64,000 bases of DNA. Source: Candidatus Scalindua japonica. GTDB lineage: Bacteria; Planctomycetota; Brocadiia; Brocadiales; Scalinduaceae. The translations under genes and the position numbers were made by a program. This document shows positions 1 to 64,000 of the stretch, in pieces. Each line of letters starts with the position of its first letter. Positions within the stretch are counted from its first letter, which is position 1. Where the stretch lies: assembly GCF_002443295.1 (NCBI RefSeq), contig NZ_BAOS01000022.1, positions 1-64,000 on the forward strand. Reading direction: 5' to 3'. The notes under the pieces are model-generated. The model ran no database searches. It was not told the DNA's origin and was given only the letters and a program-made list of their open reading frames with translations.

Positions 1-1458
1 CGAAGAACCTATATCGGTCCAAAACGGAACGTAAATAAGGATAAAACCAAGCAAATCCGTTCCAGTTTGGTCTCAAAAGGACAAGGCAACGTCTTTTTGC
101 TAAGATTTTTATCAGACAAGCTTGGATTGACGGAGATTTTAAAATCTCTCTTTCCTGATAACTATCAAGAGATATTAGCATTAGCATTTTATGAAATTAT
201 AGAAGCCTCGGCCTTGTACCTGTTTCCTTATTGGCTTGATGAGCATAATTTGCCGAGAGTTAAAAAGATGTATTCTCCTGACATATCAAAACTGTGTGAT
301 ATTTTGGGAAGATCGCAATCACAAAGGGTAGAGTTTGTTCAAAAATGGATAGAACATTTAAAGCCAATCAACGGGATATTTTACGATATAACTTCTATTT
401 CCAGCTACTCTACAAACGTTGATTTTATAGAATGGGGTTACAATCGTGATAAAGAGAATCTACCTCAATTAAATATGGGAGTAACATTTTGCCACAATCA
501 CTCTTTACCCATTTATTACAATTTATACCCTGGAAGTATTGTAGATGTTACTACCTTAAAGAACTGCGTTGAGTATTTGAAAGTATTCAAGCTAAAAGAC
601 ATTTTGTTTGTGCTGGATAGAGGTTTCTTTAGTAAAGCAAATGTATTGGAAATGAATAACAGCAAAAGCAAAGTGTCCTTTGTTCAGCCACTGCCTTTTA
701 GCTTAAAAAAAGTAAAGACTTTAATAAAAAAAAATAAACGATTATTGTCAGATCTTTCCAGTGCCTTTAAATTCAATGAAGAGATACTGCATTACCAGCA
801 AAGACCTTTTGAATTTGATGGAAACGAATTTGACGCACATATTTTTTTCAATGAAAAATCTGAAGTAGAACAAAAACATAATTTTTTCTCAGTATTATTC
901 GAATACGAGGAGAAGTTTAAGGATAAAAGTTTTAAAGTGCTTAAGGAATACCTGAAATATAGAAAGTTAAATATTCCAGAAAAATACAGAGATTATTTTA
1001 AATAGAATAAAACGACATTGCGGATAGAAAAAAATGCAAAAAAGATAAAATCGTTTATTTATAAAATGGGAAGCTTTGTGTTAATAACAAACAAACAACA
1101 AATGGACAAAGCGGAAGTATTAAATCTTTATCGCCAAAAAGATCAGGTTGAAAAAATGTTTGATATATACAAAAATGAAATGAATGGAGATAGGTTGCGA
1201 GCACATAGTCAATATAATGTCGATGGCCGTTTATTTATAAAATTTGTTGCGTTGATTATCTATGCAGAAGCATCAAGAGTTATGAAGGAAAAGAAGTTAT
1301 TTAACAAATACACAGTAAAAGAATTATTTGCTGAACTCAAAAAATTAAAAATCACTCACATAGAGAAAAACGATCCGATTCTCAGCGAATTATCCAAAAG
1401 ACAAAAAATTATTTTTGATGCTTTCGGCATCCAGGAAGACACATTGCATAGTTATTAA
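1..1458 (+). pseudogene. IS1634/IS4-type transposase, interrupted by one in-frame stop
   Basis: The reading frame is open from base 1, so the gene is cut by the window edge. It continues to a TAG at 1003-1005, then stays open in the same frame to TAA at 1456-1458. The first part holds FYDITS and FVLDRGFFS, which fit the first two acidic residues of a DDE transposase. The second part holds YRQKDQVEKMFDIYK, which fits the IS4-group Y-x2-R-x3-E-x6-K signature with R changed to K. Only the single amber codon separates the catalytic Glu from the rest, so the element is probably inactive. Its right end lies about 1475-1490, where it abuts a ketosynthase fragment. Confidence 0.85.
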
Positions 1459-1472
1459 CTTTTTTCTCCAAT

Positions 1473-1781
1473 TTAGGTATTAATGTTACCAAAATTCAAT
1501 CCAGCATCTTGAACCGCCATACTCACTGCTGACAAACCCAGTTGAGAATACCTGCACAAACTATTGGCCAGATCTTCAGGCATATGCTCTTCAGGTATGA
1601 AATCACTAATCTCTCCTGCAATCCTTGTGGGATAGCGTTCAGTATTAAACCTCGTGATCTCTGATATCCCGGATTTCCCATTAACGAGGGATTCCCAGAA
1701 GGCATCAATTCCAGTCCCAATCGGAGACATAATCCCAATTCCGGTTACAACTACTTTGTTTTTTTGAGTAGTATTCATCAT
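1473..1781 (-). pseudogene. Beta-ketoacyl-ACP synthase (FabF-like), N-terminal stub
   Basis: The 102 residues match the first quarter of FabF-type condensing enzymes: VVVTGIGIMSPIG near the start, GKSGISEITRFNTERYPTRIAGE, and the helix ending in AVQDAGL. The family is about 410 residues long, so all catalytic residues are missing. The frame ends in TAA at 1473, just where the transposase element begins, so insertion (or a later deletion) removed the rest. It lies 76 bases downstream of another ketosynthase-like frame on the same strand, which suggests an original tandem pair. Confidence 0.8.
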
Positions 1782-1857
1782 CTATCAATATCTTTTAAAC
1801 GTTCAGATCGCAAATCAAACCACATAAATTAATTCGAAAATAATTTTCCGTAAGTCA

Positions 1858-2739
1858 TCACATACGCTTATAAACTAATGACACATTATTACCTTCATAA
1901 TCAAAGTTATTTGACAGTATTACGTTTGCCGATTTTCCTTCAGGTTCTTTTAGATGAAAAAGTGAATTACATGCAGGGTCAACATTCTCAAGTTTATTCG
2001 TCTGCGGCAAAACATTTTTCGTTAAACATAACAATGAAAAAATTGCGTCTATTGCGCCTGAAGCACCAAGTGATAACCCGAAACTCCCTTTGGTTGAACT
2101 TACCGGGACCCTTCTGGTATCTTTACCAAATACTGATTTTATTACCTCTGACTCTTCCAAGCCTTCTTTTATCCCTGAAATACCAGAGGCATTAATGTAA
2201 TCAACCTTTGATGGACCAATTGAGGCATGCTCCAATGCCTGTTTAGCACATGAGACCTTAGAGTAAAAACCTGAATTTTTCTGATTTGCATTAACATTGC
2301 GGCTACAAGATGTTCCAAATCCAACAATCTCTCCATAAATATTGGCACCTCTTTTTTCCGCACTACTGAGTGTTTCTAAAACAACCATACCGACCCCTTC
2401 ACCTAAGACAAAACCATTTCTTTCCCTATCAAAAGGACAGCTTGTTGAATTACCGCTATCACCATTTCCGTCAAACATACCTATAGGTTTTAGCTCTTTA
2501 AAAACCCCTGACAATAATGGTGCTTCCGCCCCACCGGCAACCATTGCATCGATATTTTGTTGTTGAAGTACATTAAATGCCTGGATTATGCTGTATTCAG
2601 AAGAACACGTCCCGCATGAAAAGGCGAGATTAGGGCCTTTTAGTCCGAACTCTATTGCCACCTCACCAGACGGCGCGTTTGTAAGGCTGTTTTGCATGAG
2701 AAGAGGATGAACTTTTCTTGGACCATCCGCATATAGCAC
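1858..2739 (-). CDS. Ketosynthase/chain-length-factor-like protein, lacking its N-terminal third
   Basis: The 293 residues cover FabF from about residue 115 to the end, starting at DGPRKVHP. The catalytic triad is not conserved. The nucleophile region reads FSCGTCSSEY, where Thr aligns with the active Cys and a Cys sits one place later. The first His motif (NAHGT) reads NASGI, and the second (TGHL) reads FGLS; the Lys of SSTK is kept. This resembles chain-length factors, which pair with an active ketosynthase. In-frame TAA at about 2769 lies upstream of the GTG at 2737-2739, so no full-length N-terminus exists here. It may be a pseudogene or a remnant of a KS/CLF-like pair; a link to ladderane lipid synthesis is inference only. 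Confidence 0.65.
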   Translation of the reverse strand: MLYADGPRKVHPLLMQNSLTNAPSGEVAIEFGLKGPNLAFSCGTCSSEYSIIQAFNVLQQQNIDAMVAGGAEAPLLSGVFKELKPIGMFDGNGDSGNSTSCPFDRERNGFVLGEGVGMVVLETLSSAEKRGANIYGEIVGFGTSCSRNVNANQKNSGFYSKVSCAKQALEHASIGPSKVDYINASGISGIKEGLEESEVIKSVFGKDTRRVPVSSTKGSFGLSLGASGAIDAIFSLLCLTKNVLPQTNKLENVDPACNSLFHLKEPEGKSANVILSNNFDYEGNNVSLVYKRM

Positions 2740-2765
2740 CTGGATCTGTTTTGATACACCGATTT

Positions 2766-2803
2766 GTTATGAAACCATAACGTTTTTGTTATGAAGCCAT
2801 AAC
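2766..2803. promoter_or_regulatory. Two 16-bp dyads spaced 22 bp, candidate operator
   Basis: GTTATGAAACCATAAC (2766-2781) and GTTATGAAGCCATAAC (2788-2803) each have perfect 6-bp arms GTTATG/CATAAC around four bases. Their centres are 22 bp apart, about two helical turns, so two dimers would bind on the same DNA face. They lie between the divergent ketosynthase fragment and the DUF362 gene. The regulator is unknown. Confidence 0.5.
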
Positions 2804-2880
2804 AAAATGATATTGTTTCGGCTTGAAAATCTTCCGGCAATTGTGCCACCAATCCAAAAAATTTATTTTTGAATTGATAC

Positions 2881-2909
2881 TTAACAAACAATTTGAGCAG
2901 TGTTATAAT
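2881..2909 (+). promoter_or_regulatory. Sigma-70-type promoter for the DUF362 gene
   Basis: TTAACA (2881-2886) and TATAAT (2904-2909) are 17 bp apart, close to the sigma-70 consensus. Transcription would begin about 2916, only a few bases before the ATG at 2919, and no ribosome-binding site is visible. The mRNA may therefore be leaderless. Confidence 0.5.
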
Positions 2910-2918
2910 TTTATATCT

Positions 2919-3998
2919 ATGAAGAGCAAAGTTTTTTTTATTGAAACGAAGAACGGCGAATCACTTGCTTCGTTAGCTGATAAAGTAAAACACCTTTACG
3001 ATGCTGCCGAACTTGGAAGTATTATCAAACAAGGTGAAATGGTCGCGGTAAAGACCAGTTTTGGGGAAAAGGGGAATATCGGCCACCTTAAGCCTCCAAT
3101 AATCAAGGCTGCCGTGGATAAAGTAAAATTAAACGGCGGCAAACCATTTCTGGCAGAAACGAATACGTTATATGTAGGAAAACGTACTAACACAGTAGAC
3201 CATTTAATGCTTGCTCATGAGCATGGATTCACGATTGAAAACACTGGAGCTCCTGTTGTTATTGGAGATGGACTTTTTGGAGAACACAATTACATCGTTA
3301 ATATCAACCAGGAATTGTGCAAAAATGCTTATATTTCCGGTGTGGCAAAAGCATCGAATGTTATTATCTCAATTGCACATGTCACAGGGCATCTTGCTAC
3401 AGGAATGGGGGCAACATTCAAAAACATCGGTATGGGGTTGTCATCAAGAGGTGGTAAGCTTGCCCAGCACTCCGGTGTAATACCTCAGATTATCAGCAAA
3501 AACTGCATAACATGCAAGGTATGCCAGATCTGGTGTCCCACGGACGCGATTACTATGGAAGAGGATACAGCGGTAATTAACCCCAATACCTGTATTGGGT
3601 GCGGTGAGTGTCTGGCCGTCTGTCAATTCGGTGCAGTTAAGATCGCATGGGACGAGGACACGGCAAATCTACAAAAAAAGGTTGCGGAATATTGCCTGGC
3701 CATATTGGAAGAGAAGAAGGGGAAAGCAGCATTCTTTAACTTCCTTACCCATATAACAAAACATTGTGATTGTATGGATATCGCCTATAAACCAGACATG
3801 TCTGATATCGGAATCGTTGTTTCAAAAGACCCGGTAGCTGTTGAAAAAGCGACTATAGATTTAATAAATAAACACACCGGAAAAGATTACTTTAACCATA
3901 TCTGGCCTGAGATTGATTATACTGTGCAGCTTAACCATGCCCATAAAATCGGTTTAGGTAATCTTGATTATGATCTGGTAAATATCACAAAACCCTAA
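2919..3998 (+). CDS. DUF362 domain protein with two [4Fe-4S] clusters
   Basis: The protein has 359 residues. The N-terminal two thirds match DUF362 (VAVKTSFGEKGNIGHLKP, later VTGHLATGMGATFKNIGMG). Then come two ferredoxin motifs, CITCKVCQIWCP and CIGCGECLAVCQ, followed by a return to DUF362-type sequence. Such proteins are cytosolic iron-sulfur proteins of uncertain substrate. The ATG at 2919 was chosen over an upstream one because homologous sequence (MKSKVFFIETKNG) begins there and the promoter lies just before it. The stop overlaps the next start (TAATG), so the downstream phosphodiesterase gene is translationally coupled. Confidence 0.85.
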   Translation: MKSKVFFIETKNGESLASLADKVKHLYDAAELGSIIKQGEMVAVKTSFGEKGNIGHLKPPIIKAAVDKVKLNGGKPFLAETNTLYVGKRTNTVDHLMLAHEHGFTIENTGAPVVIGDGLFGEHNYIVNINQELCKNAYISGVAKASNVIISIAHVTGHLATGMGATFKNIGMGLSSRGGKLAQHSGVIPQIISKNCITCKVCQIWCPTDAITMEEDTAVINPNTCIGCGECLAVCQFGAVKIAWDEDTANLQKKVAEYCLAILEEKKGKAAFFNFLTHITKHCDCMDIAYKPDMSDIGIVVSKDPVAVEKATIDLINKHTGKDYFNHIWPEIDYTVQLNHAHKIGLGNLDYDLVNITKP

Positions 3999-5389
3999 TG
4001 ATTTTATCTCAGCGTAAAGTAATAATTTTTGGTCTGGACGCGGCCCCACCGGAACTGGTTTTCGATAAATGGCTTGATTATCTGCCTAATATAAAACATC
4101 TTGTCTCAAACGGCATCTCCGGAAAACTGGAGAGTACGATACCCGCTATCACCTGTCCAGCATGGGCGTCAATGGTCACCAGCATAAACCCCGGCAAACT
4201 GGGAATCTACGGTTTCAGGAATAGAATCAATTATGATTATGAGGGTCTGCATTTTGCCGATTCTAATACGGTTAAGGAAGAGACCATCTGGAATATACTT
4301 GCGCGGCATGGCAAGAGACCAATTATTATCGGTGTACCGCTGACATACCCTCTCAAACCTGTTCACAATGGATTAATGATAAGCTGCTTCCTCACACCGG
4401 ACAAAAATCATCAGTATACCTGGCCTGACGGATTAAAGCATGAGGTAGAAAGGGTTTCAGACGGATATATCCTGGATGTGAAAGATTTCAGAGGTGTGGA
4501 AAAAGAGCAGGTTTTGCATACTATCTATGAAATGACAAAAAAGAGATTTAAGCTCACCCGTCACTTTATACAAAATGAAGATTGGGATTTTTTAATGATG
4601 GTGGAAATGGGAACAGACAGAATACAACACGCCTTCTGGAGATTCTTTGATAACAGACATCCGGAATACTTACCGGGAAATAAATATGAGAATGTCATCT
4701 TTGACTACTATAAATATGTTGATGATGAAATTGGCCAAACTCTTGCATTACTGGACGATGACACTCTTGTCTTGATCGTCTCTGACCATGGCGCCATGTT
4801 GATGGAAGGCGGGATCTGCATAAACGAATGGCTGATAAATAATGGATATCTCAAACTGGTACACTATCCTGACGAAGTTACACAGATCAGTAAACATCTG
4901 ATTGACTGGAACAAAACCATGGTTTGGGGTGAGGGAGGTTACTACGGACGTCTGTTCTTCAATGTAAAAGGCCGTGAGCCGAGAGGGATAATCCCGAAAC
5001 AGAATTATGAGTTTCTCAGAAATGAGTTAATAACGGCACTTGAAGACCAGAGAGATAAGAAAGGCCGGAAAATAAATACCAGGGGCTTTAAACCTGAAGA
5101 CATTTACACGGAATGCAGGAATATCCCACCCGATTTGATCGTCTATTACGGAGATCTGGCCTGGAGGTCTATTGGCAGTGTAGGACACAAGACTCTATGG
5201 GCCAATGAGAATGATACCGGCGCTGATGACGCAAATCACTCACAACACGGAATATTTGTGATGAGTGGTGATAACGGATATCATGCTGAAAGGAGGGATG
5301 GTTTGCAAATAATGGATGTAACACCTACTGTACTGGATCGAATGGGAATTGATATTCCGTGGCAAATGGAGGGGAAGGTTATTCAATAA
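3998..5389 (+). CDS. Type I phosphodiesterase / nucleotide pyrophosphatase family protein
   Basis: The 463-residue protein belongs to the alkaline-phosphatase superfamily (COG3379-like). Metal- and nucleophile-site motifs are visible: IIFGLDAAPPE at the start, PAITCPAWASMVTS with the Thr nucleophile region, VEMGTDRIQHAFW, VSDHGAMLMEGG, and a C-terminal HSQHGIFVMSG. There is no signal peptide. Homologs act on phosphodiester or pyrophosphate bonds; the natural substrate is not known. It follows the DUF362 gene with a one-base overlap and precedes cobS by three bases, so all are probably one transcript. Confidence 0.85.
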   Translation: MILSQRKVIIFGLDAAPPELVFDKWLDYLPNIKHLVSNGISGKLESTIPAITCPAWASMVTSINPGKLGIYGFRNRINYDYEGLHFADSNTVKEETIWNILARHGKRPIIIGVPLTYPLKPVHNGLMISCFLTPDKNHQYTWPDGLKHEVERVSDGYILDVKDFRGVEKEQVLHTIYEMTKKRFKLTRHFIQNEDWDFLMMVEMGTDRIQHAFWRFFDNRHPEYLPGNKYENVIFDYYKYVDDEIGQTLALLDDDTLVLIVSDHGAMLMEGGICINEWLINNGYLKLVHYPDEVTQISKHLIDWNKTMVWGEGGYYGRLFFNVKGREPRGIIPKQNYEFLRNELITALEDQRDKKGRKINTRGFKPEDIYTECRNIPPDLIVYYGDLAWRSIGSVGHKTLWANENDTGADDANHSQHGIFVMSGDNGYHAERRDGLQIMDVTPTVLDRMGIDIPWQMEGKVIQ

Positions 5390-5392
5390 ACG

Positions 5393-6199
5393 ATGAAAGA
5401 TTTCCTCTGGGCGCTGAATTTTTTAACAACGGTCCCGTCTGGTAAAAGATGGTACGAAAGAGAACCAAAACCGGGGATTGTAGTGTTCTGGTTTCCCATA
5501 ATTGGTCTGTTGATCGGGTTTATACTGACATTTGTTTATATTCCCGCAGCCCGGTTCTTTCCGCATCTGGTTGCCGATGCAATAATCCTGATAGTCTATA
5601 TTGTTATGACAGGTGGTTTTCACCTTGATGGTTTTGCGGATACCTGCGATGGTATCTTTGGAGGAAATACCAGGGAAAGAAGGCTCGGCATCATGAGGGA
5701 CAGTCAGATTGGAAGCTATGGTACTTTATGCCTTATCTGCACTGTCGGCCTGAAATACATATGCCTCATTTCTATTGATCCGGAAGCGGTAGCCGGATTA
5801 TCCTTTTTCTCAGACCATAAGACATTAAAGGATTTGGATCCTTTGTATCTCTACACCTGTGAAAAAGGAAAAGTTCTCCTGTTAATGTGTGCCCTTGGCC
5901 GTTGGTCTCAAGTATTCGGAGCAGCTCTATCGAGTTATGCAAGAGAAGAAGGTGGCACAGGAAAAATAATTATTGAAAACGTTAAGATAAGACATGCACT
6001 CTGTTCTTCATTCATACCGGGAATACTTATATTTTTGTTTTGTGGAATTAAGGGAATTTTTATATTCTTTACCGTATTCATTCTTGTTATTTTATTCGTT
6101 TCATACATTAAAAAGAAAATAGGGGGGATGACAGGAGACACCCTGGGCGCTTTAAATGAAGTGAGTGAGTTGGCTGTGCTGCTCTCTTTTCTTCTTTAA
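5393..6199 (+). CDS. cobS: Adenosylcobinamide-GDP ribazoletransferase (cobalamin synthase)
   Basis: This 268-residue polytopic membrane protein carries the family motif GGFHLDGFADTCDG and the following GNTRERRLGIMRDSQIGSYG, both close to the active site. CobS joins adenosylcobinamide-GDP and alpha-ribazole in the last step of the nucleotide-loop pathway. cobU follows 43 bases later, as expected for that pathway. An extra stretch around residues 130-155 (FFSDHKTLKDLDPLYLYTCE) appears before the GRWSQVFGAAL helix. No strong ribosome-binding site is present, so coupling to the preceding gene is likely. Confidence 0.93.
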   Translation: MKDFLWALNFLTTVPSGKRWYEREPKPGIVVFWFPIIGLLIGFILTFVYIPAARFFPHLVADAIILIVYIVMTGGFHLDGFADTCDGIFGGNTRERRLGIMRDSQIGSYGTLCLICTVGLKYICLISIDPEAVAGLSFFSDHKTLKDLDPLYLYTCEKGKVLLLMCALGRWSQVFGAALSSYAREEGGTGKIIIENVKIRHALCSSFIPGILIFLFCGIKGIFIFFTVFILVILFVSYIKKKIGGMTGDTLGALNEVSELAVLLSFLL

Positions 6200-6242
6200 T
6201 TCAGTGCAATTCCGTGAAAATTCGTGGTAAATTGTTTTTCTT

Positions 6243-6785
6243 ATGTCTGAACTAACACTTATAATCGGTGGTACAAGGAGCGGTAAGTCAGCGTTTGCAA
6301 CAGAGCTTGCAAAAAAGCACAGGCATGTTTGTTATATTGCAACTGCTGATTCCGGACAATCTTCACAAGTCTATGACCGTGAGATGCTGGAGAGGATACA
6401 AAAACATCGGGAGAACAGACCATCAGAGTGGAAGACAGTAGAAGCTCCATTAGAGCTAGATAAGGCCGTTTCAAATCTTAATGGAAACATCGATGTTGCA
6501 TTAATCGATTGTATCACAATTTACGTTACAAATATGCTTCTTAGCAGTCATAAAGAAGAGGGAGATGAGTACATAACCAACGCAATAAACAAATTGTGTA
6601 GTGTTTGTAAGAATGTGCCTTTTCATGTTATAATGGTAACCAATGAAGTTGGTTACGGAGTTGTGCCGGATAATGCCATATCGAGAAAATTTCGTGATAT
6701 CGCAGGCTACGCTAACCAGATTATTGCAAGAGAAGCGGATAATGTATATCTTGTTACTGCGGGAATTGAAAACAAGATAAAATAA
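6243..6785 (+). CDS. cobU: Bifunctional adenosylcobinamide kinase / guanylyltransferase
   Basis: The 180-residue protein begins with the P-loop [11 protein letters not shown], followed by the family motifs [23 protein letters not shown] (the His that takes GMP) and [11 protein letters not shown]. It phosphorylates adenosylcobinamide and then adds GMP, giving the CobS substrate. Length is normal. Cobalamin supply fits the B12-type radical SAM protein at 25061-26908, although that link is only functional inference. Confidence 0.93.
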
Positions 6786-6808
6786 TTATTTTTTTGGAAG
6801 GAGATAGA

Positions 6809-7453
6809 ATGAAATTTTTTATTGACACAGCAGATGTAAATGAGATAAGAGAAGCAGAGAGTCTCGGCATCCTGGATGGTGTTACAACCAACCCTACATT
6901 GGTATCAAAAACCGGACGGCCTTTTAGGGAAACTATTGAAGAGATATGCACAATCGTAAAAGGGCCGGTAAGTGCCGAAGTAGTCAGTACTGAAACTGAA
7001 GCCATTATTAAAGAAGGACGGGATTTGGCAAAAATAGCTGATAATATTGTCGTAAAGGTCCCCCTTATTAAAGACGGTCTTAAGGCGGTGAAGGTTCTAA
7101 TCGCGGAAGGAATAAAGGTGAACGTAACCCTCTGTTTTTCATCAAATCAGGCCCTGCTTGCCGCAAAGGTGGGTGCTACCTATATAAGCCCATTTGTTGG
7201 CAGACTTGATGATAAAGGGCATACGGGAATGGAAGTGGTTGATGAGATTCGTACTATTTATGATAATTATGATTTTGATACGGAGATAATTGTCGCCAGT
7301 GTCAGAACGCCATTACATGTTAGAGATGCAGCCCTCATGGGTGCTGACATTGCGACCATACCACTTGAAGTATTTAACAAAATAGTACAGCATCCATTGA
7401 CAGATGCAGGACTGAAAAGTTTTCTTGCAGACTGGGAAAAGGTACCTAAGTAA
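6809..7453 (+). CDS. fsa: Transaldolase-like fructose-6-phosphate aldolase
   Basis: The 214-residue protein is the short transaldolase type (about 215-220 residues). It starts [29 protein letters not shown], has the Schiff-base Lys in [14 protein letters not shown], and ends the barrel with [19 protein letters not shown] and SPFVGRLDD. It would cleave or form fructose 6-phosphate, or act as transaldolase. The ATG at 6809 was chosen because GGAAGGAGAT sits at the right distance and the conserved N-terminus starts there. Terminal Phe/Tyr residues that split aldolase from transaldolase activity were not checked. Confidence 0.9.
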
Positions 7454-7473
7454 GCTGGATTTAACCCATTACT

Positions 7474-7577
7474 GGTGGATTCGCCTCGCTTAATCTACAC
7501 AACTGAAAATTGATGAAGTTGTAGTGTGGATTAAAGTCCTCGGCGTATTTTGTCCGAGGAAGCGAAGCGAATCCACC
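7474..7577. repeat. Structured repeat folding as a three-way junction
   Basis: The outer arms GGTGGATTCGCCTCGCT (7474-7490) and AGCGAAGCGAATCCACC (7561-7577) pair at 16 of 17 positions. Inside are two further hairpins: TTAATCTACACAACT (from 7490) with AGTTGTAGTGTGGATTAA, and CCTCGG with CCGAGG (about 7538-7559). A partial relative of the second hairpin lies at 11590-11640. It sits between the convergent aldolase and TusA-like genes, where it could end transcription both ways. It looks like a small non-coding mobile repeat. Confidence 0.6.
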
Positions 7578-7583
7578 TTTCTT

Positions 7584-7823
7584 TTATTCATCAGACGCAA
7601 GCTTGCGAATAAAGGTATGGATCTCTCCATCATCTTCATCTATTTGCAGTAATTCATTCCCTGTCTTTTCACACCACACCTTAATGTCACTCTTTATACC
7701 CTCATCAGTTGAAATAATTTCCAGGATTTGTCCGGTCTGCAACTCTTTTATTTTTTGAGATGCTTTAAAAACAGGCATTGGACAAAGTAATCCGTAACAA
7801 TCCAACGTAAAATCAGACTCCAT
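7584..7823 (-). CDS. TusA/SirA-family sulfur carrier protein
   Basis: The 79-residue protein has the family core LDCYGLLCPMPVFKASQKI, in which the Cys of CPMP carries persulfide. Such proteins pass sulfur for tRNA thiolation, molybdenum cofactor or other uses. The start at 7823 is preferred because AAGGAG lies about ten bases upstream and the family begins with xFTLDCxGLxCPxP. It stands alone on the minus strand. Which of TusA, YedF or a dissimilatory sulfur carrier it is cannot be told from sequence. Confidence 0.88.
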   Translation of the reverse strand: MESDFTLDCYGLLCPMPVFKASQKIKELQTGQILEIISTDEGIKSDIKVWCEKTGNELLQIDEDDGEIHTFIRKLASDE

Positions 7824-8325
7824 AATATAAACGCTCCTTCTTCCGAAATGCAAATCTAAACTAAATCAGTTTGTATAACTTATTAATAATAATGACCTTC
7901 TATGTTACAATCAATTGTGTGGGTATTTAAAACAAGTAATCGATTGCAGACTATAATTTTAACTAAACCGGAACTGATAAGATGCAAATGGCCACTCTCC
8001 ACGCAATTGTACGGGGAAAATACTCGAATATTATATATTTTTTTGTAGATAATGTAAAACAAGTTGTGTAAATTTTACCGAAATCATAAAGATAATAATG
8101 GCCTGTATTTGGAGAAATTATGAACGTACTGGCCATACTTATTAATAGGTATATTTATCTTTGATATGACATATACAACAAATGCCAGAATTGTCTATTA
8201 TAAAGTCGTAAATTTCAGAGAATAGTTGGAATTCACAGGTAAAGACCATCTTCATCATAGACTTACCGATCCTGGATTAAGTGAGAAACAGAAGAGCTGA
8301 AGACAAGAAAAAATAAACAAAAGAG
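7824..8325. other. Intergenic region, 502 bp, no gene found
   Basis: AT-rich spacer between the divergent tusA-like and archease genes. It should hold both promoters. No open frame with family likeness and no strong hairpin was recognised. The motif TTATTAATAATAATG occurs at about 7880, and a very similar string recurs before mreD (about 21486). Confidence 0.5.
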
Positions 8326-8754
8326 ATGGAAGAATATTTTTTTCTAGACAATATAGCGACAGCCGACGTAGCAATAGAATCTCGTGGAGACACTCTTGAG
8401 GAGTTGTTCTCCGCGTCTGCAACGGCAACTTTTGAAGTAATGGCCGATACCAGAGAAATACAATTGGAAATCAAGAAAGTTCTGCACCTGGAGAATTCAG
8501 AAATAGATGGATTGCTGTTTGACTGGCTTGCTGAAATAATATACTTGAAAGATTCAGAATGTATGCTATTTGGTAAATATGTTATAAATGTAACAAAAAA
8601 TAGAAATTACCAACTCGATGCTGAAATATTTGGCGAAGAGATTAATCAGACCAGACATGACCTCAGATGTGATGTAAAGGCAATAACCTTTCATCTATTC
8701 GAAGTGTACAAAAAGAACGGCAAATGGATATCCAGATTTATTTTGGATCTGTAA
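8326..8754 (+). CDS. Archease
   Basis: The 142-residue protein matches archease: an acidic N-terminal segment (FFLDNIATADVAIESRGDTLEELFSAS), the middle GLLFDWLAEIIYL and the C-terminal LRCDVKAITFHLFEV. Archease speeds guanylylation of the RNA ligase RtcB and allows many turnovers. The rtcB gene follows 20 bases later, which is the classic pairing. Length is normal for the family. The start is preceded by a weak purine-rich stretch (AAAGAGATGG overlaps the ATG), so initiation strength is uncertain. Confidence 0.92.
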   Translation: MEEYFFLDNIATADVAIESRGDTLEELFSASATATFEVMADTREIQLEIKKVLHLENSEIDGLLFDWLAEIIYLKDSECMLFGKYVINVTKNRNYQLDAEIFGEEINQTRHDLRCDVKAITFHLFEVYKKNGKWISRFILDL

Positions 8755-8774
8755 ATTAAATTAAAGGCGATAAA

Positions 8775-10232
8775 ATGGAAACCAGCATGAAAGTCAATAA
8801 AATTTCAGACTGTCTATGGGAAATCCCGAAGACAGAAAAAGAAGGCATGCTTGTCCCGGCAAGAATATATGCAAACGATACACTTTTCGAGAGCATGGAT
8901 AAAGGTGTCTTTGAGCAAATTACAAATGTCGCCTGTCTGCCCGGTATTCAGAAATACGCGCTCTGTATGCCTGATGGTCATTGGGGATATGGGTTTCCCA
9001 TTGGTGGTGTAGCCGCTTTTGATACCAAAGATGGTATTATCTCTCCGGGGGGAATAGGCTTTGACATAAATTGCGGAATGAGATTGATTACTACAAATTT
9101 AAAAGCAGAAGAAGTAAAACCCCGGATCAGGGAACTTATTAATGAGTTGTTCCGAGCGGTACCTGCGGGAGTGGGAGCCAAAGGGACCCTGAAAGCTTCA
9201 GTAACACAGCTTAAAGGAATTATGGAAAGAGGGGTTGACTGGTGTATAGAAAATGGTTATGGCTGGCCTCAAGACCGCGAAAAGATAGAAGAGTGTGGGC
9301 ATATACCAGGCGCAGATCCATCAAAGGTAAGTGAAAAGGCGATATCAAGAGGAGCAAACCAACTGGGAACTCTTGGCTCCGGGAACCATTACCTGGAGGT
9401 CCAGATGGTAAAAATAGATAATATTTTCGACGAGAAGACGGCAGGCATATTTGGGATCAGCGAAAAAAATCAGATAGTAATTATGGTGCATTGCGGATCG
9501 AGAGGTTTTGGGCATCAAGTCGCAACAGATTATCTGAAGGTATTCGATAAAGCAATGAAGAAGTATGGTATGACCGTAAAAGACAGAGAACTTGCATGCG
9601 CGCCTTTTAAATCATCGGAAGGTTCTGACTATTACAAGGCAATGTTGTGCGCCGCAAATAGCGCCTTTGCAAACAGGCAGATCATTACTCACAGGATCAG
9701 AGAAAGCTTCTCAAAAGTCTTTAATACCAGTGCGGAAAACCTTGGAATAGAGATTGTGTATGATGTTGCTCACAATATCGCAAAGGTAGAAAAATATAAA
9801 ATTGACGGTAAAGAGAAAGAGGTTTTGGTCCATAGAAAAGGCTCAACAAGGTGCTTTGGGCCCGGCAGGAAGGAGCTTCCGGAAATATACAGAAGCGTAG
9901 GACAACCTGTTATTGTAGGCGGTTCTATGCAAACCGGTTCTTATCTACTGGCAGGTACTGAAAAAGCAATGCAAGAGACATTTGGCTCAACAATGCATGG
10001 CGCGGGCAGGACTATGTCAAGACACGCCGCCAAGAAGAGAGTAAGAGGTGATCAACTCCTGAAGACTATGGCTAAAGACGGCATTCATGTTAAGACCGCC
10101 TCAATGTCCGGCCTGGCAGAAGAAGCCGGTATTGCTTATAAAAACATTTCAGAGGTAGTTGAAACTATGGACGGTTTGGGTATAACAAAAAAAGTAGTGA
10201 AGCTGAAACCCATCGGGAATATTAAAGGATAA
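8775..10232 (+). CDS. rtcB: RNA-splicing ligase RtcB
   Basis: The 485-residue protein joins RNA 2',3'-cyclic phosphate or 3'-phosphate ends to 5'-OH ends using GTP and two Mn ions. Metal and nucleotide sites are all present: DGHWGYGFPIGG, GGIGFDINCGMR (Cys about residue 100), GSGNHYLEVQ, HCGSRGFGHQ, VHRKGSTRCFGPG, and HGAGRTMSR with the His (about residue 408) that takes GMP. The partner archease gene is just upstream. Together they serve tRNA repair or repair of RNAs cut by ribonucleases; several toxin-antitoxin genes lie 2-4 kb downstream. Confidence 0.95.
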   Translation: METSMKVNKISDCLWEIPKTEKEGMLVPARIYANDTLFESMDKGVFEQITNVACLPGIQKYALCMPDGHWGYGFPIGGVAAFDTKDGIISPGGIGFDINCGMRLITTNLKAEEVKPRIRELINELFRAVPAGVGAKGTLKASVTQLKGIMERGVDWCIENGYGWPQDREKIEECGHIPGADPSKVSEKAISRGANQLGTLGSGNHYLEVQMVKIDNIFDEKTAGIFGISEKNQIVIMVHCGSRGFGHQVATDYLKVFDKAMKKYGMTVKDRELACAPFKSSEGSDYYKAMLCAANSAFANRQIITHRIRESFSKVFNTSAENLGIEIVYDVAHNIAKVEKYKIDGKEKEVLVHRKGSTRCFGPGRKELPEIYRSVGQPVIVGGSMQTGSYLLAGTEKAMQETFGSTMHGAGRTMSRHAAKKRVRGDQLLKTMAKDGIHVKTASMSGLAEEAGIAYKNISEVVETMDGLGITKKVVKLKPIGNIKG

Positions 10233-10254
10233 CTATTTTAAACAGGAGAAAACA

Positions 10255-11541
10255 ATGCACTTGCCAGATTGGATACAAAAAATACCTGTTTCAGCAAAGG
10301 GTATTATAAGCGCACCTTTATCTTTATTCTCAAGGCGTTCTTCTAAAGGACTACAAACAGAGGATGGTTACAAGGACAACGAAAATGATAAAAACATAGA
10401 GACTTATGACCTTACCTTAATAAATACGGAAGAACTTGCAGAAAAACTCTCCAGGCATCTTCCTGAGCAGCTATCATCCCATGAAAAAAAGGCTGAAATG
10501 CAAGAGCTTGAAAACACTATTAAACGGTTACAACAGAGCAACTCTGATGAATACAAACATAAGGTTTTGCGGGAATTAAGCAAAGGTAAGATCACTGAAG
10601 CAGCAGATATATTGAATAAAACAACTCAACATCTAATGACTTCATCAATGCAACCACCAAAGCAACCATCTAAGAAAACGGCCCTGGACTGGATTGACGT
10701 AGGAAACATCATGTTATTAAAAGGCCCGCATAAATCATTAACCGCATTTAGAAAAGCCGTAAAAATGGATAATCTCAATACTGAAGCATGGCACCGATTA
10801 GGCCGTGTTTCGTATTGGACAGGAAATCTAAAGGAATCAAGACAAGCCTATGAACAAATCCTTGAATTGGAAGGAAAAGACGAACCACTTAAGGCTATGA
10901 GCTACAGTAACCTTGGGACTATCTATAAAAAGAGTGGCCAACTGGACAAGGCTGAAGAGTCTTATTTGGAATCACTCGAAATTAGTGAAACTCTTGATCT
11001 ACAGGAAGAGATGGCTTTTGCGAACGGTAATCTTGGTATCATCTATTACACACGTGGAGAATATGACAAGGCTGAAGAGTTCTATCAGAAATCACTTGAA
11101 ATCAACAAAACCCTCAACCAACAGGAAGGCATGGCTACTCAATACTGCAATCTAGGTATTATTTATAAAAAACGAGGAGACGTTGACAAGGCAAAACAAT
11201 TTTACCAGAAATCACTTGAGATTAATAAGTCCATTGGACAAAAAAGAGGCATAGCTTCAGGTTACGGCAATCTTGGCAACATCTATAAAATCCGTGGTGA
11301 GCTTGACAAGGCAGAAGAATTTCATCTAAAATCACTTGAAATTAATAAATCTCTCGCACAAAAAAGAGGTATGGCTACAGATTATGGCAATCTTGGCAAT
11401 GTTTATAAAATCCGTGGAAAATTGAACAAAGCCTGCAACTATTGGGAAAAAAGCCTGGAGTTGTTTTCTAATCTTAAAGCAGAAGAACAGGTCAATTTGA
11501 CTAAAAAATTAATTGCCGAAAACGGTAAAACAGATAAATAA
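10255..11541 (+). CDS. Tetratricopeptide repeat protein
   Basis: The 428-residue protein has no signal peptide. Residues 1-140 are charged, with a leucine-rich helical stretch (about 60-110). From about 140 to 415 there are TPR units, the last five of about 40 residues with the pattern YGNLGNIYKIRGELDKAEEFHLKSLEINK. These look like LGN-type repeats that bind partner peptides. A good ribosome-binding site (AGGAG) precedes the ATG 23 bases after rtcB, so it may share its transcript. No enzymatic domain is seen and the partner is unknown. The near-identical last units suggest recent repeat growth. Confidence 0.85.
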   Translation: MHLPDWIQKIPVSAKGIISAPLSLFSRRSSKGLQTEDGYKDNENDKNIETYDLTLINTEELAEKLSRHLPEQLSSHEKKAEMQELENTIKRLQQSNSDEYKHKVLRELSKGKITEAADILNKTTQHLMTSSMQPPKQPSKKTALDWIDVGNIMLLKGPHKSLTAFRKAVKMDNLNTEAWHRLGRVSYWTGNLKESRQAYEQILELEGKDEPLKAMSYSNLGTIYKKSGQLDKAEESYLESLEISETLDLQEEMAFANGNLGIIYYTRGEYDKAEEFYQKSLEINKTLNQQEGMATQYCNLGIIYKKRGDVDKAKQFYQKSLEINKSIGQKRGIASGYGNLGNIYKIRGELDKAEEFHLKSLEINKSLAQKRGMATDYGNLGNVYKIRGKLNKACNYWEKSLELFSNLKAEEQVNLTKKLIAENGKTDK

Positions 11542-11589
11542 AACAGGACGCTCTTCATACCTGTTTACTACCCTTATCAGTATAATATC

Positions 11590-11640
11590 TGAAGTCCTCT
11601 AGAAAAGATCTCGGCACCTTTTGTCCGGGGAAGCAAGGAC
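11590..11640. repeat. Partial relative of the 7474-7577 repeat
   Basis: GAAGTCCTC followed by CTCGGCACCTTTTGTCCGGG and GAAGCAAGGAC parallels the right half of the element at 7474-7577 (AAGTCCTCGGCGTATTTTG then TCCGAGGAAGCGAAG). Outer arms are not preserved. It lies downstream of the TPR gene, before the CvfB-like gene. Confidence 0.45.
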
Positions 11641-11680
11641 AGTAATGTTTATGTAACGAAATATGTAGGATAATTTATTT

Positions 11681-12517
11681 ATGGCAAAAATAGGTGTATT
11701 TAACAATTTAAGAGTAGTCAAGGAAGTTGCTTTCGGAGTTTACCTTGACGGGGGAGAGCATGAAGAAATACTGCTTCCGAACAGGTACGTCCCCGATAAT
11801 TGTAAAGTGGGTGATAATATCAGGGTCTTTATCTACCTTGATTCAGAAGACCGTTTTATAGCTACTACCGAAAGACCCTATGCAATGGTTGGAGACTTTG
11901 CCTTGCTGAAGGTTGTTGCGGTTGAGTCTGTTGGGGCATTCCTCGACTGGGGTTTACCGAAGGACCTGCTGGTACCTTTCAGCGAACAATTTCCAATAAT
12001 GGAAAAAGGCAAATCGTATATAGTCAAAATCTATGTTGATAAAAAAAGCAACCGCATTGCGGCCACCACGAGACTGGACAGATACCTTGACAACATCCCG
12101 GGTAACTTTAACGCGGGACAGGAAGTAGAACTGCTCATATGCAACCAAACAGATATTGGCTACAAAGCAATTATTAACGGTACACATTGGGGAGTGCTCT
12201 ATTCAAACGAAGTGTTTCAAACATTAAAGAGTGGCCAGAAGATAAAAGGATATATCAAAAAAGTGAGGGATGATAATAAAATAGACCTTAGTCTGCATAA
12301 ACCCGGCTATGAAAAAGTAGATGACGTAACGGAAACAATCCTTACTGTGTTGAAAGAGCAAGGTGGGTACATCCCGGTAACAGATAAAAGCTCCCCGGAA
12401 ACAATTTACAAGCTATTCGGAGTAAGCAAAAAGACGTACAAAAAAGCGATAGGTGCTATTTATAAGAAAAAACTTATTACTATCGAAAATGATGGTATTA
12501 AACTTATCAGTAAATGA
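11681..12517 (+). CDS. CvfB-like S1-domain RNA-binding protein
   Basis: The 278-residue protein matches the CvfB/YitL family: tandem S1-like beta-barrels from the N-terminus (FGVYLDGGEHEEILLPNRYVP, then GAFLDWGLPKDLLVPFSEQ), a third barrel (KSGQKIKGYIKKVRDDNKIDLSLHKPG) and a C-terminal winged-helix (YKLFGVSKKTYKKAIGAIYK). Family members bind RNA and affect gene expression; CvfB influences virulence genes in Staphylococcus. The sequence is full length. It lies 140 bases after the TPR gene and may belong with the RNA-repair genes only by proximity. Confidence 0.87.
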   Translation: MAKIGVFNNLRVVKEVAFGVYLDGGEHEEILLPNRYVPDNCKVGDNIRVFIYLDSEDRFIATTERPYAMVGDFALLKVVAVESVGAFLDWGLPKDLLVPFSEQFPIMEKGKSYIVKIYVDKKSNRIAATTRLDRYLDNIPGNFNAGQEVELLICNQTDIGYKAIINGTHWGVLYSNEVFQTLKSGQKIKGYIKKVRDDNKIDLSLHKPGYEKVDDVTETILTVLKEQGGYIPVTDKSSPETIYKLFGVSKKTYKKAIGAIYKKKLITIENDGIKLISK

Positions 12518-12557
12518 GATTTAAATTCGAACTCAGGACTACTCCGACCGCATTCAG

Positions 12558-12566
12558 CCCCCCCCC
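12558..12566. repeat. Run of nine C bases
   Basis: A C9 tract stands about 75 bp upstream of the HepT-like start in an otherwise AT-rich spacer. Such tracts can vary in length and change promoter spacing, but no promoter pair could be placed around it. Confidence 0.4.
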
Positions 12567-12640
12567 ATTTTTGCTTGACTCGCTTGCTTTATTGCTTTAT
12601 CATCCAACTTAATTTCCGATGAACATTGAGGAGAAATGCT

Positions 12641-13048
12641 ATGGAAAATCAAGATATCAGATGGGTCCAAAGATTTCAGAATTTCGAAAAAGCATTTTTA
12701 CTGCTACAAGAAACTCTACAAATTGAAAGTCCATCTGTAGTAGAACGGGCAGGCATGATGCAGTTTTTTGAAATGACATTTGAGTTGGCATGGAAGCTAT
12801 TAAAAGATTACGAAGAAGAAGAGGGTTTCACTGTCAATAGCCCGAGAGATGCGATTAAGCAGGCATTTCAGGCAAACACCATCACTTCCGGACATACCTG
12901 GTTAGACGCTTTATCAGATAGAAACTTCACTACGCATACTTATCACGAGAAAACTGCTGTTGAAATGGAAGAAAAAATACGCAATAAATATTTCCTTATC
13001 CTGGAAAAACTATATGTAGATTTTAAAAATAGAGTGGACAAAGAATGA
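12641..13048 (+). CDS. HepT/HI0074-type nucleotidyltransferase partner (toxin-like)
   Basis: The 135-residue helical protein matches the nucleotidyltransferase substrate-binding (HI0074) family: QDIRWVQRFQNFEKAFLLLQ, ERAGMMQFFEMTFELAWKLLKDY, SPRDAIKQAFQ and the motif W..AL..RN..TH.Y. In this superfamily the helical protein is often a HEPN toxin (R-x4-6-H-type RNase) silenced by the MNT partner. Here RNFTTHTY holds R, N and H in the expected place. GAGGAG stands seven bases before the ATG at 12641. The partner gene overlaps by four bases (ATGA) but is frameshifted. Confidence 0.85.
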   Translation: MENQDIRWVQRFQNFEKAFLLLQETLQIESPSVVERAGMMQFFEMTFELAWKLLKDYEEEEGFTVNSPRDAIKQAFQANTITSGHTWLDALSDRNFTTHTYHEKTAVEMEEKIRNKYFLILEKLYVDFKNRVDKE

Positions 13049-13379
13049 AATATGGGCTGCTAGATAGAGATATCAAATACATTATTGAATCAATTAAAAC
13101 ATTCAGTGAAATAACGGAAGTCATTTTGTTTGGTTCTCGCGCAAAAGGATCTTCAAAAATGGATCAGATGTGGACATGGCCATTATGGGAGAAAATGTAA
13201 CTCATTATACAGTAACCCGCCTCTCGTATCTTTTAAATGAAGAAAAACCTTTACCTTACTACTTCGATATTGTTCATTACGAAAAAATAGACGAACCAAA
13301 GCTGATAGAACATATCGATCGAGTAGGGATTGTCTTTTATCACCATTTGCACACAAAACATATTGCATCGATTAAATAA
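13045..13379 (+). pseudogene. MntA-like nucleotidyltransferase (antitoxin), frameshifted
   Basis: From ATG 13045 the frame gives MKYGLLDRDIKYIIESIKTF and VILFGSRAKGSSK, then leaves the family. The next frame resumes exactly with GSDVDMAIMGENVTHY and runs to TAA at 13377-13379. The MNT motif GS-R-G...SDVD is thus split at the A-run 13155-13159: six A would join the frames where five are present. Joined length (about 111 residues) is normal. Without it the adjoining HepT-like toxin would have no intact antitoxin. A one-base sequencing error or slippage at the run is possible. Confidence 0.8.
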
Positions 13380-13485
13380 ATATCTTGTTCCGAAATCTCA
13401 AATCGCAAGTTTCATGTCCTCTCTTTTTTCTTTACTTCAATAAAAACTATTTGCAAATGTGTTGCATTTGTGAGACAATTATCAC

Positions 13486-13746
13486 ATGGAAAAATCAGCA
13501 ACTGTTCATGCCAGAATTGAACCAAAAACTAAAAAGAAAGCTGAAGGGGTTTTGAAAAAACTAGGAATGAGCCCTACTGAGGCCATCCGGCTCTTTTATA
13601 ATCAAATATGCCTTTGTGGCGGCATTCCCTTCCCTCTTCTCATCCCTAATGAGACGACAAAAAAAACCTTGAAAAAGAGCAGTCAGGACGAAGATGTCCA
13701 ATCCTTTGATTCCCTAGAAGAAATGTTTGATAGTTGGGAAAAATGA
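13486..13746 (+). CDS. RelB/DinJ-family antitoxin
   Basis: The 86-residue protein starts with a ribbon-helix-helix domain (SATVHARIEPKTKKKAEGVLKKLGMSPTEAIRLFYNQI) typical of DinJ/RelB, followed by a short acidic tail (DEDVQSFDSLEEMFDSWEK) that would wrap the toxin. It binds its own promoter in known systems. TTGCAAATGTGTTGCATTTG just upstream (from about 13450) is a near palindrome and a plausible operator. The stop overlaps the toxin start (ATGA), ensuring coupling. Confidence 0.92.
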   Translation: MEKSATVHARIEPKTKKKAEGVLKKLGMSPTEAIRLFYNQICLCGGIPFPLLIPNETTKKTLKKSSQDEDVQSFDSLEEMFDSWEK

Positions 13747-14012
13747 AAAGACTGTCCCAGTCCAACCAGTTCTTAAAAGATATTAAAAGGATGAGAAAAC
13801 GGGGTAAGGATATCGAGAAGTTGCAATCCGTGATAACGAAACTTGCCAATAATGAGACTCTCCATCCCAAGCATAGAGACCACCCGTTGTTGGGAGAATG
13901 GAAAAACTGTCGGGATTGCCACATTGACCCGGATTGGATTCTCGTTTATTACACCGATTCAATTACTCTTCGTCTGGAACGTACTGGTAGCCATAGCGAC
14001 CTGTTTAAATAA
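13743..14012 (+). CDS. YafQ-family mRNA endoribonuclease toxin
   Basis: The 89-residue protein matches YafQ of the RelE/ParE superfamily. Residues linked to catalysis are present: the His residues in KHRDHPLLGEW, the segment CHIDPDWILVYY (H-x-D/Q-P-D-W), and the C-terminal GSHSDLF. YafQ cuts mRNA in the ribosome. The start at 13743 overlaps the antitoxin stop. The module looks intact, unlike the mntA-like and hicA genes in this window. Confidence 0.93.
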   Translation: MKRLSQSNQFLKDIKRMRKRGKDIEKLQSVITKLANNETLHPKHRDHPLLGEWKNCRDCHIDPDWILVYYTDSITLRLERTGSHSDLFK

Positions 14013-14056
14013 AATTCAAATTGAAGATTTATTTTTAAGATGGAGAGGAGTAGAAA

Positions 14057-14635
14057 ATGAGTTGGCGAACTGAATGGAAGGCTATATCGGACCGTATTGA
14101 CAGTATCTTGGAAGCTGGTAGCTTTTATGCGCAGTTTGGAAATTCCTCTGATGGCGGAAGCGCTGCACACAAAGGATTGATTCCCACTGCAAAAGAAATT
14201 CGTACTTCTACTGAAGACTTTAATAATAAATACACACAATTGTTACCAGTTTCAGCAACTTCATACCTAGATAAGTTCATTAGTGATGCACCAGAGTTTT
14301 TTGAGAATAGTAATGTGAAATCTCCATATTTAATGGCTCGGGTAACACTTACATTATTATCCGTATTCCGCGCCGATTTTACCTATAAGATCACCGATAT
14401 ATCTGAGCTTGCCCGACGCCTTTCTGAACATGCCTTTTCGCACCTCCAGAGAAGTATTGTCGCTGACCCAACCATCAAATCAAAATGGCAAGATGCCTTT
14501 AAAAATGGTGAAACTACGTGTGGAAAACTAGGAGCAGCACATCTTCTTCAACATGGAATATGGGCTTTTAAAGTAAAAGAAGCAGGTGAAACACCATCTA
14601 AGATAGTAAATCAACTGAAGAAAGATAAGAAATAA
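14057..14635 (+). CDS. Uncharacterised protein, 192 residues
   Basis: I do not recognise the family. The protein is mostly helical and soluble, with no signal peptide. Visible stretches are a Gly/Ser-rich segment (GNSSDGGSAAHKG, residues about 28-40) and a C-terminal GETTCGKLGAAHLLQHGIWAFKVK. AGGAG stands eight bases before the ATG. It lies between a YafQ-type toxin and a methyltransferase whose ATG follows its stop with no gap, so the two are likely cotranslated. The setting makes a stress or defence role possible, but nothing in the protein shows it. Confidence 0.6.
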   Translation: MSWRTEWKAISDRIDSILEAGSFYAQFGNSSDGGSAAHKGLIPTAKEIRTSTEDFNNKYTQLLPVSATSYLDKFISDAPEFFENSNVKSPYLMARVTLTLLSVFRADFTYKITDISELARRLSEHAFSHLQRSIVADPTIKSKWQDAFKNGETTCGKLGAAHLLQHGIWAFKVKEAGETPSKIVNQLKKDKK

Positions 14636-15475
14636 ATGTTCAAAGAGTTCGAGAAAATAAATTCACGCCCTACGCCTTTTCAATTTTACACAGCAGATGC
14701 GCTATGGACGGATAATCATACCTCCAGTAAGATACTTGAGTCCGACCTGAATGAAGATATTGAAGTTTCGATTCAAAACAGAGAGTTCATAAATCGCTCA
14801 ATAGGTTGGATAGTCACTCGTTTCGGGATAGTCAAGAACAGCCTGGTTGCAGATTTTGGTTGTGGTATGGGTTCGTATGCAACCCGGCTTGCAGAGAAAG
14901 GAGCCGATGTTACCGGAATAGATTTTTCCGAGAGGTTTATTCAACATGCAAAGGGAGTGGCAAAACAGAAAGGGTTAGCTATTAAATATGTTCAGCAAAA
15001 CTATCTTGAGTTCGAGACAGAGGAACGGTTTGACCTGATAACATTGCTCTTGTGTGATTTCTGCGCATTGAACCCGTCACAGAGAAAGACCATGCTGAAA
15101 AAGTTTTATACATTTCTCAATCCCGGTGGTTCTGTTCTCCTTGATGTCTATTCAATGAATGCCTTTGACCAGAGAGAAGAGACAGAAAAATACGAACACT
15201 GCCGTCTCGATGGCTTCTGGTCACCTGAGAATTATTACTGTTTTCAAAATATATTGAAATATGACGAAGAAAAAGTAGTACTGGACAAATACACAATAAT
15301 TGAAGAGAAGCGAACACGTATTGTATACAACTGGTTACAATACTATAGCAAAGACTCCCTCAAAAAGGAATTTGAAGAGAGTGGTTTTACTGTTGAAGGT
15401 TTCTATTCTGATCTTATCGGTACTCCCATCAGCCCGGAATCTCTGGAAATTGTTATTATCGCGAAGAAACCTTGA
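14636..15475 (+). CDS. Class I SAM-dependent methyltransferase
   Basis: The 279-residue protein has the SAM-binding motif I VADFGCGMGSYATRLAEKGADVTGIDFSE, motif III-like ERFDLITLLLCDFCALNPSQR and the C-terminal LKKEFEESGFTVEGFYSD. These fit the Methyltransf_25/11 group. The substrate cannot be told. The ATG directly follows the stop of the unknown 14057 gene, with its ribosome-binding site (AAAGATAAG, weak) inside that gene, so expression is coupled. Confidence 0.87.
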   Translation: MFKEFEKINSRPTPFQFYTADALWTDNHTSSKILESDLNEDIEVSIQNREFINRSIGWIVTRFGIVKNSLVADFGCGMGSYATRLAEKGADVTGIDFSERFIQHAKGVAKQKGLAIKYVQQNYLEFETEERFDLITLLLCDFCALNPSQRKTMLKKFYTFLNPGGSVLLDVYSMNAFDQREETEKYEHCRLDGFWSPENYYCFQNILKYDEEKVVLDKYTIIEEKRTRIVYNWLQYYSKDSLKKEFEESGFTVEGFYSDLIGTPISPESLEIVIIAKKP

Positions 15476-15577
15476 TGGAACATAACCAATTTACCAATAA
15501 CCTAATTATCCCTTGACTTAATTTCGTTTAATAGGTTAGATTCTACTGCTTATTAATAGATTTTTATTGGATAAAAC

Positions 15578-15886
15578 ATGTTGAAGAGAAGAAGAAACTA
15601 CAATTTACAATACTTTTTATGTTACATGGCCTTATTGATATGCACCGGTCTTGTCGCACTAATGTGCGGTTGTGCATCAAATAAACCTTCAAGAGTGGGA
15701 AAAGCGACAGTTAATGCTGCTATAAATAGTGCTCCCAACACTGTAGCAGGAACAGTTCAAGGAGCAACATCAACTGCAATAATGGGTGGAAATGTACTAC
15801 AAGGTGCTCATAAAGGTGTTGGATCAAGCGCGGCAAGCTCTGCAGGCTCCACAGCAGCAGCAATTACTCGTGAACTGTTAAAGTGA
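15578..15886 (+). CDS. Small predicted lipoprotein, Gly/Ala/Ser-rich
   Basis: The 102-residue protein starts with basic residues and a hydrophobic segment (YFLCYMALLICTGLVALMCGC), with a lipobox-like M-C-G-C before ASNKPS. The rest is low-complexity (Gly, Ala, Ser, Thr) with repeated AxxxG patterns, reminiscent of glycine-zipper envelope proteins. No function can be assigned. It stands alone before a 360-bp spacer. Confidence 0.6.
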   Translation: MLKRRRNYNLQYFLCYMALLICTGLVALMCGCASNKPSRVGKATVNAAINSAPNTVAGTVQGATSTAIMGGNVLQGAHKGVGSSAASSAGSTAAAITRELLK

Positions 15887-16246
15887 TTTGCCGGGAATAG
15901 GGACAATATATTCTGCATAACAGAGTAGAAAATAAACACTATAGAGATAAAAAAAAGAGACATCTAATTTAATCCACCCCCCCTCCCTGTTCTTCCTGAC
16001 AATCGAACATTTGTCAGGAAGATTATCACATTCGCTTCTTCTAAACATAAAATCTACATTGACAACATTTCCTTAAAGAATTAGTATTAGCATGAATACA
16101 CAATTTTTTTCAAAAAATCCCGGCACATCATTAAAGAAGCCGGATTCATATAAAAGCTACTAATTATAGAAACAACAATTTATATATCTGTAGGGGCAAT
16201 TCTTAAATTTCCCCTACGGAACATGGATTAAAAAAAAGGAGAAATC
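15887..16246. other. Intergenic region with two hairpins, upstream of moeA
   Basis: No gene seen. The first hairpin pairs TCTTCCTGACAA (15991-16002) with TTGTCAGGAAGA (16011-16022), a perfect 12-bp stem with an eight-base loop and no T-run after it. A second pairs GTAGGGG (16190-16196) with CCCCTAC (16211-16217) some 30 bases before moeA. A C7 tract lies at about 15977-15983. Confidence 0.5.
15991..16022. terminator. Perfect 12-bp stem-loop, possible terminator
   Basis: TCTTCCTGACAA pairs fully with TTGTCAGGAAGA around the loop TCGAACAT. The 3' side continues TTATCACATTC rather than a clean T-run, so it may be a weak terminator or an RNA-stabilising or operator element. Confidence 0.45.
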
Positions 16247-17452
16247 ATGATAAGTGTTGATGAAGCATTAAAGATTGTTTTGAGAAAGGGGAAAAAGTTA
16301 CCACCAAAGAAAGTAAAACTGGAGGACTCTGCAGGACTCTGCCTGGCAGAGGGCATAAAGTCAGATTTGAATATGCCGCCATTTAACAGATCCGCAATGG
16401 ATGGATACGCGGTAATAGCAAAAGATATAAAACCACCGGTGGAGCTTGAAGTCATAGAAAGTATACGTGCCGGATACAATCCGAAGAAAAAAATCGGTAG
16501 AGGGCAGGCATCTAAGATTATGACAGGCGCAGTAGTACCAGATGGCGCAGACGCTGTTATAAAAGTAGAAGAGACAAAGGCTTTAGATGGTGACAAAAAA
16601 GTACGTATCCTGAAGAAAACTGAAAAGGGTGCAAACATTGCCAGGAAAGGAGAGGACGTTCGTGTGGGCAAAACCGTCCTGCCAAAAGGGACAAAGATCA
16701 GAGCTCAGGAGACCGGTATCCTTGCGGCAGTGGGTAAAAGCAATGTTACCGTTTACTCAACACCGAGTATCGGTATTATCTCAACAGGTGATGAATTGGT
16801 GGATATTGCTCGTAAACCTAAACCATGGCAGATACGTAACAGTAACAGTTACTCCCTCGCTGCTCAAGCCAGACAGATCGTCAAAGATGTTGAAATCCTT
16901 GGAAGGGTTAATGATAAAAAAAGTGAAATAAGAAAATTAATTCAGAAAGGTTTAAAGAAAGATATATTGATACTGTCCGGTGGAGTATCAATGGGAGAAT
17001 ACGATCTAGTCGGAGAGGTGTTACTGGACCTTGGTGTCAAGATATTTTTTGAGAAAGTGGCCCTTAGGCCCGGTAAACCCACAGTATTTGGTATGAAGGG
17101 CGATAAACTGATTTTTGCGCTTCCGGGGAACCCTGTGTCAACTTTTGTTACCTTTGAATTATTTGTAAAACCATGCGTTAAAAAAATGATGGGCTATACA
17201 TCATATGAACATCCGATAATCCATGCTGAGCTGGAGAAAGCAATTAATATGAAGAAAAAGCGGCGTGAATATCGTCCGGCATTATTAAAGCAGGAGGGAA
17301 CAGGTTGGAAGGTCTCTCTCGTGGACTGGCACGGTTCCGGAGATCTGTTCTCATTAACCGGAGCTAATGGGCTACTGATTATAAATGAGTCAGTTGAAAA
17401 GTTAAATGCGGGAGACATGGTTGAGGTAATGTTGACGGACGGTTTACTTTAG
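16247..17452 (+). CDS. moeA: Molybdopterin molybdenumtransferase
   Basis: The 401-residue protein has all MoeA landmarks: PPFNRSAMDGYA, GQASKIMTGAVVPDGADAVIKVEE, STGDELVD, the ILSGGVSMGEYD segment and ALPGNPVSTFVTFELFVKP. It inserts molybdate into adenylated molybdopterin in the cytosol. AAAGGAG precedes the ATG well. Length is normal. Anammox organisms need molybdenum cofactor for nitrite:nitrate oxidoreductase and formate dehydrogenase, none of which is in this window. Confidence 0.95.
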   Translation: MISVDEALKIVLRKGKKLPPKKVKLEDSAGLCLAEGIKSDLNMPPFNRSAMDGYAVIAKDIKPPVELEVIESIRAGYNPKKKIGRGQASKIMTGAVVPDGADAVIKVEETKALDGDKKVRILKKTEKGANIARKGEDVRVGKTVLPKGTKIRAQETGILAAVGKSNVTVYSTPSIGIISTGDELVDIARKPKPWQIRNSNSYSLAAQARQIVKDVEILGRVNDKKSEIRKLIQKGLKKDILILSGGVSMGEYDLVGEVLLDLGVKIFFEKVALRPGKPTVFGMKGDKLIFALPGNPVSTFVTFELFVKPCVKKMMGYTSYEHPIIHAELEKAINMKKKRREYRPALLKQEGTGWKVSLVDWHGSGDLFSLTGANGLLIINESVEKLNAGDMVEVMLTDGLL

Positions 17453-17601
17453 AAAATCAGTTATTAATTCTTGATTGCAGAGACCGCCTGTCCGACAGTT
17501 TGTTGCGCGGGTGTAACTGCTTTAATCCGCATCATCATGCCAACCCGGAAAGGCCGTTTGGACAGGGATGATGCACTCCATATTGATTAGGAAAAAACAT
17601 A

Positions 17602-19209
17602 TTGTACAAAAAACATTTTTACGTAAATCTCTTCCTCTCTTTTCTCACGGTCCTCCTTCTTTCCTTCTCATTTCCATCACCATGTGTAAGTTATCTGGCC
17701 TGGATTGCTCTGGTACCATGGTTCATAATAATATCAACCGGTTACAGGACAGGACTGTTTTCTTATTTAACAGGTCTTCTGTTTTTTGCCTTCAACTTAA
17801 CATGGCTCTGGTTTGTTACAGGTTTTGGCTGGATATTGTTGGCTCTTTTTTTAGCGCTTTTTTTCTATTTTTTTGGCCTTGTCATACATTATGTGCGCAG
17901 GTGGCTGCGGCTGCCTCATCTCTTTATCGCCCCATTTGTCTGGGTGACATTTGAATATTTGAGATCCTTTCCATATTTTGGTTTCCCATGGTTTTTTGTT
18001 GGACACACTCAATATTTACATCTACCTTTGATACAGATTGCCGACATTACAGGCATGTACGGTATATCGTTTCTCATCGTTACCGTCAATGCCGCAATTG
18101 CGGATTTGATAGAGTATTTTCTGTTCAAATATTTTCCTGGATCAGAGATAGTGCCTTCTATTCTTTCAGAAAAGAGGGGAATGGCATTACGGATCACAAT
18201 AATTGTACCTTGTTCCCTGATATCTTTAATTCTTACCTATGGTTATTTTGATCTCAAAGGTAAACCCGCATCACCCAATGGTCCGGACATCTGTGTTGTC
18301 CAGGGAAATATACCGCAAGGTGTCAAGATCAAGGCGAATAAAGAGCAGAGGAAAAAGATATTATCGAAATATACAGATCTTTCTCTACAAGCGGCCGGGA
18401 AAAAAACCGACATTATTGTCTGGCCTGAAACTATGGTTCCGGGTATCCTTAATATTGATCCTAAAATCCTTAACAGGGAGATTGACAATTTGTCTAAAGA
18501 ATCAGTCCGGATTATAACAGACGCTACCTATGCTAATTTACTACTTGGAGGTACGGCAATAGATGTTCGAGATGCTTCTGCCCTGTATTTTAATACAGCA
18601 TTCTATTTTGACAGAAATGGTAGCTATATAAACCGTTATGACAAAATATATCTCGTCCCATTTGGAGAATTCATCCCTTTTGAAAAGTGGCTCTCATTTT
18701 TTTCTTACCTGGTACCGTATAGTGTAAGTTTAAGCGGAGGCGAGCAGAGAACGATATTTGAACTTGATACCGGGAAAGGCAGCAGAAATTGTAAATTTGG
18801 AGTAATTATTTGTTATGAAGATACGGTTGCGTCTTTAGTAAGGAAATTCAGAAAAGATGGCGCTGACTTTATGATAAATATCACAAATGATGCGTGGTTT
18901 CACAACAGCTCTGAACTTGACCAGCATCTGGCAGTGATGGTATTCAGAGCCGTTGAAAATCGTACAAGTATTACCCGGGCTGCCAATAGCGGTATCTCTT
19001 CCTTTATAGCGCCAAACGGTGAAATATATGATTACTTACACAGCAAAAAGAAATACAAAGAGATAGAGGGTATATTGTGTAACAAAATCAGATTTGAAAA
19101 TTCTGCAAACTCATGGTATACAAATCATGGTGATGTGTTTGCAATTTCGTGTGTATCAGTAACTGCTGTACTGTTTTTGGCAGCATTGACAAAGAGAATT
19201 TTCGCTTGA
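17602..19209 (+). CDS. lnt: Apolipoprotein N-acyltransferase
   Basis: The 535-residue inner-membrane enzyme adds the third acyl chain to lipoproteins. About six membrane segments occupy residues 1-215, followed by the nitrilase-like domain with the catalytic Glu (IVWPETMVPG), Lys (DKIYLVPFGEFIPF) and Cys (FGVIICYEDT). A final membrane helix ends the protein. The start is TTG at 17602 after AGGAAAA; no better ATG fits the first membrane helix. It lies directly upstream of the mre operon. Its presence implies an outer-membrane-type lipoprotein system. Confidence 0.92.
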   Translation: MYKKHFYVNLFLSFLTVLLLSFSFPSPCVSYLAWIALVPWFIIISTGYRTGLFSYLTGLLFFAFNLTWLWFVTGFGWILLALFLALFFYFFGLVIHYVRRWLRLPHLFIAPFVWVTFEYLRSFPYFGFPWFFVGHTQYLHLPLIQIADITGMYGISFLIVTVNAAIADLIEYFLFKYFPGSEIVPSILSEKRGMALRITIIVPCSLISLILTYGYFDLKGKPASPNGPDICVVQGNIPQGVKIKANKEQRKKILSKYTDLSLQAAGKKTDIIVWPETMVPGILNIDPKILNREIDNLSKESVRIITDATYANLLLGGTAIDVRDASALYFNTAFYFDRNGSYINRYDKIYLVPFGEFIPFEKWLSFFSYLVPYSVSLSGGEQRTIFELDTGKGSRNCKFGVIICYEDTVASLVRKFRKDGADFMINITNDAWFHNSSELDQHLAVMVFRAVENRTSITRAANSGISSFIAPNGEIYDYLHSKKKYKEIEGILCNKIRFENSANSWYTNHGDVFAISCVSVTAVLFLAALTKRIFA

Positions 19210-19294
19210 CATTTAGAGGGGTGAACGTATAATCGTTGTCGTAAGCCTTTGTAGTGTTTTAGCTTATATCTAATACAGAAAGAATAATAAAAAT

Positions 19295-20350
19295 ATGCAT
19301 CCTTTAGATTATATGTTGGGGTTAGCTTCTACAGATATGGGTATCGATCTGGGGACGGCCAATACTCTTGTATGTATTCCCGGCCAGGGAGTTGTGTTGT
19401 TTGAGCCATCAGTAGTTGCGGTAAAACCCGGAACAAATAAGGTCTTGTTAAATGGCAATGCTGTAGGTCAATCTGCCAAGGCAATGTTGGAAAAAGCACC
19501 AAACAGCATTTCGGTGATCAGACCGATGAAAAATGGTGTTATTGCTGATTTTGATATTACAGAGGCGATGCTTAAGTATTTTATCTTAAAGGTACATAAG
19601 CGAAAATGGGGGATACGGCCAAGGGTTGTGGTAGCAATTCCATCCGGTATTACTGCCGTGGAAAAACGAGCTGTTGTAAATTCAGCGGAGAGAGCAGGGG
19701 CCAGAGAGGTTTATTTAATATCTGAACCCAAAGCAGCCGCTATTGGAGCCGGACTTCCAGTTGGAGAGCCGGTTGCCAGCATGATAGTAGACATCGGAGG
19801 CGGTACAACGGAAGTAGCCGTTATTTCATTAGGAGACATTTTTGCGCATGAGAGCTTGAGGGTCGCCGGTGACGCGATGGACGACGCAATAGTCCAGTAT
19901 GTCAGACGCACTTATAGCCTGGATATTGGCTACAGAACAGCAGAAAGTATTAAGATTGAAATTGGCTCAGCCTTCAAATTAGAGGAAGAGCTTACAGCAG
20001 AAGTCAGAGGTCGTGATGCGATTGCCGGATTACCAAGGTCAGTCACCATTACATCGGAAGAGATAAGGGAAGCGCTTCAACCTGCAACAGACGCTATTTT
20101 AGACGCTATAAGAAAGACACTGGAAAAAGCATCGCCAGAGCTATCTTCTGACTTGTTAACGACAGGCATGGTTATGGTCGGTGGTGGTGTAATGATCAGA
20201 GGTTTAGATAAATTAGCTGCCGAAGAGACGGGACTTCCGGTAGAGATGGTAGCTGAACCTATTACGGCAGTTGCAAGAGGAACGGGAATACTTCTCGAAG
20301 ATCTTGATCTATATAAGGACGTTTTATGGGATAAGGAACTTGAATCCTGA
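19295..20350 (+). CDS. mreB: Rod shape-determining protein MreB
   Basis: This 351-residue bacterial actin has the phosphate loops MGIDLGTANTLV and DIGGGTTEVAVISLG, the hinge motif SEPKAAAIGAG, and the adenosine motif VMVGGGVMIRGLD. It polymerises on the inner membrane and steers peptidoglycan synthesis. Length and order in the operon (mreB-mreC-mreD-mrdA-rodA) are standard. The N-terminus MHPLDYMLGLAS may help membrane attachment. The end overlaps the proposed mreC start by 11 bases. Confidence 0.96.
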   Translation: MHPLDYMLGLASTDMGIDLGTANTLVCIPGQGVVLFEPSVVAVKPGTNKVLLNGNAVGQSAKAMLEKAPNSISVIRPMKNGVIADFDITEAMLKYFILKVHKRKWGIRPRVVVAIPSGITAVEKRAVVNSAERAGAREVYLISEPKAAAIGAGLPVGEPVASMIVDIGGGTTEVAVISLGDIFAHESLRVAGDAMDDAIVQYVRRTYSLDIGYRTAESIKIEIGSAFKLEEELTAEVRGRDAIAGLPRSVTITSEEIREALQPATDAILDAIRKTLEKASPELSSDLLTTGMVMVGGGVMIRGLDKLAAEETGLPVEMVAEPITAVARGTGILLEDLDLYKDVLWDKELES

Positions 20351-21194
20351 TTTTGGCAAATCCGTTAAAAGTAGTATAATTTATTTTCTAGTCATAATAT
20401 CCATATCGCTTTTAACCATACCGGAAAACATAACAAACAACATCAAAGTGACGGTCGCATCACCTCTTGCGCCAGTCCAGAAGATAATATCGCAAACATC
20501 AGGTTTCTTTAAAAATAAGCTTAAGAAATTGGCATTAGTAGCAAGTAATGCTGAAAAAAATGAAGAGATGGAGAGAGAGCTCTTCTTCCTTAAAAACAAA
20601 ATAGTCAAACAGCAAAATGCTATAAATGTATATGAACAGAAACTGAATCTTGTATCAGAATATAAAAAAAACAATCATAGTGATGAAAAACCGATAATCG
20701 CTGATATCATAGGTTATGATGTCTCAAACTTTAGAAAAAGTATTATTATTGATGTTGGCACAAAACATGGCGCTTCAGTTGGTGATACTGTAGTTTTTGG
20801 AAACGCGCTCGTTGGTCGTATCTCGGCTGTAGGGCGTTCATCCGGGCGGGTTATTCTGGTTACAGACCCCGCATCCAACGTTCCATCACGGCTTTTGCAA
20901 TCAAGGACACAGGGCATGGTACAGGGAGCTGCCGATGGCACATGTATAATGAAATATGTGCCCAGGCATATAAAAGTAAATGAGTCCGACAAAGTTATAA
21001 CATCAGGTATTGGGGGTGCGTTTCCAAGGTCTCTATATGTAGGAGATGTTATTGAGGTTAAACAGAAAAGTGCAAAACTGTTCAAAGACATTAAAATTAA
21101 ACCGAAAGTTGCTATTTCAAAGATAGAACATGTATTAGTAATTAAGAAACAGGTAGTGGAAAATATTTCCAATTTAAAAATAATTTATGAATAG
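20340..21194 (+). CDS. mreC: Rod shape-determining protein MreC
   Basis: The 284-residue protein has one N-terminal membrane helix (SSIIYFLVIISISLLTIP), a coiled coil (about residues 50-105) and the beta-rich MreC core (DVGTKHGASVGDTVVFGNALVGRIS, TDPASNVPSRLL). It links cytosolic MreB to the periplasmic synthases. No ATG fits; TTG at 20340 with AAGGA just before it is the best start, overlapping mreB. A longer frame reaches back to 20271 inside mreB but adds no family-like sequence. Confidence 0.88.
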   Translation: MNPDFGKSVKSSIIYFLVIISISLLTIPENITNNIKVTVASPLAPVQKIISQTSGFFKNKLKKLALVASNAEKNEEMERELFFLKNKIVKQQNAINVYEQKLNLVSEYKKNNHSDEKPIIADIIGYDVSNFRKSIIIDVGTKHGASVGDTVVFGNALVGRISAVGRSSGRVILVTDPASNVPSRLLQSRTQGMVQGAADGTCIMKYVPRHIKVNESDKVITSGIGGAFPRSLYVGDVIEVKQKSAKLFKDIKIKPKVAISKIEHVLVIKKQVVENISNLKIIYE

Positions 21195-21539
21195 GCAGAG
21201 AAATATCTCTCCCTGCCCGGACAATATACCCATTTCGAAGTTGTTTTAGGAATTTCAGGGCAGGAGTTTGCCTGTAATTTTGATTTTTCGATTGAACAAA
21301 ACCAGAGGCATAGCAATGCTAAGTCGAGGATTTTGTGATTGAGAAAAATCTATAAGTTCTGGTGAAATCTGGTAATGAAAACCGAAAACCAATTCGTGAT
21401 GGGTATAAATACCGAGGGCTTTTAATCCTCCTCTTGCAAAGCAGGGAAACAGGGGTGGTTAAATATATTTATAATGTTTCTCAACTTATTAATAATAATA
21501 TGTGATTTAATAATTTTTTAGAAATACAAAGATATCCTC
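21195..21539. other. Intergenic region inside the mre operon, holding repeats
   Basis: A 345-bp gap between mreC and mreD is unusual for this operon. It contains an inverted repeat (21282-21350) and, near 21425-21462, the GC-rich string CCTCCTCTTGCAAAGCAGGG followed by AAACAGGGG, which looks like a dispersed repeat rather than a gene. No open frame of note. Confidence 0.5.
21282..21350. repeat. Imperfect inverted repeat, dispersed-repeat-like
   Basis: GATTTTTCGATTGAACAAAA (from 21282) and TTTTGTGATTGAGAAAAATC (to 21350) form imperfect arms around CATAGCAATGCTAAG, itself holding AGCAATGCT. This looks like a small palindromic element inserted in the operon. Other copies are not in this window. 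Confidence 0.4.
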
Positions 21540-22046
21540 ATGCCGTGGATTCCCATAATAAGCGTTATTTTATGCATATCATTAATCCAGACAACATTAT
21601 TGCATCATATTCGCATTCTGGGCATACAACCTGATCTGTTTATCATCTTTCTTGTTTTTCATTCATTAAACTCTAAACTCGAACGATCATTTCATACAAA
21701 CTGGGTAATAGGCCTTGCAAAAGACTGTTTTACCGAAGGTCTATTCGGTTTAAATACCGTTCTATTTGTTATTGCGGGATATGCGATATCAATTATCAAA
21801 GATAATATTTATGGCAAACATCTGGCTACACAAATTTCAGTTACGTTTATAATTTCCCTATTATATAATTTTCTCTACCTGTTTATGTTTTCAATATCAT
21901 TTACCTCAACCGGCTTTTTATCCGTGGTATGGAAAAGCCCCATTATCGCAGTTTATAATTCTATAATTGTTCCTCCGGTATTCTGGTTACTTAATAGATT
22001 CTACTCTTCGTTCGGATTCCCGTCTTTAAGAAGAAAAACAAGATAA
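21540..22046 (+). CDS. mreD: Rod shape-determining protein MreD
   Basis: The 168-residue membrane protein has about five hydrophobic helices, the first being WIPIISVILCISLIQTTLL. The phrase GLAKDCFTEGLFGLNTVLF is typical of MreD. It is part of the elongasome with MreB and MreC. The stop overlaps the next ATG by one base (TAATG). No clear ribosome-binding site precedes the ATG, and a repeat-bearing gap stands upstream. Confidence 0.88.
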   Translation: MPWIPIISVILCISLIQTTLLHHIRILGIQPDLFIIFLVFHSLNSKLERSFHTNWVIGLAKDCFTEGLFGLNTVLFVIAGYAISIIKDNIYGKHLATQISVTFIISLLYNFLYLFMFSISFTSTGFLSVVWKSPIIAVYNSIIVPPVFWLLNRFYSSFGFPSLRRKTR

Positions 22047-23959
22047 TGCAAAAGAAACGTTTTAAAATACTTTTTGGAATAATTTCAGTACTGTTTTTTG
22101 TTATCCTCTGCAAACTGTTTTACATACAGATGATTCAAGGTGGAAAATACAGTGGTATATCCAACAAAAAAAGAATCAGAACAGTAGATATCGATACATT
22201 AAGAGGATCGATTTATGACAGGAACGGATCTGTCTTAGCTGAAGATAAACACTCGTTTGAACTCACCGTTATATATAAAAAGCTGTTTAATGCATCCTTA
22301 TGCTTTGAACAAAACATATTACCTAACGCGTCAGAGGTCAAAAAACTGGAAACAAACCATCATAATCTATGCAGAGAATGTCATGTCGATAAGGTAATGT
22401 GGGTTGAGAAAGTCGCTGGACTACTTGATATTTCATATACCGATGTCTTCAATAAAGCGGTAAAAATTGTGAAAAAAGTAAAGAGAGTCAAGAATGTCGT
22501 TGAAAAGAGAAATAAAAGAAAGATACGCGTCAGAGAAGAGACGGTACCACACTCAATTTTTTCACACGTACCCTGGGAAAAAGTTGCCCAGTTCGAGGCT
22601 GAGATGTTGAACCTGCCAGGTATACAGATAGAGTCAACCCCGGTAAGATGGTACCCTCAAGGCAATATGTCTTCACATGTTATAGGTTATGTTGGGAAAC
22701 TGGGAGAAGAAGAGATAGAAAACTATGACTTTAAGAAAAAATGGTTTGACGATCTGAAAGAGAGAGGTGAGTCAAAGTCAGAATTTTTTATTCAAAAAGC
22801 AATATCAATGGATGCCTCAATTGGAAAAAGTGGTATTGAAAAAACATATAATTCAAGGTTAATGGGTATTCCGGGCGAGAGATTTGAAGAAGTTACTCTT
22901 GATACAATGCGTGTCGATAAACTTATTCTGGAAAGACCTTCAATTCCCGGTAATGACATTTTTCTGACTATTGACAGTAGAATACAGAGTATTGCAGAAA
23001 AAGCACTTGGGAACAGAAAAGGATCCGTTATTGTAATGGACCCGTGGAATGGTGAAATCATAGCGATTGTTTCCTACCCCAGATATAATTTAAATACGCT
23101 TAATGATGACTATGCAACTCTTAGCAAAAACCCCCTTAAACCATTCCTCAACAGGCCTGTTCAAAGTATTTTACCTCCAGGATCAACCTTTAAAATAATC
23201 ACTGCAATTGCGGCGCTGGAAGAAAATAAAATAGACACGAATACGCACTTTCAATGTTACGGATCATTGAAAGTTGGAAATATCCGTTTTCGATGTAATA
23301 AAAGATATGGTCACGGATTATTGAATGTTGAAGAGGCCATACAATATTCATGCAATATTTTCTTCTATGAAACGGCAAAAGTCCTGGGAGGAACATTATT
23401 AAAAAAGTGGGCTGATCGTTTTGGTTTGGGAAACAGAACAGATTCTGGTCTGGCTTATGAAAAGAGTGGAAATTTTCCAAAATCAAAATCTATTTACCAG
23501 ACGATAAATCTATCAATTGGCCAGGGAGCAATGCTGGTTACACCGATACAAGTTGCGGGAATGATAGCCACGATTGCAAATGGCGGCTGGCGTACGAAAC
23601 CACATATCCTCCAAAAAATTTCAGATTATAGAGGAAATATATTAGTAAACAAAAAATATAAACTCACAGAAAAAATATGGATCTCAGAAAAAAATATGGA
23701 TCTTGTAAAACACTCATTACGTAAAGTCGTGACAAGTGGCACCGCTAAAGATACCAATCTGAAAGAGCTGCTTGTCGCGGGTAAAACAGGAACAACACAA
23801 ACGGCACGAGAAGATGAAAACCATGCCTGGTTTGTCGGCTACACACCTTTTGAAAACCCAAAATACTGTTTTGTCGTTGTAGTAGAGCATACGAAAGGGC
23901 ACGGTGCGGAAGTAGCCGGCCCTATAGTCCGGAAACTTTTAACACAGATAGGAATCTGA
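22046..23959 (+). CDS. mrdA: Penicillin-binding protein 2 (peptidoglycan transpeptidase)
   Basis: The 637-residue protein has an N-terminal membrane helix, a dimerisation domain starting RGSIYDRNGSVLAED, and the transpeptidase domain with the active Ser in PPGSTFKI (Ser about 380, Lys 383), the SxN motif YSCNIFFY, and KTGTTQ. It cross-links side-wall peptidoglycan together with RodA, encoded next. Oddly, the dimerisation domain has an inserted segment with HHNLCRECH (Cys 109, Cys 112, His 113), a CxxCH motif, followed by a basic stretch (KIVKKVKRVKNVVEKRNKRK). The rest is canonical. Confidence 0.95.
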   Translation: MQKKRFKILFGIISVLFFVILCKLFYIQMIQGGKYSGISNKKRIRTVDIDTLRGSIYDRNGSVLAEDKHSFELTVIYKKLFNASLCFEQNILPNASEVKKLETNHHNLCRECHVDKVMWVEKVAGLLDISYTDVFNKAVKIVKKVKRVKNVVEKRNKRKIRVREETVPHSIFSHVPWEKVAQFEAEMLNLPGIQIESTPVRWYPQGNMSSHVIGYVGKLGEEEIENYDFKKKWFDDLKERGESKSEFFIQKAISMDASIGKSGIEKTYNSRLMGIPGERFEEVTLDTMRVDKLILERPSIPGNDIFLTIDSRIQSIAEKALGNRKGSVIVMDPWNGEIIAIVSYPRYNLNTLNDDYATLSKNPLKPFLNRPVQSILPPGSTFKIITAIAALEENKIDTNTHFQCYGSLKVGNIRFRCNKRYGHGLLNVEEAIQYSCNIFFYETAKVLGGTLLKKWADRFGLGNRTDSGLAYEKSGNFPKSKSIYQTINLSIGQGAMLVTPIQVAGMIATIANGGWRTKPHILQKISDYRGNILVNKKYKLTEKIWISEKNMDLVKHSLRKVVTSGTAKDTNLKELLVAGKTGTTQTAREDENHAWFVGYTPFENPKYCFVVVVEHTKGHGAEVAGPIVRKLLTQIGI

Positions 23960-23964
23960 TTTTT

Positions 23965-25068
23965 ATGTATCGTCTCGTTGGTTTAAGAAATTTTGACTGG
24001 CTGATATTTCTGGTAATATGCCTGCTTCTGGCTACCGGTTTTTTCTTTGTATGGAGCGCCTCTTCAGAGAGTTTCGCGTTCAAACAGATAATCTGGATCG
24101 GTGTTGGAGTGATTGTCTTTTCCGCATTGTTAATAGTTGACTATTATTCAATTGGCAGGATTTCATATATTTTATATTTTATTGTCCTCTTTTGTTTGTT
24201 ATTAGTCCTGATATTTGGTAAAACGGTATATGGAGCACAACGATGGCTGATGGTAGGCCCTATCTCCATACAACCATCTGAGATGACGAAGATCGCCCTT
24301 GTTTTGGTTCTTTCAAGATACTTCGTGGACGAAAAGAGTGTTGCAGGATTTAGCGGCATCTTCTTTCCGTTAGGATTGACGCTCGTGCCTATGACATTAA
24401 TAATGAAACAGCCGGATCTTGGCACAAGTTTGATCCTGGTCCCTGTATTTTTCTCAATTATGTATATTGCCGGCGTAAAGACCAGGTATTTGCTTTCTAT
24501 AATCGCTTTTACCTTGTCCACATTTCCTCTTTTCTGGTACTTTATACTTAAGAATTATCAGAAGGCGAGAATAGTTAGTTTTATCTGGCCCGATACTGTA
24601 AGCAACTGGGGGTCAGGCTATCACAGAATACAATCGTTAATAACAATTGGTTCAGGCGGTAGTTTTGGAAGTGGATGGGGCAAAGGTGTTCAGAGTCAGC
24701 TTAACTTCTTACCACAGGGACATACGGATTTTATCTTTTCCGTCATAGCTGAAGAGTGGGGGTTTTACAGGAGCTGTGCAATCCTGTGCTTTTATGTCGT
24801 ATTTATTGCATGCAGCATAGGCATTGCGATAAATACCAGGGATCCTTATGGCAGATTGATCGTAACAGGCTTTACCACGATGTTTGCCGCCCAGATACTC
24901 ATAAATGTTGCAATGACAATTGGTCTTGCACCAATTACCGGATTGCCGTTACCATTTATCAGCTATGGAGGATCTTCCTTGATATCATCCTTTATAGCAT
25001 TATCATTTATATTTAATGTAAGAATGAGGAATAGAGTCGCTTTAGCGAAGGACGGGTTTTATGAATAA
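23965..25068 (+). CDS. rodA: Peptidoglycan glycosyltransferase RodA
   Basis: The 367-residue SEDS protein has about ten membrane helices and the family signatures YGAQRWLMVGPISIQPSEMTKIAL, KQPDLGTSL, LPQGHTDFIFSVIAEEWGF (with the Asp and Glu region) and GLPLPFISYGGSSL. It polymerises lipid II with PBP2. It follows mrdA by five bases and its end overlaps the radical SAM gene by eight bases, so all are one transcriptional unit. Confidence 0.95.
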   Translation: MYRLVGLRNFDWLIFLVICLLLATGFFFVWSASSESFAFKQIIWIGVGVIVFSALLIVDYYSIGRISYILYFIVLFCLLLVLIFGKTVYGAQRWLMVGPISIQPSEMTKIALVLVLSRYFVDEKSVAGFSGIFFPLGLTLVPMTLIMKQPDLGTSLILVPVFFSIMYIAGVKTRYLLSIIAFTLSTFPLFWYFILKNYQKARIVSFIWPDTVSNWGSGYHRIQSLITIGSGGSFGSGWGKGVQSQLNFLPQGHTDFIFSVIAEEWGFYRSCAILCFYVVFIACSIGIAINTRDPYGRLIVTGFTTMFAAQILINVAMTIGLAPITGLPLPFISYGGSSLISSFIALSFIFNVRMRNRVALAKDGFYE

Positions 25069-26908
25069 TTTACGACGTTATGTAGAAGACAATATCCTGC
25101 CTTTTGTGGAAACACCCGGACAGTATATTGGAGAGGAGTGGAATTCCATCAAGAAGGAAGGTGACGATATAGACATTTCATTTGCCCTGGCCTTTCCGGA
25201 TACTTACGCAATAGGAATGTCACATATGGGAATGCAGATTATATACGGTCTTTTAAACGAACGGAATGACACGGCCTGTGAAAGAGTATTCGCTCCATGG
25301 TATGACATGGAAGCCGCTTTGCGAGAACACAATATTCCATTATACTCTCTGGAGACGTTCAGGCCACTGAAAGAATTTGATATTGTCGGTTTCTCGCTCC
25401 AATATGAAATGTCGTTTACCAACGTTATTAATATGCTTGATCTTGCAAAGATACCATTAAAAAGGGAGAACAGAACAGAAAATGATCCCCTGATTATTGC
25501 GGGTGGACCCCTCGCGCTTACTCCGGAACCGATCTCAGATTTTATAGATATATTCTTTGCAGGTGATGGTGAGGAGAAACTGCCTCAATTTATCGAACAC
25601 TTTAAGGCACTGAAAAACACGGAAAGCCTGCCAAGAAAAGAGAAGATTATCTCTCTGGTAAAAAAGATGAAAAACCTTTATGCCCCCTCTCTTTATGATA
25701 TCACCTATGACCCTGACGGAACCATAAATAACATAAGGCCAAATCTGCCGGATGTTCCTCCTGTGGTGCATGGCGCGTCAGTCAGTAACCTGGGTAAAGC
25801 ATATTTTCCTATAAACCCGATCATTCCTTACGTACAAACTGTCTTTGACCGCATTTCCATCGAAGTTATGCGTGGCTGCACACAGGGGTGCAGATTCTGC
25901 CAGGCAGGAATGACAAAACGACCAAACAGAATACGTTCAGTAGATAAGATTTTGAATATGTCCACAGATTGTTATAGTAACACGGGACACGACGAAATAT
26001 CTCTCGGTGCGTTATCAATAAGCGATTATCCTCATCTTAAAGACCTGATGGCCCGTATGGGTGAGACTTTTGACCAGAAGAAAGTAAACATAGCGTTTCC
26101 TTCTCTGAGAGTATCTGATCAACTGACCGGGCTACCATCGCTTCTCAATACGGTGCGCAAATCCGGCTTAACACTGGCTCCTGAAGCCGCTACTAAACGG
26201 CTAAGGAAGGTAATCAATAAAAACATTTCAAACGAAGATCTCTTTGCGGGAGTTAAAGAGGCATATCGAGAAGGATGGAACCTGGTAAAACTATACTTTA
26301 TGGTTGGTCTCCCTACTGAGACGGATGAAGACGTTGAAGAGATAGCAAATCTGGCTTACAAAATTTCTAATCTTGGAAAAGAGGTAAAAGGCTCGTATGG
26401 AAACGTGAATATAACGATATCAACTTTCGTCCCCAAAGCCCATACCCCTTTTCAATGGGAATCCATGGTTTCTCTGGAAAGGATAAAAGAGATCAAGCAC
26501 ATTATTATGGATAAAATCAGGCACAGAAGGATTCGTGTTAAATTCAATAAGCCTGAGAGGAGTATACTGGAGGGGATATTCGCGCGTGGCGACAGGAAGC
26601 TGGGAAAAGCAGTCCTTCAAGCCTGGCAGGACGGCTGCAGGTTTGACGCCTGGGACGATCATTTTGAATATGATAAATGGATAAATACATTTCAGAAAAC
26701 CGGCCTGGACGAAAACTTCTACCTAAGTAGAAAAAGAAAAGAAGACGAAATCCTTCCATGGGAACATCTAAGCTGTGGATTAATAAAAGAATTTCTTTTA
26801 AAAGAGAGAAAGAGGTCTTTTGAACAGGAATTTACACCTGATTGCTTTACAGATGATTGTCCGGATTGCGGTGCATGCGCGAGGTCTGAACACTATGTAA
26901 AAAACTGA
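25061..26908 (+). CDS. B12-binding-type radical SAM protein (TIGR03960-like)
   Basis: The 615-residue protein has an N-terminal cobalamin-binding-like Rossmann region (ISFALAFPDTYAIGMSHMGMQ, SLQYEMSFTNVINML, AGGPLALTPEPISDF) and a radical SAM core with the cluster motif EVMRGCTQGCRFCQAGM. A Cys-rich tail (CFTDDCPDCGACARSEH) may bind a further metal. Relatives are widespread, often near ribosome or RNase G genes, and their reaction is not established. The overlap with rodA ties its expression to cell-wall elongation genes. Confidence 0.88.
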   Translation: MNNLRRYVEDNILPFVETPGQYIGEEWNSIKKEGDDIDISFALAFPDTYAIGMSHMGMQIIYGLLNERNDTACERVFAPWYDMEAALREHNIPLYSLETFRPLKEFDIVGFSLQYEMSFTNVINMLDLAKIPLKRENRTENDPLIIAGGPLALTPEPISDFIDIFFAGDGEEKLPQFIEHFKALKNTESLPRKEKIISLVKKMKNLYAPSLYDITYDPDGTINNIRPNLPDVPPVVHGASVSNLGKAYFPINPIIPYVQTVFDRISIEVMRGCTQGCRFCQAGMTKRPNRIRSVDKILNMSTDCYSNTGHDEISLGALSISDYPHLKDLMARMGETFDQKKVNIAFPSLRVSDQLTGLPSLLNTVRKSGLTLAPEAATKRLRKVINKNISNEDLFAGVKEAYREGWNLVKLYFMVGLPTETDEDVEEIANLAYKISNLGKEVKGSYGNVNITISTFVPKAHTPFQWESMVSLERIKEIKHIIMDKIRHRRIRVKFNKPERSILEGIFARGDRKLGKAVLQAWQDGCRFDAWDDHFEYDKWINTFQKTGLDENFYLSRKRKEDEILPWEHLSCGLIKEFLLKERKRSFEQEFTPDCFTDDCPDCGACARSEHYVKN

Positions 26909-27110
26909 AATCTAAATACCTCTAAAAAACAAAACGGATCAAAGCAAAACATATTATTTTTTTAAGGCTGGTTGCCATACCCCATGAATGACAAGTCGGA
27001 CAGTTTTACACACCAATCAATGATTACCTCTGGCAAGAAACCCGACCTACTAACCCTGATTTCATCAGTACATCTTGACATTTTTCAACTTTTCTGATAC
27101 TTTCAATACC

Positions 27111-27470
27111 ATGTCAATCACAGAAGAACTTAATAATATAAAAACATTAGAGAACGCCGGCTTTGATCACAAACAAGCTGAAGCATTAACCGGCATTATT
27201 GAAAAAGCCCAAGTCAGCGGCCGGGAAGACCTGAAGGACTTTATTCGCAGTGAGAACAGTAGTCTTCGTAATGAAATTCGTAATGAAATAAACAACTTAC
27301 GCAATGAGCTTAAACAGGATATAAATAGCGTGCGCAATGAGTTCAAACAAGATATAAAAGATTTAGAAGTACGCATGGCATATGCCCAAAGGGACTTGCT
27401 GATTAAGATATTTGGCATCATCGTTGGTACTGTTGGTGTTGCAGTTACAATCCTCAAGCTCTTCCCCTGA
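27111..27470 (+). CDS. DUF1640/CCDC90-like coiled-coil membrane protein
   Basis: The 119-residue protein starts with a helical segment (ENAGFDHKQAEALTGIIEKAQ), continues with a coiled coil made of near-repeats (LRNEIRNEINNLRNELKQDINSVRN, broken here into units of about 7-11), and ends in one membrane helix (IFGIIVGTVGVAVTILKLF). This is the layout of bacterial DUF1640 proteins. ATG at 27111 is preferred to a TTG at 27075; neither has a clear ribosome-binding site. Function unknown. Confidence 0.75.
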   Translation: MSITEELNNIKTLENAGFDHKQAEALTGIIEKAQVSGREDLKDFIRSENSSLRNEIRNEINNLRNELKQDINSVRNEFKQDIKDLEVRMAYAQRDLLIKIFGIIVGTVGVAVTILKLFP

Positions 27471-27598
27471 GTCCCTCAATCTCATATCTACCTGTCCTTT
27501 CTCCGTTTCAACCACCACTCTTCGTGTCTTTGTGTAAGTAAGCTCTTTCTTTTCCCCTGCGCCCAGAGACATTGCGGTGAAAATCGGTGATGTACATA

Positions 27599-27757
27599 CC
27601 CTGAAACTATCTCATTCCAACTACCAAATTGGCTTCCGATGTTTCCAACAAAAGGTGATAATGGTTATCCATCAGCACATAAGTATGAATAACTCAACCG
27701 GTCATTGCACACGCTTCCGTTAAGGTTTCAAGAAACAGTTTACGAGACATAGACATT
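27599..27757 (-). pseudogene. Fragment of an IS200/REP-type Y1 transposase
   Basis: Reading the minus strand from about 27757 gives MSMSRKLFLETLTEACAMTG, a TGA, then VIHTYVLMDNHYHLLLETSE and ANLVVGMR before a TAG. MDNHYH is the HUH metal site of this transposase group, and the stop replaces a Trp that commonly follows TG. Only about 50 codons remain, so it is a dead remnant. It fills most of the spacer between the DUF1640-like and TPR-CHAT genes. Confidence 0.75.
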
Positions 27758-27783
27758 TTATGGTACTTTTAGGTATTAGTCAT

Positions 27784-30750
27784 CTAATTCCCATAATAAT
27801 AGACAAAAGGTGCCCAATAGTATGGCGCTCTATATTTCTCTCCAAAGTCACCACTAATAAATCGGCGTTTCACCTCTGTAATGGCATCCGCATAGCGCAT
27901 ACCATTGTCTTGAACAAGGCCATACATCGTTGCCATGAACGGAGAGTTAGACTCACCTGCCACTCTCCAGAGTGAAATGGAAACAGACTTTGCTCCGGAC
28001 AAGAAAAAAGAGTGGATTAGCCTGGAAAATCCTTCATGCTCGTAAATCCCTCCCAAACCTGCGTCAAAAGCTGAAAGGTTTACCAGATCAGCCCTGATTT
28101 CCATCTTTGCAATCTCTTCGGCACGTAAATAGCCATCCTCTTTTCCCATATCTTTAAATTGTGATAAGACCAGGGCTGATAGTTCAGGGGCCTCCGGAAC
28201 GACAAGACCATGGGTAGCGAAATGGAGTGCTTTGTAATCAAAAAATTTCCAGTCATTACATAGCTCTTTTATGTCTCTTTCCGATACATTCTTACCGGTA
28301 AAAATATCTGATCTTTTGACTGTTTTTTTAATTTTCTGGACTTCACTCATAGTGTTCGGCAGGTCAGGCCATGAAGAGAGACCCAGACCCCTGTATGCAT
28401 TTCCAATAGACCTAAGATTTTCATAATCGGGATAGAGATTCTGCATTAAAAGATCCATCCGCATATTTTCCAGACTGGAGTAAATATTTTTTGTTAAAAC
28501 TGACAGTTGGACTCTGTTCTCTATCATTTCTGCCTTAAAATCGGGACCTTTGTAAACTGCCCCGCCAAACGCCAGCAAAGGTTTACGGTTTTCATCATAT
28601 TTTCGCTTTTTTATAAGTTTCCGTATATCCAGAGATTGTATGTAACTTATACTACACTTTTCTACCATATATTGTCCATTTTCATCAATAAGCGTGCCGA
28701 AAGGTATATAGGTCAGAATCCCATCCGGAACAATAATGAGTTTTTTCTTGTCCCTGATCTTTTCCTCCAATGGCTTAATGAGCAGTCCGTATAGAGATCT
28801 TCCTATCTCTCTAGTATCAGTTTTACGCTGGCTATTACTTGTACTGGCATCCGCCACCGTACTTTTACTGTCCTGCACAGGAAGTTCACTTAATAAAGAG
28901 CCGTAGTAGTTGATAACATTACTAAAATCACTTTTGTTTTCGCTTAGACTACGTTGATTTAATAATAACGTCTTTATTTTAGTATTGTATTTATCAATAG
29001 ATGATTGAACAAAGGATTCTCGCGAAAGCTCTATACCCATAATCTCCTCTCTCGTAATAGCAATCTGTACTATTTTTTCCTGGTTAGCATTCGCGTAGAC
29101 AATGATCACAGTATCATCATCCAGAGTTTCCTTAATTTCATCTATATCCTGAGGCCATAATCCTCTTTCCCGTTTCTTTTTGTCTTTTTCACTCTCAAAA
29201 AACATTTCAATCTGTAACTTTGCCCTGACAAGCTCAATAGCCTGAAAGGCGGACGGTGCATCATTATCTTTGATATAGGCAGAGGTAAGCAGTTGATAAG
29301 CGTTGTAGAGATCGTACAATAAGCGCTTGCGTAGTTTTCCTGTTTCTGTTTCACGTAACTCTTCTATTATGGAAACAGATTCTTTAAGGCGCTCAATTGC
29401 TATTTTATATTTTTCTTGTGAGATGGAAGTTTTACCAATTCCGATGAGATCACTGATGATATCAAAATCCTTCCCGATTTTTATATCATTAGCCAACTCC
29501 CTTTCATAAGGATAGATGATCTTGTCATGTTTATTCCAGTAAAAGCGATAAAACAGAGTAATGTTATTATCAATAAGAATCTCTCCCACCTCTTTGCTCA
29601 ATTTTCTGTCCACCGCTAAAGCCTTTTCATAGTATTCAACGGCCTTGTCATAGTTCCCCTGTGTATTATAAACACTACCAATATTTTTTAGACTTATGGA
29701 AGTCTGATTATCCTCTTCCGGCTCCCTTGCTATACCAAGCGCATCTTCAAAATATTTAACGGCCCTTTCATGTTGCCCTTGAGATTGGTAAACAGTGCCA
29801 ATATTGTTGAGACAGGCAGCAACGTTGTCACCCTGCCTCAGATTCCTGTATAGATCCATGGCCTCTTTATAATACTTAACAGCCTTTTCATATTGACCCT
29901 CTGATTTGCAAACTTCACTAAGCTTATTAAGCGTGCACCTAAAGGCAATACTATCTTGCTTAAACAATTTTCTAGATATATCCAGAGAGTCCTCAAAACA
30001 CTTGATAGAGGTATCATGTTGCCCCCACGAATTGTAAGCGTTACCCATATTGCTGAGCGCATTTGCAATCCCTTCTTCCAGACCCAGTTTTCTATCTATC
30101 GATAATGCTTCTTCGTAGTATTTTATGGCATTATCAAATTTTCCAATAGCCTCATAGACTCTGCCAATATTATCGAGACCAGTAGCTACCTTTTCTTCCC
30201 TGCCAAGTTTTTTGTCTATTTCTATAGCTCTCTTAATATTTTCAAGTGCTGTATCATGTTGCCCCAGGAAGTTATAAGTATCACCGATGTAGTTAAGATT
30301 ATCAGCAGCCTTACCCTCCAGTCCCAATCTTGTGTATATATCTAAAGCTTTCTGATAATACTTGAGGGCCACATCATATTTCGTCAAATAGTTGTAAAAA
30401 TACCCAAAGCGGTTATAGCATTCGGCAACGACATCTTCCCTTTCAAGATTTTCTGCAATCTTTAAAGCTTCTTCAATTTTCTCAGTAGCCATTTTATATT
30501 GACCGGCCAGAGAATAATAGTAAGCTGCCTGATTCAGATCCGTTACTAAATGTAATTTAATTGGAGCCGAAGAGCTTTTTTCTATTTGCACAGATTTTTC
30601 ATATACCTCTGCAGCCATGAGATACTCGCCTGAATTTTCCAGTTTTTGTGCTTTATACCGGTTTGTATCAATAGTCCGCTCTTCCTGTGCATAAAGAGAT
30701 GAACCGGTAAATAATATTAATATCAGGATAAATAAACCTATTTTTTTCAT
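27784..30750 (-). CDS. Secreted TPR-CHAT protein, likely protease-inactive
   Basis: The 988-residue protein has a signal peptide (MKKIGLFILILILFTGSSLYA), then about nine TPR units (residues 30-420), a helical linker, and a C-terminal CHAT domain (about 690-985). The caspase-like His is present in LHFATHGLVVPEAPELSALVLS (about residue 848), but the place of the catalytic Cys (usual LSACxTGLG) reads LSAFDAGLGG (about 893), so Phe replaces Cys. The Ser/Gly-rich part FLSGAKSVSISLW is conserved. It is probably periplasmic and may act as a scaffold. No CRISPR genes are nearby. Confidence 0.88.
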   Translation of the reverse strand: MKKIGLFILILILFTGSSLYAQEERTIDTNRYKAQKLENSGEYLMAAEVYEKSVQIEKSSSAPIKLHLVTDLNQAAYYYSLAGQYKMATEKIEEALKIAENLEREDVVAECYNRFGYFYNYLTKYDVALKYYQKALDIYTRLGLEGKAADNLNYIGDTYNFLGQHDTALENIKRAIEIDKKLGREEKVATGLDNIGRVYEAIGKFDNAIKYYEEALSIDRKLGLEEGIANALSNMGNAYNSWGQHDTSIKCFEDSLDISRKLFKQDSIAFRCTLNKLSEVCKSEGQYEKAVKYYKEAMDLYRNLRQGDNVAACLNNIGTVYQSQGQHERAVKYFEDALGIAREPEEDNQTSISLKNIGSVYNTQGNYDKAVEYYEKALAVDRKLSKEVGEILIDNNITLFYRFYWNKHDKIIYPYERELANDIKIGKDFDIISDLIGIGKTSISQEKYKIAIERLKESVSIIEELRETETGKLRKRLLYDLYNAYQLLTSAYIKDNDAPSAFQAIELVRAKLQIEMFFESEKDKKKRERGLWPQDIDEIKETLDDDTVIIVYANANQEKIVQIAITREEIMGIELSRESFVQSSIDKYNTKIKTLLLNQRSLSENKSDFSNVINYYGSLLSELPVQDSKSTVADASTSNSQRKTDTREIGRSLYGLLIKPLEEKIRDKKKLIIVPDGILTYIPFGTLIDENGQYMVEKCSISYIQSLDIRKLIKKRKYDENRKPLLAFGGAVYKGPDFKAEMIENRVQLSVLTKNIYSSLENMRMDLLMQNLYPDYENLRSIGNAYRGLGLSSWPDLPNTMSEVQKIKKTVKRSDIFTGKNVSERDIKELCNDWKFFDYKALHFATHGLVVPEAPELSALVLSQFKDMGKEDGYLRAEEIAKMEIRADLVNLSAFDAGLGGIYEHEGFSRLIHSFFLSGAKSVSISLWRVAGESNSPFMATMYGLVQDNGMRYADAITEVKRRFISGDFGEKYRAPYYWAPFVYYYGN

Positions 30751-30937
30751 TTATTTCTTACAAAATAGCAGGAATCTGTCCTCTCTATCGAGAGGACGGG
30801 CATATTTTCATACAAAGTGGTTATGTAAAGTCAGTTTTCCCCATTCGACTATGTCATTCAAGTGAACAAACAGATTTTTTCATCATGGCTTTTTTGTAAA
30901 ACCACTCCTACATTGTATTAAAAATTTCATGATAAAA

Positions 30938-30970
30938 AAAAAGGCGCTCATCTCTGAGCGCCTTTTTTAC
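30938..30970 (-). terminator. Rho-independent terminator
   Basis: AAGGCGCTCA and TGAGCGCCTT pair perfectly around TCTC, with A-runs on the left and T-runs on the right, so it can work in both directions. It lies 46 bases beyond the stop of the octaheme gene (minus strand) and just before the TPR-CHAT promoter region. Confidence 0.9.
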
Positions 30971-31015
30971 TATCTAATCACTACGGACAATCGACATCCG
31001 CATTAATGTACTTAT

Positions 31016-32767
31016 TTAATAATTCAACTCATCTACTTCCCACACATTGCCTGTCGGAACACCACTACTCTTCTTTTTTGGTGCCGCATGGCCTTCACTA
31101 CTACCACTGCTGCTATGTGAAACGGGCTGCGCACCTCCACGCTGTTCTAAAGCATGCTCTCTACGCATTCTCAAGCCCTCTGACTGGATTTTTCCAAGCT
31201 GCTGGAACATTGGTGCCTGTCCCCACCACCACATGATATCCTGCTGTGCGTGGGCATAACCTTTGTAGCCCTGAAGTTTATACCAGAACCACATTTTGGC
31301 ATATTCCGTCTCAATTACGGATGGATTATTCTCACCCTGGTAGAACATTGCATATACACCAAGGATTGGCCCGACAACCGGTACCTTTCCACCTAACGAC
31401 TTAAACGCATTATAAACACCTTCTCCGATTAACTCTGGAGGGAGCAACTCGGCAACTTTATCGCCAAACGGATAGATATCACGCTCTGCCACAGACGGGT
31501 ACAGAATATCTTCAGCGATAAGATCGTCAATTATCTTCTGTGCCTGATCAGTAAGGCCAAATGCCTGGAACATATAATCGTCAAGTTGCTCTAAATATGT
31601 ATAAGCAAAGCGAGGACTATGACAGTTAGAACAAACTTCTACCCATTTATCTCTCTTATCCAGATTTTCATCTGAATATACGTCTATCTTTGGAGCAATT
31701 ATGTTAATCCCATAAGGGTAATCCTTAAGCGATGATTTATACTCAATATTTGACGGAGGAACTGTTCCCATACGCCAGATACCCTTTGAAACGAAATTAT
31801 GTGTAAATGTTCCACCACCCTGATACATATGGCAGAACTGACATGTTGGTGTACGATATTCTTCACCAACCTGCACATGAGCAAGAGGTTTGTCAAAGTT
31901 GTAGCTCTCCTCCTCCATCTCTAAAATCATACCGTGCTTTGATTCACCATAGGATTCAGCATCCGGATGGTCAGGACCCATGTGACACGTCATACAGGCT
32001 TTTGGATTTCTTGCTTCTGCAGCAGAGAATGAGTGCCTGGTGTGACAAGGATCACATTTGGTAGAGATACCGTGACACATATCACAACCGGCATTACCTG
32101 CCAGCCACCCTCTTCTATCAGCCTCAGGATACCAGGGAACAAGAACGTTAGCCTCCATCGCCTGTATGTGATTAGGTCGACCATGATTTTTCTCACTGTT
32201 AAACTGGCGTACCTGTCTTTCGTGACACTCGCTGCAGATCTCAGCATGAGGCATCCTTATCTCGTTTTTCTCCGTGTCAGCATGACAGTCAAAACAGTCA
32301 ACGTTGATAATTTCTCTTCCAATTGATTCTTCTATGATTTTTGTCTTACGAGCTATTAAAGGTGTCTTTCTCGGATTGAAATGAGCAGAACCTTTCCAGT
32401 CATGGACTGCACCGGTATTAATACCATCATGACACCTTATACACAAATCCCTACGCTCTTTCTCAATAAACAGGGAGTGATCCAGAATATCCATTGGTTC
32501 ATAATGCCTCATCGGAGACATGTACATCTGCATCTTCAAAGGTTTGTAATAGTCTTTAAATAGACCTGCACCCTCACTCAGGCCAACATTATCCTTAAAC
32601 ACTGGACTGTACCAGTCAGGAAACCCTTCATATATATCGACAAACTTCGGCACGTAAGGCTCCTTCTCCGCCTTCTCATCATGTGCCAGAACTGACCCTG
32701 AGAACTGTATGGCTATAACCAGCAATGCCATAGTAACGAAAAGCATCAGCTTTTTTGCATAATTCAT
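31016..32767 (-). CDS. Octaheme HAO-type cytochrome c (putative nitrite-reducing type)
   Basis: The 583-residue secreted protein has a signal peptide ending near SVLAHDEK and eight CxxCH motifs in HAO order: CIRCH, CFDCH, CSECH, CDMCH, CDPCH, CMTCH, CQFCH, CSNCH. The C-terminal helical domain carries GYAHAQQDIMWWWGQ. HAO-family enzymes convert hydroxylamine, NO or nitrite in the anammoxosome. The diheme gene directly upstream matches the known Kuenenia kustc0457/kustc0458 arrangement, whose octaheme member reduces nitrite and lacks the Tyr cross-link; I could not place that Tyr here. Start 32767 is chosen since AAAGGAG lies about ten bases before it; an ATG at 32776 is too close. Confidence 0.92.
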   Translation of the reverse strand: MNYAKKLMLFVTMALLVIAIQFSGSVLAHDEKAEKEPYVPKFVDIYEGFPDWYSPVFKDNVGLSEGAGLFKDYYKPLKMQMYMSPMRHYEPMDILDHSLFIEKERRDLCIRCHDGINTGAVHDWKGSAHFNPRKTPLIARKTKIIEESIGREIINVDCFDCHADTEKNEIRMPHAEICSECHERQVRQFNSEKNHGRPNHIQAMEANVLVPWYPEADRRGWLAGNAGCDMCHGISTKCDPCHTRHSFSAAEARNPKACMTCHMGPDHPDAESYGESKHGMILEMEEESYNFDKPLAHVQVGEEYRTPTCQFCHMYQGGGTFTHNFVSKGIWRMGTVPPSNIEYKSSLKDYPYGINIIAPKIDVYSDENLDKRDKWVEVCSNCHSPRFAYTYLEQLDDYMFQAFGLTDQAQKIIDDLIAEDILYPSVAERDIYPFGDKVAELLPPELIGEGVYNAFKSLGGKVPVVGPILGVYAMFYQGENNPSVIETEYAKMWFWYKLQGYKGYAHAQQDIMWWWGQAPMFQQLGKIQSEGLRMRREHALEQRGGAQPVSHSSSGSSEGHAAPKKKSSGVPTGNVWEVDELNY

Positions 32768-32815
32768 AATACTCATTCTCCTTTAATTTATTTTATATCA
32801 AAAATCTTAACCGAC

Positions 32816-33616
32816 TTACTCCGCATGGTCTTCTTTGTTTGTTTTGGTAGCAAGTGATTTTACAAAATGCACCATACACCAACGGTCTTCGTCTGAAAGT
32901 TCATTAGCAAAAGATGGCATCGGCGTACCATTCACACCTGTTGTAAACCTCAAGTAGATATCTTTATTTGTTGCGCCTCCCTTAAACTTATCCTGCCTGG
33001 TAAAATTATAGGCCTGAATTGGGATTCCCCACTCGTCTTCAAGATCATAACTGCTTGGACCATCTCCTTCTCCTGTCTCACCATGGCATTTCCAGCACTC
33101 TTTCTGAAAATAAAGTTCCCTACCCCTCGCAATAGTCTTCTGGGTAGACCTCAACTCTGGCCCTAAAACTACTGATGGCTCAGGTTCTCTATACTGCCAG
33201 GCTTCTGAAAAGCTTTTCAAAACGGGAAGTAACGACGTAATCTGGTCTTTGTCAAGAATATCCCATGGCATCATAGATGTCCCATGGATCCCGACCGAAA
33301 TTACATGAATGAGATCCGCATCGGTAGGTAAAGAACCTGATGGATTTGTGCGTATCTTATATTGACCCTTTGTAAAATCCCTGGGTTTTGGGTAAAGTGC
33401 GCCATATAACGGACCATAGCCATCACCATCTTCGCCATGACACGGAGCACAATATTTATTGTAAAGATCCTTGCCCTTAAGTTTTTCTCCAGCCATTACC
33501 GTGTTACCAAGGCATAGCATGGACACAAAAACAATAATCATTGCGCTGAATATAATATTCCCCCAGCACAAATTGTTTCGTCCACTAATTCCTTTCTTAC
33601 CATTCAAATATGCCAC
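32816..33616 (-). CDS. Diheme cytochrome c, partner of the octaheme protein
   Basis: The 266-residue protein has an N-terminal membrane/signal segment (IIFSAMIIVFVSMLCLGNTVMA) and two cytochrome c domains with CAPCH (about residue 57) and CWKCH (about 173); distal Met ligands may lie in GTSMMPW and GTPMPSF. It starts with GTG at 33616 preceded by GGGAGGA. It is the first gene of an operon with the octaheme protein, 48 bases apart. It probably passes electrons to or from that enzyme on the anammoxosome membrane side. Confidence 0.9.
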   Translation of the reverse strand: MAYLNGKKGISGRNNLCWGNIIFSAMIIVFVSMLCLGNTVMAGEKLKGKDLYNKYCAPCHGEDGDGYGPLYGALYPKPRDFTKGQYKIRTNPSGSLPTDADLIHVISVGIHGTSMMPWDILDKDQITSLLPVLKSFSEAWQYREPEPSVVLGPELRSTQKTIARGRELYFQKECWKCHGETGEGDGPSSYDLEDEWGIPIQAYNFTRQDKFKGGATNKDIYLRFTTGVNGTPMPSFANELSDEDRWCMVHFVKSLATKTNKEDHAE

Positions 33617-34358
33617 TGATTATTCCTCCCAAAACTTAATAAAAAAATATGTCTTTAATAAATCGACAAATACATCTATGCAACACAACTGTACATTCAA
33701 TTTATCCGATTACTGATTTTTAAATGACAAAGCAGAATAAACGAATAAATAAGGTAAGTACTAATAACCTTTTTATATTTCTTCACACAACAATATATAA
33801 AACTTTTATAACTTTTTCAAACTAAATCCTAAACTATAAACACGCAACTAAATCTTCACTGCTAATAGTGAATAAAAAAACCAATTATCAACTTGAACTC
33901 AGCGTTATCCGGTCAGATTATTGCTGGTGTACCATTAACCTTCACAAAGGAGTCTTTCAGCGGGAATCCACGAAAATCGAAACTATAGATGCCCGACAAA
34001 GGCATTCGAGTATGACAAAAATCATAATCACCTGATACTATTGACTTGAATGGAAATTTCCGTCTATAGCCATATCAGCACTGAGATTACTATCGTACTT
34101 TGTCTCCCGCATCTTACATTGACAGGAGCAATACCTATCATTCTCCTGCATGATGAGACACGTCATAGATTTAAGAATTCACGATGGATGTAACTCGTTA
34201 TGCTTAGCTAATTCACGGCTTATGAATTGCGTTTAATTTAAGACGATTCAAAAGAATACTTAAAAGAACGGGAATAGTGACAACAGCAATACAATTAAGC
34301 TAAATAATAGAGAACGAACACTATGTGCTTGTGAAAAATACGTTCTCTGTCTGCAAGC
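33617..34358. other. Intergenic region, 742 bp, upstream of the diheme/octaheme operon
   Basis: No gene recognised. It must hold the operon promoter on the minus strand. CAGCGGGAATCCACGAAAAT (33959 on) and ATGCCCGACAAAGGCATTCG (about 33989-34008) resemble dispersed palindromic repeats, the second with a short GATGCC/GGCAT stem. AGAGAACG (34309-34316) and CGTTCTCT (34341-34348) pair just beyond the stop of the PAS gene and may end its transcript. Confidence 0.5.
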
Positions 34359-35123
34359 TCACTGTTTTTTCTTAAGCTCTTTTATTTCTTTTTGCCATTC
34401 ATCCTCCTGCCTCTTTCGCTCAGTAATATCCCTGATTATCCCTTCAATACGAATGGGTATGCCTGCTTCATTTTTAACCATAGTAGATGTTCGTTCAGTG
34501 TAAAAATGCTCGCCATTTTTCTTCTTACAAAATGACGCAAAACCCATCCAGACCCCATCTTCTCGAAGCTTCTTAACGAGCCTTTCTCTGTCTTTTTGAT
34601 CGACATAGATATCCCTTACCTTTGTCCCAATCATTTCTTCAGGGGATGTGTAACCAAACATTTCTGCACATGCCTGATTTACCCACGTAAACTTCCCATC
34701 CACTCCGGGTTCAGATTGGTAAACACCCTCCTTTAGCGATTCCAAGAGTAGCCTTTTATCTCTTTCAGACTTTTGCAATTGAACCTTTTCCATTTCCAGT
34801 TGTTCTTTTGCACGTTCAAGCTCCTGGTTTATGTGTCTGATTTTTATATCTTGTCCTCTTAACGAGTCTGCAACCTTTTCCGCTTCCAGCTTTTGTCCCA
34901 CTGCTTCTTCAACCAGTTTAAATCCCTCTTCTGGCGAACCAAAAGCTTTCATGATTCTTTTTTCCATATTTTCAGCAAATGTTTTTTCCCTGACAAAACC
35001 CGCATCCTTCATATCATTGTATTTGTGTATCATCTTAACCGTAAAACCAACATCCAAAAACAATATCAGCAGAATAATGGTCTTCGCGTTTACTGAAAGA
35101 CCCTTAGAGTTTCCATTACCCAT
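34359..35123 (-). CDS. Membrane-anchored coiled-coil PAS sensor without output domain
   Basis: The 254-residue protein has one N-terminal membrane helix (AKTIILLILFLDVGFTV), a long coiled coil (about 65-125) and one PAS domain with PAC motif (FTWVNQACAEMFGYTSPEEMIGTKVRDIYVD; RIEGIIRDITERK). There is no kinase, cyclase, chemotaxis or DNA-binding domain. The PAS domain is very close to that of the next upstream gene, so the two are paralogs. It may act through partners, perhaps on the same signal. Confidence 0.85.
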   Translation of the reverse strand: MGNGNSKGLSVNAKTIILLILFLDVGFTVKMIHKYNDMKDAGFVREKTFAENMEKRIMKAFGSPEEGFKLVEEAVGQKLEAEKVADSLRGQDIKIRHINQELERAKEQLEMEKVQLQKSERDKRLLLESLKEGVYQSEPGVDGKFTWVNQACAEMFGYTSPEEMIGTKVRDIYVDQKDRERLVKKLREDGVWMGFASFCKKKNGEHFYTERTSTMVKNEAGIPIRIEGIIRDITERKRQEDEWQKEIKELKKKQ

Positions 35124-35228
35124 AATTTCCTACTCCTTGTTAGTGCAGTGTTATTTATTTAAATTCGTTGTTAAAACAAGCCTCTTATATAATTTACCTA
35201 TATCCTTACAGCACACACCATTCAGTTC

Positions 35229-36797
35229 TCATCGCCCTGACTTTTTCTGGCTTTCATTTTGCAGATCATCTTCCTTTTTTTTTCTGTCGCTAATGTCCCT
35301 GATCACACCCTCAATACGAACAGGCTTCCCTTTTTCATCCTTCACCAGATGTGAGGTACGTTCTGTATAAAATTTGCCTCCATTCTTATTCATGCAATAT
35401 GACGTAAAATCTTTCGAGGCACCATCTTTTTCAAGTTTATCTAACAGTTTTTTCCTATCAGCCTGATCCACATAGATATCCTTTACCTTAGTACCTTCCA
35501 TCTCTTCAGGAGATGCATAGCCAAACATTTCCGCACAAGATTTATTTACCCATGTAAAGCGACCTTCAACTCCCGGTTCACATTGATAGATTCCCGCCTG
35601 AAGAGCATTAAATAATTCCCTATAAGCATTTTCAGATTCCACGATCTCTTTAGTTTTCTTATCCAATGCTTCTGCCATTGAATTAAAAGACGTTGCCAGA
35701 ACGCCAAGCTCATCTCCTCTATTTACATTTACCCGCTGAGCCAGATCTCCCGCAGACATCTTTTCAGTTGCCTCAGTTAACTCAATTATCGGGGTAGATA
35801 TTTTTTTACCAACAACGTACGCAAAAAACACAATCGGGAATGCGATTCCAAACAACAATACCCAGCCAAGGGTATTGAGATTGTAGGCCACTCCGTAGAC
35901 TTCTGCCTTATCTATCTCGGTAATAACAGCCCAATCAAGCTCAGGCAGCCAACGCCATACACCCAATACTGATATACCCGCGTAATCTTGATAACCCTTT
36001 GAACTGGAACCGTTCTTGCCCTTAAGACACTGGCTAACAGAATAAGTCAACTTCCCGTTATCGGGATTAACCACCTTCAACTCTAAAGCACTTCTTGTCT
36101 TAATCATTCCGGTTTTCTTTAAATTCTTACTAAACCTTGATTCAGTAAGCATATATCCATCTTTACCGACAATGAACGTTTCACCTGTTTTCCCAAACTT
36201 TTGACTTTGCAGCAAATTGCTCAAAGTAGCAACATGGATTCTGAACGCAACGACCCCAATCACAGTATCACCATCTTTTAAGGGAGCAGACACAAACAAT
36301 GTAGGCAAACCTACTTCCTTCCCATCAAACTCATTCGTAAGGGCAATTACAGACGGTATGATACTAGTAGCATATGGTTTTCCTTGCATAGCCTGCTTAA
36401 TAAAATCTCTTCCAGAAAGATCACCTCCCACCTCTTCTTCTGATGTAGCAAGTGTAACTATTCCATCTGCGTTGCATACAAACGCACCCTTGTAACCATA
36501 TTCCGAAACAACCAACTCTAGATATTCTGTAGCCTCTCTATCGTCCCCCCCCGCGCTCTTCAAGCTATTAGCAATATATGGATTGTTCGCTGCAACTATA
36601 ACATCCGTCTTCCTATCCTTCATCCATGATGACACTAAGTCAGCCTGCTTGTTACCTACCGTTTCGAGATTATCCATGATTACAGTTCTGAGATCAGACT
36701 GAATCTTTGGGTACGCAATAATCCTCAGCAACACAAACGGTAACAGAGTAAAGAAAATCAGAATTAATATGATGTAATGTTTAATCGATACCTTCAT
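35229..36797 (-). CDS. dCache-HAMP-PAS membrane sensor without output domain
   Basis: The 522-residue protein has a first membrane helix (YIILILIFFTLLPFVLL), a periplasmic double Cache domain (about 35-300, with GYKGAFVCNADGIVTLATS and a second half DWAVITEIDKAEVY), a second membrane helix (LGWVLLFGIAFPIVFFAYVV), a HAMP domain (ISTPIIELTEATEKMSAGDLAQ) and one PAS/PAC domain. It ends soon after the PAC, so no transmitter is attached. dCache domains bind small ligands such as amino acids or carboxylates. It lies 105 bases upstream of the paralogous PAS gene. Confidence 0.88.
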   Translation of the reverse strand: MKVSIKHYIILILIFFTLLPFVLLRIIAYPKIQSDLRTVIMDNLETVGNKQADLVSSWMKDRKTDVIVAANNPYIANSLKSAGGDDREATEYLELVVSEYGYKGAFVCNADGIVTLATSEEEVGGDLSGRDFIKQAMQGKPYATSIIPSVIALTNEFDGKEVGLPTLFVSAPLKDGDTVIGVVAFRIHVATLSNLLQSQKFGKTGETFIVGKDGYMLTESRFSKNLKKTGMIKTRSALELKVVNPDNGKLTYSVSQCLKGKNGSSSKGYQDYAGISVLGVWRWLPELDWAVITEIDKAEVYGVAYNLNTLGWVLLFGIAFPIVFFAYVVGKKISTPIIELTEATEKMSAGDLAQRVNVNRGDELGVLATSFNSMAEALDKKTKEIVESENAYRELFNALQAGIYQCEPGVEGRFTWVNKSCAEMFGYASPEEMEGTKVKDIYVDQADRKKLLDKLEKDGASKDFTSYCMNKNGGKFYTERTSHLVKDEKGKPVRIEGVIRDISDRKKKEDDLQNESQKKSGR

Positions 36798-37058
36798 TTA
36801 TTTTTCTCCATAAAATGCATATTTATAATTTTGATACCCAAAAGCACTTTACCATTCTTCAGAATAAAAATTGGAACTCTGTCTGGTTTACTCTTTAATT
36901 TTTATCTTAAATCTATATAGTGCACTAAAAAATCATAACGGGAAATACATTTGGCTCAACCAACAGTTACAAACGAAACAAAAAAAAAGCTGCTATTCCC
37001 CAATCACAATCATATACTGCTGCCGGAATAGAAACTCACAGATATTATTTCCAGCGTA

Positions 37059-37574
37059 TTACCACCAGGCAACAGGATAATCCCTTTTGCCCCATCTATT
37101 GATGATAATTGCTGTTAATACTAAAATAAAGGCGCCAAAAAGAACAGGATTTAGAATATACCAATAATCCTGACCCAAGCCTCCAGTCTGAATGGCCACA
37201 TATGCTGTAGCACCTGCCGGAGGATGTACGGAATACGTAACCATCATGAAAATAATCGCTAAAGTAACGCCAAGTGTCAACGACCACCACGAGAGACCAA
37301 AGAAGTCGTATATGGCAACACCCATTAACGCACCAAGAAAATGCCCTAACAAAACATTTCTCGGTTGTGCAAGTGGAGCCTTGTATGCTCCGTAAACCAG
37401 AACTGCCGATGCACCAAAGGGCCCTAAGAGCAGGGGACATTTCCAGGTAAAAGCAAGAATAGCCGTAATCCCTACACCAACCATGGAACCAACAAAAGTA
37501 ACCCACAACACTTTCCATGCAATCGGTGGTTGCGGCGCCTTGGGCAATTCACTAATCTTATCGAATAACGACAT
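37059..37574 (-). CDS. HPP-family membrane protein, putative nitrite transporter
   Basis: The 171-residue protein has about four to five membrane helices and the family motif HPPAGATAY, preceded by PFGASAVLVYGAYKAPLAQPRNVLLGH. Cyanobacterial and plastid HPP proteins transport nitrite. Its place downstream of FNT-type nitrite channel genes on the same strand fits this role. GGGGAGA stands before the ATG. A 54-residue copy of its first part lies at 38832-38996. Confidence 0.88.
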   Translation of the reverse strand: MSLFDKISELPKAPQPPIAWKVLWVTFVGSMVGVGITAILAFTWKCPLLLGPFGASAVLVYGAYKAPLAQPRNVLLGHFLGALMGVAIYDFFGLSWWSLTLGVTLAIIFMMVTYSVHPPAGATAYVAIQTGGLGQDYWYILNPVLFGAFILVLTAIIINRWGKRDYPVAWW

Positions 37575-37932
37575 AGTTCTATTCTCCCCATGAAATATAT
37601 TTTATAAATTACAGGTTAATAATGCCTCACCATACTTGAACAACAGCACTTTTGCCACATTTTTGTACTAGATGCCGTTTGACGTATTATACTATACACA
37701 TACGCCAAAGTAGAAAATCCTTGTTATTTATTTTATTTAAATATATCGCGGCGACTGTCTGCCGAGTTTAAGGTAATTATTTTTACACTTAAACTTGAAG
37801 GAAAGCCGCAGAACATTGACACGTTCTCGCATCTGCCCAACCGTGTCAATGCAACTGCTTAACAAACTTACTTACGCCGAATGTGATCAAAAAAAACGCC
37901 TCATTACATCCAAATAACTATCCTTGTCGAGA
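37575..37932. other. Spacer between FNT copy 1 and HPP, with conserved hairpin
   Basis: No gene seen in 358 bp. It is homologous to the spacer at 38997-39320. The main conserved structure is the hairpin at 37814-37851; GTTTAAG and CTTAAAC (about 37766-37796) form a weaker stem. Confidence 0.6.
37814..37851 (-). promoter_or_regulatory. Conserved 10-bp stem-loop in the FNT-HPP spacer, copy 1
   Basis: CATTGACACG (37814-37823) pairs perfectly with CGTGTCAATG (37842-37851) around 18 bases. GCAG (37808-37811) and CTGC (37855-37858) extend it after a small internal loop. The other copy has a compensating pair change, which supports a selected structure, such as an attenuator or an mRNA-end stabiliser. 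Confidence 0.6.
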
Positions 37933-38832
37933 TTAACCAGGAAGCACCTCTACGATATTGTTGTCATTTTCATCTACACCAACTATCTGACCACCTGGCA
38001 CTGCACCTCGAGTGGGACCTACGAGACTTCTTGTTCTTCCTCCATCACCATTAGGAACCAAGTCCTCTACAGGCGCATGCGTAGCAAACCAGTATGCCAG
38101 TCCAATCAAACAACCACCTACGATATTGCCGGTACTTGCAGCAGCCATGTTCCAGGCAAAACCTCCGCATGTAACATTTGCAGGATGAGTAGTGAACAGA
38201 GCGGCGCCAAAAATAGTCATATTAGCTATGCAATGTTCAAAACCGCATGCGATAAATGCAAATAGACACCAGAATATCAGGAACACTCTGGCAGCCTCAT
38301 TTTTAGCCTTTGCCGACATCCAGACAGCCAGACATACGAGCATATTACAGAGAATACCACGACAAAACAGATAGAAAAACGGAGCATTCATTTTGGCACC
38401 GGCAACCTTACAGATAAACTTGCCCGTAATGTTCCCGTCTCCCAATCCCGTATTAGCATAAATAAGGGCCAACAACAACGCACCGGCGAGGTTACCAAAC
38501 CAGCAAACAAACCAGAGCCAAATCATCCAGCCCCAACCTGTCTTTCCCCTGAGACATCCAATCAACATCACCATATTGTTACCGGTGAACAGTTCGGAAC
38601 CCGCAAAGACAACGAGCAACAGGGCAAGAGCAAACGACGTTCCCATAACCATCTTAACAGCCGGAGACTTAACAGCAGCGAACTGCGCCCCGACCGTAAA
38701 TATGAGAAGAATTCCAAACCCGATGTACATACCTGCCAACATTGAGAGAACCCAATACTGACAAAACTTGTTCCTTATCATATCTTCCTTTGCAACTGCC
38801 ACACCCGTAAACGTATCTACCGTTGCTTTCAT
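37933..38832 (-). CDS. Formate/nitrite transporter family channel, copy 1
   Basis: The 299-residue protein has the six-helix FNT fold: KSPAVKMVMGTSFALALLLVVFAGSELFTGNN, FGNLAGALLLALIYANTG and the conserved His in CGFEHCIANMTIFGAALF. Family members pass nitrite, formate or similar anions as pentamers. A polar C-terminal tail of about 45 residues ends DENDNNIVEVLPG. It differs from copy 2 in only a few residues before the tail. The ATG overlaps the stop of an HPP stub (TAATG). Nitrite uptake is the likely role in an anammox setting. Confidence 0.93.
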   Translation of the reverse strand: MKATVDTFTGVAVAKEDMIRNKFCQYWVLSMLAGMYIGFGILLIFTVGAQFAAVKSPAVKMVMGTSFALALLLVVFAGSELFTGNNMVMLIGCLRGKTGWGWMIWLWFVCWFGNLAGALLLALIYANTGLGDGNITGKFICKVAGAKMNAPFFYLFCRGILCNMLVCLAVWMSAKAKNEAARVFLIFWCLFAFIACGFEHCIANMTIFGAALFTTHPANVTCGGFAWNMAAASTGNIVGGCLIGLAYWFATHAPVEDLVPNGDGGRTRSLVGPTRGAVPGGQIVGVDENDNNIVEVLPG

Positions 38833-38996
38833 TAATTCATCCCCATCCTTTCAAAGGGCCATTTCCAGGTAAAAGCAAGAATAGCCGTAATCCCTACACC
38901 AACCATGGAACCAACAAAAGCAACCCACGACACTTTCCATGTAATCGGCGGTTGCGGCCCCCCGGGTAATTCACTAATCTTAACGAATAACGACAT
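38832..38996 (-). pseudogene. HPP-family gene stub (54 codons) from duplication
   Basis: The frame MSLFVKISELPGGPQPPITW continues to GITAILAFTWKW, then PFERMGMN and stop. Up to FTWK it follows the HPP gene at 37059-37574 closely; after that it runs into the leader of FNT copy 1. Its TAA shares a base with the FNT start codon, so ribosomes reading it would end exactly at that start. It may be dead, or serve as a coupling peptide. Confidence 0.8.
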
Positions 38997-39320
38997 AATT
39001 CTATTCTCTCCCTTTTATACACTACAGGCTAATAACGCTTCAGCATACTTGAAACAACAACACTTTTGCCGCATTTTGCACTAGTGCCGCTTGACATACT
39101 ATACACATACGCCAAAGCAGAAAATCCTTATTATTTATTTATAAATATATCGGCGACTGTCTGCCGAGCTTAAGGTAATTATTATTACACTTAAACTTGA
39201 AGGAAAGTCGCAGAACATTGGCACGATTAAGCATATGCCTAACCGTGCCAATGCAACTGCTTAACAAATTTACTTTACGCTGAATGTGATAACAAAACTA
39301 TCTCACTCAGACGGAAATAA
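38997..39320. other. Spacer between FNT copy 2 and the HPP stub
   Basis: No gene seen in 324 bp. The sequence is a diverged copy of 37575-37932, sharing GCATACTTGAA, CACTTTTGCC, ACACATACGCCAAAG and the hairpin at 39216-39253. Confidence 0.6.
39216..39253 (-). promoter_or_regulatory. Conserved 10-bp stem-loop in the FNT-HPP spacer, copy 2
   Basis: CATTGGCACG (39216-39225) pairs perfectly with CGTGCCAATG (39244-39253). Compared with copy 1, an A-T pair has become G-C on both strands of the stem, while the loop has changed freely. The same outer GCAG/CTGC pair is kept. Confidence 0.6.
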
Positions 39321-40268
39321 CTATCCTTGTCGAGATGAACTTGGAAGCACCTCAACGATATTGTTGTCATTTTCATCTACACCAACTATCTGACCTCCCG
39401 GTATTGCACCTTGAGTCGGGTCTACAAGACTTATTGATCTTCCGCCATCCCCACTAGCACCAACAGCCTTCCGAGAAAGAGGACCACCAGGAACCAAATC
39501 CTCTATAGGCGCATACGTAGCAAACCAGTATGCCAGTCCAATCAAACAACCACCTACGATATTGCCGGCACTTGCAGCAGCCATGTTCCAGGCAAAACCT
39601 CCGCATGTAACATTTGCAGGATGAGTAGTGAACAGAGCGGCGCCAAAAATAGTCATATTAGCTATGCAATGCTCAAAACCGCATGCGATAAATGCAAATA
39701 GACACCAGAATATCAGAAACACTCTGGCAGCCTCATTTTTAGCCTTTGCCGACATCCAGACAGCCAGACATACGAGCATATTACAGAGAATACCACGACA
39801 AAACAGATAGAAAAACGGAGCATTCATTTTGGCACCGGCAACCTTACAGATAAACTTGCCCGTAATGTTCCCGTCTCCCAATCCCGTATTAGCATAAATA
39901 AGGGCCAACAACAACGCACCGGCGAGGTTACCAAACCAGCAAACAAACCAGAGCCAAATCATCCAGCCCCAACCTGTCTTTCCCCTGAGACATCCAATCA
40001 ACATCACCATATTGTTACCGGTGAACAGTTCGGAACCCGCAAAGACAACGAGCAACAGGGCAAGAGCAAACGACGTTCCCATAACCATCTTAACAGCCGG
40101 AGACTTAACAGCAGCGAACTGCGCCCCGACCGTAAATATGAGAAGAATTCCAAACCCGATGTACATACCTGCCAACATTGAGAGAACCCAATACTGACCA
40201 AACTTGTTCCTTATCATATCTTCCTTTGCAACTGCCACACCCGCAAACGTATCTACTGTTGCTTTCAT
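39321..40268 (-). CDS. Formate/nitrite transporter family channel, copy 2
   Basis: The 315-residue protein is the near twin of the gene at 37933-38832, with the same FNT helices and the conserved GFEHCIANM. The C-terminal tail is longer and has its own insert (VPGGPLSRKAVGASGDGGR) before the shared GQIVGVDENDNNIVEVLP. The start at 40268 is chosen because it matches copy 1 (MKATVDTF) and GGGGGG stands just upstream. As the first gene of the duplicated unit it has the long 762-bp upstream region, where regulation probably takes place. Confidence 0.93.
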   Translation of the reverse strand: MKATVDTFAGVAVAKEDMIRNKFGQYWVLSMLAGMYIGFGILLIFTVGAQFAAVKSPAVKMVMGTSFALALLLVVFAGSELFTGNNMVMLIGCLRGKTGWGWMIWLWFVCWFGNLAGALLLALIYANTGLGDGNITGKFICKVAGAKMNAPFFYLFCRGILCNMLVCLAVWMSAKAKNEAARVFLIFWCLFAFIACGFEHCIANMTIFGAALFTTHPANVTCGGFAWNMAAASAGNIVGGCLIGLAYWFATYAPIEDLVPGGPLSRKAVGASGDGGRSISLVDPTQGAIPGGQIVGVDENDNNIVEVLPSSSRQG

Positions 40269-41030
40269 TAATCCATCCCCCCCTTTCAATTAGGAAAGTA
40301 AAAAAATAAAATTTCGCAATATGACCAGGCAGCCTTCCATACTGCCCTTACCACATCACACCTAATAAAAATGCTATAAAAACTTTATAATAAGAACTTA
40401 TGAAAACAATTAACCAAAAGCCCTGACAAAAATAAAGATTATACGAAGCGATATAGTGCTTAAGAGTGGAGAGCAATTGTGATACCAAAATTATTTATAA
40501 GTAAAAAGGCTAATATCTATATCTCTATAAACATCTATGAACAAAAAAGATAGAACCTTTCGGCAAAATGTAATTTTAGAACCACAAAAAACGTGATTTG
40601 ACAAAATGTCAAATCACAATTGGAACATAAATTATTTAAAGACATAATGTCTTCCCACTACACAAGAAGCGGTATCTACAAATTTAATAAGATTTGAAAA
40701 GAAAAAGAGTAATGTGGCAGGTGTACAAACAGCATGTAAATTAAAGTCGAACTTATAAAACAATTTTGGAACTTAGCATTTTCAAAAGAAATAAATAGCG
40801 GCCCGATAATAGTAGTGTTTTTTTATCATGAAACAGATGAAACACAGCCCCCCCGGAACACATACTAATTACTTTACAGCTGAGCCAGTTCATAAGACCG
40901 CTGTCAGGAATATAAATGGAGGAAACTGTTTTTTATAAAGCTATGTTTCTATTGCAGGCGACAATCCACTCGTGCCAGGAACAAACTACAATACATTTGA
41001 AACAAACCTGGCTGAACTTAAAACATTAGC
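40269..41030. other. Intergenic region, 762 bp, upstream of FNT copy 2
   Basis: No gene recognised. AT-rich, with a perfect palindrome at 40593-40617 as the one clear structure. A run of seven C followed by GG is at about 40848-40856. Promoters for the FNT unit should lie here on the minus strand. Confidence 0.5.
40593..40617. promoter_or_regulatory. Perfect 11-bp inverted repeat, candidate operator
   Basis: GTGATTTGACA (40593-40603) and TGTCAAATCAC (40607-40617) are exact inverted copies around AAA. The core half-sites TTGAC and GTCAA, five bases apart, resemble CRP/FNR-type boxes, which usually have four bases between. It lies 325 bases upstream of FNT copy 2. A terminator is less likely, as no T-run follows. 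Confidence 0.45.
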
Positions 41031-41465
41031 TCATAAACCGCCTGCAATGTAATTTTCAAGCTGTTGAATGGTAAATTCTTTATCAACAATATACTGCTTC
41101 ACAACATCACCGATACTTACAATACCAATCAACTTCTCCCCTTCAAGCACTGGTAAATGACGTGTACGTTTTTCTGTTATCAGAGCCATACAGTCGTTTA
41201 ATGTATTTTCAGGTCGAACAAAACATGGTTTTGGATTCATCAGGTCTTTGACCAATGTACTCTTTGATGATTTACCTTGCAGCACAATATTCCTTGCATA
41301 ATCACGTTCTGAGAAAAGCCCTACGACTTTTTCATCCTTAACAACCACTAACGCGCCAAGGTCCTTTTCCGCCATTATTTCCAATGCCATGTATACAGTA
41401 TCCTGAGGTGAAATTGTCAGAATATTACTAGATTTATCTTTCAATATCTCTTTTACAGTAATCAT
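41031..41465 (-). CDS. CBS-domain-pair protein
   Basis: The 144-residue protein is made of two CBS domains (VKEILKDKSSNILTISPQDTVYMALEIMAEKDLGALVV; LVKDLMNPKPCFVRPENTLNDCMALITEKRTRHLPVLEG) and nothing else. CBS pairs bind adenine nucleotides and often regulate channels or enzymes. It lies upstream of the FNT genes on the same strand, but 762 bp away, so shared regulation is uncertain. Confidence 0.92.
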   Translation of the reverse strand: MITVKEILKDKSSNILTISPQDTVYMALEIMAEKDLGALVVVKDEKVVGLFSERDYARNIVLQGKSSKSTLVKDLMNPKPCFVRPENTLNDCMALITEKRTRHLPVLEGEKLIGIVSIGDVVKQYIVDKEFTIQQLENYIAGGL

Positions 41466-41763
41466 GATATACCCTTGTCTCCTTTTTTTGATTTTTGTTA
41501 AACTATTAACTTTAATTTGAAAACAAACTATGCTTGCTGCTACTATCTGATTTGACTACAAGCAAAATCACCATCTATTCACAAACAAATATGTATCCGC
41601 ATAGAAACAGAGCGCCATAATACCGCTTGTTTATTCCTTGTTCAAGCATTAAATCTTCAGTGAAACATCAGAATTTCCCACTTATAAATTCCGTTTTTGG
41701 CATAAAAACAATTATCAGATGAGAAGTGGTCACCAAACCTGTCAATGCAGCAATCTTACAACA

Positions 41764-43329
41764 TCACTCTTTCCTCTTCCAACCCAGCAACAAATCAGTA
41801 TACTCTCCTTGCTTCCAGAAAGAGTATGCACTGTGCTTGATCCCTATCTTTTTTTCTATCTCAGCAATCCGTTTAAGCTTACTTGCTTCATCCTTGATCA
41901 TAATAAGCCATCGGTCCTGAGCCCATTCCCAATACCCATAAACAGGACTGTAATACGCATTGTGCGACTTGGCTTTAAAGATAGCATCAATAATATCTAC
42001 CAACATTTCGTATGCCAGTCTTTCGATGTTAGACACATTATATTTTCTCATTTCACCCTTACCAGGCAAAAGGCTGAAAACATTGTGGCCGGTAGAATCG
42101 GGAGCAAGGCCAGCGGGCATAGGGTCTATCAGATTGTGATTATACAAATCCATCACAATACGCATAGCCTCACGGTATTTAACAAAACTGAGTTTAACCG
42201 CTTCATCCATTGCTTCTAAATGGTCCCTTGCAAAACGGGGTGAATGACAATCCTTGCAAACCGCAATCCACGCGTCCCTTGTCGCCTTATACCTGTCGGC
42301 CCCCCTGTCTACAAGAGAAGTACCCATGTAAGTATAAACGGTAGATGTACTGATAACATTATGGTCTCCTTCAGGCATATGGCAGTATGCGCATGTTGGC
42401 ACAGTATAATTTTCCGCGTTAAGAGGTTTTGTCCAATCCCATGTTTGCCCTTCTCCCTGAAAAATCATACCGTGGTATGATTGCATGTACATCTCATACT
42501 CGTATTGTTCAGGGCCGGAATGGCAGACCGCACAGCTGTTTGGTTTTCTGGCTTCAGTCAAAGAAAAACGGTGCCGGGTATGGCACCCGTCACATCGGTT
42601 CTCGACCACATGACAACCTAAGCAGGCAGTCGTCTCTTCTGCAGGCTTCTCCGTCTGGCAACCTAACTCGATCAACTCAAGATGATAAGCATTAGCATGT
42701 GAACCTTGTCCTCCTTGACGATGTCCCTGTAATTGCTTTTCATGACATTCACCACAAATATCATAAGAAGGCATAATAAGTTTTTTATGATTCTTCCCAT
42801 GACATCTGTCACATCCGACGACACCTTCTCCTCCTGACGGCTTTGAATGTTTGCTCTGTTTCCACTGTTTTACAATTCCGGGACTTTCAACCATATGGCA
42901 GGTAACACACTCAGTATTTACAAACTCCCCTTCTACCGTGCTGCCAGGATGAAAGATGTCATTATTATAGTAATGCGCGGGGTCGTACCATCGTATCACA
43001 GGCAGAAAATTAAAAAGATGTCCGTACGTTCCTTTTCCCGGAAAGAGTTTCTCCGGCCCGGTATAAAAACTTGAAAGCCCACCCGCATGATGAACGCTTC
43101 CGGAATCATCCGGACCGACCCTTTCTCCCAGAAGTTCAGCCATCTCGTATTGAAACTTCATGTCACCAGGCATCTCCCCTGCTGCAGATGCTGTCTCATC
43201 CAGAAGTGTTTCAAGGTTAATCTCTTCTCTTTTTTGCGCAAAAGAAGAAGAGGTTGAAATATACGGAACAAAAAAAATGAATAACAAAAGTGTGATAATC
43301 GAACTCTTTTTTGTGTTTATATTTAACAT
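41764..43329 (-). CDS. Second octaheme HAO-type cytochrome c
   Basis: The 521-residue protein has a signal peptide (IITLLLFIFFVPYISTSSSFA) and eight CxxCH motifs: CVTCH, CDRCH, CGECH, CLGCH, CDGCH, CAVCH, CAYCH, CKDCH. The C-terminal helical part has AYYSPVYGYWEWAQDRW, and candidate Tyr residues for a heme cross-link lie here. It is only distantly like the octaheme protein at 31016-32767, so they are likely different HAO subfamilies. There is no diheme partner. Start at 43329 follows GGAGGTG by five bases; a longer frame to 43380 lacks this. Confidence 0.9.
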   Translation of the reverse strand: MLNINTKKSSIITLLLFIFFVPYISTSSSFAQKREEINLETLLDETASAAGEMPGDMKFQYEMAELLGERVGPDDSGSVHHAGGLSSFYTGPEKLFPGKGTYGHLFNFLPVIRWYDPAHYYNNDIFHPGSTVEGEFVNTECVTCHMVESPGIVKQWKQSKHSKPSGGEGVVGCDRCHGKNHKKLIMPSYDICGECHEKQLQGHRQGGQGSHANAYHLELIELGCQTEKPAEETTACLGCHVVENRCDGCHTRHRFSLTEARKPNSCAVCHSGPEQYEYEMYMQSYHGMIFQGEGQTWDWTKPLNAENYTVPTCAYCHMPEGDHNVISTSTVYTYMGTSLVDRGADRYKATRDAWIAVCKDCHSPRFARDHLEAMDEAVKLSFVKYREAMRIVMDLYNHNLIDPMPAGLAPDSTGHNVFSLLPGKGEMRKYNVSNIERLAYEMLVDIIDAIFKAKSHNAYYSPVYGYWEWAQDRWLIMIKDEASKLKRIAEIEKKIGIKHSAYSFWKQGEYTDLLLGWKRKE

Positions 43330-43532
43330 AGTCACCTCCATATTAATGTAGTATTTAAAGGAGCATTGGAAAAACAACACAAATTATATGCAAATCTTAT
43401 CACGAAATGAAAATATGTATACTTTTTATTTTCTTAAATATTGCTGATAAATATTGAATAATCAGGATTTATATACTACTATATTTTAATTATTTAATGT
43501 GATGCACACCATTTTTCGTTGGTATTAATTGA

Positions 43533-44561
43533 ATGAAAGCAATTGTTAAAACAAAACGCACTAAAGGCATGGAACTTATAAATGTGCCCATTGCGCAGTT
43601 AGGCTTAAGAGACGTACTAATCAAGGTTACACTCGCTTCCATCTGTGGCACAGACGTACATATATACGACTGGACGCACTGGGCTCGGAACCGCCTCACA
43701 CCACCCCGCATAATTGGCCATGAGTTTGTTGGAATAGTGGAAGACATTGGCAATGAGGTGACTCACGTAAAGATCGGAGACCGTGTTTCAGCCGAGAGTC
43801 ACATCTCCTGCGGACACTGCTACCAATGCCGCAACGGATATTCTGAAGTGTGCAGAAATCTCAAATTACTGGGAGTAGACTATGATGGCGCACTCTCAGA
43901 ATACCTTGTCCTGCCGGAACATGTCCTGTGGAAAAACGATCCGAACATTCCCGACAAATGGGCCACAATGCAGGAGCCTTTTGGGAATGCCATTGATACG
44001 GTCATGGCAGAAGACGTCTCCGCAAAGACAGTCCTGATCCTTGGTGCGGGGCCTATCGGTCTATTTGCCACCGGCATTGCCAGAGCAAGCGGTGCATCGT
44101 TAATCATCGTATCAGACCCAAATAACTACCGGTTGGCCATCAGTAAAAAGATGGGGGCACACATGGCACTGAACCCCCAAAAAAAAGATATAACCCCCCT
44201 TATCCTTGAAGCCACCAATAATAATGGTGTAGACGTAGTACTTGAATTCTCAGGAAATAATCAAGCCCTAAACCAGGGACTGCAAACCATTACACCCGGA
44301 GGCAGGATCTCCATCCTGGGTATTTACGAAAAACGTGTTTCAATCGACCTCAACAAAGAGGTCATTTTTAAGAAGATACGTATTTACGGAATAACAGGAA
44401 GAAAGGTCTTTTCATCCTGGTATAAAACATCAAGCTTCTTATCATCAGGCATTGTCAATCCTGACCCAATACTTACTCACCGGTTCCCATTAAAGAATTA
44501 TGAAAGAGGCATGAAACTAATGAGGGAGGGGAAGTGTGGGAAGGTCATTTTGGATGTATAA
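43533..44561 (+). CDS. tdh: L-threonine 3-dehydrogenase
   Basis: The 342-residue zinc medium-chain dehydrogenase has the catalytic zinc site CGTDVHIYDW and GHEFVGIVEDIG, the structural zinc motif CGHCYQCRNGYSEVC, and the NAD-binding VLILGAGPIGLFA. It oxidises threonine to 2-amino-3-oxobutyrate. The kbl gene 28 bases downstream completes the threonine to glycine pathway. Length is normal. It is divergent from the octaheme gene. Confidence 0.95.
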   Translation: MKAIVKTKRTKGMELINVPIAQLGLRDVLIKVTLASICGTDVHIYDWTHWARNRLTPPRIIGHEFVGIVEDIGNEVTHVKIGDRVSAESHISCGHCYQCRNGYSEVCRNLKLLGVDYDGALSEYLVLPEHVLWKNDPNIPDKWATMQEPFGNAIDTVMAEDVSAKTVLILGAGPIGLFATGIARASGASLIIVSDPNNYRLAISKKMGAHMALNPQKKDITPLILEATNNNGVDVVLEFSGNNQALNQGLQTITPGGRISILGIYEKRVSIDLNKEVIFKKIRIYGITGRKVFSSWYKTSSFLSSGIVNPDPILTHRFPLKNYERGMKLMREGKCGKVILDV

Positions 44562-44589
44562 AAGTTACGATTAAAGGAATTAAATAATC

Positions 44590-45783
44590 ATGGATAAACT
44601 GGATTTCATTAATAAAGAACTAGACAGGCTCAAGGAAGCCGGTCTACTCATTAACATTCGTACTGTCGAAGGACCTCAGGGAGCATGGATTACCGTAGAC
44701 GGAAAGAAAGCACTCAACCTCAGTTCGAACAATTATCTTGGGCTTGCCAACGATTTACAATCAAAAACCGCTTCTCATAATGCAATTGATACATTCGGTG
44801 TTGGTCCTGCAGCAGTCAGGACAATTGCCGGAACAACGACACTGCATAAAATCCTGGAACAGAAGCTTGCGCAATTTAAAGGAGCAGAGAGTACCATCTC
44901 TTTCCAGTCCGGGTTCTGCGCAAATCTCGCCGTTATTCCGGCAATCGTTGGTAAAGAAGATGTTGTGTTTTCAGACGAACTCAATCATGCAAGTATTATT
45001 GATGGCTGCCGTCTCGCAAAAACCAGAGTTATACGATATAAGCACTGTAACCCTGAAGACCTTCAGGAGAAAATCCAAGTAGAAAAAGATATCGAGCGGA
45101 AGCTTATTATTACCGATGGCGTTTTCAGTATGGAAGGAGATATTGCACCATTACCGGAAATAGTAGAGATAGCAGAAAAATACAACGCAATTACAATGGT
45201 AGATGATGCACATGGAGAGGGCGTTCTTGGCAGAGGAGGCAGGGGAATTGTTGATCATTTTAATCTACATGGCAAGGTTGATATTGAAGTGGGAACAATG
45301 TCAAAGGCGTTTGGAGTAGTGGGTGGTTACATTGCGGGAACTAAACAATTGACAGATTATCTGGTACAGAAAGGACGTCCCTTTCTCTTTTCAAGTGCGG
45401 TAACAGCTGCCGACGTGTCAGCATGTATTGCAGTTGTAGATACCCTGAACAAGTCAGATTGTCTTGTCAGGAAGCTCTGGTCAAACACCGGATTTTTCCA
45501 GGAAAGAATGAAACAACTCGGATATAATCTCGGAATTACAAAGACACCTATAACGCCGGTTATGATAGGTGATGCCAAAATGGCAAAGGAGTTCAGCCAG
45601 AAACTATTCGAAGAGGGCATATTTGCCCAATCAATAGGCTATCCCACAGTACCTGCAGGTAAAGCACGTGTGCGCGTAATGCTTTCTGCCACACATAGCG
45701 AGAAAGACCTTACATGGGCAATAGACCATTTTGAAAGAATTGGAAACTCTTTCAATATATTAGAAAGGAGATTTGAAGCATGA
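44590..45783 (+). CDS. kbl: 2-amino-3-ketobutyrate CoA ligase (glycine C-acetyltransferase)
   Basis: The 397-residue PLP enzyme of the alpha-oxoamine synthase family shows [50 protein letters not shown] and the PLP Lys in [12 protein letters not shown]. It splits 2-amino-3-oxobutyrate with CoA into glycine and acetyl-CoA. Pairing with tdh supports Kbl over BioF. Its stop overlaps the next gene by four bases (ATGA). Confidence 0.95.
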
Positions 45784-46667
45784 GAAAAGTTATTATGATT
45801 CCGTTTATCATATTTGCGATAATAATCGGACTTTTTTTTGGCAAGAATATGATTATTAAGACTTCCGTAACAACCGGGGTAAAGGCAATGACAGGTCTTA
45901 AGATGAACATAAGGAGCATGGATGTCGGTGTCTTTAAATCATTAATCGGTATAAACGGATTACAACTGCACAATCCACAAGGATTCGAAGATAAACTAAT
46001 GATGGATTTACCTGAAATTTATGTGGATTACAACCTGGGTGACTTTATGAAAGGAAAGACCCATCTTGAAGAAACCCGGTTGCATTTAAAAGAATTTACC
46101 GTTGTGAAGAATGAAGCTGGTGTGCTTAATCTTAATGCATTAAAAGTTGTCAAGACAGCTGAAGGCGAAACAGAAGAGAAAGCGGAAAAAGGCAATGACA
46201 AAAAACAGAAGGCAAAAATGCCAGACATTCAAATAGATTTGCTGGGGCTAAAGATAGACAAAGTCACCTACAAGGATTACTCAAAAGGGACTTCACCTAA
46301 GGTAAAAGAGTTTAACGTAAAGATTGATGAACAGTTTGAGAATATAACTGACCCTCAATCTTTTGTACGTCTCATTATAATTAGCGCCCTAAAAAATACT
46401 TCTATTGCGAACCTTACCAATTTTGATATAAAAAAATTACAGCAAAGTATTAAAGTAAAGCAGGCAGAGCTTGAAGAAAAACTGAACGAAGCAGGAAAAA
46501 AACTGGATAGAGGAGTACAGGAAGCATCCGAAAAGGTTGGAAAGGAATTAGACAAAAAGGCCAGAGAAGTACAAGGTGCCGTTGACAAGGCAGGAAAAAA
46601 TTTAGAAGAAAAGGCAGCAGACGCCGTTAAGAAATTTTTACCTTTTGGGAAAAAAGAGAAAAAATAA
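45780..46667 (+). CDS. AsmA-like membrane-anchored protein
   Basis: The 295-residue protein has one N-terminal membrane helix ([19 protein letters not shown]), an AsmA/DUF748-type beta-rich region ([40 protein letters not shown]) and a highly charged, helical C-terminal half (about 205-290) with repeats such as [21 protein letters not shown], broken here. That half resembles apolipoprotein or LEA-like amphipathic helices. AsmA-like proteins are tied to lipid traffic at membranes. Overlap with kbl suggests cotranslation. Confidence 0.75.
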
Positions 46668-46677
46668 AGGGACGAGA

Positions 46678-46938
46678 ATGAACGAAAAAGGCTACACAAA
46701 ATATCAGCAAAAGGCCATTAAAAATTTTTACGATAACAAAGACCTTCGTCTGGTACAGAAATTGGGAGAATTAGTCTCTAATTTATATCTGGAAACCAGT
46801 GAAAAGAAAATAGAGACCGGATGGAAAAAGATCAACAAAATGCTGACCGATTTGCAAATACACCCGGGTGAGGTAGAATATCTGACAAAGGACAAAAAGC
46901 TTTCAGTAATTTCTAAAAAACTGGATGAGATTTTTTAA
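46678..46938 (+). CDS. Small conserved-looking hypothetical protein, 86 residues
   Basis: A charged, helical protein (NEKGYTKYQQKAIKNFYDNKD ... LVSNLYLETSEKKIETGWKKI, shown in parts). I do not recognise the family. The ATG at 46678 follows the AsmA-like stop by ten bases with GGGACGAG in between. It is likely part of the tdh-kbl-asmA-like transcript. Confidence 0.65.
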   Translation: MNEKGYTKYQQKAIKNFYDNKDLRLVQKLGELVSNLYLETSEKKIETGWKKINKMLTDLQIHPGEVEYLTKDKKLSVISKKLDEIF

Positions 46939-47016
46939 ATATGTCAAATTGTTATCGCGACCAAAACTATCCTTCGCCTCCGCTCGTCTGCCGCCAGTCT
47001 GTCGGGTGGAGGATGA

Positions 47017-47065
47017 CGTCACACTGAGTACACAGAACAGCGTCACACTGAGCGGAGTCGAAGTG
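47017..47065. repeat. Short direct repeat, dispersed-repeat-like
   Basis: CGTCACACTGAG occurs at 47017-47028 and 47041-47052, 24 bp apart, the second followed by CGGAGTCGAAGTG. The 223-bp gap before the epimerase gene also holds the GC-rich string CCTCCGCTCGTCTGCCGCCA. The base make-up differs sharply from the flanks, as in an inserted repeat. Confidence 0.55.
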
Positions 47066-47161
47066 CCATCAACATTTAAATTTCAGAAATGAATGAAAAA
47101 CTGGAATTACGCATGAGAAATACCTGAAATCCCTTAATACTTAAATTTCATAAATTAAACC

Positions 47162-48061
47162 ATGAAAATTGCCATTACCGGTTTGTCAGGCTTCCTGGGA
47201 CACTATGTAGCAAAGAGACTCTTTGAGAGAGACGTTCAGATACAGGCGCTGGTGCGAAACACAAGTAACACTTCACATCTTAACGAATTTGAAAAGAAGA
47301 TTACCTTTGTGCAGGGAGATCTGAACAACAAAGAAACCCTAAAGAAGTTTGCACAAGGCTCCGACATAATAATCCACATGGCTTACGAGAGAAACGGAGC
47401 AGGTTTTCGAACCTCCGCCAATAAGGACATGAAGAGATTACTGGACGTTAACCTGTCAGGTAGTCTGGAATTGTTAGATGCTGCTAAACGGCATGGAACC
47501 AGACAATTCATATTCACCAGCTCCTGTGCTGTATATGGATATATATTTCCCGATATCAAACTCGACGAACAGCACCCCCTTATGCCTGACTCTAACTATG
47601 GAGCCTATAAGGCTGCGGTGGAAACATTCTGTCATTCATACTTTTTATCAAAGAGCATTAATACAACCATATTAAGACCGGTAGGCATCTACGGTATCGA
47701 CCCTAAGCTTACCCACTCTGAGTGGTACGATTTAATCAAAAATATTAAAAACGGAGTTGATGTAGAAGCTGTGGGAGGAGGTAAAATAGTACACGCTGAA
47801 GACGTTGCCCATGCCATAGATTTGGCAATTGATAACAACCATGCTTTTGGAAAGATATACAACATAGTAGACTATTATGTCGACAACATGACCATAGCAG
47901 AAACGGCAAAAAAGATATGTGGCTCCAAGTCCAAAATCAGAGGAACACCCAAGCAGCCTGTCAATACTATGGATAATAGTGAATCGAAAAAACTGGGTAT
48001 ACGTTATGCAGGAGTTGATGGTTTGAGGAAGTATATTCAGGCGTTGGTTGACCTGGTTTAG
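47162..48061 (+). CDS. NAD-dependent epimerase/dehydratase family protein
   Basis: The 299-residue extended short-chain dehydrogenase has the nucleotide-binding GLSGFLG at the start, the SSCAVYGY segment and the catalytic YxxxK in YGAYKAAVETF. ILRPVGIYGIDPK is typical of nucleotide-sugar epimerases. The substrate is not clear. It stands alone, just before a degenerate tRNA gene. Confidence 0.88.
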   Translation: MKIAITGLSGFLGHYVAKRLFERDVQIQALVRNTSNTSHLNEFEKKITFVQGDLNNKETLKKFAQGSDIIIHMAYERNGAGFRTSANKDMKRLLDVNLSGSLELLDAAKRHGTRQFIFTSSCAVYGYIFPDIKLDEQHPLMPDSNYGAYKAAVETFCHSYFLSKSINTTILRPVGIYGIDPKLTHSEWYDLIKNIKNGVDVEAVGGGKIVHAEDVAHAIDLAIDNNHAFGKIYNIVDYYVDNMTIAETAKKICGSKSKIRGTPKQPVNTMDNSESKKLGIRYAGVDGLRKYIQALVDLV

Positions 48062-48073
48062 ATGTTCTTTGCA

Positions 48074-48147
48074 ACACCGTTAGTTTAACCAGGCAGAGCA
48101 ACTGACTCTTAATCAGTGGGTCGAAGGTTCGATTCCTTCAGGGCGCA
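48074..48147 (+). tRNA. tRNA-Lys (anticodon CTT), degenerate 5' half
   Basis: The 3' part is convincing: anticodon stem ACTGA/TCAGT with loop CTCTTAA, variable GGGTC, T-arm GAAGG-TTCGATT-CCTTC, and AGGGCGC plus A. The 5' acceptor ACACCGT pairs with AGGGCGC at only four of seven positions, and the D-stem is GTTT/GAGC with wobble pairs. CCA is not encoded. It is probably a pseudo-tRNA, or a 3' fragment left by an integrated element. Confidence 0.65.
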
Positions 48148-48212
48148 CTTTATTCCCCAAAGACTTATGACAATTTCCTTATAAATAGTCTGGTGTAAGT
48201 TTGTTAATAAAA

Positions 48213-48441
48213 TTACAACTTTTTAAGAAACTCATCTAAGGATATCCGGGCTTGTTTAAGTATATGAGAAAGTGTCGATCGCTTAATTGGTTTGTGTGCT
48301 GGGACTATTATTTTCAGCACTTCATCCGTTGAACGCTTTTTTTAATCTTATGTGAGAACCTCGTTGACGAACAATTACCCATCCGTCACGTTGTAGTGCC
48401 TTAATTACCTTATTATAATTCAGGATGGGAACTTTGCTCAT
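48213..48441 (-). pseudogene. hicA: HicA-family mRNA interferase toxin, frameshifted
   Basis: From ATG (48441 down) the frame gives MSKVPILNYNKVIKALQRDG, then WVIVRQRGSHIRLKK with the catalytic His in GSHIRL. It then shifts at a run of seven A (48337-48343 as T on the plus strand). The next frame continues as family sequence: RSTDEVLKIIVPAHKPIKR, STLSHILKQARISLDEFLKK and stop at 48213. Six A would restore it. The start overlaps the hicB stop (ATGA). The catalytic His lies before the shift. Confidence 0.82.
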
Positions 48442-48641
48442 ATTGCTAATTCAAATTCTTCTGCATTAGAAACAGTCAAGACATCGTCCTCAACAGGTTC
48501 CAGATAAAGTTCAATTGCTTCTCTTATGTTTTTAATAGCCTCATCCTTTGTCTCTCCCTCGGAAATACACCCAGGCAATGAAGGCACGATTACAGTATAC
48601 CCCCCTTCTTCACTTGGTTGAAGATAAATCTTAAGCTTCAT
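48438..48641 (-). CDS. hicB: HicB-family antitoxin
   Basis: The 67-residue protein matches the HicB_lk_antitox core: MKLKIYLQPSEEGGYTVIVP, SLPGCISEGETKDEAIKNIR and EAIELYLE. No C-terminal DNA-binding domain is present, as in the short HicB form. AAGGAG is found 9 bases before the ATG. Here the antitoxin gene precedes the (frameshifted) toxin gene, with a four-base overlap. Confidence 0.9.
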   Translation of the reverse strand: MKLKIYLQPSEEGGYTVIVPSLPGCISEGETKDEAIKNIREAIELYLEPVEDDVLTVSNAEEFELAI

Positions 48642-49051
48642 TTCAATAACCTCCTTATATAGTTATATTCAGTCTCTTCATTCCGAGTTACTAGTATTAT
48701 CTTCCTAGTCAGTCTTGTCAATCACTAAAATAAATACACCTTAAATCCTATCTGATTTTCGTAAAGAAACGAAGGGAAAACTTATGTATCCTTTGGCAGA
48801 TATGTTCTAACCGCATCAAAAAAGTGAGCCAATTTTACTGTAGTCACTGTAGTCAAATTGTAGTTAAAAACGTAGTGAAGCCGGTAGTATTCAGCCAGAT
48901 ACCACAGGAATCAGAAGGAAGAAAGCAAAATTATAAACTGTTGTTAAATATGGCGATAGCGACATAACAGACACTAAATCAGGCAGTTATGTAAATTGTT
49001 AAAAATGGTCTTTTAGCGTCTCTGAAAACAAGGGGGAAACAAGGGAAACAA
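48642..49051. other. Intergenic region, 410 bp, no gene found
   Basis: AT-rich. It holds near-repeats around CACTGTAGTC (48838 on) and, at its right end, AAACAAGGG units (49027-49054) that also occur at 51549-51588 beside the other transposase copy. Confidence 0.45.
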
Positions 49052-49061
49052 GGGACAGACA

Positions 49062-50045
49062 CTATTTATTGCCTCTTTGTTTCTTCGGTCTTCCTCTTGG
49101 TAATACATTTAATACCCGTCCTATTCTCCTGCCTAACTTCGCAACAAAATCTTTTGTTCCCAATGGCCGTCCCAACAACGTATGTTTTCTTATCTTTTCA
49201 ACTTTCTCATCGTTTTCATCTGAATTAATGTACTCTTTCCACTCTTCCGCAGTTGTATCTATTAAGGATGTTATATTTTCTAAATTAATTACTCCATCTT
49301 CCTGTCCCACATGTACTCCCGCACTTGACCATTTCCATCGCCAGGGTTTTCTTACTATACCTGCACGCACCGGGTTCCTCTCTACATATCGTAACGCCGC
49401 CACCAAATAGTCTTCATCCATGACGCACGAATAAAAACGTCCTTGCCATAAGTGGCCGGATGTATTCTTCTTTTTATTAAAATATTGCGAATACTGCATA
49501 TGGGAAATGCTGAAAGTTCCCAATCCAAGATGTGAAAATTTTGTGTCATAGATTAAATAAACACTGCTTAGGCAATCATCTCCTTTGTCCAGAAATCCTA
49601 CCGCGATCAGTTCGTCATTAAGATAGTATTCTGATTGAAGGCTTGGGGTGGAGGGTGAGAAGAAGCCTTCAATGAACTCTTCTATCGTACATTCCTGTGA
49701 GAAACGTTGATTTGAATGGTCTTGATAAATTCCAAAGGCCCTTTCACTGAATTTAAGTGGGCCGAAAGTGACATCGATGTTACTGTTCTTTTTCAGATTG
49801 CGCCTCTGACTTTTAGACGGCTTAAACTCATCAGATATAACTCGAATGGGAATACACTCCTGGCAGTCAGGACAGGACGGTTGAAAAGAATATACACCAA
49901 ATTTCCTCCATCCTTTTTCAAGCAAAAATGAAATCTCAGATTCATCAAGCTCACTTGCAAGAAAATATTTGATCTGCTTTTTTCTGTCCGGCATATAAGG
50001 ACAGAGAGAAAGCTCTCCTATATCCAGTTCTCTATGTAGAATCAT
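49062..50045 (-). CDS. Chimeric gene: leucyl/arginyl-tRNA-protein transferase start fused to a transposase tail
   Basis: Residues 1-177 match Bpt-type aminoacyl-tRNA-protein transferases (ELSLCPYMPDRKKQIKYFLA, SCPDCQECIPIR, FKPSKSQRRNLKKN, ending SHLGLGTFS). The rest, from ISHMQYSQYFNKKKNTSGHL on, equals the C-terminal 150 residues of the REP-type transposase at 51596-52276. The DNA matches that gene from 49052 to 49515 with about four differences and no gaps. The Bpt part lacks the C-terminal catalytic half, and the transposase part lacks the HUH motif, so neither activity is expected. The frame is open throughout. Confidence 0.85.
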   Translation of the reverse strand: MILHRELDIGELSLCPYMPDRKKQIKYFLASELDESEISFLLEKGWRKFGVYSFQPSCPDCQECIPIRVISDEFKPSKSQRRNLKKNSNIDVTFGPLKFSERAFGIYQDHSNQRFSQECTIEEFIEGFFSPSTPSLQSEYYLNDELIAVGFLDKGDDCLSSVYLIYDTKFSHLGLGTFSISHMQYSQYFNKKKNTSGHLWQGRFYSCVMDEDYLVAALRYVERNPVRAGIVRKPWRWKWSSAGVHVGQEDGVINLENITSLIDTTAEEWKEYINSDENDEKVEKIRKHTLLGRPLGTKDFVAKLGRRIGRVLNVLPRGRPKKQRGNK

Positions 50046-50064
50046 AATTTATTCTTTTTGTTTC

Positions 50065-50622
50065 TTATAACTTATTGATGATCGCTTTCCAAATTTCCTG
50101 TAGTCCCAGTCTATTTGCCCAATCGTTAATATATTTCCTATCAATTATATCTCCAGACACTTTGAGCATGCCTGTTATATCCCGTATATGTTTCTCTGAT
50201 TCCCCTTCCTGGTAAAACTTCATCTTCATGATTATCACGTCCTCAGGTGAAGAGAGATTTGCCTCTGTATTTTCAATAGGCGAAATCCTGTGTTTCCGAG
50301 CAAATCGACTATTATCAAACTCATCTTTTTTGGAAACAATTACATCGATCTTTAATCCGGATGATGGGTGTATGATATTAAACTGACGCTTATGTATGAT
50401 TGCGTCGTCAATGGCATCTTCACTTATATAAAATTCATCTTCAGGAAAAGAACCTACCAATCCTGGAACATCGCTCTCATCAATATCTACCACTACATCA
50501 ATATCATTAGTAAATCTTGGTTCACCATAATATATTGATCCCATAGAACCTGTTATAAAATATTGGATACCGAGTTTTTCAAAAGCATTTATTAAATATT
50601 TAAGTAAATCATACAATTCCAT
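50065..50622 (-). CDS. Nucleotidyltransferase-fold protein
   Basis: The 185-residue protein has the NTase signature YFITGSMGSIYYGEPRFTNDIDVVVDI (GS...D-x-D) and the later acid in SGLKIDVIV. This places it near AbiEii/DUF6036-type minimal nucleotidyltransferases, which include toxins of type IV modules. It overlaps the small gene before it (50609-50833) by 14 bases, as two-gene modules do. Function is not proven. Confidence 0.8.
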   Translation of the reverse strand: MELYDLLKYLINAFEKLGIQYFITGSMGSIYYGEPRFTNDIDVVVDIDESDVPGLVGSFPEDEFYISEDAIDDAIIHKRQFNIIHPSSGLKIDVIVSKKDEFDNSRFARKHRISPIENTEANLSSPEDVIIMKMKFYQEGESEKHIRDITGMLKVSGDIIDRKYINDWANRLGLQEIWKAIINKL

Positions 50623-50833
50623 GAGATAACCTTCTCGCTACTTCTTGTTGGATTTCTTTTTCACTCCATTCCGAATGTAGAGAATGTAAAAAGTTTGTTA
50701 ACTGCTTCTTCGCAGAACTCCACATATTAAATGTAATCATAATCCTTTCTTGTGGCGTCTTATTCTTTAATACTTGAGCCATCAAATCGTCTAAAATCTC
50801 AATATTTCTTTCAACAAGTTTCTTTTCTTCCAT
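50609..50833 (-). CDS. Small protein partnered with the nucleotidyltransferase
   Basis: The 74-residue helical protein (MEEKKLVERNIEILDDLMAQ ... TPQERIMITFNMWSSAKKQL) has no recognised domain. Its place directly before, and overlapping, a nucleotidyltransferase gene suggests a two-component module, possibly toxin-antitoxin. The start follows AAGAAACTTG rather than a strong site; the DUF456 stop touches its start. Confidence 0.65.
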   Translation of the reverse strand: MEEKKLVERNIEILDDLMAQVLKNKTPQERIMITFNMWSSAKKQLTNFLHSLHSEWSEKEIQQEVARRLSHGIV

Positions 50834-51322
50834 CTAAAACACCTTTATGAGGAATATGCCAATGATAACAACACTTATAACCAGCTTTACTATTACGCCA
50901 CCAAGAAAACCGACCAATGTACCCACACCGGATTTAAATGCCCCTTTTAGATCCTTACCAAAGATTAATTCAAATAATACTGCACCAAAAACAGGACCGA
51001 AAATTAATCCAATTATTCCGCCCATAAAAAATCCGACTATACCACCGATTACGGACCCAATCAATCCCCATCTTGTCGCCCCATATTTTTTTGCCCCGAT
51101 AACACCTCCAAGGTAATCAAGGACAAGAGAAATGATTGTCAGGAGCGCAAAGATCAGGAGAAGAGACCATCCTATGCTCTCAAATCTATCACAAGCTGCA
51201 TATATGAAAACACCCACCCATATCAGAGGTGTACTTGGAAGAATAGGAAACACTATTCCCGCAAGACCACTGAGCATGATCAGCAAAGAAACAATTAATA
51301 TCATTATCTGGTATACGTCCAT
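50834..51322 (-). CDS. DUF456 family membrane protein
   Basis: The 162-residue protein has about four to five hydrophobic helices with Gly-rich packing (LGGVIGAKKYGATRWG, GGIVGFFMGGIIGLIFGPVFGA). It begins YQIMILIVSLLIMLSGLAGI and has PSTPLIW, all typical of DUF456. Glycine-zipper-like repeats are evident. Function unknown. It lies just after a broken FAD-reductase gene. Confidence 0.85.
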   Translation of the reverse strand: MDVYQIMILIVSLLIMLSGLAGIVFPILPSTPLIWVGVFIYAACDRFESIGWSLLLIFALLTIISLVLDYLGGVIGAKKYGATRWGLIGSVIGGIVGFFMGGIIGLIFGPVFGAVLFELIFGKDLKGAFKSGVGTLVGFLGGVIVKLVISVVIIGIFLIKVF

Positions 51323-51328
51323 TACTAT

Positions 51329-51551
51329 CTATATCGGCATCAAATCTCTGTCCGCCAGTCTCGCGCCTAATCGCCATGAAGTTGTTGTCTGTTTTCTCTC
51401 CCGCTTTATTAAATCGGTATACAGGTCAAGTGCGTTACTGCCTGATTTTATACCCTTGCTTATCGCTTCAGCAGCAAACAGACCGGACGCCAATGCGCAG
51501 GAAATTCCCTCACCAAACGCATTAAGAAATTCTGCCGCTTCACCTACCAGA
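51329..51551 (-). pseudogene. C-terminal fragment of a geranylgeranyl-reductase-like FAD enzyme
   Basis: The minus strand reads LVGEAAEFLNAFGEGISCAL, then ASGLFAAEAISKGI and a basic tail before TAG at 51329. GDAA-x-FxNAFGEGIxxAL is the FAD-binding end of geranylgeranyl reductase or related monooxygenases. The upstream part is missing, replaced by the tandem repeats and the transposon at 51549-52330. Confidence 0.75.
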
Positions 51552-51588
51552 AAACAAGGGAAAACAAGGAAAACAAGGAAAACAAGGG
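51549..51588. repeat. Tandem AAAACAAGG repeats
   Basis: About four units of 9-10 bases (AAAACAAGGG, AAAACAAGG) run into the left end of the transposon. The same kind of array (AAACAAGGG, about three units) abuts the related sequence at 49027-49056. The arrays may mark recombination or slippage at the element edge. Confidence 0.65.
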
Positions 51589-52330
51589 ACAGACACTATT
51601 TATTGCCTCTTTGTTTCTTCGGTCTTCCTCTTGGTAATACATTTAATACCCGTCCTATTCTCCTGCCTAACTTCGCAACAAAATCTTTTGTTCCCAATGG
51701 CCGTCCCAACAACGTATGTTTTCTTATCTTTTCAACTTTCTCATCGTTTTCATCTGAATTAATGTACTCTTTCCACTCTTCCGCAGTTGTATCTATTAAG
51801 GATGTTATATTTTCTAAATTAATTACTCCATCTTCCTGTCCTACATGTACTCCCGCACTTGACCATTTCCATCGCCAGGGTTTTCTTACTATACCTGCAC
51901 GCACCGGGTTCCTCTCTACATATCGTAACGCCGCCGCCAAATAGTCTTCATCCATGACGCACGAATAAAAACGTCCTTGCCATAAGTGGCCGGATGCATT
52001 CTTCTTTTTATTAAAATATTGCGAATACCGCATATGGGAAATGCTGAAAACCCTTGCCAGTGAATCTTCTTCTCGTGGGATGCCAATGAAATGAACATGG
52101 TTATCCATCAAACAATAGGCGAAAATCGATAACTTATATTTCTTACTGTAATAATCTATCCAGGAAAGATAACTTAATCGATCTTCGTCGTCTTCAAAGA
52201 CGTCTTGTCGATAGTTTCCCCTTTGTGTGATATGATATGGTAAGTTTGGGACAACAATCCTTGCTGTGCGTGGCATTATAGAATATTAATAATGGTTAGG
52301 TAAAATGTCAAGTAAATTAGTGTCTGTCCC
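51586..52330. mobile_element. REP-type transposon with 13-bp inverted ends
   Basis: GGGACAGACACTA (51586-51598) and TAGTGTCTGTCCC (52318-52330) are exact inverted copies flanking one Y1 transposase gene. A third piece, GGGACAGA, is at 52379-52386 and could pair with the right end. The element has replaced part of an FAD-reductase gene. Confidence 0.7.
51596..52276 (-). CDS. REP-associated Y1 (IS200-like) transposase
   Basis: The 226-residue protein has the family start MPRTARIVVPNLPYHITQRGN, the HUH motif in CLMDNHVHFIGIP, a helix with the likely catalytic Tyr (SISHMRYSQYFNKKK) and the usual GHLWQGRFYSC and RYVERNPVRAG. The C-terminal extension is basic (GRRIGRVLNVLPRGRPKKQR). Such enzymes act on single-stranded DNA at REP palindromes. 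It seems intact and is the source of the tail fused to the Bpt-like gene at 49062. Confidence 0.92.
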   Translation of the reverse strand: MPRTARIVVPNLPYHITQRGNYRQDVFEDDEDRLSYLSWIDYYSKKYKLSIFAYCLMDNHVHFIGIPREEDSLARVFSISHMRYSQYFNKKKNASGHLWQGRFYSCVMDEDYLAAALRYVERNPVRAGIVRKPWRWKWSSAGVHVGQEDGVINLENITSLIDTTAEEWKEYINSDENDEKVEKIRKHTLLGRPLGTKDFVAKLGRRIGRVLNVLPRGRPKKQRGNK

Positions 52331-52505
52331 GCTTTAACGAAAAGTGAAGATTTCTGATGTTGAGATGAATATTTGCGAGGGACAGATCTAGTAATATATT
52401 TGTAGTGTTGGAGAAAAAAAAATGTGACTGTCAGATTTGATATTAAACTCTATGGCCAATAGTGTTTAATTGATCTGTAGCTGTATATCACAGATCTATC
52501 TTTAT

Positions 52506-53162
52506 TTATGATGCTGTTTCTATTCTTCTGAGAATATCTTCAGACGCTAATCGAAATTCTTTAAGATTTTCCGGTATCTTACCGATTGTATCTTCAATTT
52601 TAAAAGGTTCTCCAATAACCACCTTTATCCAGTGTTTTCGTGTCAGCAAGTCAATTACCTTTCCTCCTATATTATTTATAGACCCGTCAAGGTTGGATCC
52701 TATTTTAAGAGGTACAATCAATTTATTACTTTTAGCTGCTACGTATGAAATTCCCCTGCGCGGCCTCATCTTTACGCCTCTGTTTATGGAACCTTCCGGG
52801 TATATGACAACTCTTCCTCCATTGGCTAATATATCTATTAACTGTCTGCAGGAAAAGTCCAAATCCTTCCCCTCGTTGGAACGAACTGCTCCGACAAAAC
52901 GATAAAAGAATAATATGTCATACAAATAATCATAAGCCATGTAAAACAGTGGTAAATATTTAAGGCGAAATGGCATGCTCAAGGACACAGCCATTGGGTC
53001 AAGATATGAAATATGGTTTACTGCAAGAATAAATGAATCGCCTGCTTTTTTCAGTTTGTCAGTACCGCTTACCTTGAAATCAAAGAGAATTCTATAAAAA
53101 AGCATAAAGGGCAAATAGACTAACAGTTGAATAATTTTTATAAAGTTGATACGAATTCTCAA
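52506..53162 (-). CDS. plsC: 1-acyl-sn-glycerol-3-phosphate acyltransferase
   Basis: The 218-residue protein has an N-terminal hydrophobic stretch, the acyltransferase HX4D motif in AVNHISYLDPMAVS, and VVIYPEGSINRG (block III). IVPLKIGSN fits block IV. It acylates lysophosphatidic acid to phosphatidic acid at the membrane. Length is normal for the short PlsC type. The acpP gene is 2.4 kb away and not in the same operon. Confidence 0.9.
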   Translation of the reverse strand: MRIRINFIKIIQLLVYLPFMLFYRILFDFKVSGTDKLKKAGDSFILAVNHISYLDPMAVSLSMPFRLKYLPLFYMAYDYLYDILFFYRFVGAVRSNEGKDLDFSCRQLIDILANGGRVVIYPEGSINRGVKMRPRRGISYVAAKSNKLIVPLKIGSNLDGSINNIGGKVIDLLTRKHWIKVVIGEPFKIEDTIGKIPENLKEFRLASEDILRRIETAS

Positions 53163-53297
53163 TATTCAGGTACCGTCCTTAATATTTCCTTATGTTAATA
53201 TTAAAGTACTTTGTAAAAAATATAATGCAAAAAAATAGAATTGTCAATAAGATTAACGCTCTTGAGTCTGTACGAGTGGCAATGATAAGTGATACAG

Positions 53298-54203
53298 CTA
53301 TTTATCATGATCTGTTACCCCTTCCCTGTCCTCCCCTGCTGCCACTGTATTCGCCCTTGCTGACACCGTGCTCACCTCTGCCACAAATGAGTTGAATTTA
53401 TCGGTGTATAGCTGAACTGTCCACACAAAAGAGGAATGACTCCACGTAAGCGTTGAAACAGAGAGTGGAGCACCGTTTACCGGGTGCATTTGCTCTGCAA
53501 GCACACCGGAAGGAAGAGCGTTTTTTGTACACCATTCAAGGTAAGGAATGGCCTCTCGAAGTTCATGAAGGTTTTCGGCGCGCACTATATAATACTCTGC
53601 TAACCAGAGTGTTGAGATAAACCAGGGATTGCCGGGAATATCCTCCGGGCTGTCATTCGGCCGATGGTAGACATCATCCTGATATCTGGCACAACCTTCA
53701 ACAGAGGTCTTCAGCCATAATTGCTGATGTATTGCCTCCATTGTTTGGATCATCCGTGAGTCTCTGGGAGGCAATACTCCCAGGAAAGCGAGTGCAGATA
53801 AACTGACATCGATTACTTCGTCGAGTTCGTAGCCATATGATAAAAATCCTGACTGAAAAACAGCCTTACCTGGCGTTATACCCTTGTAGATTATCACCTC
53901 GATTTCTTTAATATATACATTCAACTCCATATCTACCACGTCATGGCAGCGCAGCTCCAGGCCCAGGGACTCGTTTCTCAGAAACACATCAGTAACAAGG
54001 GTGTTATTGTAATATTTTAGGCTTTTATCCCATTCCGGCCCTGTCCAGGAGCAACGTCCATCCACCCACACTCCGAACCGGAAAGGATCACCTTTTGAGT
54101 GATGCTCCTGTCCTATATAGGGGAAATACACGTCCCTGATCTGATAATCTGAGTCAAAATTAAGAAGAAGATTGCCGTTGCCTACCGGAATGTTTTTGGG
54201 CAT
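53298..54203 (-). CDS. GH15 glucoamylase-like protein with a large internal deletion
   Basis: The 301 residues join the GH15 N-terminal domain (MPKNIPVGNGNLLLNFDSDY, QIRDVYFPYIGQEHH, FRFGVWVDG) to the end of the catalytic barrel (DEVIDVSLSALAFLGVLPP, DDVYHRPNDSPEDIPGNPWF, LTWSHSSFVW). Full-length relatives have about 640 residues, so some 300, including the general acid Glu, are missing. The join lies near residue 125 (YIKEIEV then IIYKGITPGKA). It is open but is probably inactive. It follows the glycosyltransferase gene by four bases. Confidence 0.8.
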   Translation of the reverse strand: MPKNIPVGNGNLLLNFDSDYQIRDVYFPYIGQEHHSKGDPFRFGVWVDGRCSWTGPEWDKSLKYYNNTLVTDVFLRNESLGLELRCHDVVDMELNVYIKEIEVIIYKGITPGKAVFQSGFLSYGYELDEVIDVSLSALAFLGVLPPRDSRMIQTMEAIHQQLWLKTSVEGCARYQDDVYHRPNDSPEDIPGNPWFISTLWLAEYYIVRAENLHELREAIPYLEWCTKNALPSGVLAEQMHPVNGAPLSVSTLTWSHSSFVWTVQLYTDKFNSFVAEVSTVSARANTVAAGEDREGVTDHDK

Positions 54204-54207
54204 AAGT

Positions 54208-55470
54208 TTATAAGGTGGCTATCGCACCATGGAGTAGAGGTTCAGTAAAATAGTCGTCTGTCAAACTGCTGCAGTTTTCTGATATTTTGTGGCTGTCGAT
54301 TAACTGATGATATAATTCTGAATATTTATAGGCCATACTTGTTATGGAGAAATTATCATGTACATGATTCCTGCAGTCACCTGGATCAATAGTATTTACT
54401 CGACTGATTGCTTCAATCATTGCATCAATTGAGTCTACCACAATACCGGTTTTTCCGTCTACTACTATTTCAGGAACAGCTCCTCTCTTTAAGGCTATAA
54501 CTGGTGTGCCGCATGCCATCGACTCGACAAGAACGAGCCCGAATGGTTCTCCCCATTGTATAGGGAATAAAGTAGCCCTTGCATGCCGGTACCAATGTTT
54601 TTTATGCTCGCTGCTGATCTCTCCAATATAGATAATCTGTTTATCACAATCCAATAACGGCTTTATTACCCTGGCATAATAGTCATTATCAACCGGATGT
54701 TTTCCTACTTCAGTGGAAAGGTCGATAGAATTATTCAGGCCTGCAAAAAACTCCCTGTCGGCGGGTTTATTCTGAACACAGCCGGCAATGATAAGCTTGG
54801 AACCTGTTTTTTTCGCAATTTCGATGGCCTTGTCCTGTCCCTTGTCATGGGTTATCCTTCCAATAGTAAATAAATAACTTCCTTTATCCGACTCATCCTT
54901 TACCGGGTATTCTTCAACGTCAATCCCGTGGTAAACAACATTGTCCACGTTCACCAGTTCACTATACTGCTTTTTTTGATATTCGCTTATCGCAGCACAA
55001 TACACCAATGGGGATGCAAGAAGATGATTTGCCCAACGCTGGTAAGCGCCTCCAAGAGAGCTGTCTTCTGCGGATACGTGAAGGGTCATTACAATCGGTA
55101 CATTCATTTTGAATACACTATCATACATGAACTCAACCGCCTTTGGATCATGGGCGTGTATAATGTCAATGTCACCCCTCCTTGCCCTGTACAGTGCCTT
55201 TGAAAGGTGTATATTCATGGCCTTATGCTTTTCAGTGGTGTTGTCGCTCCAATAATCACCAGCGCTCCTATCAACAGTCACGTGATGTTCCCCAAAAACC
55301 CTTGAGTCTCCTGAACAGGCAACGATCGACCTGTGACCTGAAGCATCGAGCCCTTTGTCTATGTTATAAATCACCGTTTCTATGGGACCATAACCAAGGT
55401 TCGGTCTGATCGGCTGGTTAAGTGTTGCCACATGAAGCACTGTCAAATTTTCTTGCTTTAAACTTATCAT
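54208..55470 (-). CDS. GT4-family glycosyltransferase
   Basis: The 420-residue protein has two Rossmann domains of the GT-B fold. The N-terminal domain has YGPIETVIYNIDKGLDASGH and HAHDPKAVEFMY. The C-terminal one has YLFTIGRITHDKGQDKAIEIAKK and the EX7E-like PFGLVLVESMACGTPVIAL with GAVPEIV. It would transfer a sugar from a nucleotide donor; the acceptor is unknown. The truncated GH15 gene directly downstream suggests a former role in alpha-glucan or trehalose-like metabolism. Confidence 0.9.
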   Translation of the reverse strand: MISLKQENLTVLHVATLNQPIRPNLGYGPIETVIYNIDKGLDASGHRSIVACSGDSRVFGEHHVTVDRSAGDYWSDNTTEKHKAMNIHLSKALYRARRGDIDIIHAHDPKAVEFMYDSVFKMNVPIVMTLHVSAEDSSLGGAYQRWANHLLASPLVYCAAISEYQKKQYSELVNVDNVVYHGIDVEEYPVKDESDKGSYLFTIGRITHDKGQDKAIEIAKKTGSKLIIAGCVQNKPADREFFAGLNNSIDLSTEVGKHPVDNDYYARVIKPLLDCDKQIIYIGEISSEHKKHWYRHARATLFPIQWGEPFGLVLVESMACGTPVIALKRGAVPEIVVDGKTGIVVDSIDAMIEAISRVNTIDPGDCRNHVHDNFSITSMAYKYSELYHQLIDSHKISENCSSLTDDYFTEPLLHGAIATL

Positions 55471-55573
55471 AATTATACATCCCTTCTCGTTACAGCATGT
55501 TATGTTTTAAAAGTTCTCGGATTACCTGGATATCTATTATTCTGTATCATTACCTTTTGATCCTCTTTATTCT

Positions 55574-55819
55574 CTACTTGCCATTTTTATTTGTATATTC
55601 ATTAATATACTTTACGGCATCACCAACGGTTTTTATTCTCTCTGCATCTTCGTCCGGAATATTTACCCCAAATGCGTCCTCTAATTCCATAACAAGCTCT
55701 ACTATATCAAGTGAGTCTGCTTCTAAGTCATTTACAAAAGATGTTTCAAGTGTAACCGGTTTCCCGTCTTTACTTAATTGTTTAATAACCATCTCTTTTA
55801 ATCTTTCTTCTATTGACAT
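55574..55819 (-). CDS. acpP: Acyl carrier protein
   Basis: The 81-residue acidic protein has the phosphopantetheine site in [20 protein letters not shown] and otherwise the standard ACP form ([20 protein letters not shown] at the start). It carries growing acyl chains in the cytosol. It stands apart from fab genes, just after a formylglycine-enzyme-like fragment. AAGGAG is present before the ATG. Confidence 0.94.
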
Positions 55820-55820
55820 G

Positions 55821-56210
55821 TTACTCCTTATTATGTTTTGTCTTGTGTGAAAGGACTAAACGAAAACCTTCATGCTGAAGCCAATCCATTGGTATGCGTC
55901 TACCCCGGACTGCAGTACGCACATCCATCGGCGTGTTGATCCAGGAACCACCACGGAGAACACGATAAAACCCCGTTAAAGGTCCATTTGGATTATCCTT
56001 ATGGCCACTTTCATAATATTGCTCATCATAATTATCAAATACCCACTCCCATACATTCCCACACATATCGTGTATGCCGAGCCCGTTAGGGTTTTTCTGT
56101 CCGACCGGGTGTGCCATTCTCTCTGAGTTATCTTCATACCATGCATAATCCTTAAGTTCAGCCTCATCACTCGTTCCTGCCCAACGTTCCTTTAGAAAAA
56201 CTAAATACAT
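55821..56210 (-). pseudogene. C-terminal half of a formylglycine-generating-enzyme-like (SUMF1) protein
   Basis: The 129 residues match the end of the FGE-sulfatase domain: RWAGTSDEAELKDYAWYEDN, HPVGQKNPNGLGIHDMCGNV and RVLRGGSWINTPMDVR, ending GFRLVLS. The usual N-terminal half (about 100-150 residues) is absent and no family sequence is found upstream, so it is a fragment with a chance start (MYLVFLKE). No enzymatic role is expected. Confidence 0.78.
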
Positions 56211-56445
56211 AAGAGTAATCTTTATAATGGCTCATCAATAAGGCAACGAAACTGAAATTTCCTTCCAGATTCCAAGTTAAATGCTATGGCGGAATCACTA
56301 TTCTTCAACTTTTACATAGGGTTCGCATCAGTATCCCATTTATTAAAATCACCAACGACACAAACTCTATTTGCGCCAGGGATAAGAACCTCTGATAACC
56401 TGAACATTGCTCTGTTTGTTTTTTTGATTACAGAAATATTTCTAT

Positions 56446-58107
56446 TTACCTACCGTCTTCTACATTATCTAAAAATCCTTCCAGCCTTCTACTTCTGGTA
56501 GGATGTTGCAATTTCATCACCGCCTTTGCTTCAATTTGCCTTACTCTTTCTCGTGTTATCAGAAATCTTTTACCAACTTCTTCAAGCGTATATGTATAAC
56601 CATCTCCAATGCCATAGCGAAGCTTAATTATTTCCCTTTCACGATAGGTAAGTGATTCCAGTACACTTTCTATCTTCTCTTTAAGCATTTCTTGAGCGGC
56701 AGCAAGAACAGGAGATTCTGCTTTATCATCTTCTATAAAATCGCCAAAAGCACTATCAGCGCTTTCTCCCACTGTTCTATCAAGAGAAATTTGATGTCTT
56801 GAAATTTTTAACACTCTTCTTGCCTCAGGCACAGAAATTTTTATTTCCTTTGCCATCTCTTCAATACTAGGTTCTCTACCGTTCTCTTGAAGTAATTTTT
56901 TTGAACCATTTCTCATTCTACTCATTGCATCAATCATATGTACCGGTATTCGGATAGTTCTTGCTTGATCAGCAATCGAGCGAGTTATGGCCTGCCTTAT
57001 CCACCAAGTAGCGTAAGTACTGAATTTAAAACCTCTTCTATATTCATACTTATCAACTGCTCTCATTAATCCAGTATTTCCTTCCTGTATGAGATCCAGA
57101 AAACTTAGACCACGATTCCGGTATTTTTTCGCAATGCTTACTACCAATCTCAGATTTGCACTGGAAAGTTCTCTCTTTGCAACTTCATGCTCTTTAAAAA
57201 CATTTCCAAAGGATTCTACTCGTTGGCTTAGCCTCTCAGGTGTTTCAAGCACCAAGTCTTCATATTCACTTAGCCTGGATTTCAAGTTTCGTAATTTATC
57301 ATTCATCTTGTCACGTTTTTCACACAATAAAATTTGTTTCATTGTGCTATTCATTCCGGAAGAAATTTCCTGTAACTGCTCCATTATTGGCTGTAGTTTT
57401 TTAGTACGTATGCAAAGTTCTTCAATAATTGCAGAACCCTTTCTCTGACGGTTTCTAACGTTTTTAAGAAGCCTGTACCTGTCTTTTGCAGATGTTCTTT
57501 TGAGTTTTAATTGTCCGTAATCCTCCCTGTTTTTCTTTAAGAGAGTTCTCAGTGTTTTTGCACGTACCGGGAATTGCTTAATAAGTTTTTCCTTCTGATT
57601 ATCAAATTCAATATTAATTGATAAAGTACGCTCAAAAGGCAGATTCCCATTAGTGATGTCCTCCAGTATCTTTAAACAAATCTCCTGTGAAAAGTCAGAT
57701 TTAAGTATTCTTCTATGAAAGTTCTTTCTCGTCACCTCTATTTTTTTTGCTAATGCTATCTCTTCATCCCGTGATAATAGAGGTATGACTCCCATTTGTG
57801 CTAAATACATTCTTATAGGGTCTTCAATTTTTTCTGAAGCACTTGATGCGACACCTAATTTTGATTTTGCATCATCCTTTGATTCGTCATCATCATCTTC
57901 TGTATCTGTCGAATCACGGGTCTCGATTTCAGACTCTTCAATAAGATCTATACCCAGTTCATCCAGCATTATCAATGTTTCATCAATCCTTCCAGGCTGA
58001 ATCAATGCGTCTTCCGGCAGGATCTTATTTAACTCTTCGTAAGTTACAAATCCTTTTTTCTTACCCTTTGTTACAAGTTCCTTAATTTTTTGACTTATTT
58101 TGTCCAT
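56446..58107 (-). CDS. rpoD: RNA polymerase primary sigma factor RpoD
   Basis: The 553-residue sigma-70 protein shows region 1.1 ([19 protein letters not shown]), an acidic linker, region 1.2 ([21 protein letters not shown]), region 2 ([39 protein letters not shown]), region 3 and region 4 ([26 protein letters not shown]). Start at 58107 is chosen because family sequence begins at MDKISQKI; upstream residues do not match. Its presence marks core chromosomal DNA within the otherwise eroded right part. Confidence 0.95.
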
Positions 58108-58648
58108 TATCGAATCGAGTTGAATGAAATACAATGGTGGCGTTATCAATGACCTCGATACTACATTTTATATCTTAATACAGAAAATATAGTACGCAGG
58201 GTAGAAAGGTGTCCTACTCGAACACAATATTTAAACAGATCACAAGCAAATAGATGGGCAAAATATTCGTTCCTGATCTGTAAAAACCAATATAGACGAA
58301 TATTGAGGCAAAGCATCCAACAGCAAACCTTTAGAGAGATTTCCTGGATACTATCTCGATGTTACAAACCTGATTATTAGACCGGTTGAGCAAAAACAAA
58401 TAATAGAAGTGTTCATGTGAGGCCATATACACAGAACATAATCATTTGGACTTACTCCATTGTGTGTGTGTGTATACGTCTGCAAATAACTAACGGGTAG
58501 AATTGAAACCTTTTAGACCTGCAAAACTTCTTTTAGAGAAATTAGACTCCACTTAGTACGGAGTAGATAAACTGTAAATGTGACTTCTGGTAGGATCTAG
58601 TTTACTTTCACCTATACACTATAGACTAATAGTGAGAATTAACAAGGG
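58108..58648. other. Intergenic region, 541 bp, no gene found
   Basis: Upstream region of rpoD. A short GT microsatellite (about 58463-58474) is seen. No RNA gene, clear hairpin or coding sequence was recognised. Confidence 0.45.
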
Positions 58649-58960
58649 TTAAAATAAATATACTTTACGAGGAGGATAACTTTCAAGTGTGAGTTTCACT
58701 TGAACGGCTTCGATAAAGGTGCATTGGTGGACGGTCATTACCATGTCAATAGGATTGAAATTCTTTTCGCACCTAAAATAACGGGCAAGATTTGTCTTTG
58801 GGTTGGTTGCAGTATGAAAGTCTCTGCACAGTGGGCAGAGGAAGCGTAGGTATCCCTCGCTCCGCTTGATGGGAGGCCCAGTTCCTTTGCCAATGAGCTG
58901 ATCAATCGGGATACTGTTGCGCAGTACTCTTAGTTGTAGTGGAGAGTAGCATTTGGCCAT
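58649..58960 (-). CDS. CHC2-like zinc-finger protein, small
   Basis: The 103-residue protein resembles the DnaG-type CHC2 zinc finger: FLCPLCRDFHTATNPKTNLA, then YFRCEKNFNPIDMVM. Three Cys are in place, but the fourth ligand position (C-x2-C) reads CEKN, so a nearby Cys or His must serve if zinc is bound. There is no primase catalytic domain. Such short proteins are common near mobile elements; an IS91-like element lies 0.4 kb away. Confidence 0.65.
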   Translation of the reverse strand: MAKCYSPLQLRVLRNSIPIDQLIGKGTGPPIKRSEGYLRFLCPLCRDFHTATNPKTNLARYFRCEKNFNPIDMVMTVHQCTFIEAVQVKLTLESYPPRKVYLF

Positions 58961-59055
58961 GACTTATTTTTTTATGGTATAGACAATATTTTTTTACCAT
59001 TTTGTTACCTCCTGGAAAAATTTAAAATTCTCTTGTCACTTTATATTCATAAACA

Positions 59056-59385
59056 TTACGATTTCTTATCATCAAGCAAATGTCCGAAACGTTTTCCAAA
59101 GCGAACCAGGAATCCGACTGCACGTTGTAAATCACGGTTGCATATTGCTATTCCTACCCTCTCAGGTTGGTCATCTTTGCAATTTGTAAGAGCACATCCG
59201 TCCTGTCCTACCGTATAGACGGTTTTGGAGTTCAAGACTCCGGAATTCATGAGCGCTTTAAGCTCATCGGATTTTAGAAGTTCATTCAGCATTAATGCAG
59301 TATCTGAGGCTTGTTTTATTAACGATTCAATACCAACCCCACACTGAGCTGCATTGTTGGACGAAGCCGCTATCGCGGAGAACAA
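59056..59385 (-). pseudogene. DUF1641 protein, C-terminal half, cut by an IS91-like insertion
   Basis: The frame reads FSAIAASSNNAAQCGVGIES, LIKQASDTALMLNELLKSDE and ends GFLVRFGKRFGHLLDDKKS, which fits the DUF1641 C-terminus. Its first residues join in frame with the N-terminal half at 61773-62021 once 59384-61785 is removed (...SFDDM + FSAIA...). DUF1641 proteins are often found with oxidoreductase genes; their role is not well known. Confidence 0.75.
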
Positions 59386-59466
59386 AATCGGAAATTTATT
59401 ATATAATGTAACCTCACACCCTCAACGGGAGGGTGAATCTATTAACAAATAGGAGGTTACAGGTCT

Positions 59467-60374
59467 ATGAAAACATTATCTCAATCCGATTTCAACAAAA
59501 ATTACCAAACGCATCTAAAGCACCTACGCTTGAAAGGACTCCGGCCAAAAACAATCGAGGCTTATTCACGTGCCATCCGACGGATCGGTGATTATTTTGA
59601 CAATCAGATACACGATCTATCTGAACAGCAACTACTTGACTATTTTTCCAATCTCCTCAATACCCATTCATGGAGCGCAGTCAAATTAGACCTCTACGGA
59701 CTAAAGTTTTTCTACACTCATGTGCTTCATAAGCGTTGGGAGCAAGTAAATCTTATTAAACCACCCAAAACGCAACGTTTGCCCGATATTGTCACCATTA
59801 ATGAAGCCCACCAACTTTTCCAGGTGACGAGAAAACTCAGTTACCGGGCCTTCTACTTTGTTCTTTACAGTCTTGGTCTCCGCCTGGGTGAAGGACTACG
59901 TCTTGAGGTTAGCGATGTCGATTCTCAGCGAATGCGGGTGCATATCCGCGATAGCAAAGGCAATAAAGACCGTTTCGTACCCCTGCCAAAGGTAACCCTG
60001 AATCTCTTACGCCGTTTTTGGCTTGTTCATCGCAATCCTGTCTTTCTATTTCCAGGCCGTCATGGTGGCTTGAAATCAGCCCACCTGGCAAAAACACCTC
60101 TGAATAGAAATGGCGTTCAGGCCACTCTGCGTAAGGTAGCCCGGGAGTGTGGAATTAAAAAAAAATTACACCACACAGTCTGCGACACAGCTACGCAACC
60201 CATCTGATTGAGGCGGGTGTTGATCTGCTTGAAGTACAAAAAATCCTCGGCCACCACAGTATTTTAACCACTGCCAAATATACCCACCTGACCTCTCATA
60301 CAAATCGTAATGCCTTGCAATTAATTAATGATTTGATGAATGGTTTTTCCATAGAATGGGGGAATGTTATATGA
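59467..60374 (+). pseudogene. XerC/D-like tyrosine recombinase of the IS91-like element, frame break at A9
   Basis: The first frame (246 codons, ending 60207) has the SAM-like N-terminal domain (FNKNYQTHLKHLRLKGLRPK), the first catalytic Arg (SLGLRLGEGLRLEV) and Lys (RDSKGNKDRFVPLP). At the run of nine A (60157-60165) the frame is lost. The -1/+2 frame then gives [36 protein letters not shown], holding HxxR, His and Tyr, and stops at 60372-60374, where it overlaps the transposase start. Ten A would restore it. Slippage in the run could make active protein. Confidence 0.82.
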
Positions 60375-61489
60375 TATCTCTCTCCTCTATAATTGAGACC
60401 TTCATTGCTGACTTTATCACTCTTTATCATGGTTCGATCCTGCCAAGTCAATTCAAAGCCCTGGCAGCCATGAAGGATTGTCGCACTACGCAAAGCCGCG
60501 TCATGCTGGTCCAATGTAATGACTGTGAAAAACAGGTTTTTGTACCGCACTCCTGCGGTAACCGCAATTGTCCTCATTGTCAGAGTCATGAGTGTCAGCA
60601 GTGGTTGGAGCGTCAACTGAAAAAAGAAGTGCCTGCTGACTATTTTATGCTCACCTTTACTATACCCAAAGAGCTTCGATCATTAGCATGGCAGCATCAA
60701 CGCTTGCTTTACTCGATAATGATACAGTGTTGTTGGGAAACCGTAAAAACCTTTGTCCAAAATGACAGCGTATTACAAGGAAACGCTGGAGCCATCACTG
60801 TTTTGCACACCCACTCTCGCTCTCTCGATTACCACCCGCATATCCATCTGGTAATGCCAGCCGGGGCCATCAATCAGAAGAAAAAGCTTTGGAGCTTCAA
60901 AAAAAGCGAAGGAAAGACGCGGTACCTTTTCAATCACAAAGCGCTGGCTAAAGTGTTTCGAGCAAAAATGCTCGATGCCGTGAACAAAGCGGCTCTTACG
61001 CTTCCAGTTAATTATCCCAAAACATGGGTCGTCGATTGCAAATTTGTCGGCAACGGTGAAAAGGCACTGGTCTATCTTGGTCGTTATCTCTACAAAGGGG
61101 TCATTCAAGAGAAAGATATTATTACGTGCAAAGATGGTCAGGTGACCTTTCGTTACCAGGATAGTAAGAGCAAAAAAATGCTCACAAGAACACTTCCCGG
61201 CCCGCAGTTTCTCAGGTTGATTCTCCAGCATGTTCTACCCAAAGGTTTCAGGCGAACACGGAACTTTGGTTTCCTCCACCCTAATAGCAAACGCTTGATT
61301 GCATTGCTTCAGTACCTTACCGGTATCAACCCGAATAAGTCGTCAGCCTGGTTCAGAGAGCGTCCAAAGCTTACGTGCAAATGCTGTGGAGGAATAATGA
61401 AGATCATAAAAACGATGATACCTCCATCACACAAATCCAGGTCTTTCCCCTACAAGTTAACAAAAGAGGAGGCTGTTCTGGTTATGTAA
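60371..61489 (+). CDS. IS91-family transposase
   Basis: The 372-residue protein has an N-terminal zinc ribbon ([20 protein letters not shown], then HCQ), the HUH motif in [13 protein letters not shown] and Tyr residues in [12 protein letters not shown] that would cut DNA. It matches the Y2/Tnp_zn-ribbon type. The ATG at 60371 overlaps the recombinase stop (ATGA), showing the two are coupled and confirming the recombinase frame. A C-terminal CKCCGG may be another metal site. Confidence 0.92.
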
Positions 61490-61772
61490 TCGAATCCGCT
61501 ATGCATCTAAGATTTGCAAAAACGGCATTATCGGGTCGAGATGGCCCCCGTTTGCCCAAATTTGAGGTAAAATGGCCGAAAAACCATGTTCTGTAGCTCC
61601 TAAAGCATGACGACAGCAATTGAAAAATCCACTTCTTTGGCTTCATAGCTTCTGCGGTAAAAAAGAGAAGCAATCTTCATAAGATATTTTCTTATACAAT
61701 GTTTAGCACCCAAACAACGGGCTTGTCCAACAAACGGTTCAGATTGTGGTTCGTCCCTCACACAATCTAACC
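61490..61772. other. Right end of the IS91-like element
   Basis: No gene seen. This 283-bp tail should hold the origin or terminus end of the element. TTCGTTATAC precedes the junction at 61785/61786. Confidence 0.45.
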
Positions 61773-62021
61773 TTATTCGTTATACATGTCATCAAATGAA
61801 TCTACAATTATCGCCAAAGTATTTGGCAAACTATCCAGGCTTTTTAAAAGCGGCTCCAGGCTCTCCATTTTTTTGAGTAAAAGAGAAAGAGCTTTTATCG
61901 CTTTCGGTTCTGTAAGCTGTACTAACAATTTTACTCCGTTCTTGAGGCGATCATCCATGTCAATCCCGGAAGAAACAGCATTGGCATAAAACTCATCTAC
62001 CGCATCAGTCGTTATTGACAT
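61773..62021 (-). pseudogene. DUF1641 protein, N-terminal half, cut by the IS91-like insertion
   Basis: The frame MSITTDAVDEFYANAVSSGI, then DMDDRLKNGVKLLVQLTEPK and LEPLLKSLDSLPNTLAIIVD-SFDDM is DUF1641-like; the last residues before the stop (YNE) come from the element. Relatives usually have a longer N-terminus before TDAVDEFY. Here that part is missing and the start overlaps the end of the rhodanese gene, pointing to an older deletion between the two genes. Confidence 0.75.
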
Positions 62022-62662
62022 TGCTGCAGATAGCTGGCTGCTATATTACCCCGATAACCTACACAACAGGTTACAATAATTTCTTCGTTTACCTTCAGTG
62101 ACACACCTTTTAGAAGCATTTCCGTCAGTACCAAATGATCGGCCACTTCTATATGGCCTGTGTTCCATTCTGTTTCTGTCCTTATATCTACGACATGTTG
62201 GAATCCGTTCTTTTCAAGTTTGTTCTTAAGATCATGAACAGAAACCTGAGGCAAACTAGCTATCTTAAATCCTTCTTCCTGCCATGCCGGTATACCTCCC
62301 TGCAAATAACCAAGAATTTTATCGTAACCGATTCTGCAAAGCATTGTGCACATTCCCCAATACTGTGTCTCACCATCAACTACAAGAAGGATGTTTGAAT
62401 CAGGTTCTACCGCCATTCCGACATAGTTGGCCATCTGATCTCCAAAGCCAATGTTGAAACTATCTGGAATATGGACTCCGCCAAAAGCAGCAGCATCCCT
62501 TGTATCGATAATGATAGCGTCTTGCATTGCTTTTTGAAACTGTGAAGGAGGCATTGCACGAACCATTAGAGAACTTTCCAGAGACGGAACTCCCCGGGTA
62601 TTCATTGCAATAATATGTGTTATCTTCATTCCCTCATTCTTTGCAATAACAAGATAGGCCAT
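62012..62662 (-). CDS. Rhodanese-like protein, remnant of an MBL-fold/rhodanese enzyme
   Basis: The 216-residue protein opens with YLVIAKNEGMKITHII, which in full-length relatives leads into the metallo-beta-lactamase metal site (THxHxDH). Here it jumps to MNTRGVPSLESSL and two rhodanese domains: IIIDTRDAAAFGGVHIPDSF, and VVDIRTETEWNTGHIE ending TCCVGYRGNIAASYLQ with a likely active Cys. So about 200 residues of the lactamase domain are gone, and the C-terminus is cut at QQCQ. TAA stands just before the ATG. It may keep some sulfurtransferase activity. Confidence 0.75.
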   Translation of the reverse strand: MAYLVIAKNEGMKITHIIAMNTRGVPSLESSLMVRAMPPSQFQKAMQDAIIIDTRDAAAFGGVHIPDSFNIGFGDQMANYVGMAVEPDSNILLVVDGETQYWGMCTMLCRIGYDKILGYLQGGIPAWQEEGFKIASLPQVSVHDLKNKLEKNGFQHVVDIRTETEWNTGHIEVADHLVLTEMLLKGVSLKVNEEIIVTCCVGYRGNIAASYLQQCQ

Positions 62663-62682
62663 TTATAGTCGATCCATTAAAC

Positions 62683-63837
62683 TTATTTACGCTTCTTTAA
62701 TTGAAAATCGACAACTTCTGTTTTTTCTGCTTCTACTGTTACTTCTTTTGATACTGTCATTAACGATTCGTGCCAGGCATTTAGTTTGTACGTTCCGGGC
62801 GGAACATTTTCAATTGTAAAGGCCCCGTCCTTACCCGTTACAGAAAAATAAGGATTGTCGAGTACAACCACAAATGCAGACATCTCGGCATGGACGTTAC
62901 ATAAAAGAGGTATTTCACAAGCTTCGTTAAACTCTTCTGTCTTTACAACGCCAACGCCATACGTGCCGAGATTAAACGGCTGGCAGCAATCAGGTGGAGC
63001 GAAGACGTTGTGTAGAACACTATCGCTGTTTAGAAAATCAATCTTCGTTCCCTTTTGTACAGCTAAAACGTGTGGGACAAAAGTAAGGTTGAATTGATCA
63101 ATTTTTCCATGTTCCTCTGGGGCGGGATAGTTATCGTTTCCTGCTTTTTCTATGAAGACAACTACGTTTTCCGGGTATCTGGCTCTTTTACATTCCACAT
63201 TTCCAGTAATAGTTCCACCTTTCTCGACCTTAACATCGATCTTTATCTCCCGTTTTAATTCCACTATGGCCTTTTCTAGTTCCTCCCGCATTTTAGGGTT
63301 CTGCATCCTACAACCCGGGTTTCCACATCTCCATCCACCGCTATCGTTCCACATCCTTCCCTGTCTTTTGGGAGATTGATTGCCAAAGAGTCGCCTCCAA
63401 CCACGCCAAGCGGGAAACCCGTCCGCATCTCTCAGTACTAATATATCGTCTCCTTTTTTTACTTCATAAGCAGTTATGACTGGCTTGCCCTCATAAAAAG
63501 ACTTTGAACCAGTAATTTCAATCTTATCCTTCTCCTCAATCTTAATATCCTGGTTTTCAATGTACCATTCCGGTCCTAAGTGAACGGTTGCGGTTTCCTC
63601 GTCGGCCATCACTTTTAGATGGATTCCGGAAAACCCTTCATTTCCTCGAATAATCTTTTCTATGCTGACAACCTCTCCACTGATTTTTTCTTCTGTTTCC
63701 GAGTTATACATCCTGTAACACTGGTTCCCCCTTCCACATCCTCCTCTCATGCCCATTCCTCGTTTTGCAAAAGAGTCAATTGTGAAAAAAACATTTGAAA
63801 CTACTACCATAGTCATTAACATTATCAAAACTTTCAT
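62683..63837 (-). CDS. Secreted OB-like / cupredoxin / carboxypeptidase-regulatory-like protein
   Basis: The 384-residue protein has a signal peptide (VLIMLMTMVVVSNVFFTIDSFA), a Gly/Cys/Met-rich start (GMGMRGGCGRGNQC), a beta-barrel-like domain (about 50-135), and an insert rich in Arg, Trp and Cys. A cupredoxin-like domain (about 200-330) follows, with blue-copper-type ligands in VLHNVFAPP and LLCNVHAEM (His, Cys, His, Met). The end is a CarboxypepD_reg-like domain (GKDGAFTIENVPPGTYKLNAW). It is likely a periplasmic electron-transfer or copper protein. GGAGGAAC is present before the ATG. Confidence 0.82.
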   Translation of the reverse strand: MKVLIMLMTMVVVSNVFFTIDSFAKRGMGMRGGCGRGNQCYRMYNSETEEKISGEVVSIEKIIRGNEGFSGIHLKVMADEETATVHLGPEWYIENQDIKIEEKDKIEITGSKSFYEGKPVITAYEVKKGDDILVLRDADGFPAWRGWRRLFGNQSPKRQGRMWNDSGGWRCGNPGCRMQNPKMREELEKAIVELKREIKIDVKVEKGGTITGNVECKRARYPENVVVFIEKAGNDNYPAPEEHGKIDQFNLTFVPHVLAVQKGTKIDFLNSDSVLHNVFAPPDCCQPFNLGTYGVGVVKTEEFNEACEIPLLCNVHAEMSAFVVVLDNPYFSVTGKDGAFTIENVPPGTYKLNAWHESLMTVSKEVTVEAEKTEVVDFQLKKRK

Positions 63838-64000
63838 GGTTTGTTCCTCCTTTCTTACTAACCAAACTCTGTTAAAAAACAGTTTGTATAATAACTTTCT
63901 CTCTTCTCCTACTGTAATTATAGAGCAAGCTGAAGAATAAGAAAATTGGACAAAGGTGGCATTTTACAATGTCTTTTGATTCCTTTTGGATGCAACTTTA

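Follow-up and report, generated by a model that had tools for sequence, protein, structure and literature searches.

Within the window, the 64,000-nucleotide stretch of DNA that was analysed, the FNT/HPP locus of Candidatus Scalindua, a marine anammox bacterium, contains two channel genes (FNT-A and FNT-B), an intact HPP gene and a truncated HPP copy (HPP'), and is flanked by an HAO-like gene and a Cache/PAS sensor gene (Table 1). The two channels score 222 and 221 bits, respectively, against the FNT family model (PF01226, cut-off 34.6), and the intact HPP gene, of 171 codons, scores 164.3 bits against PF04982 (cut-off 27.2). Downstream of the locus is a predicted nitrite reductase gene pair of the HAOr type, homologous to the two chains of 6H5L, which we take to be HAOr and its redox partner. 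The naming of this pair (31016..33616) follows the excerpted text of PMC12485887. Because a terminator-like site lies between the CBS gene and FNT-A, the FNT unit may have a separate promoter of its own.

Table 1. Features of the FNT/HPP locus and its surroundings (positions within the window)
Feature	Position	Strand	Details
FNT-A, pentameric anion channel family (PF01226)	39321..40268	minus	315 aa; Pfam PF01226 7e-66; HSC-type pore motif ELFTGNNM
FNT-B, second channel copy	37933..38832	minus	299 aa; shortened linker, premature stop, ends VLPG
Conversion tract core, 481-bp block of FNT-A identical to 38282-38762 of FNT-B	39718..40198	minus	
HPP', truncated 5' HPP copy, 54 codons	38832..38996	minus	tblastn HPP 1-48 at 83%; translation; breakpoint
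Intact HPP membrane protein (PF04982)	37059..37574	minus	Pfam
Two-hairpin RNA element copy A (H1 + H2), 3' of FNT-A	39150..39263	minus	
Two-hairpin RNA element copy B, 3' of FNT-B	37749..37861	minus	
Cache-HAMP-PAS sensor protein; follows HPP, position conserved	35229..36797	minus	
PAS protein; accompanies the Cache/PAS gene, conserved	34359..35123	minus	
c-type cytochrome, 6H5L chain B homologue (HAOr redox partner type)	32816..33616	minus	
Octahaem HAO-like protein, 6H5L chain A homologue (HAOr, nitrite-to-NO type)	31016..32776	minus	
Intrinsic-terminator-like site, between CBS gene and FNT-A	40592..40618	minus	
CBS-domain protein; conserved upstream neighbour	41031..41465	minus	
Multihaem HAO-like protein; nearest solved structures 4N4J and 6T5E	41764..43380	minus	

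The repeated unit is FNT-spacer-HPP', not two FNT-HPP pairs. The tandem FNT repeat that a sequence-only reading had described as an FNT-HPP duplication is present in the assembly, but HPP was not duplicated whole: a single HPP gene in the whole genome exceeds the Pfam cut-off, and HPP' is absent as a second match. HPP' is open but truncated, with the 5' end of HPP cut at about HPP codon 46; it occupies the region upstream of FNT-B in place of the native FNT leader, and its stop codon and the start codon of FNT-B overlap in TAATG. Of the nine differences found between the 5' regions of HPP and HPP', seven are on HPP', the pattern expected of a relic and not of a functional peptide. A second functional HPP was rejected on these derived differences and on length (54 versus 171 codons).

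The two repeat copies have diverged unevenly along their length. Across codons 1-260, FNT-A and FNT-B differ at 9 of 780 nucleotides and at five amino acids (dS 0.023, and 0.008 in codons 1-183), whereas the C-terminal tail carries 19 differences in 135 positions (dS 0.324) and the 3' spacers 48 in 322. The sequence-only reading had seen near-identical channel DNA, drifted spacers and copies that differ mainly in the C-terminal tail, and had proposed that substitutions be counted; the counts agree with it on each point. The longest identical run between the copies is 481 bp, a length matched by none of 20,000 shuffles of the 85 aligned differences (maximum 241); indels come in addition to these 85. 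In a control comparison between species, FNT-A against G004, the core shows 91/780 and the tail 20/159 differences, and dS is 0.46 in the core (0.490 in codons 1-183) and 0.36 in the tail (0.359), which is not higher. The approximately 40-fold contrast in synonymous divergence between core and tail within the pair (0.008 versus 0.324) is thus absent between species (Fisher test on synonymous sites, p=2e-6 for the pair and p=0.57 for the control).

Where synonymous divergence drops locally between sharp boundaries, and does not do so between species, a gene conversion tract is indicated; this pattern strongly supports the view, one of two offered in the earlier reading, that gene conversion has kept the FNT-A and FNT-B bodies near-identical, with at least one recent event. 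The term 'recent' holds for the common core, but not for the duplication itself, given the tail dS of 0.32. That purifying selection on nucleotides instead holds the channel body, with no conversion and with tail and spacer drifting freely, is extremely unlikely and already disfavoured: the body is conserved as protein between species (FNT-A versus G004 dN 0.052), but its synonymous sites vary between species (dS 0.46-1.1) and scarcely between the copies, and constraint fails to explain the core/tail contrast because core and tail dS are similar between species, with the FNT-A versus G004 tail not above the core. A sharp identical tract within otherwise diverged repeats is what the locus has in common with gene conversion between tandem paralogues elsewhere; the mechanism is ordinary, and the new instance is an anammox transporter. 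In this sense, the locus is a naturally occurring example of an amplified channel gene subject to conversion.

A look in related genomes, likewise proposed in the earlier reading, found the duplication in one of 17 genomes of the family, with HPP' confined to G000 among the 17. FNT-A and FNT-B are sisters in all seven region trees (UFBoot 77-100), and a duplication common to sister species was not found. Independent extra FNT copies occur in G003, and a decayed FNT tail relic in G004. A tandem duplication would have copied FNT, the 3' spacer and the first ~46 HPP codons, and at its breakpoint the ribosome-binding region of the second, downstream channel gene would have become fused to the HPP fragment. 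This junction would be most simply explained by joining at a short stretch of homology (TTG) and a later in-frame loss of 15 nt. The tail, the spacer and HPP' would afterwards have diverged and the channel body would have been overwritten by gene conversion, which leaves the intact HPP gene beside two channel genes that are almost the same.

It could be argued that assembly error, from joining the reads of two strains or collapsing a repeat, produced the tandem order or the identical core. The 481-bp block is longer than typical short reads and a consensus could homogenise it, the assembly consists of 47 contigs, and the gene can trouble assemblers, as in the relative G012, whose contigs end within FNT and share an exact overlap of 141 bp. 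Such an artefact is nevertheless improbable: the copies differ at 85 aligned sites as well as by indels, and hence are not one sequence doubled in error; the specific HPP'/FNT junction is consistent with a two-step rearrangement; and G003 has independent extra FNT copies and G004 a relic.

Nitrite uptake is an important step for anammox cells, and a poorly understood one. The closest PDB entry is 3TDO, the Clostridioides difficile HSC, with which the Scalindua FNT has the omega-loop and central motifs in common; it scores 214 bits, as against 165 for NirC and at most 101 for FocA. The Scalindua FNT falls within the NNM clade (HSC-type, 3TDO-like or asrABC-linked) with a support of 0.965, as sister to the asrABC-linked L084 at a support of only 0.71. 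The position corresponding to FocA 93, in the omega loop (ELFTGNNM), is Asn, as in HSC, although Asn is not unique to HSC: according to PMC5525234 it also occurs in FdhC, NirC-gamma and YfdC-alpha, with His in NirC-beta and Ser/Thr in FocA. Neither the His of NirC-beta nor the Ser/Thr of FocA is present, and the scores fall below the NCBIfam cut-offs for both NirC (182-185 bits, cut-off 293) and FocA (166-167 bits, cut-off 290.1). Judged by sequence, the Scalindua FNT appears to be of the hydrosulphide type (HSC), and a simple nitrite label is argued against. Unlike the C. difficile FNTs of this clade, which sit with asrABC, it lacks asrABC neighbours and has a conserved tail of ~50 aa.

The most likely cargo would still be nitrite, for the neighbouring HAO-type enzymes, and nitrite transport at the locus is plausible. 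A channel for hydrosulphide or formate, in a locus not mainly concerned with nitrite uptake, is unlikely, even though its closest solved relative is 3TDO, its omega-loop Asn is that of HSC without the NirC-beta His, and linkage to asrABC is frequent in its clade (35 of 72 loci). No asr genes adjoin the Scalindua FNT, whose neighbours are CBS, HAO-like, HPP and Cache/PAS genes, and a member of the same clade, L076, lies beside nirB. In addition, the excerpted text of PMC3655542 calls two FNTs of Candidatus Scalindua profunda that are near HAO genes (scal00416 and scal04132) nirC-like; these are set beside the present channel by description only, and that excerpt describes for them no tandem pair, conversion, HPP or RNA element.

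In Kuenenia stuttgartiensis, according to the excerpted text of PMC7438415, the HPP gene KSMBR1_1075 lies near focA_2, both are up under nitrite limitation, and both are proposed nitrite transporters; the likeness of this operon (KSMBR1_1070-1075) to the present locus is an HPP close to an FNT. The suggestion of two unlike nitrite transporters in one unit is favoured by these proposals and by the HAOr-type genes found here, but not by an FNT in the hydrosulphide-channel clade, and the accompanying idea of tight control of nitrite movement is conjectural. In family f4 loci HPP, Cache/PAS, PAS and FNT genes stand in a row, but the FNT is a single copy without a tandem, belongs to another subtype (ELFTGYNL versus ELFTGNNM in Scalindua; 37-43% identical) and, unlike in Scalindua, comes after the HPP and PAS genes. 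Brocadiaceae have a different FNT subtype in the matching HPP-sensor-FNT module. The locus shows that Scalindua and the other anammox family use different FNT subtypes in the conserved HPP-sensor module.

Our analysis also reveals an RNA element, composed of a long hairpin H1 and usually H2. Each of the 11 HSC-type FNTs of the genus has it on the 3' side, and the 17 genomes searched contain it at no other place; it follows duplicate FNT copies and even a pseudogene tail. In its fold 90.5% of cells are paired and 18 pairs have changed on both sides (covariation; 0/500 shuffles, slid versions <=42%), figures in which the H2 counts lean towards the structure used, as RNAalifold alone gave H1 only and the H2 pairing was hand-written from single-sequence folds and then counted. 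A measure of further pair types was not above shuffles (340/500), and H2 is absent or weak in three of the 11 copies. Rfam gave no match at E <= 1 over 39150-39263 or 37749-37861. Ordinary terminators are not favoured, as no T-tract follows H1 and the one short site that a terminator scan found (39150-39167) belongs to copy A, on the 3' border of H2. A dispersed repeat was rejected, since strong same-strand matches lie only 3' of FNT.

The two channel genes most likely serve to raise the dose of one pentameric channel, made with two versions of the tail, and selection for dosage on the pair is possible. FNT-B could instead be a decaying duplicate, similar through chance conversion and without a dosage role: it has a premature stop and no native leader, 12 of the 19 tail differences are derived in FNT-B against four in FNT-A, whose tail end (SSSRQG) is common to G004 and close relatives and is ancestral-like, and G004 itself carries the decayed relic. 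We regard such decay as somewhat unlikely, as FNT-B is fully open, has only five amino acid changes in 260 and retains a start region and the RNA element. The hairpins after each channel gene most likely stabilise or terminate the channel mRNA, which would give more channel than HPP from one operon. Whether Scalindua has swapped the usual anammox HPP-sensor channel for a hydrosulphide-type one that brings its own new, family-specific RNA element, setting channel dosage in the operon, is an evenly balanced question. The account as a whole, of FNT-spacer-HPP' duplication, core conversion, extra channel dose, nitrite cargo and an RNA dosage role, is in our view probable. Its observed parts are the structure of the duplication as assembled, the signature of conversion, the conserved fold of the RNA and the gene surroundings; dosage, nitrite cargo and the function of the RNA are inferred. 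The RNA element is a defined one, and its role in channel dosage is testable in a laboratory host.

Weaker opposite-strand matches to the element overlap the same places as the same-strand ones. A match at L172:6686-6791 (24.6 bits) was not counted, as it lies ~580 bp past the FNT stop with another hairpin and a T-run between. Viral contigs gave one weak partial relative and no lead. In L063, from a sister genus, an H1-like hairpin lies in the FNT-HPP spacer (15.3 bits, E 0.41), which is only suggestive.

The window lies within a 219 kb contig (C22) of a 4.81 Mb genome assembled in 47 contigs, and the genes considered here follow one another in minus-strand order (see table). Beyond the intact HPP transporter gene, the order continues with a Cache/PAS gene, a PAS gene, a c-type cytochrome and a second HAO-like gene; the cytochrome matches one chain of 6H5L (291 bits) and the HAO-like gene the other (769 bits). 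We take 6H5L to be the Kuenenia kustc0458/0457 pair. That pair is identified as HAOr, a nitrite-to-NO reductase, in PMC12485887. An inverted repeat at 30864-31001, between genes ending at 30750 and 31016, shows sub-threshold similarity, on each strand, to several Rfam families and is probably a shared terminator.

Features of the FNT-HPP locus (window coordinates)
Feature	Position	Strand	Remark
HAO-like gene	41764-43380	minus	first in minus-strand gene order
CBS gene	41031-41465	minus	between HAO-like gene and terminator-like site
Terminator-like site	40592-40618	minus	between CBS gene and FNT-A
FNT-A	39321-40268	minus	anion channel; spacer, then HPP', after it
HPP'	38832-38996	minus	5' fragment of HPP; after FNT-A spacer, directly before FNT-B
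FNT-B	37933-38832	minus	anion channel; second spacer after it
Intact HPP	37059-37574	minus	after FNT-B spacer

Searches of the organism's own genome found four FNT genes, two at this locus and two at 205-207 kb, and a single HPP above the cut-off. The HPP' fragment matches HPP residues 1-48 at 83%, and its reading frame is open over 54 codons, with a TAA that overlaps the FNT-B ATG by one base. The fragment's match to HPP runs as far as roughly codon 46 and, once a deletion of 15 nt is allowed for, resumes for 8 more bases, GCCCTTTG; from there on the FNT leader follows (TTGAAAGG). The repeated unit is therefore FNT + spacer + HPP start, and FNT-B carries the HPP fragment where its leader would be. 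The other tandem FNT pair (205411-207401 of the contig) is divergent, scores higher with the FocA than with the NirC model, and gave no match in covariance model searches for the RNA element described below.

FNT-A and FNT-B, aligned together with seven Scalindua units, carry the signature of gene conversion. They differ at 9/780 positions in the core (codons 1-260), 19/135 in the C-terminal tail, 48/322 in the spacer and 9/137 in the HPP part, whereas FNT-A and its counterpart in the relative G004 differ at 91/780, 20/159, 123/314 and 43/137, respectively. Synonymous divergence (dS) between A and B rises from 0.008 in codons 1-183 (1 of ~124 sites) through 0.059 in codons 184-260 to 0.324 in the tail; the corresponding A-G004 values are 0.490, 0.385 and 0.359. 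With synonymous counts rounded to whole sites, Fisher tests of core versus tail give p = 2e-6 for A-B and p = 0.57 for A-G004. The longest difference-free A-B run, 481 bp, was matched by none of 20,000 shuffles. The intermediate divergence of codons 184-260 suggests more than one conversion event. Since A and B are sisters in all seven region trees (UFBoot 77-100), the duplication postdates divergence from the sampled relatives, provided that conversion has not erased an older history. Changes fall mostly in B (12 of the 19 tail differences, with 4 derived in A and 3 unclear) and in the truncated HPP copy (7 of 9, with 1 in the other and 1 unclear). The FNT-A tail (residues ~261-315, 39321-39490; ~50 aa, GGQIVGVDENDNNIVEVLP) is conserved across Scalindua FNTs, and FNT-B has a version without its last residues. 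We found no paper in the open-access literature joining gene conversion, nitrite transporters and anammox.

In the family, FNT-A is matched in 13 of 17 genomes and HPP in 15 of 17. Regions compared from 11 relatives' genomes keep the FNT-HPP-Cache/PAS-PAS order where contigs permit, with CBS upstream in most. Extra FNT copies outside the window's genome occur in G003 (Ca. S. arabica), where a second FNT (79% DNA identity) adjoins the cytochrome-HAO pair, and in G004, where a frameshifted tail relic lies between HAO and CBS. The G004 HPP (L054, 3587-4096) is 68% identical to the window's and its FNT 88%, while G009 has 92% and 84%, respectively; in G004 a more distant HPP type may have displaced the original. 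The CBS-adjoining HAO-like gene of G009 (L055, 6309-6913) survives as three fragments only, apparently internally deleted, and G008 has no HAO-like match between CBS and ADH. In G012, contigs C39 and C13 (L056 end, L057 start) share an exact 141-base overlap where the FNT begins, as if the assembly had been broken there by a repeat or strain branch; a hidden second FNT copy is possible.

The spacers also contain an RNA element with a conserved fold: hairpin H1 is present in the FNT-HPP spacer of all nine aligned units and hairpin H2 in most. In the nine-sequence consensus of 42 pairs, which counts H2 pairs proposed from single folds, 90.5% of cells pair and 18 pairs change on both sides; that level was reached by 0/500 shuffles, slid versions attaining at most 42%, and the count of further pair types was not above shuffles. 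Folding of 11 copies against shuffles places H1 far below them in all 11 (z -5.3 to -9.4); a clear H2 is seen in 8 of them, the G007 copy has a weak one (z -1.9), and the first G003 copy and the G004 relic have none. In 17 genomes, the covariance model found 11 places at 56.9 bits or more, namely the nine building sequences and two new ones, 3' of the G004 relic and the second G003 FNT. These are all the hydrosulphide channel (HSC)-type FNT copies found in the genus; three other genera gave nothing at E 0.1, and the other matches listed score no more than 38.8 bits and overlap the 11 sites on the opposite strand. No Rfam family matches over the element with an E-value of 1 or less, and, judged by title and abstract opening, none of the top 10 of 538 loose matches in the open-access literature deals with anammox regulatory RNA.

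Among solved relatives of the FNT, 3TDO is closest (214 bits), followed by NirC (165) and FocA (101 or less). In a tree of 94 FNT sequences, with the genome's two FocA-like copies as root, the Scalindua channels group with sequences that carry ELFTGNNM (support 0.965), and their nearest neighbour is a planctomycete FNT linked to asrABC (0.71). By tblastn, all three asr genes are present in 35 of 72 non-anammox loci; an NCBIfam check named nine genes in five loci as AsrA, B or C and, in L076, the FNT neighbour as NirB. In the order's other anammox family (33 of 62 genomes), HPP is matched in every genome, and in at least 27 of the 33, by hand count, HPP and FNT share a contig, no more than about 4.5 kb apart. 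Seven of eight loci examined there read HPP-Cache/PAS-PAS-FNT and one HPP-FNT without sensor genes. The FNTs of these eight modules carry ELFTGYNL and branch as a clade of their own, so the module's channel type differs between Scalindua and this family. The cargo of the HSC-type Scalindua channel must be settled by assay, not by name.

According to PMC7438415, nitrite limitation upregulates both HPP and FNT in the matching Kuenenia module, and HPP is put forward there as a nitrite transporter. Since HAO-type enzymes flank the present locus on either side, nitrite supply is our best guess at its function. Two channel genes to one HPP would raise channel dose, and hairpins protecting the channel message could raise it further. 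The results themselves establish the anatomy of the locus, the signature of conversion and the conservation of the RNA fold. Elsewhere in the window, ORFs 49062-50045 and 51596-52276 have a long C-terminal sequence in common; by eye, the N-terminus of the latter is transposase-like, and the pair looks like a repeated mobile-type gene.
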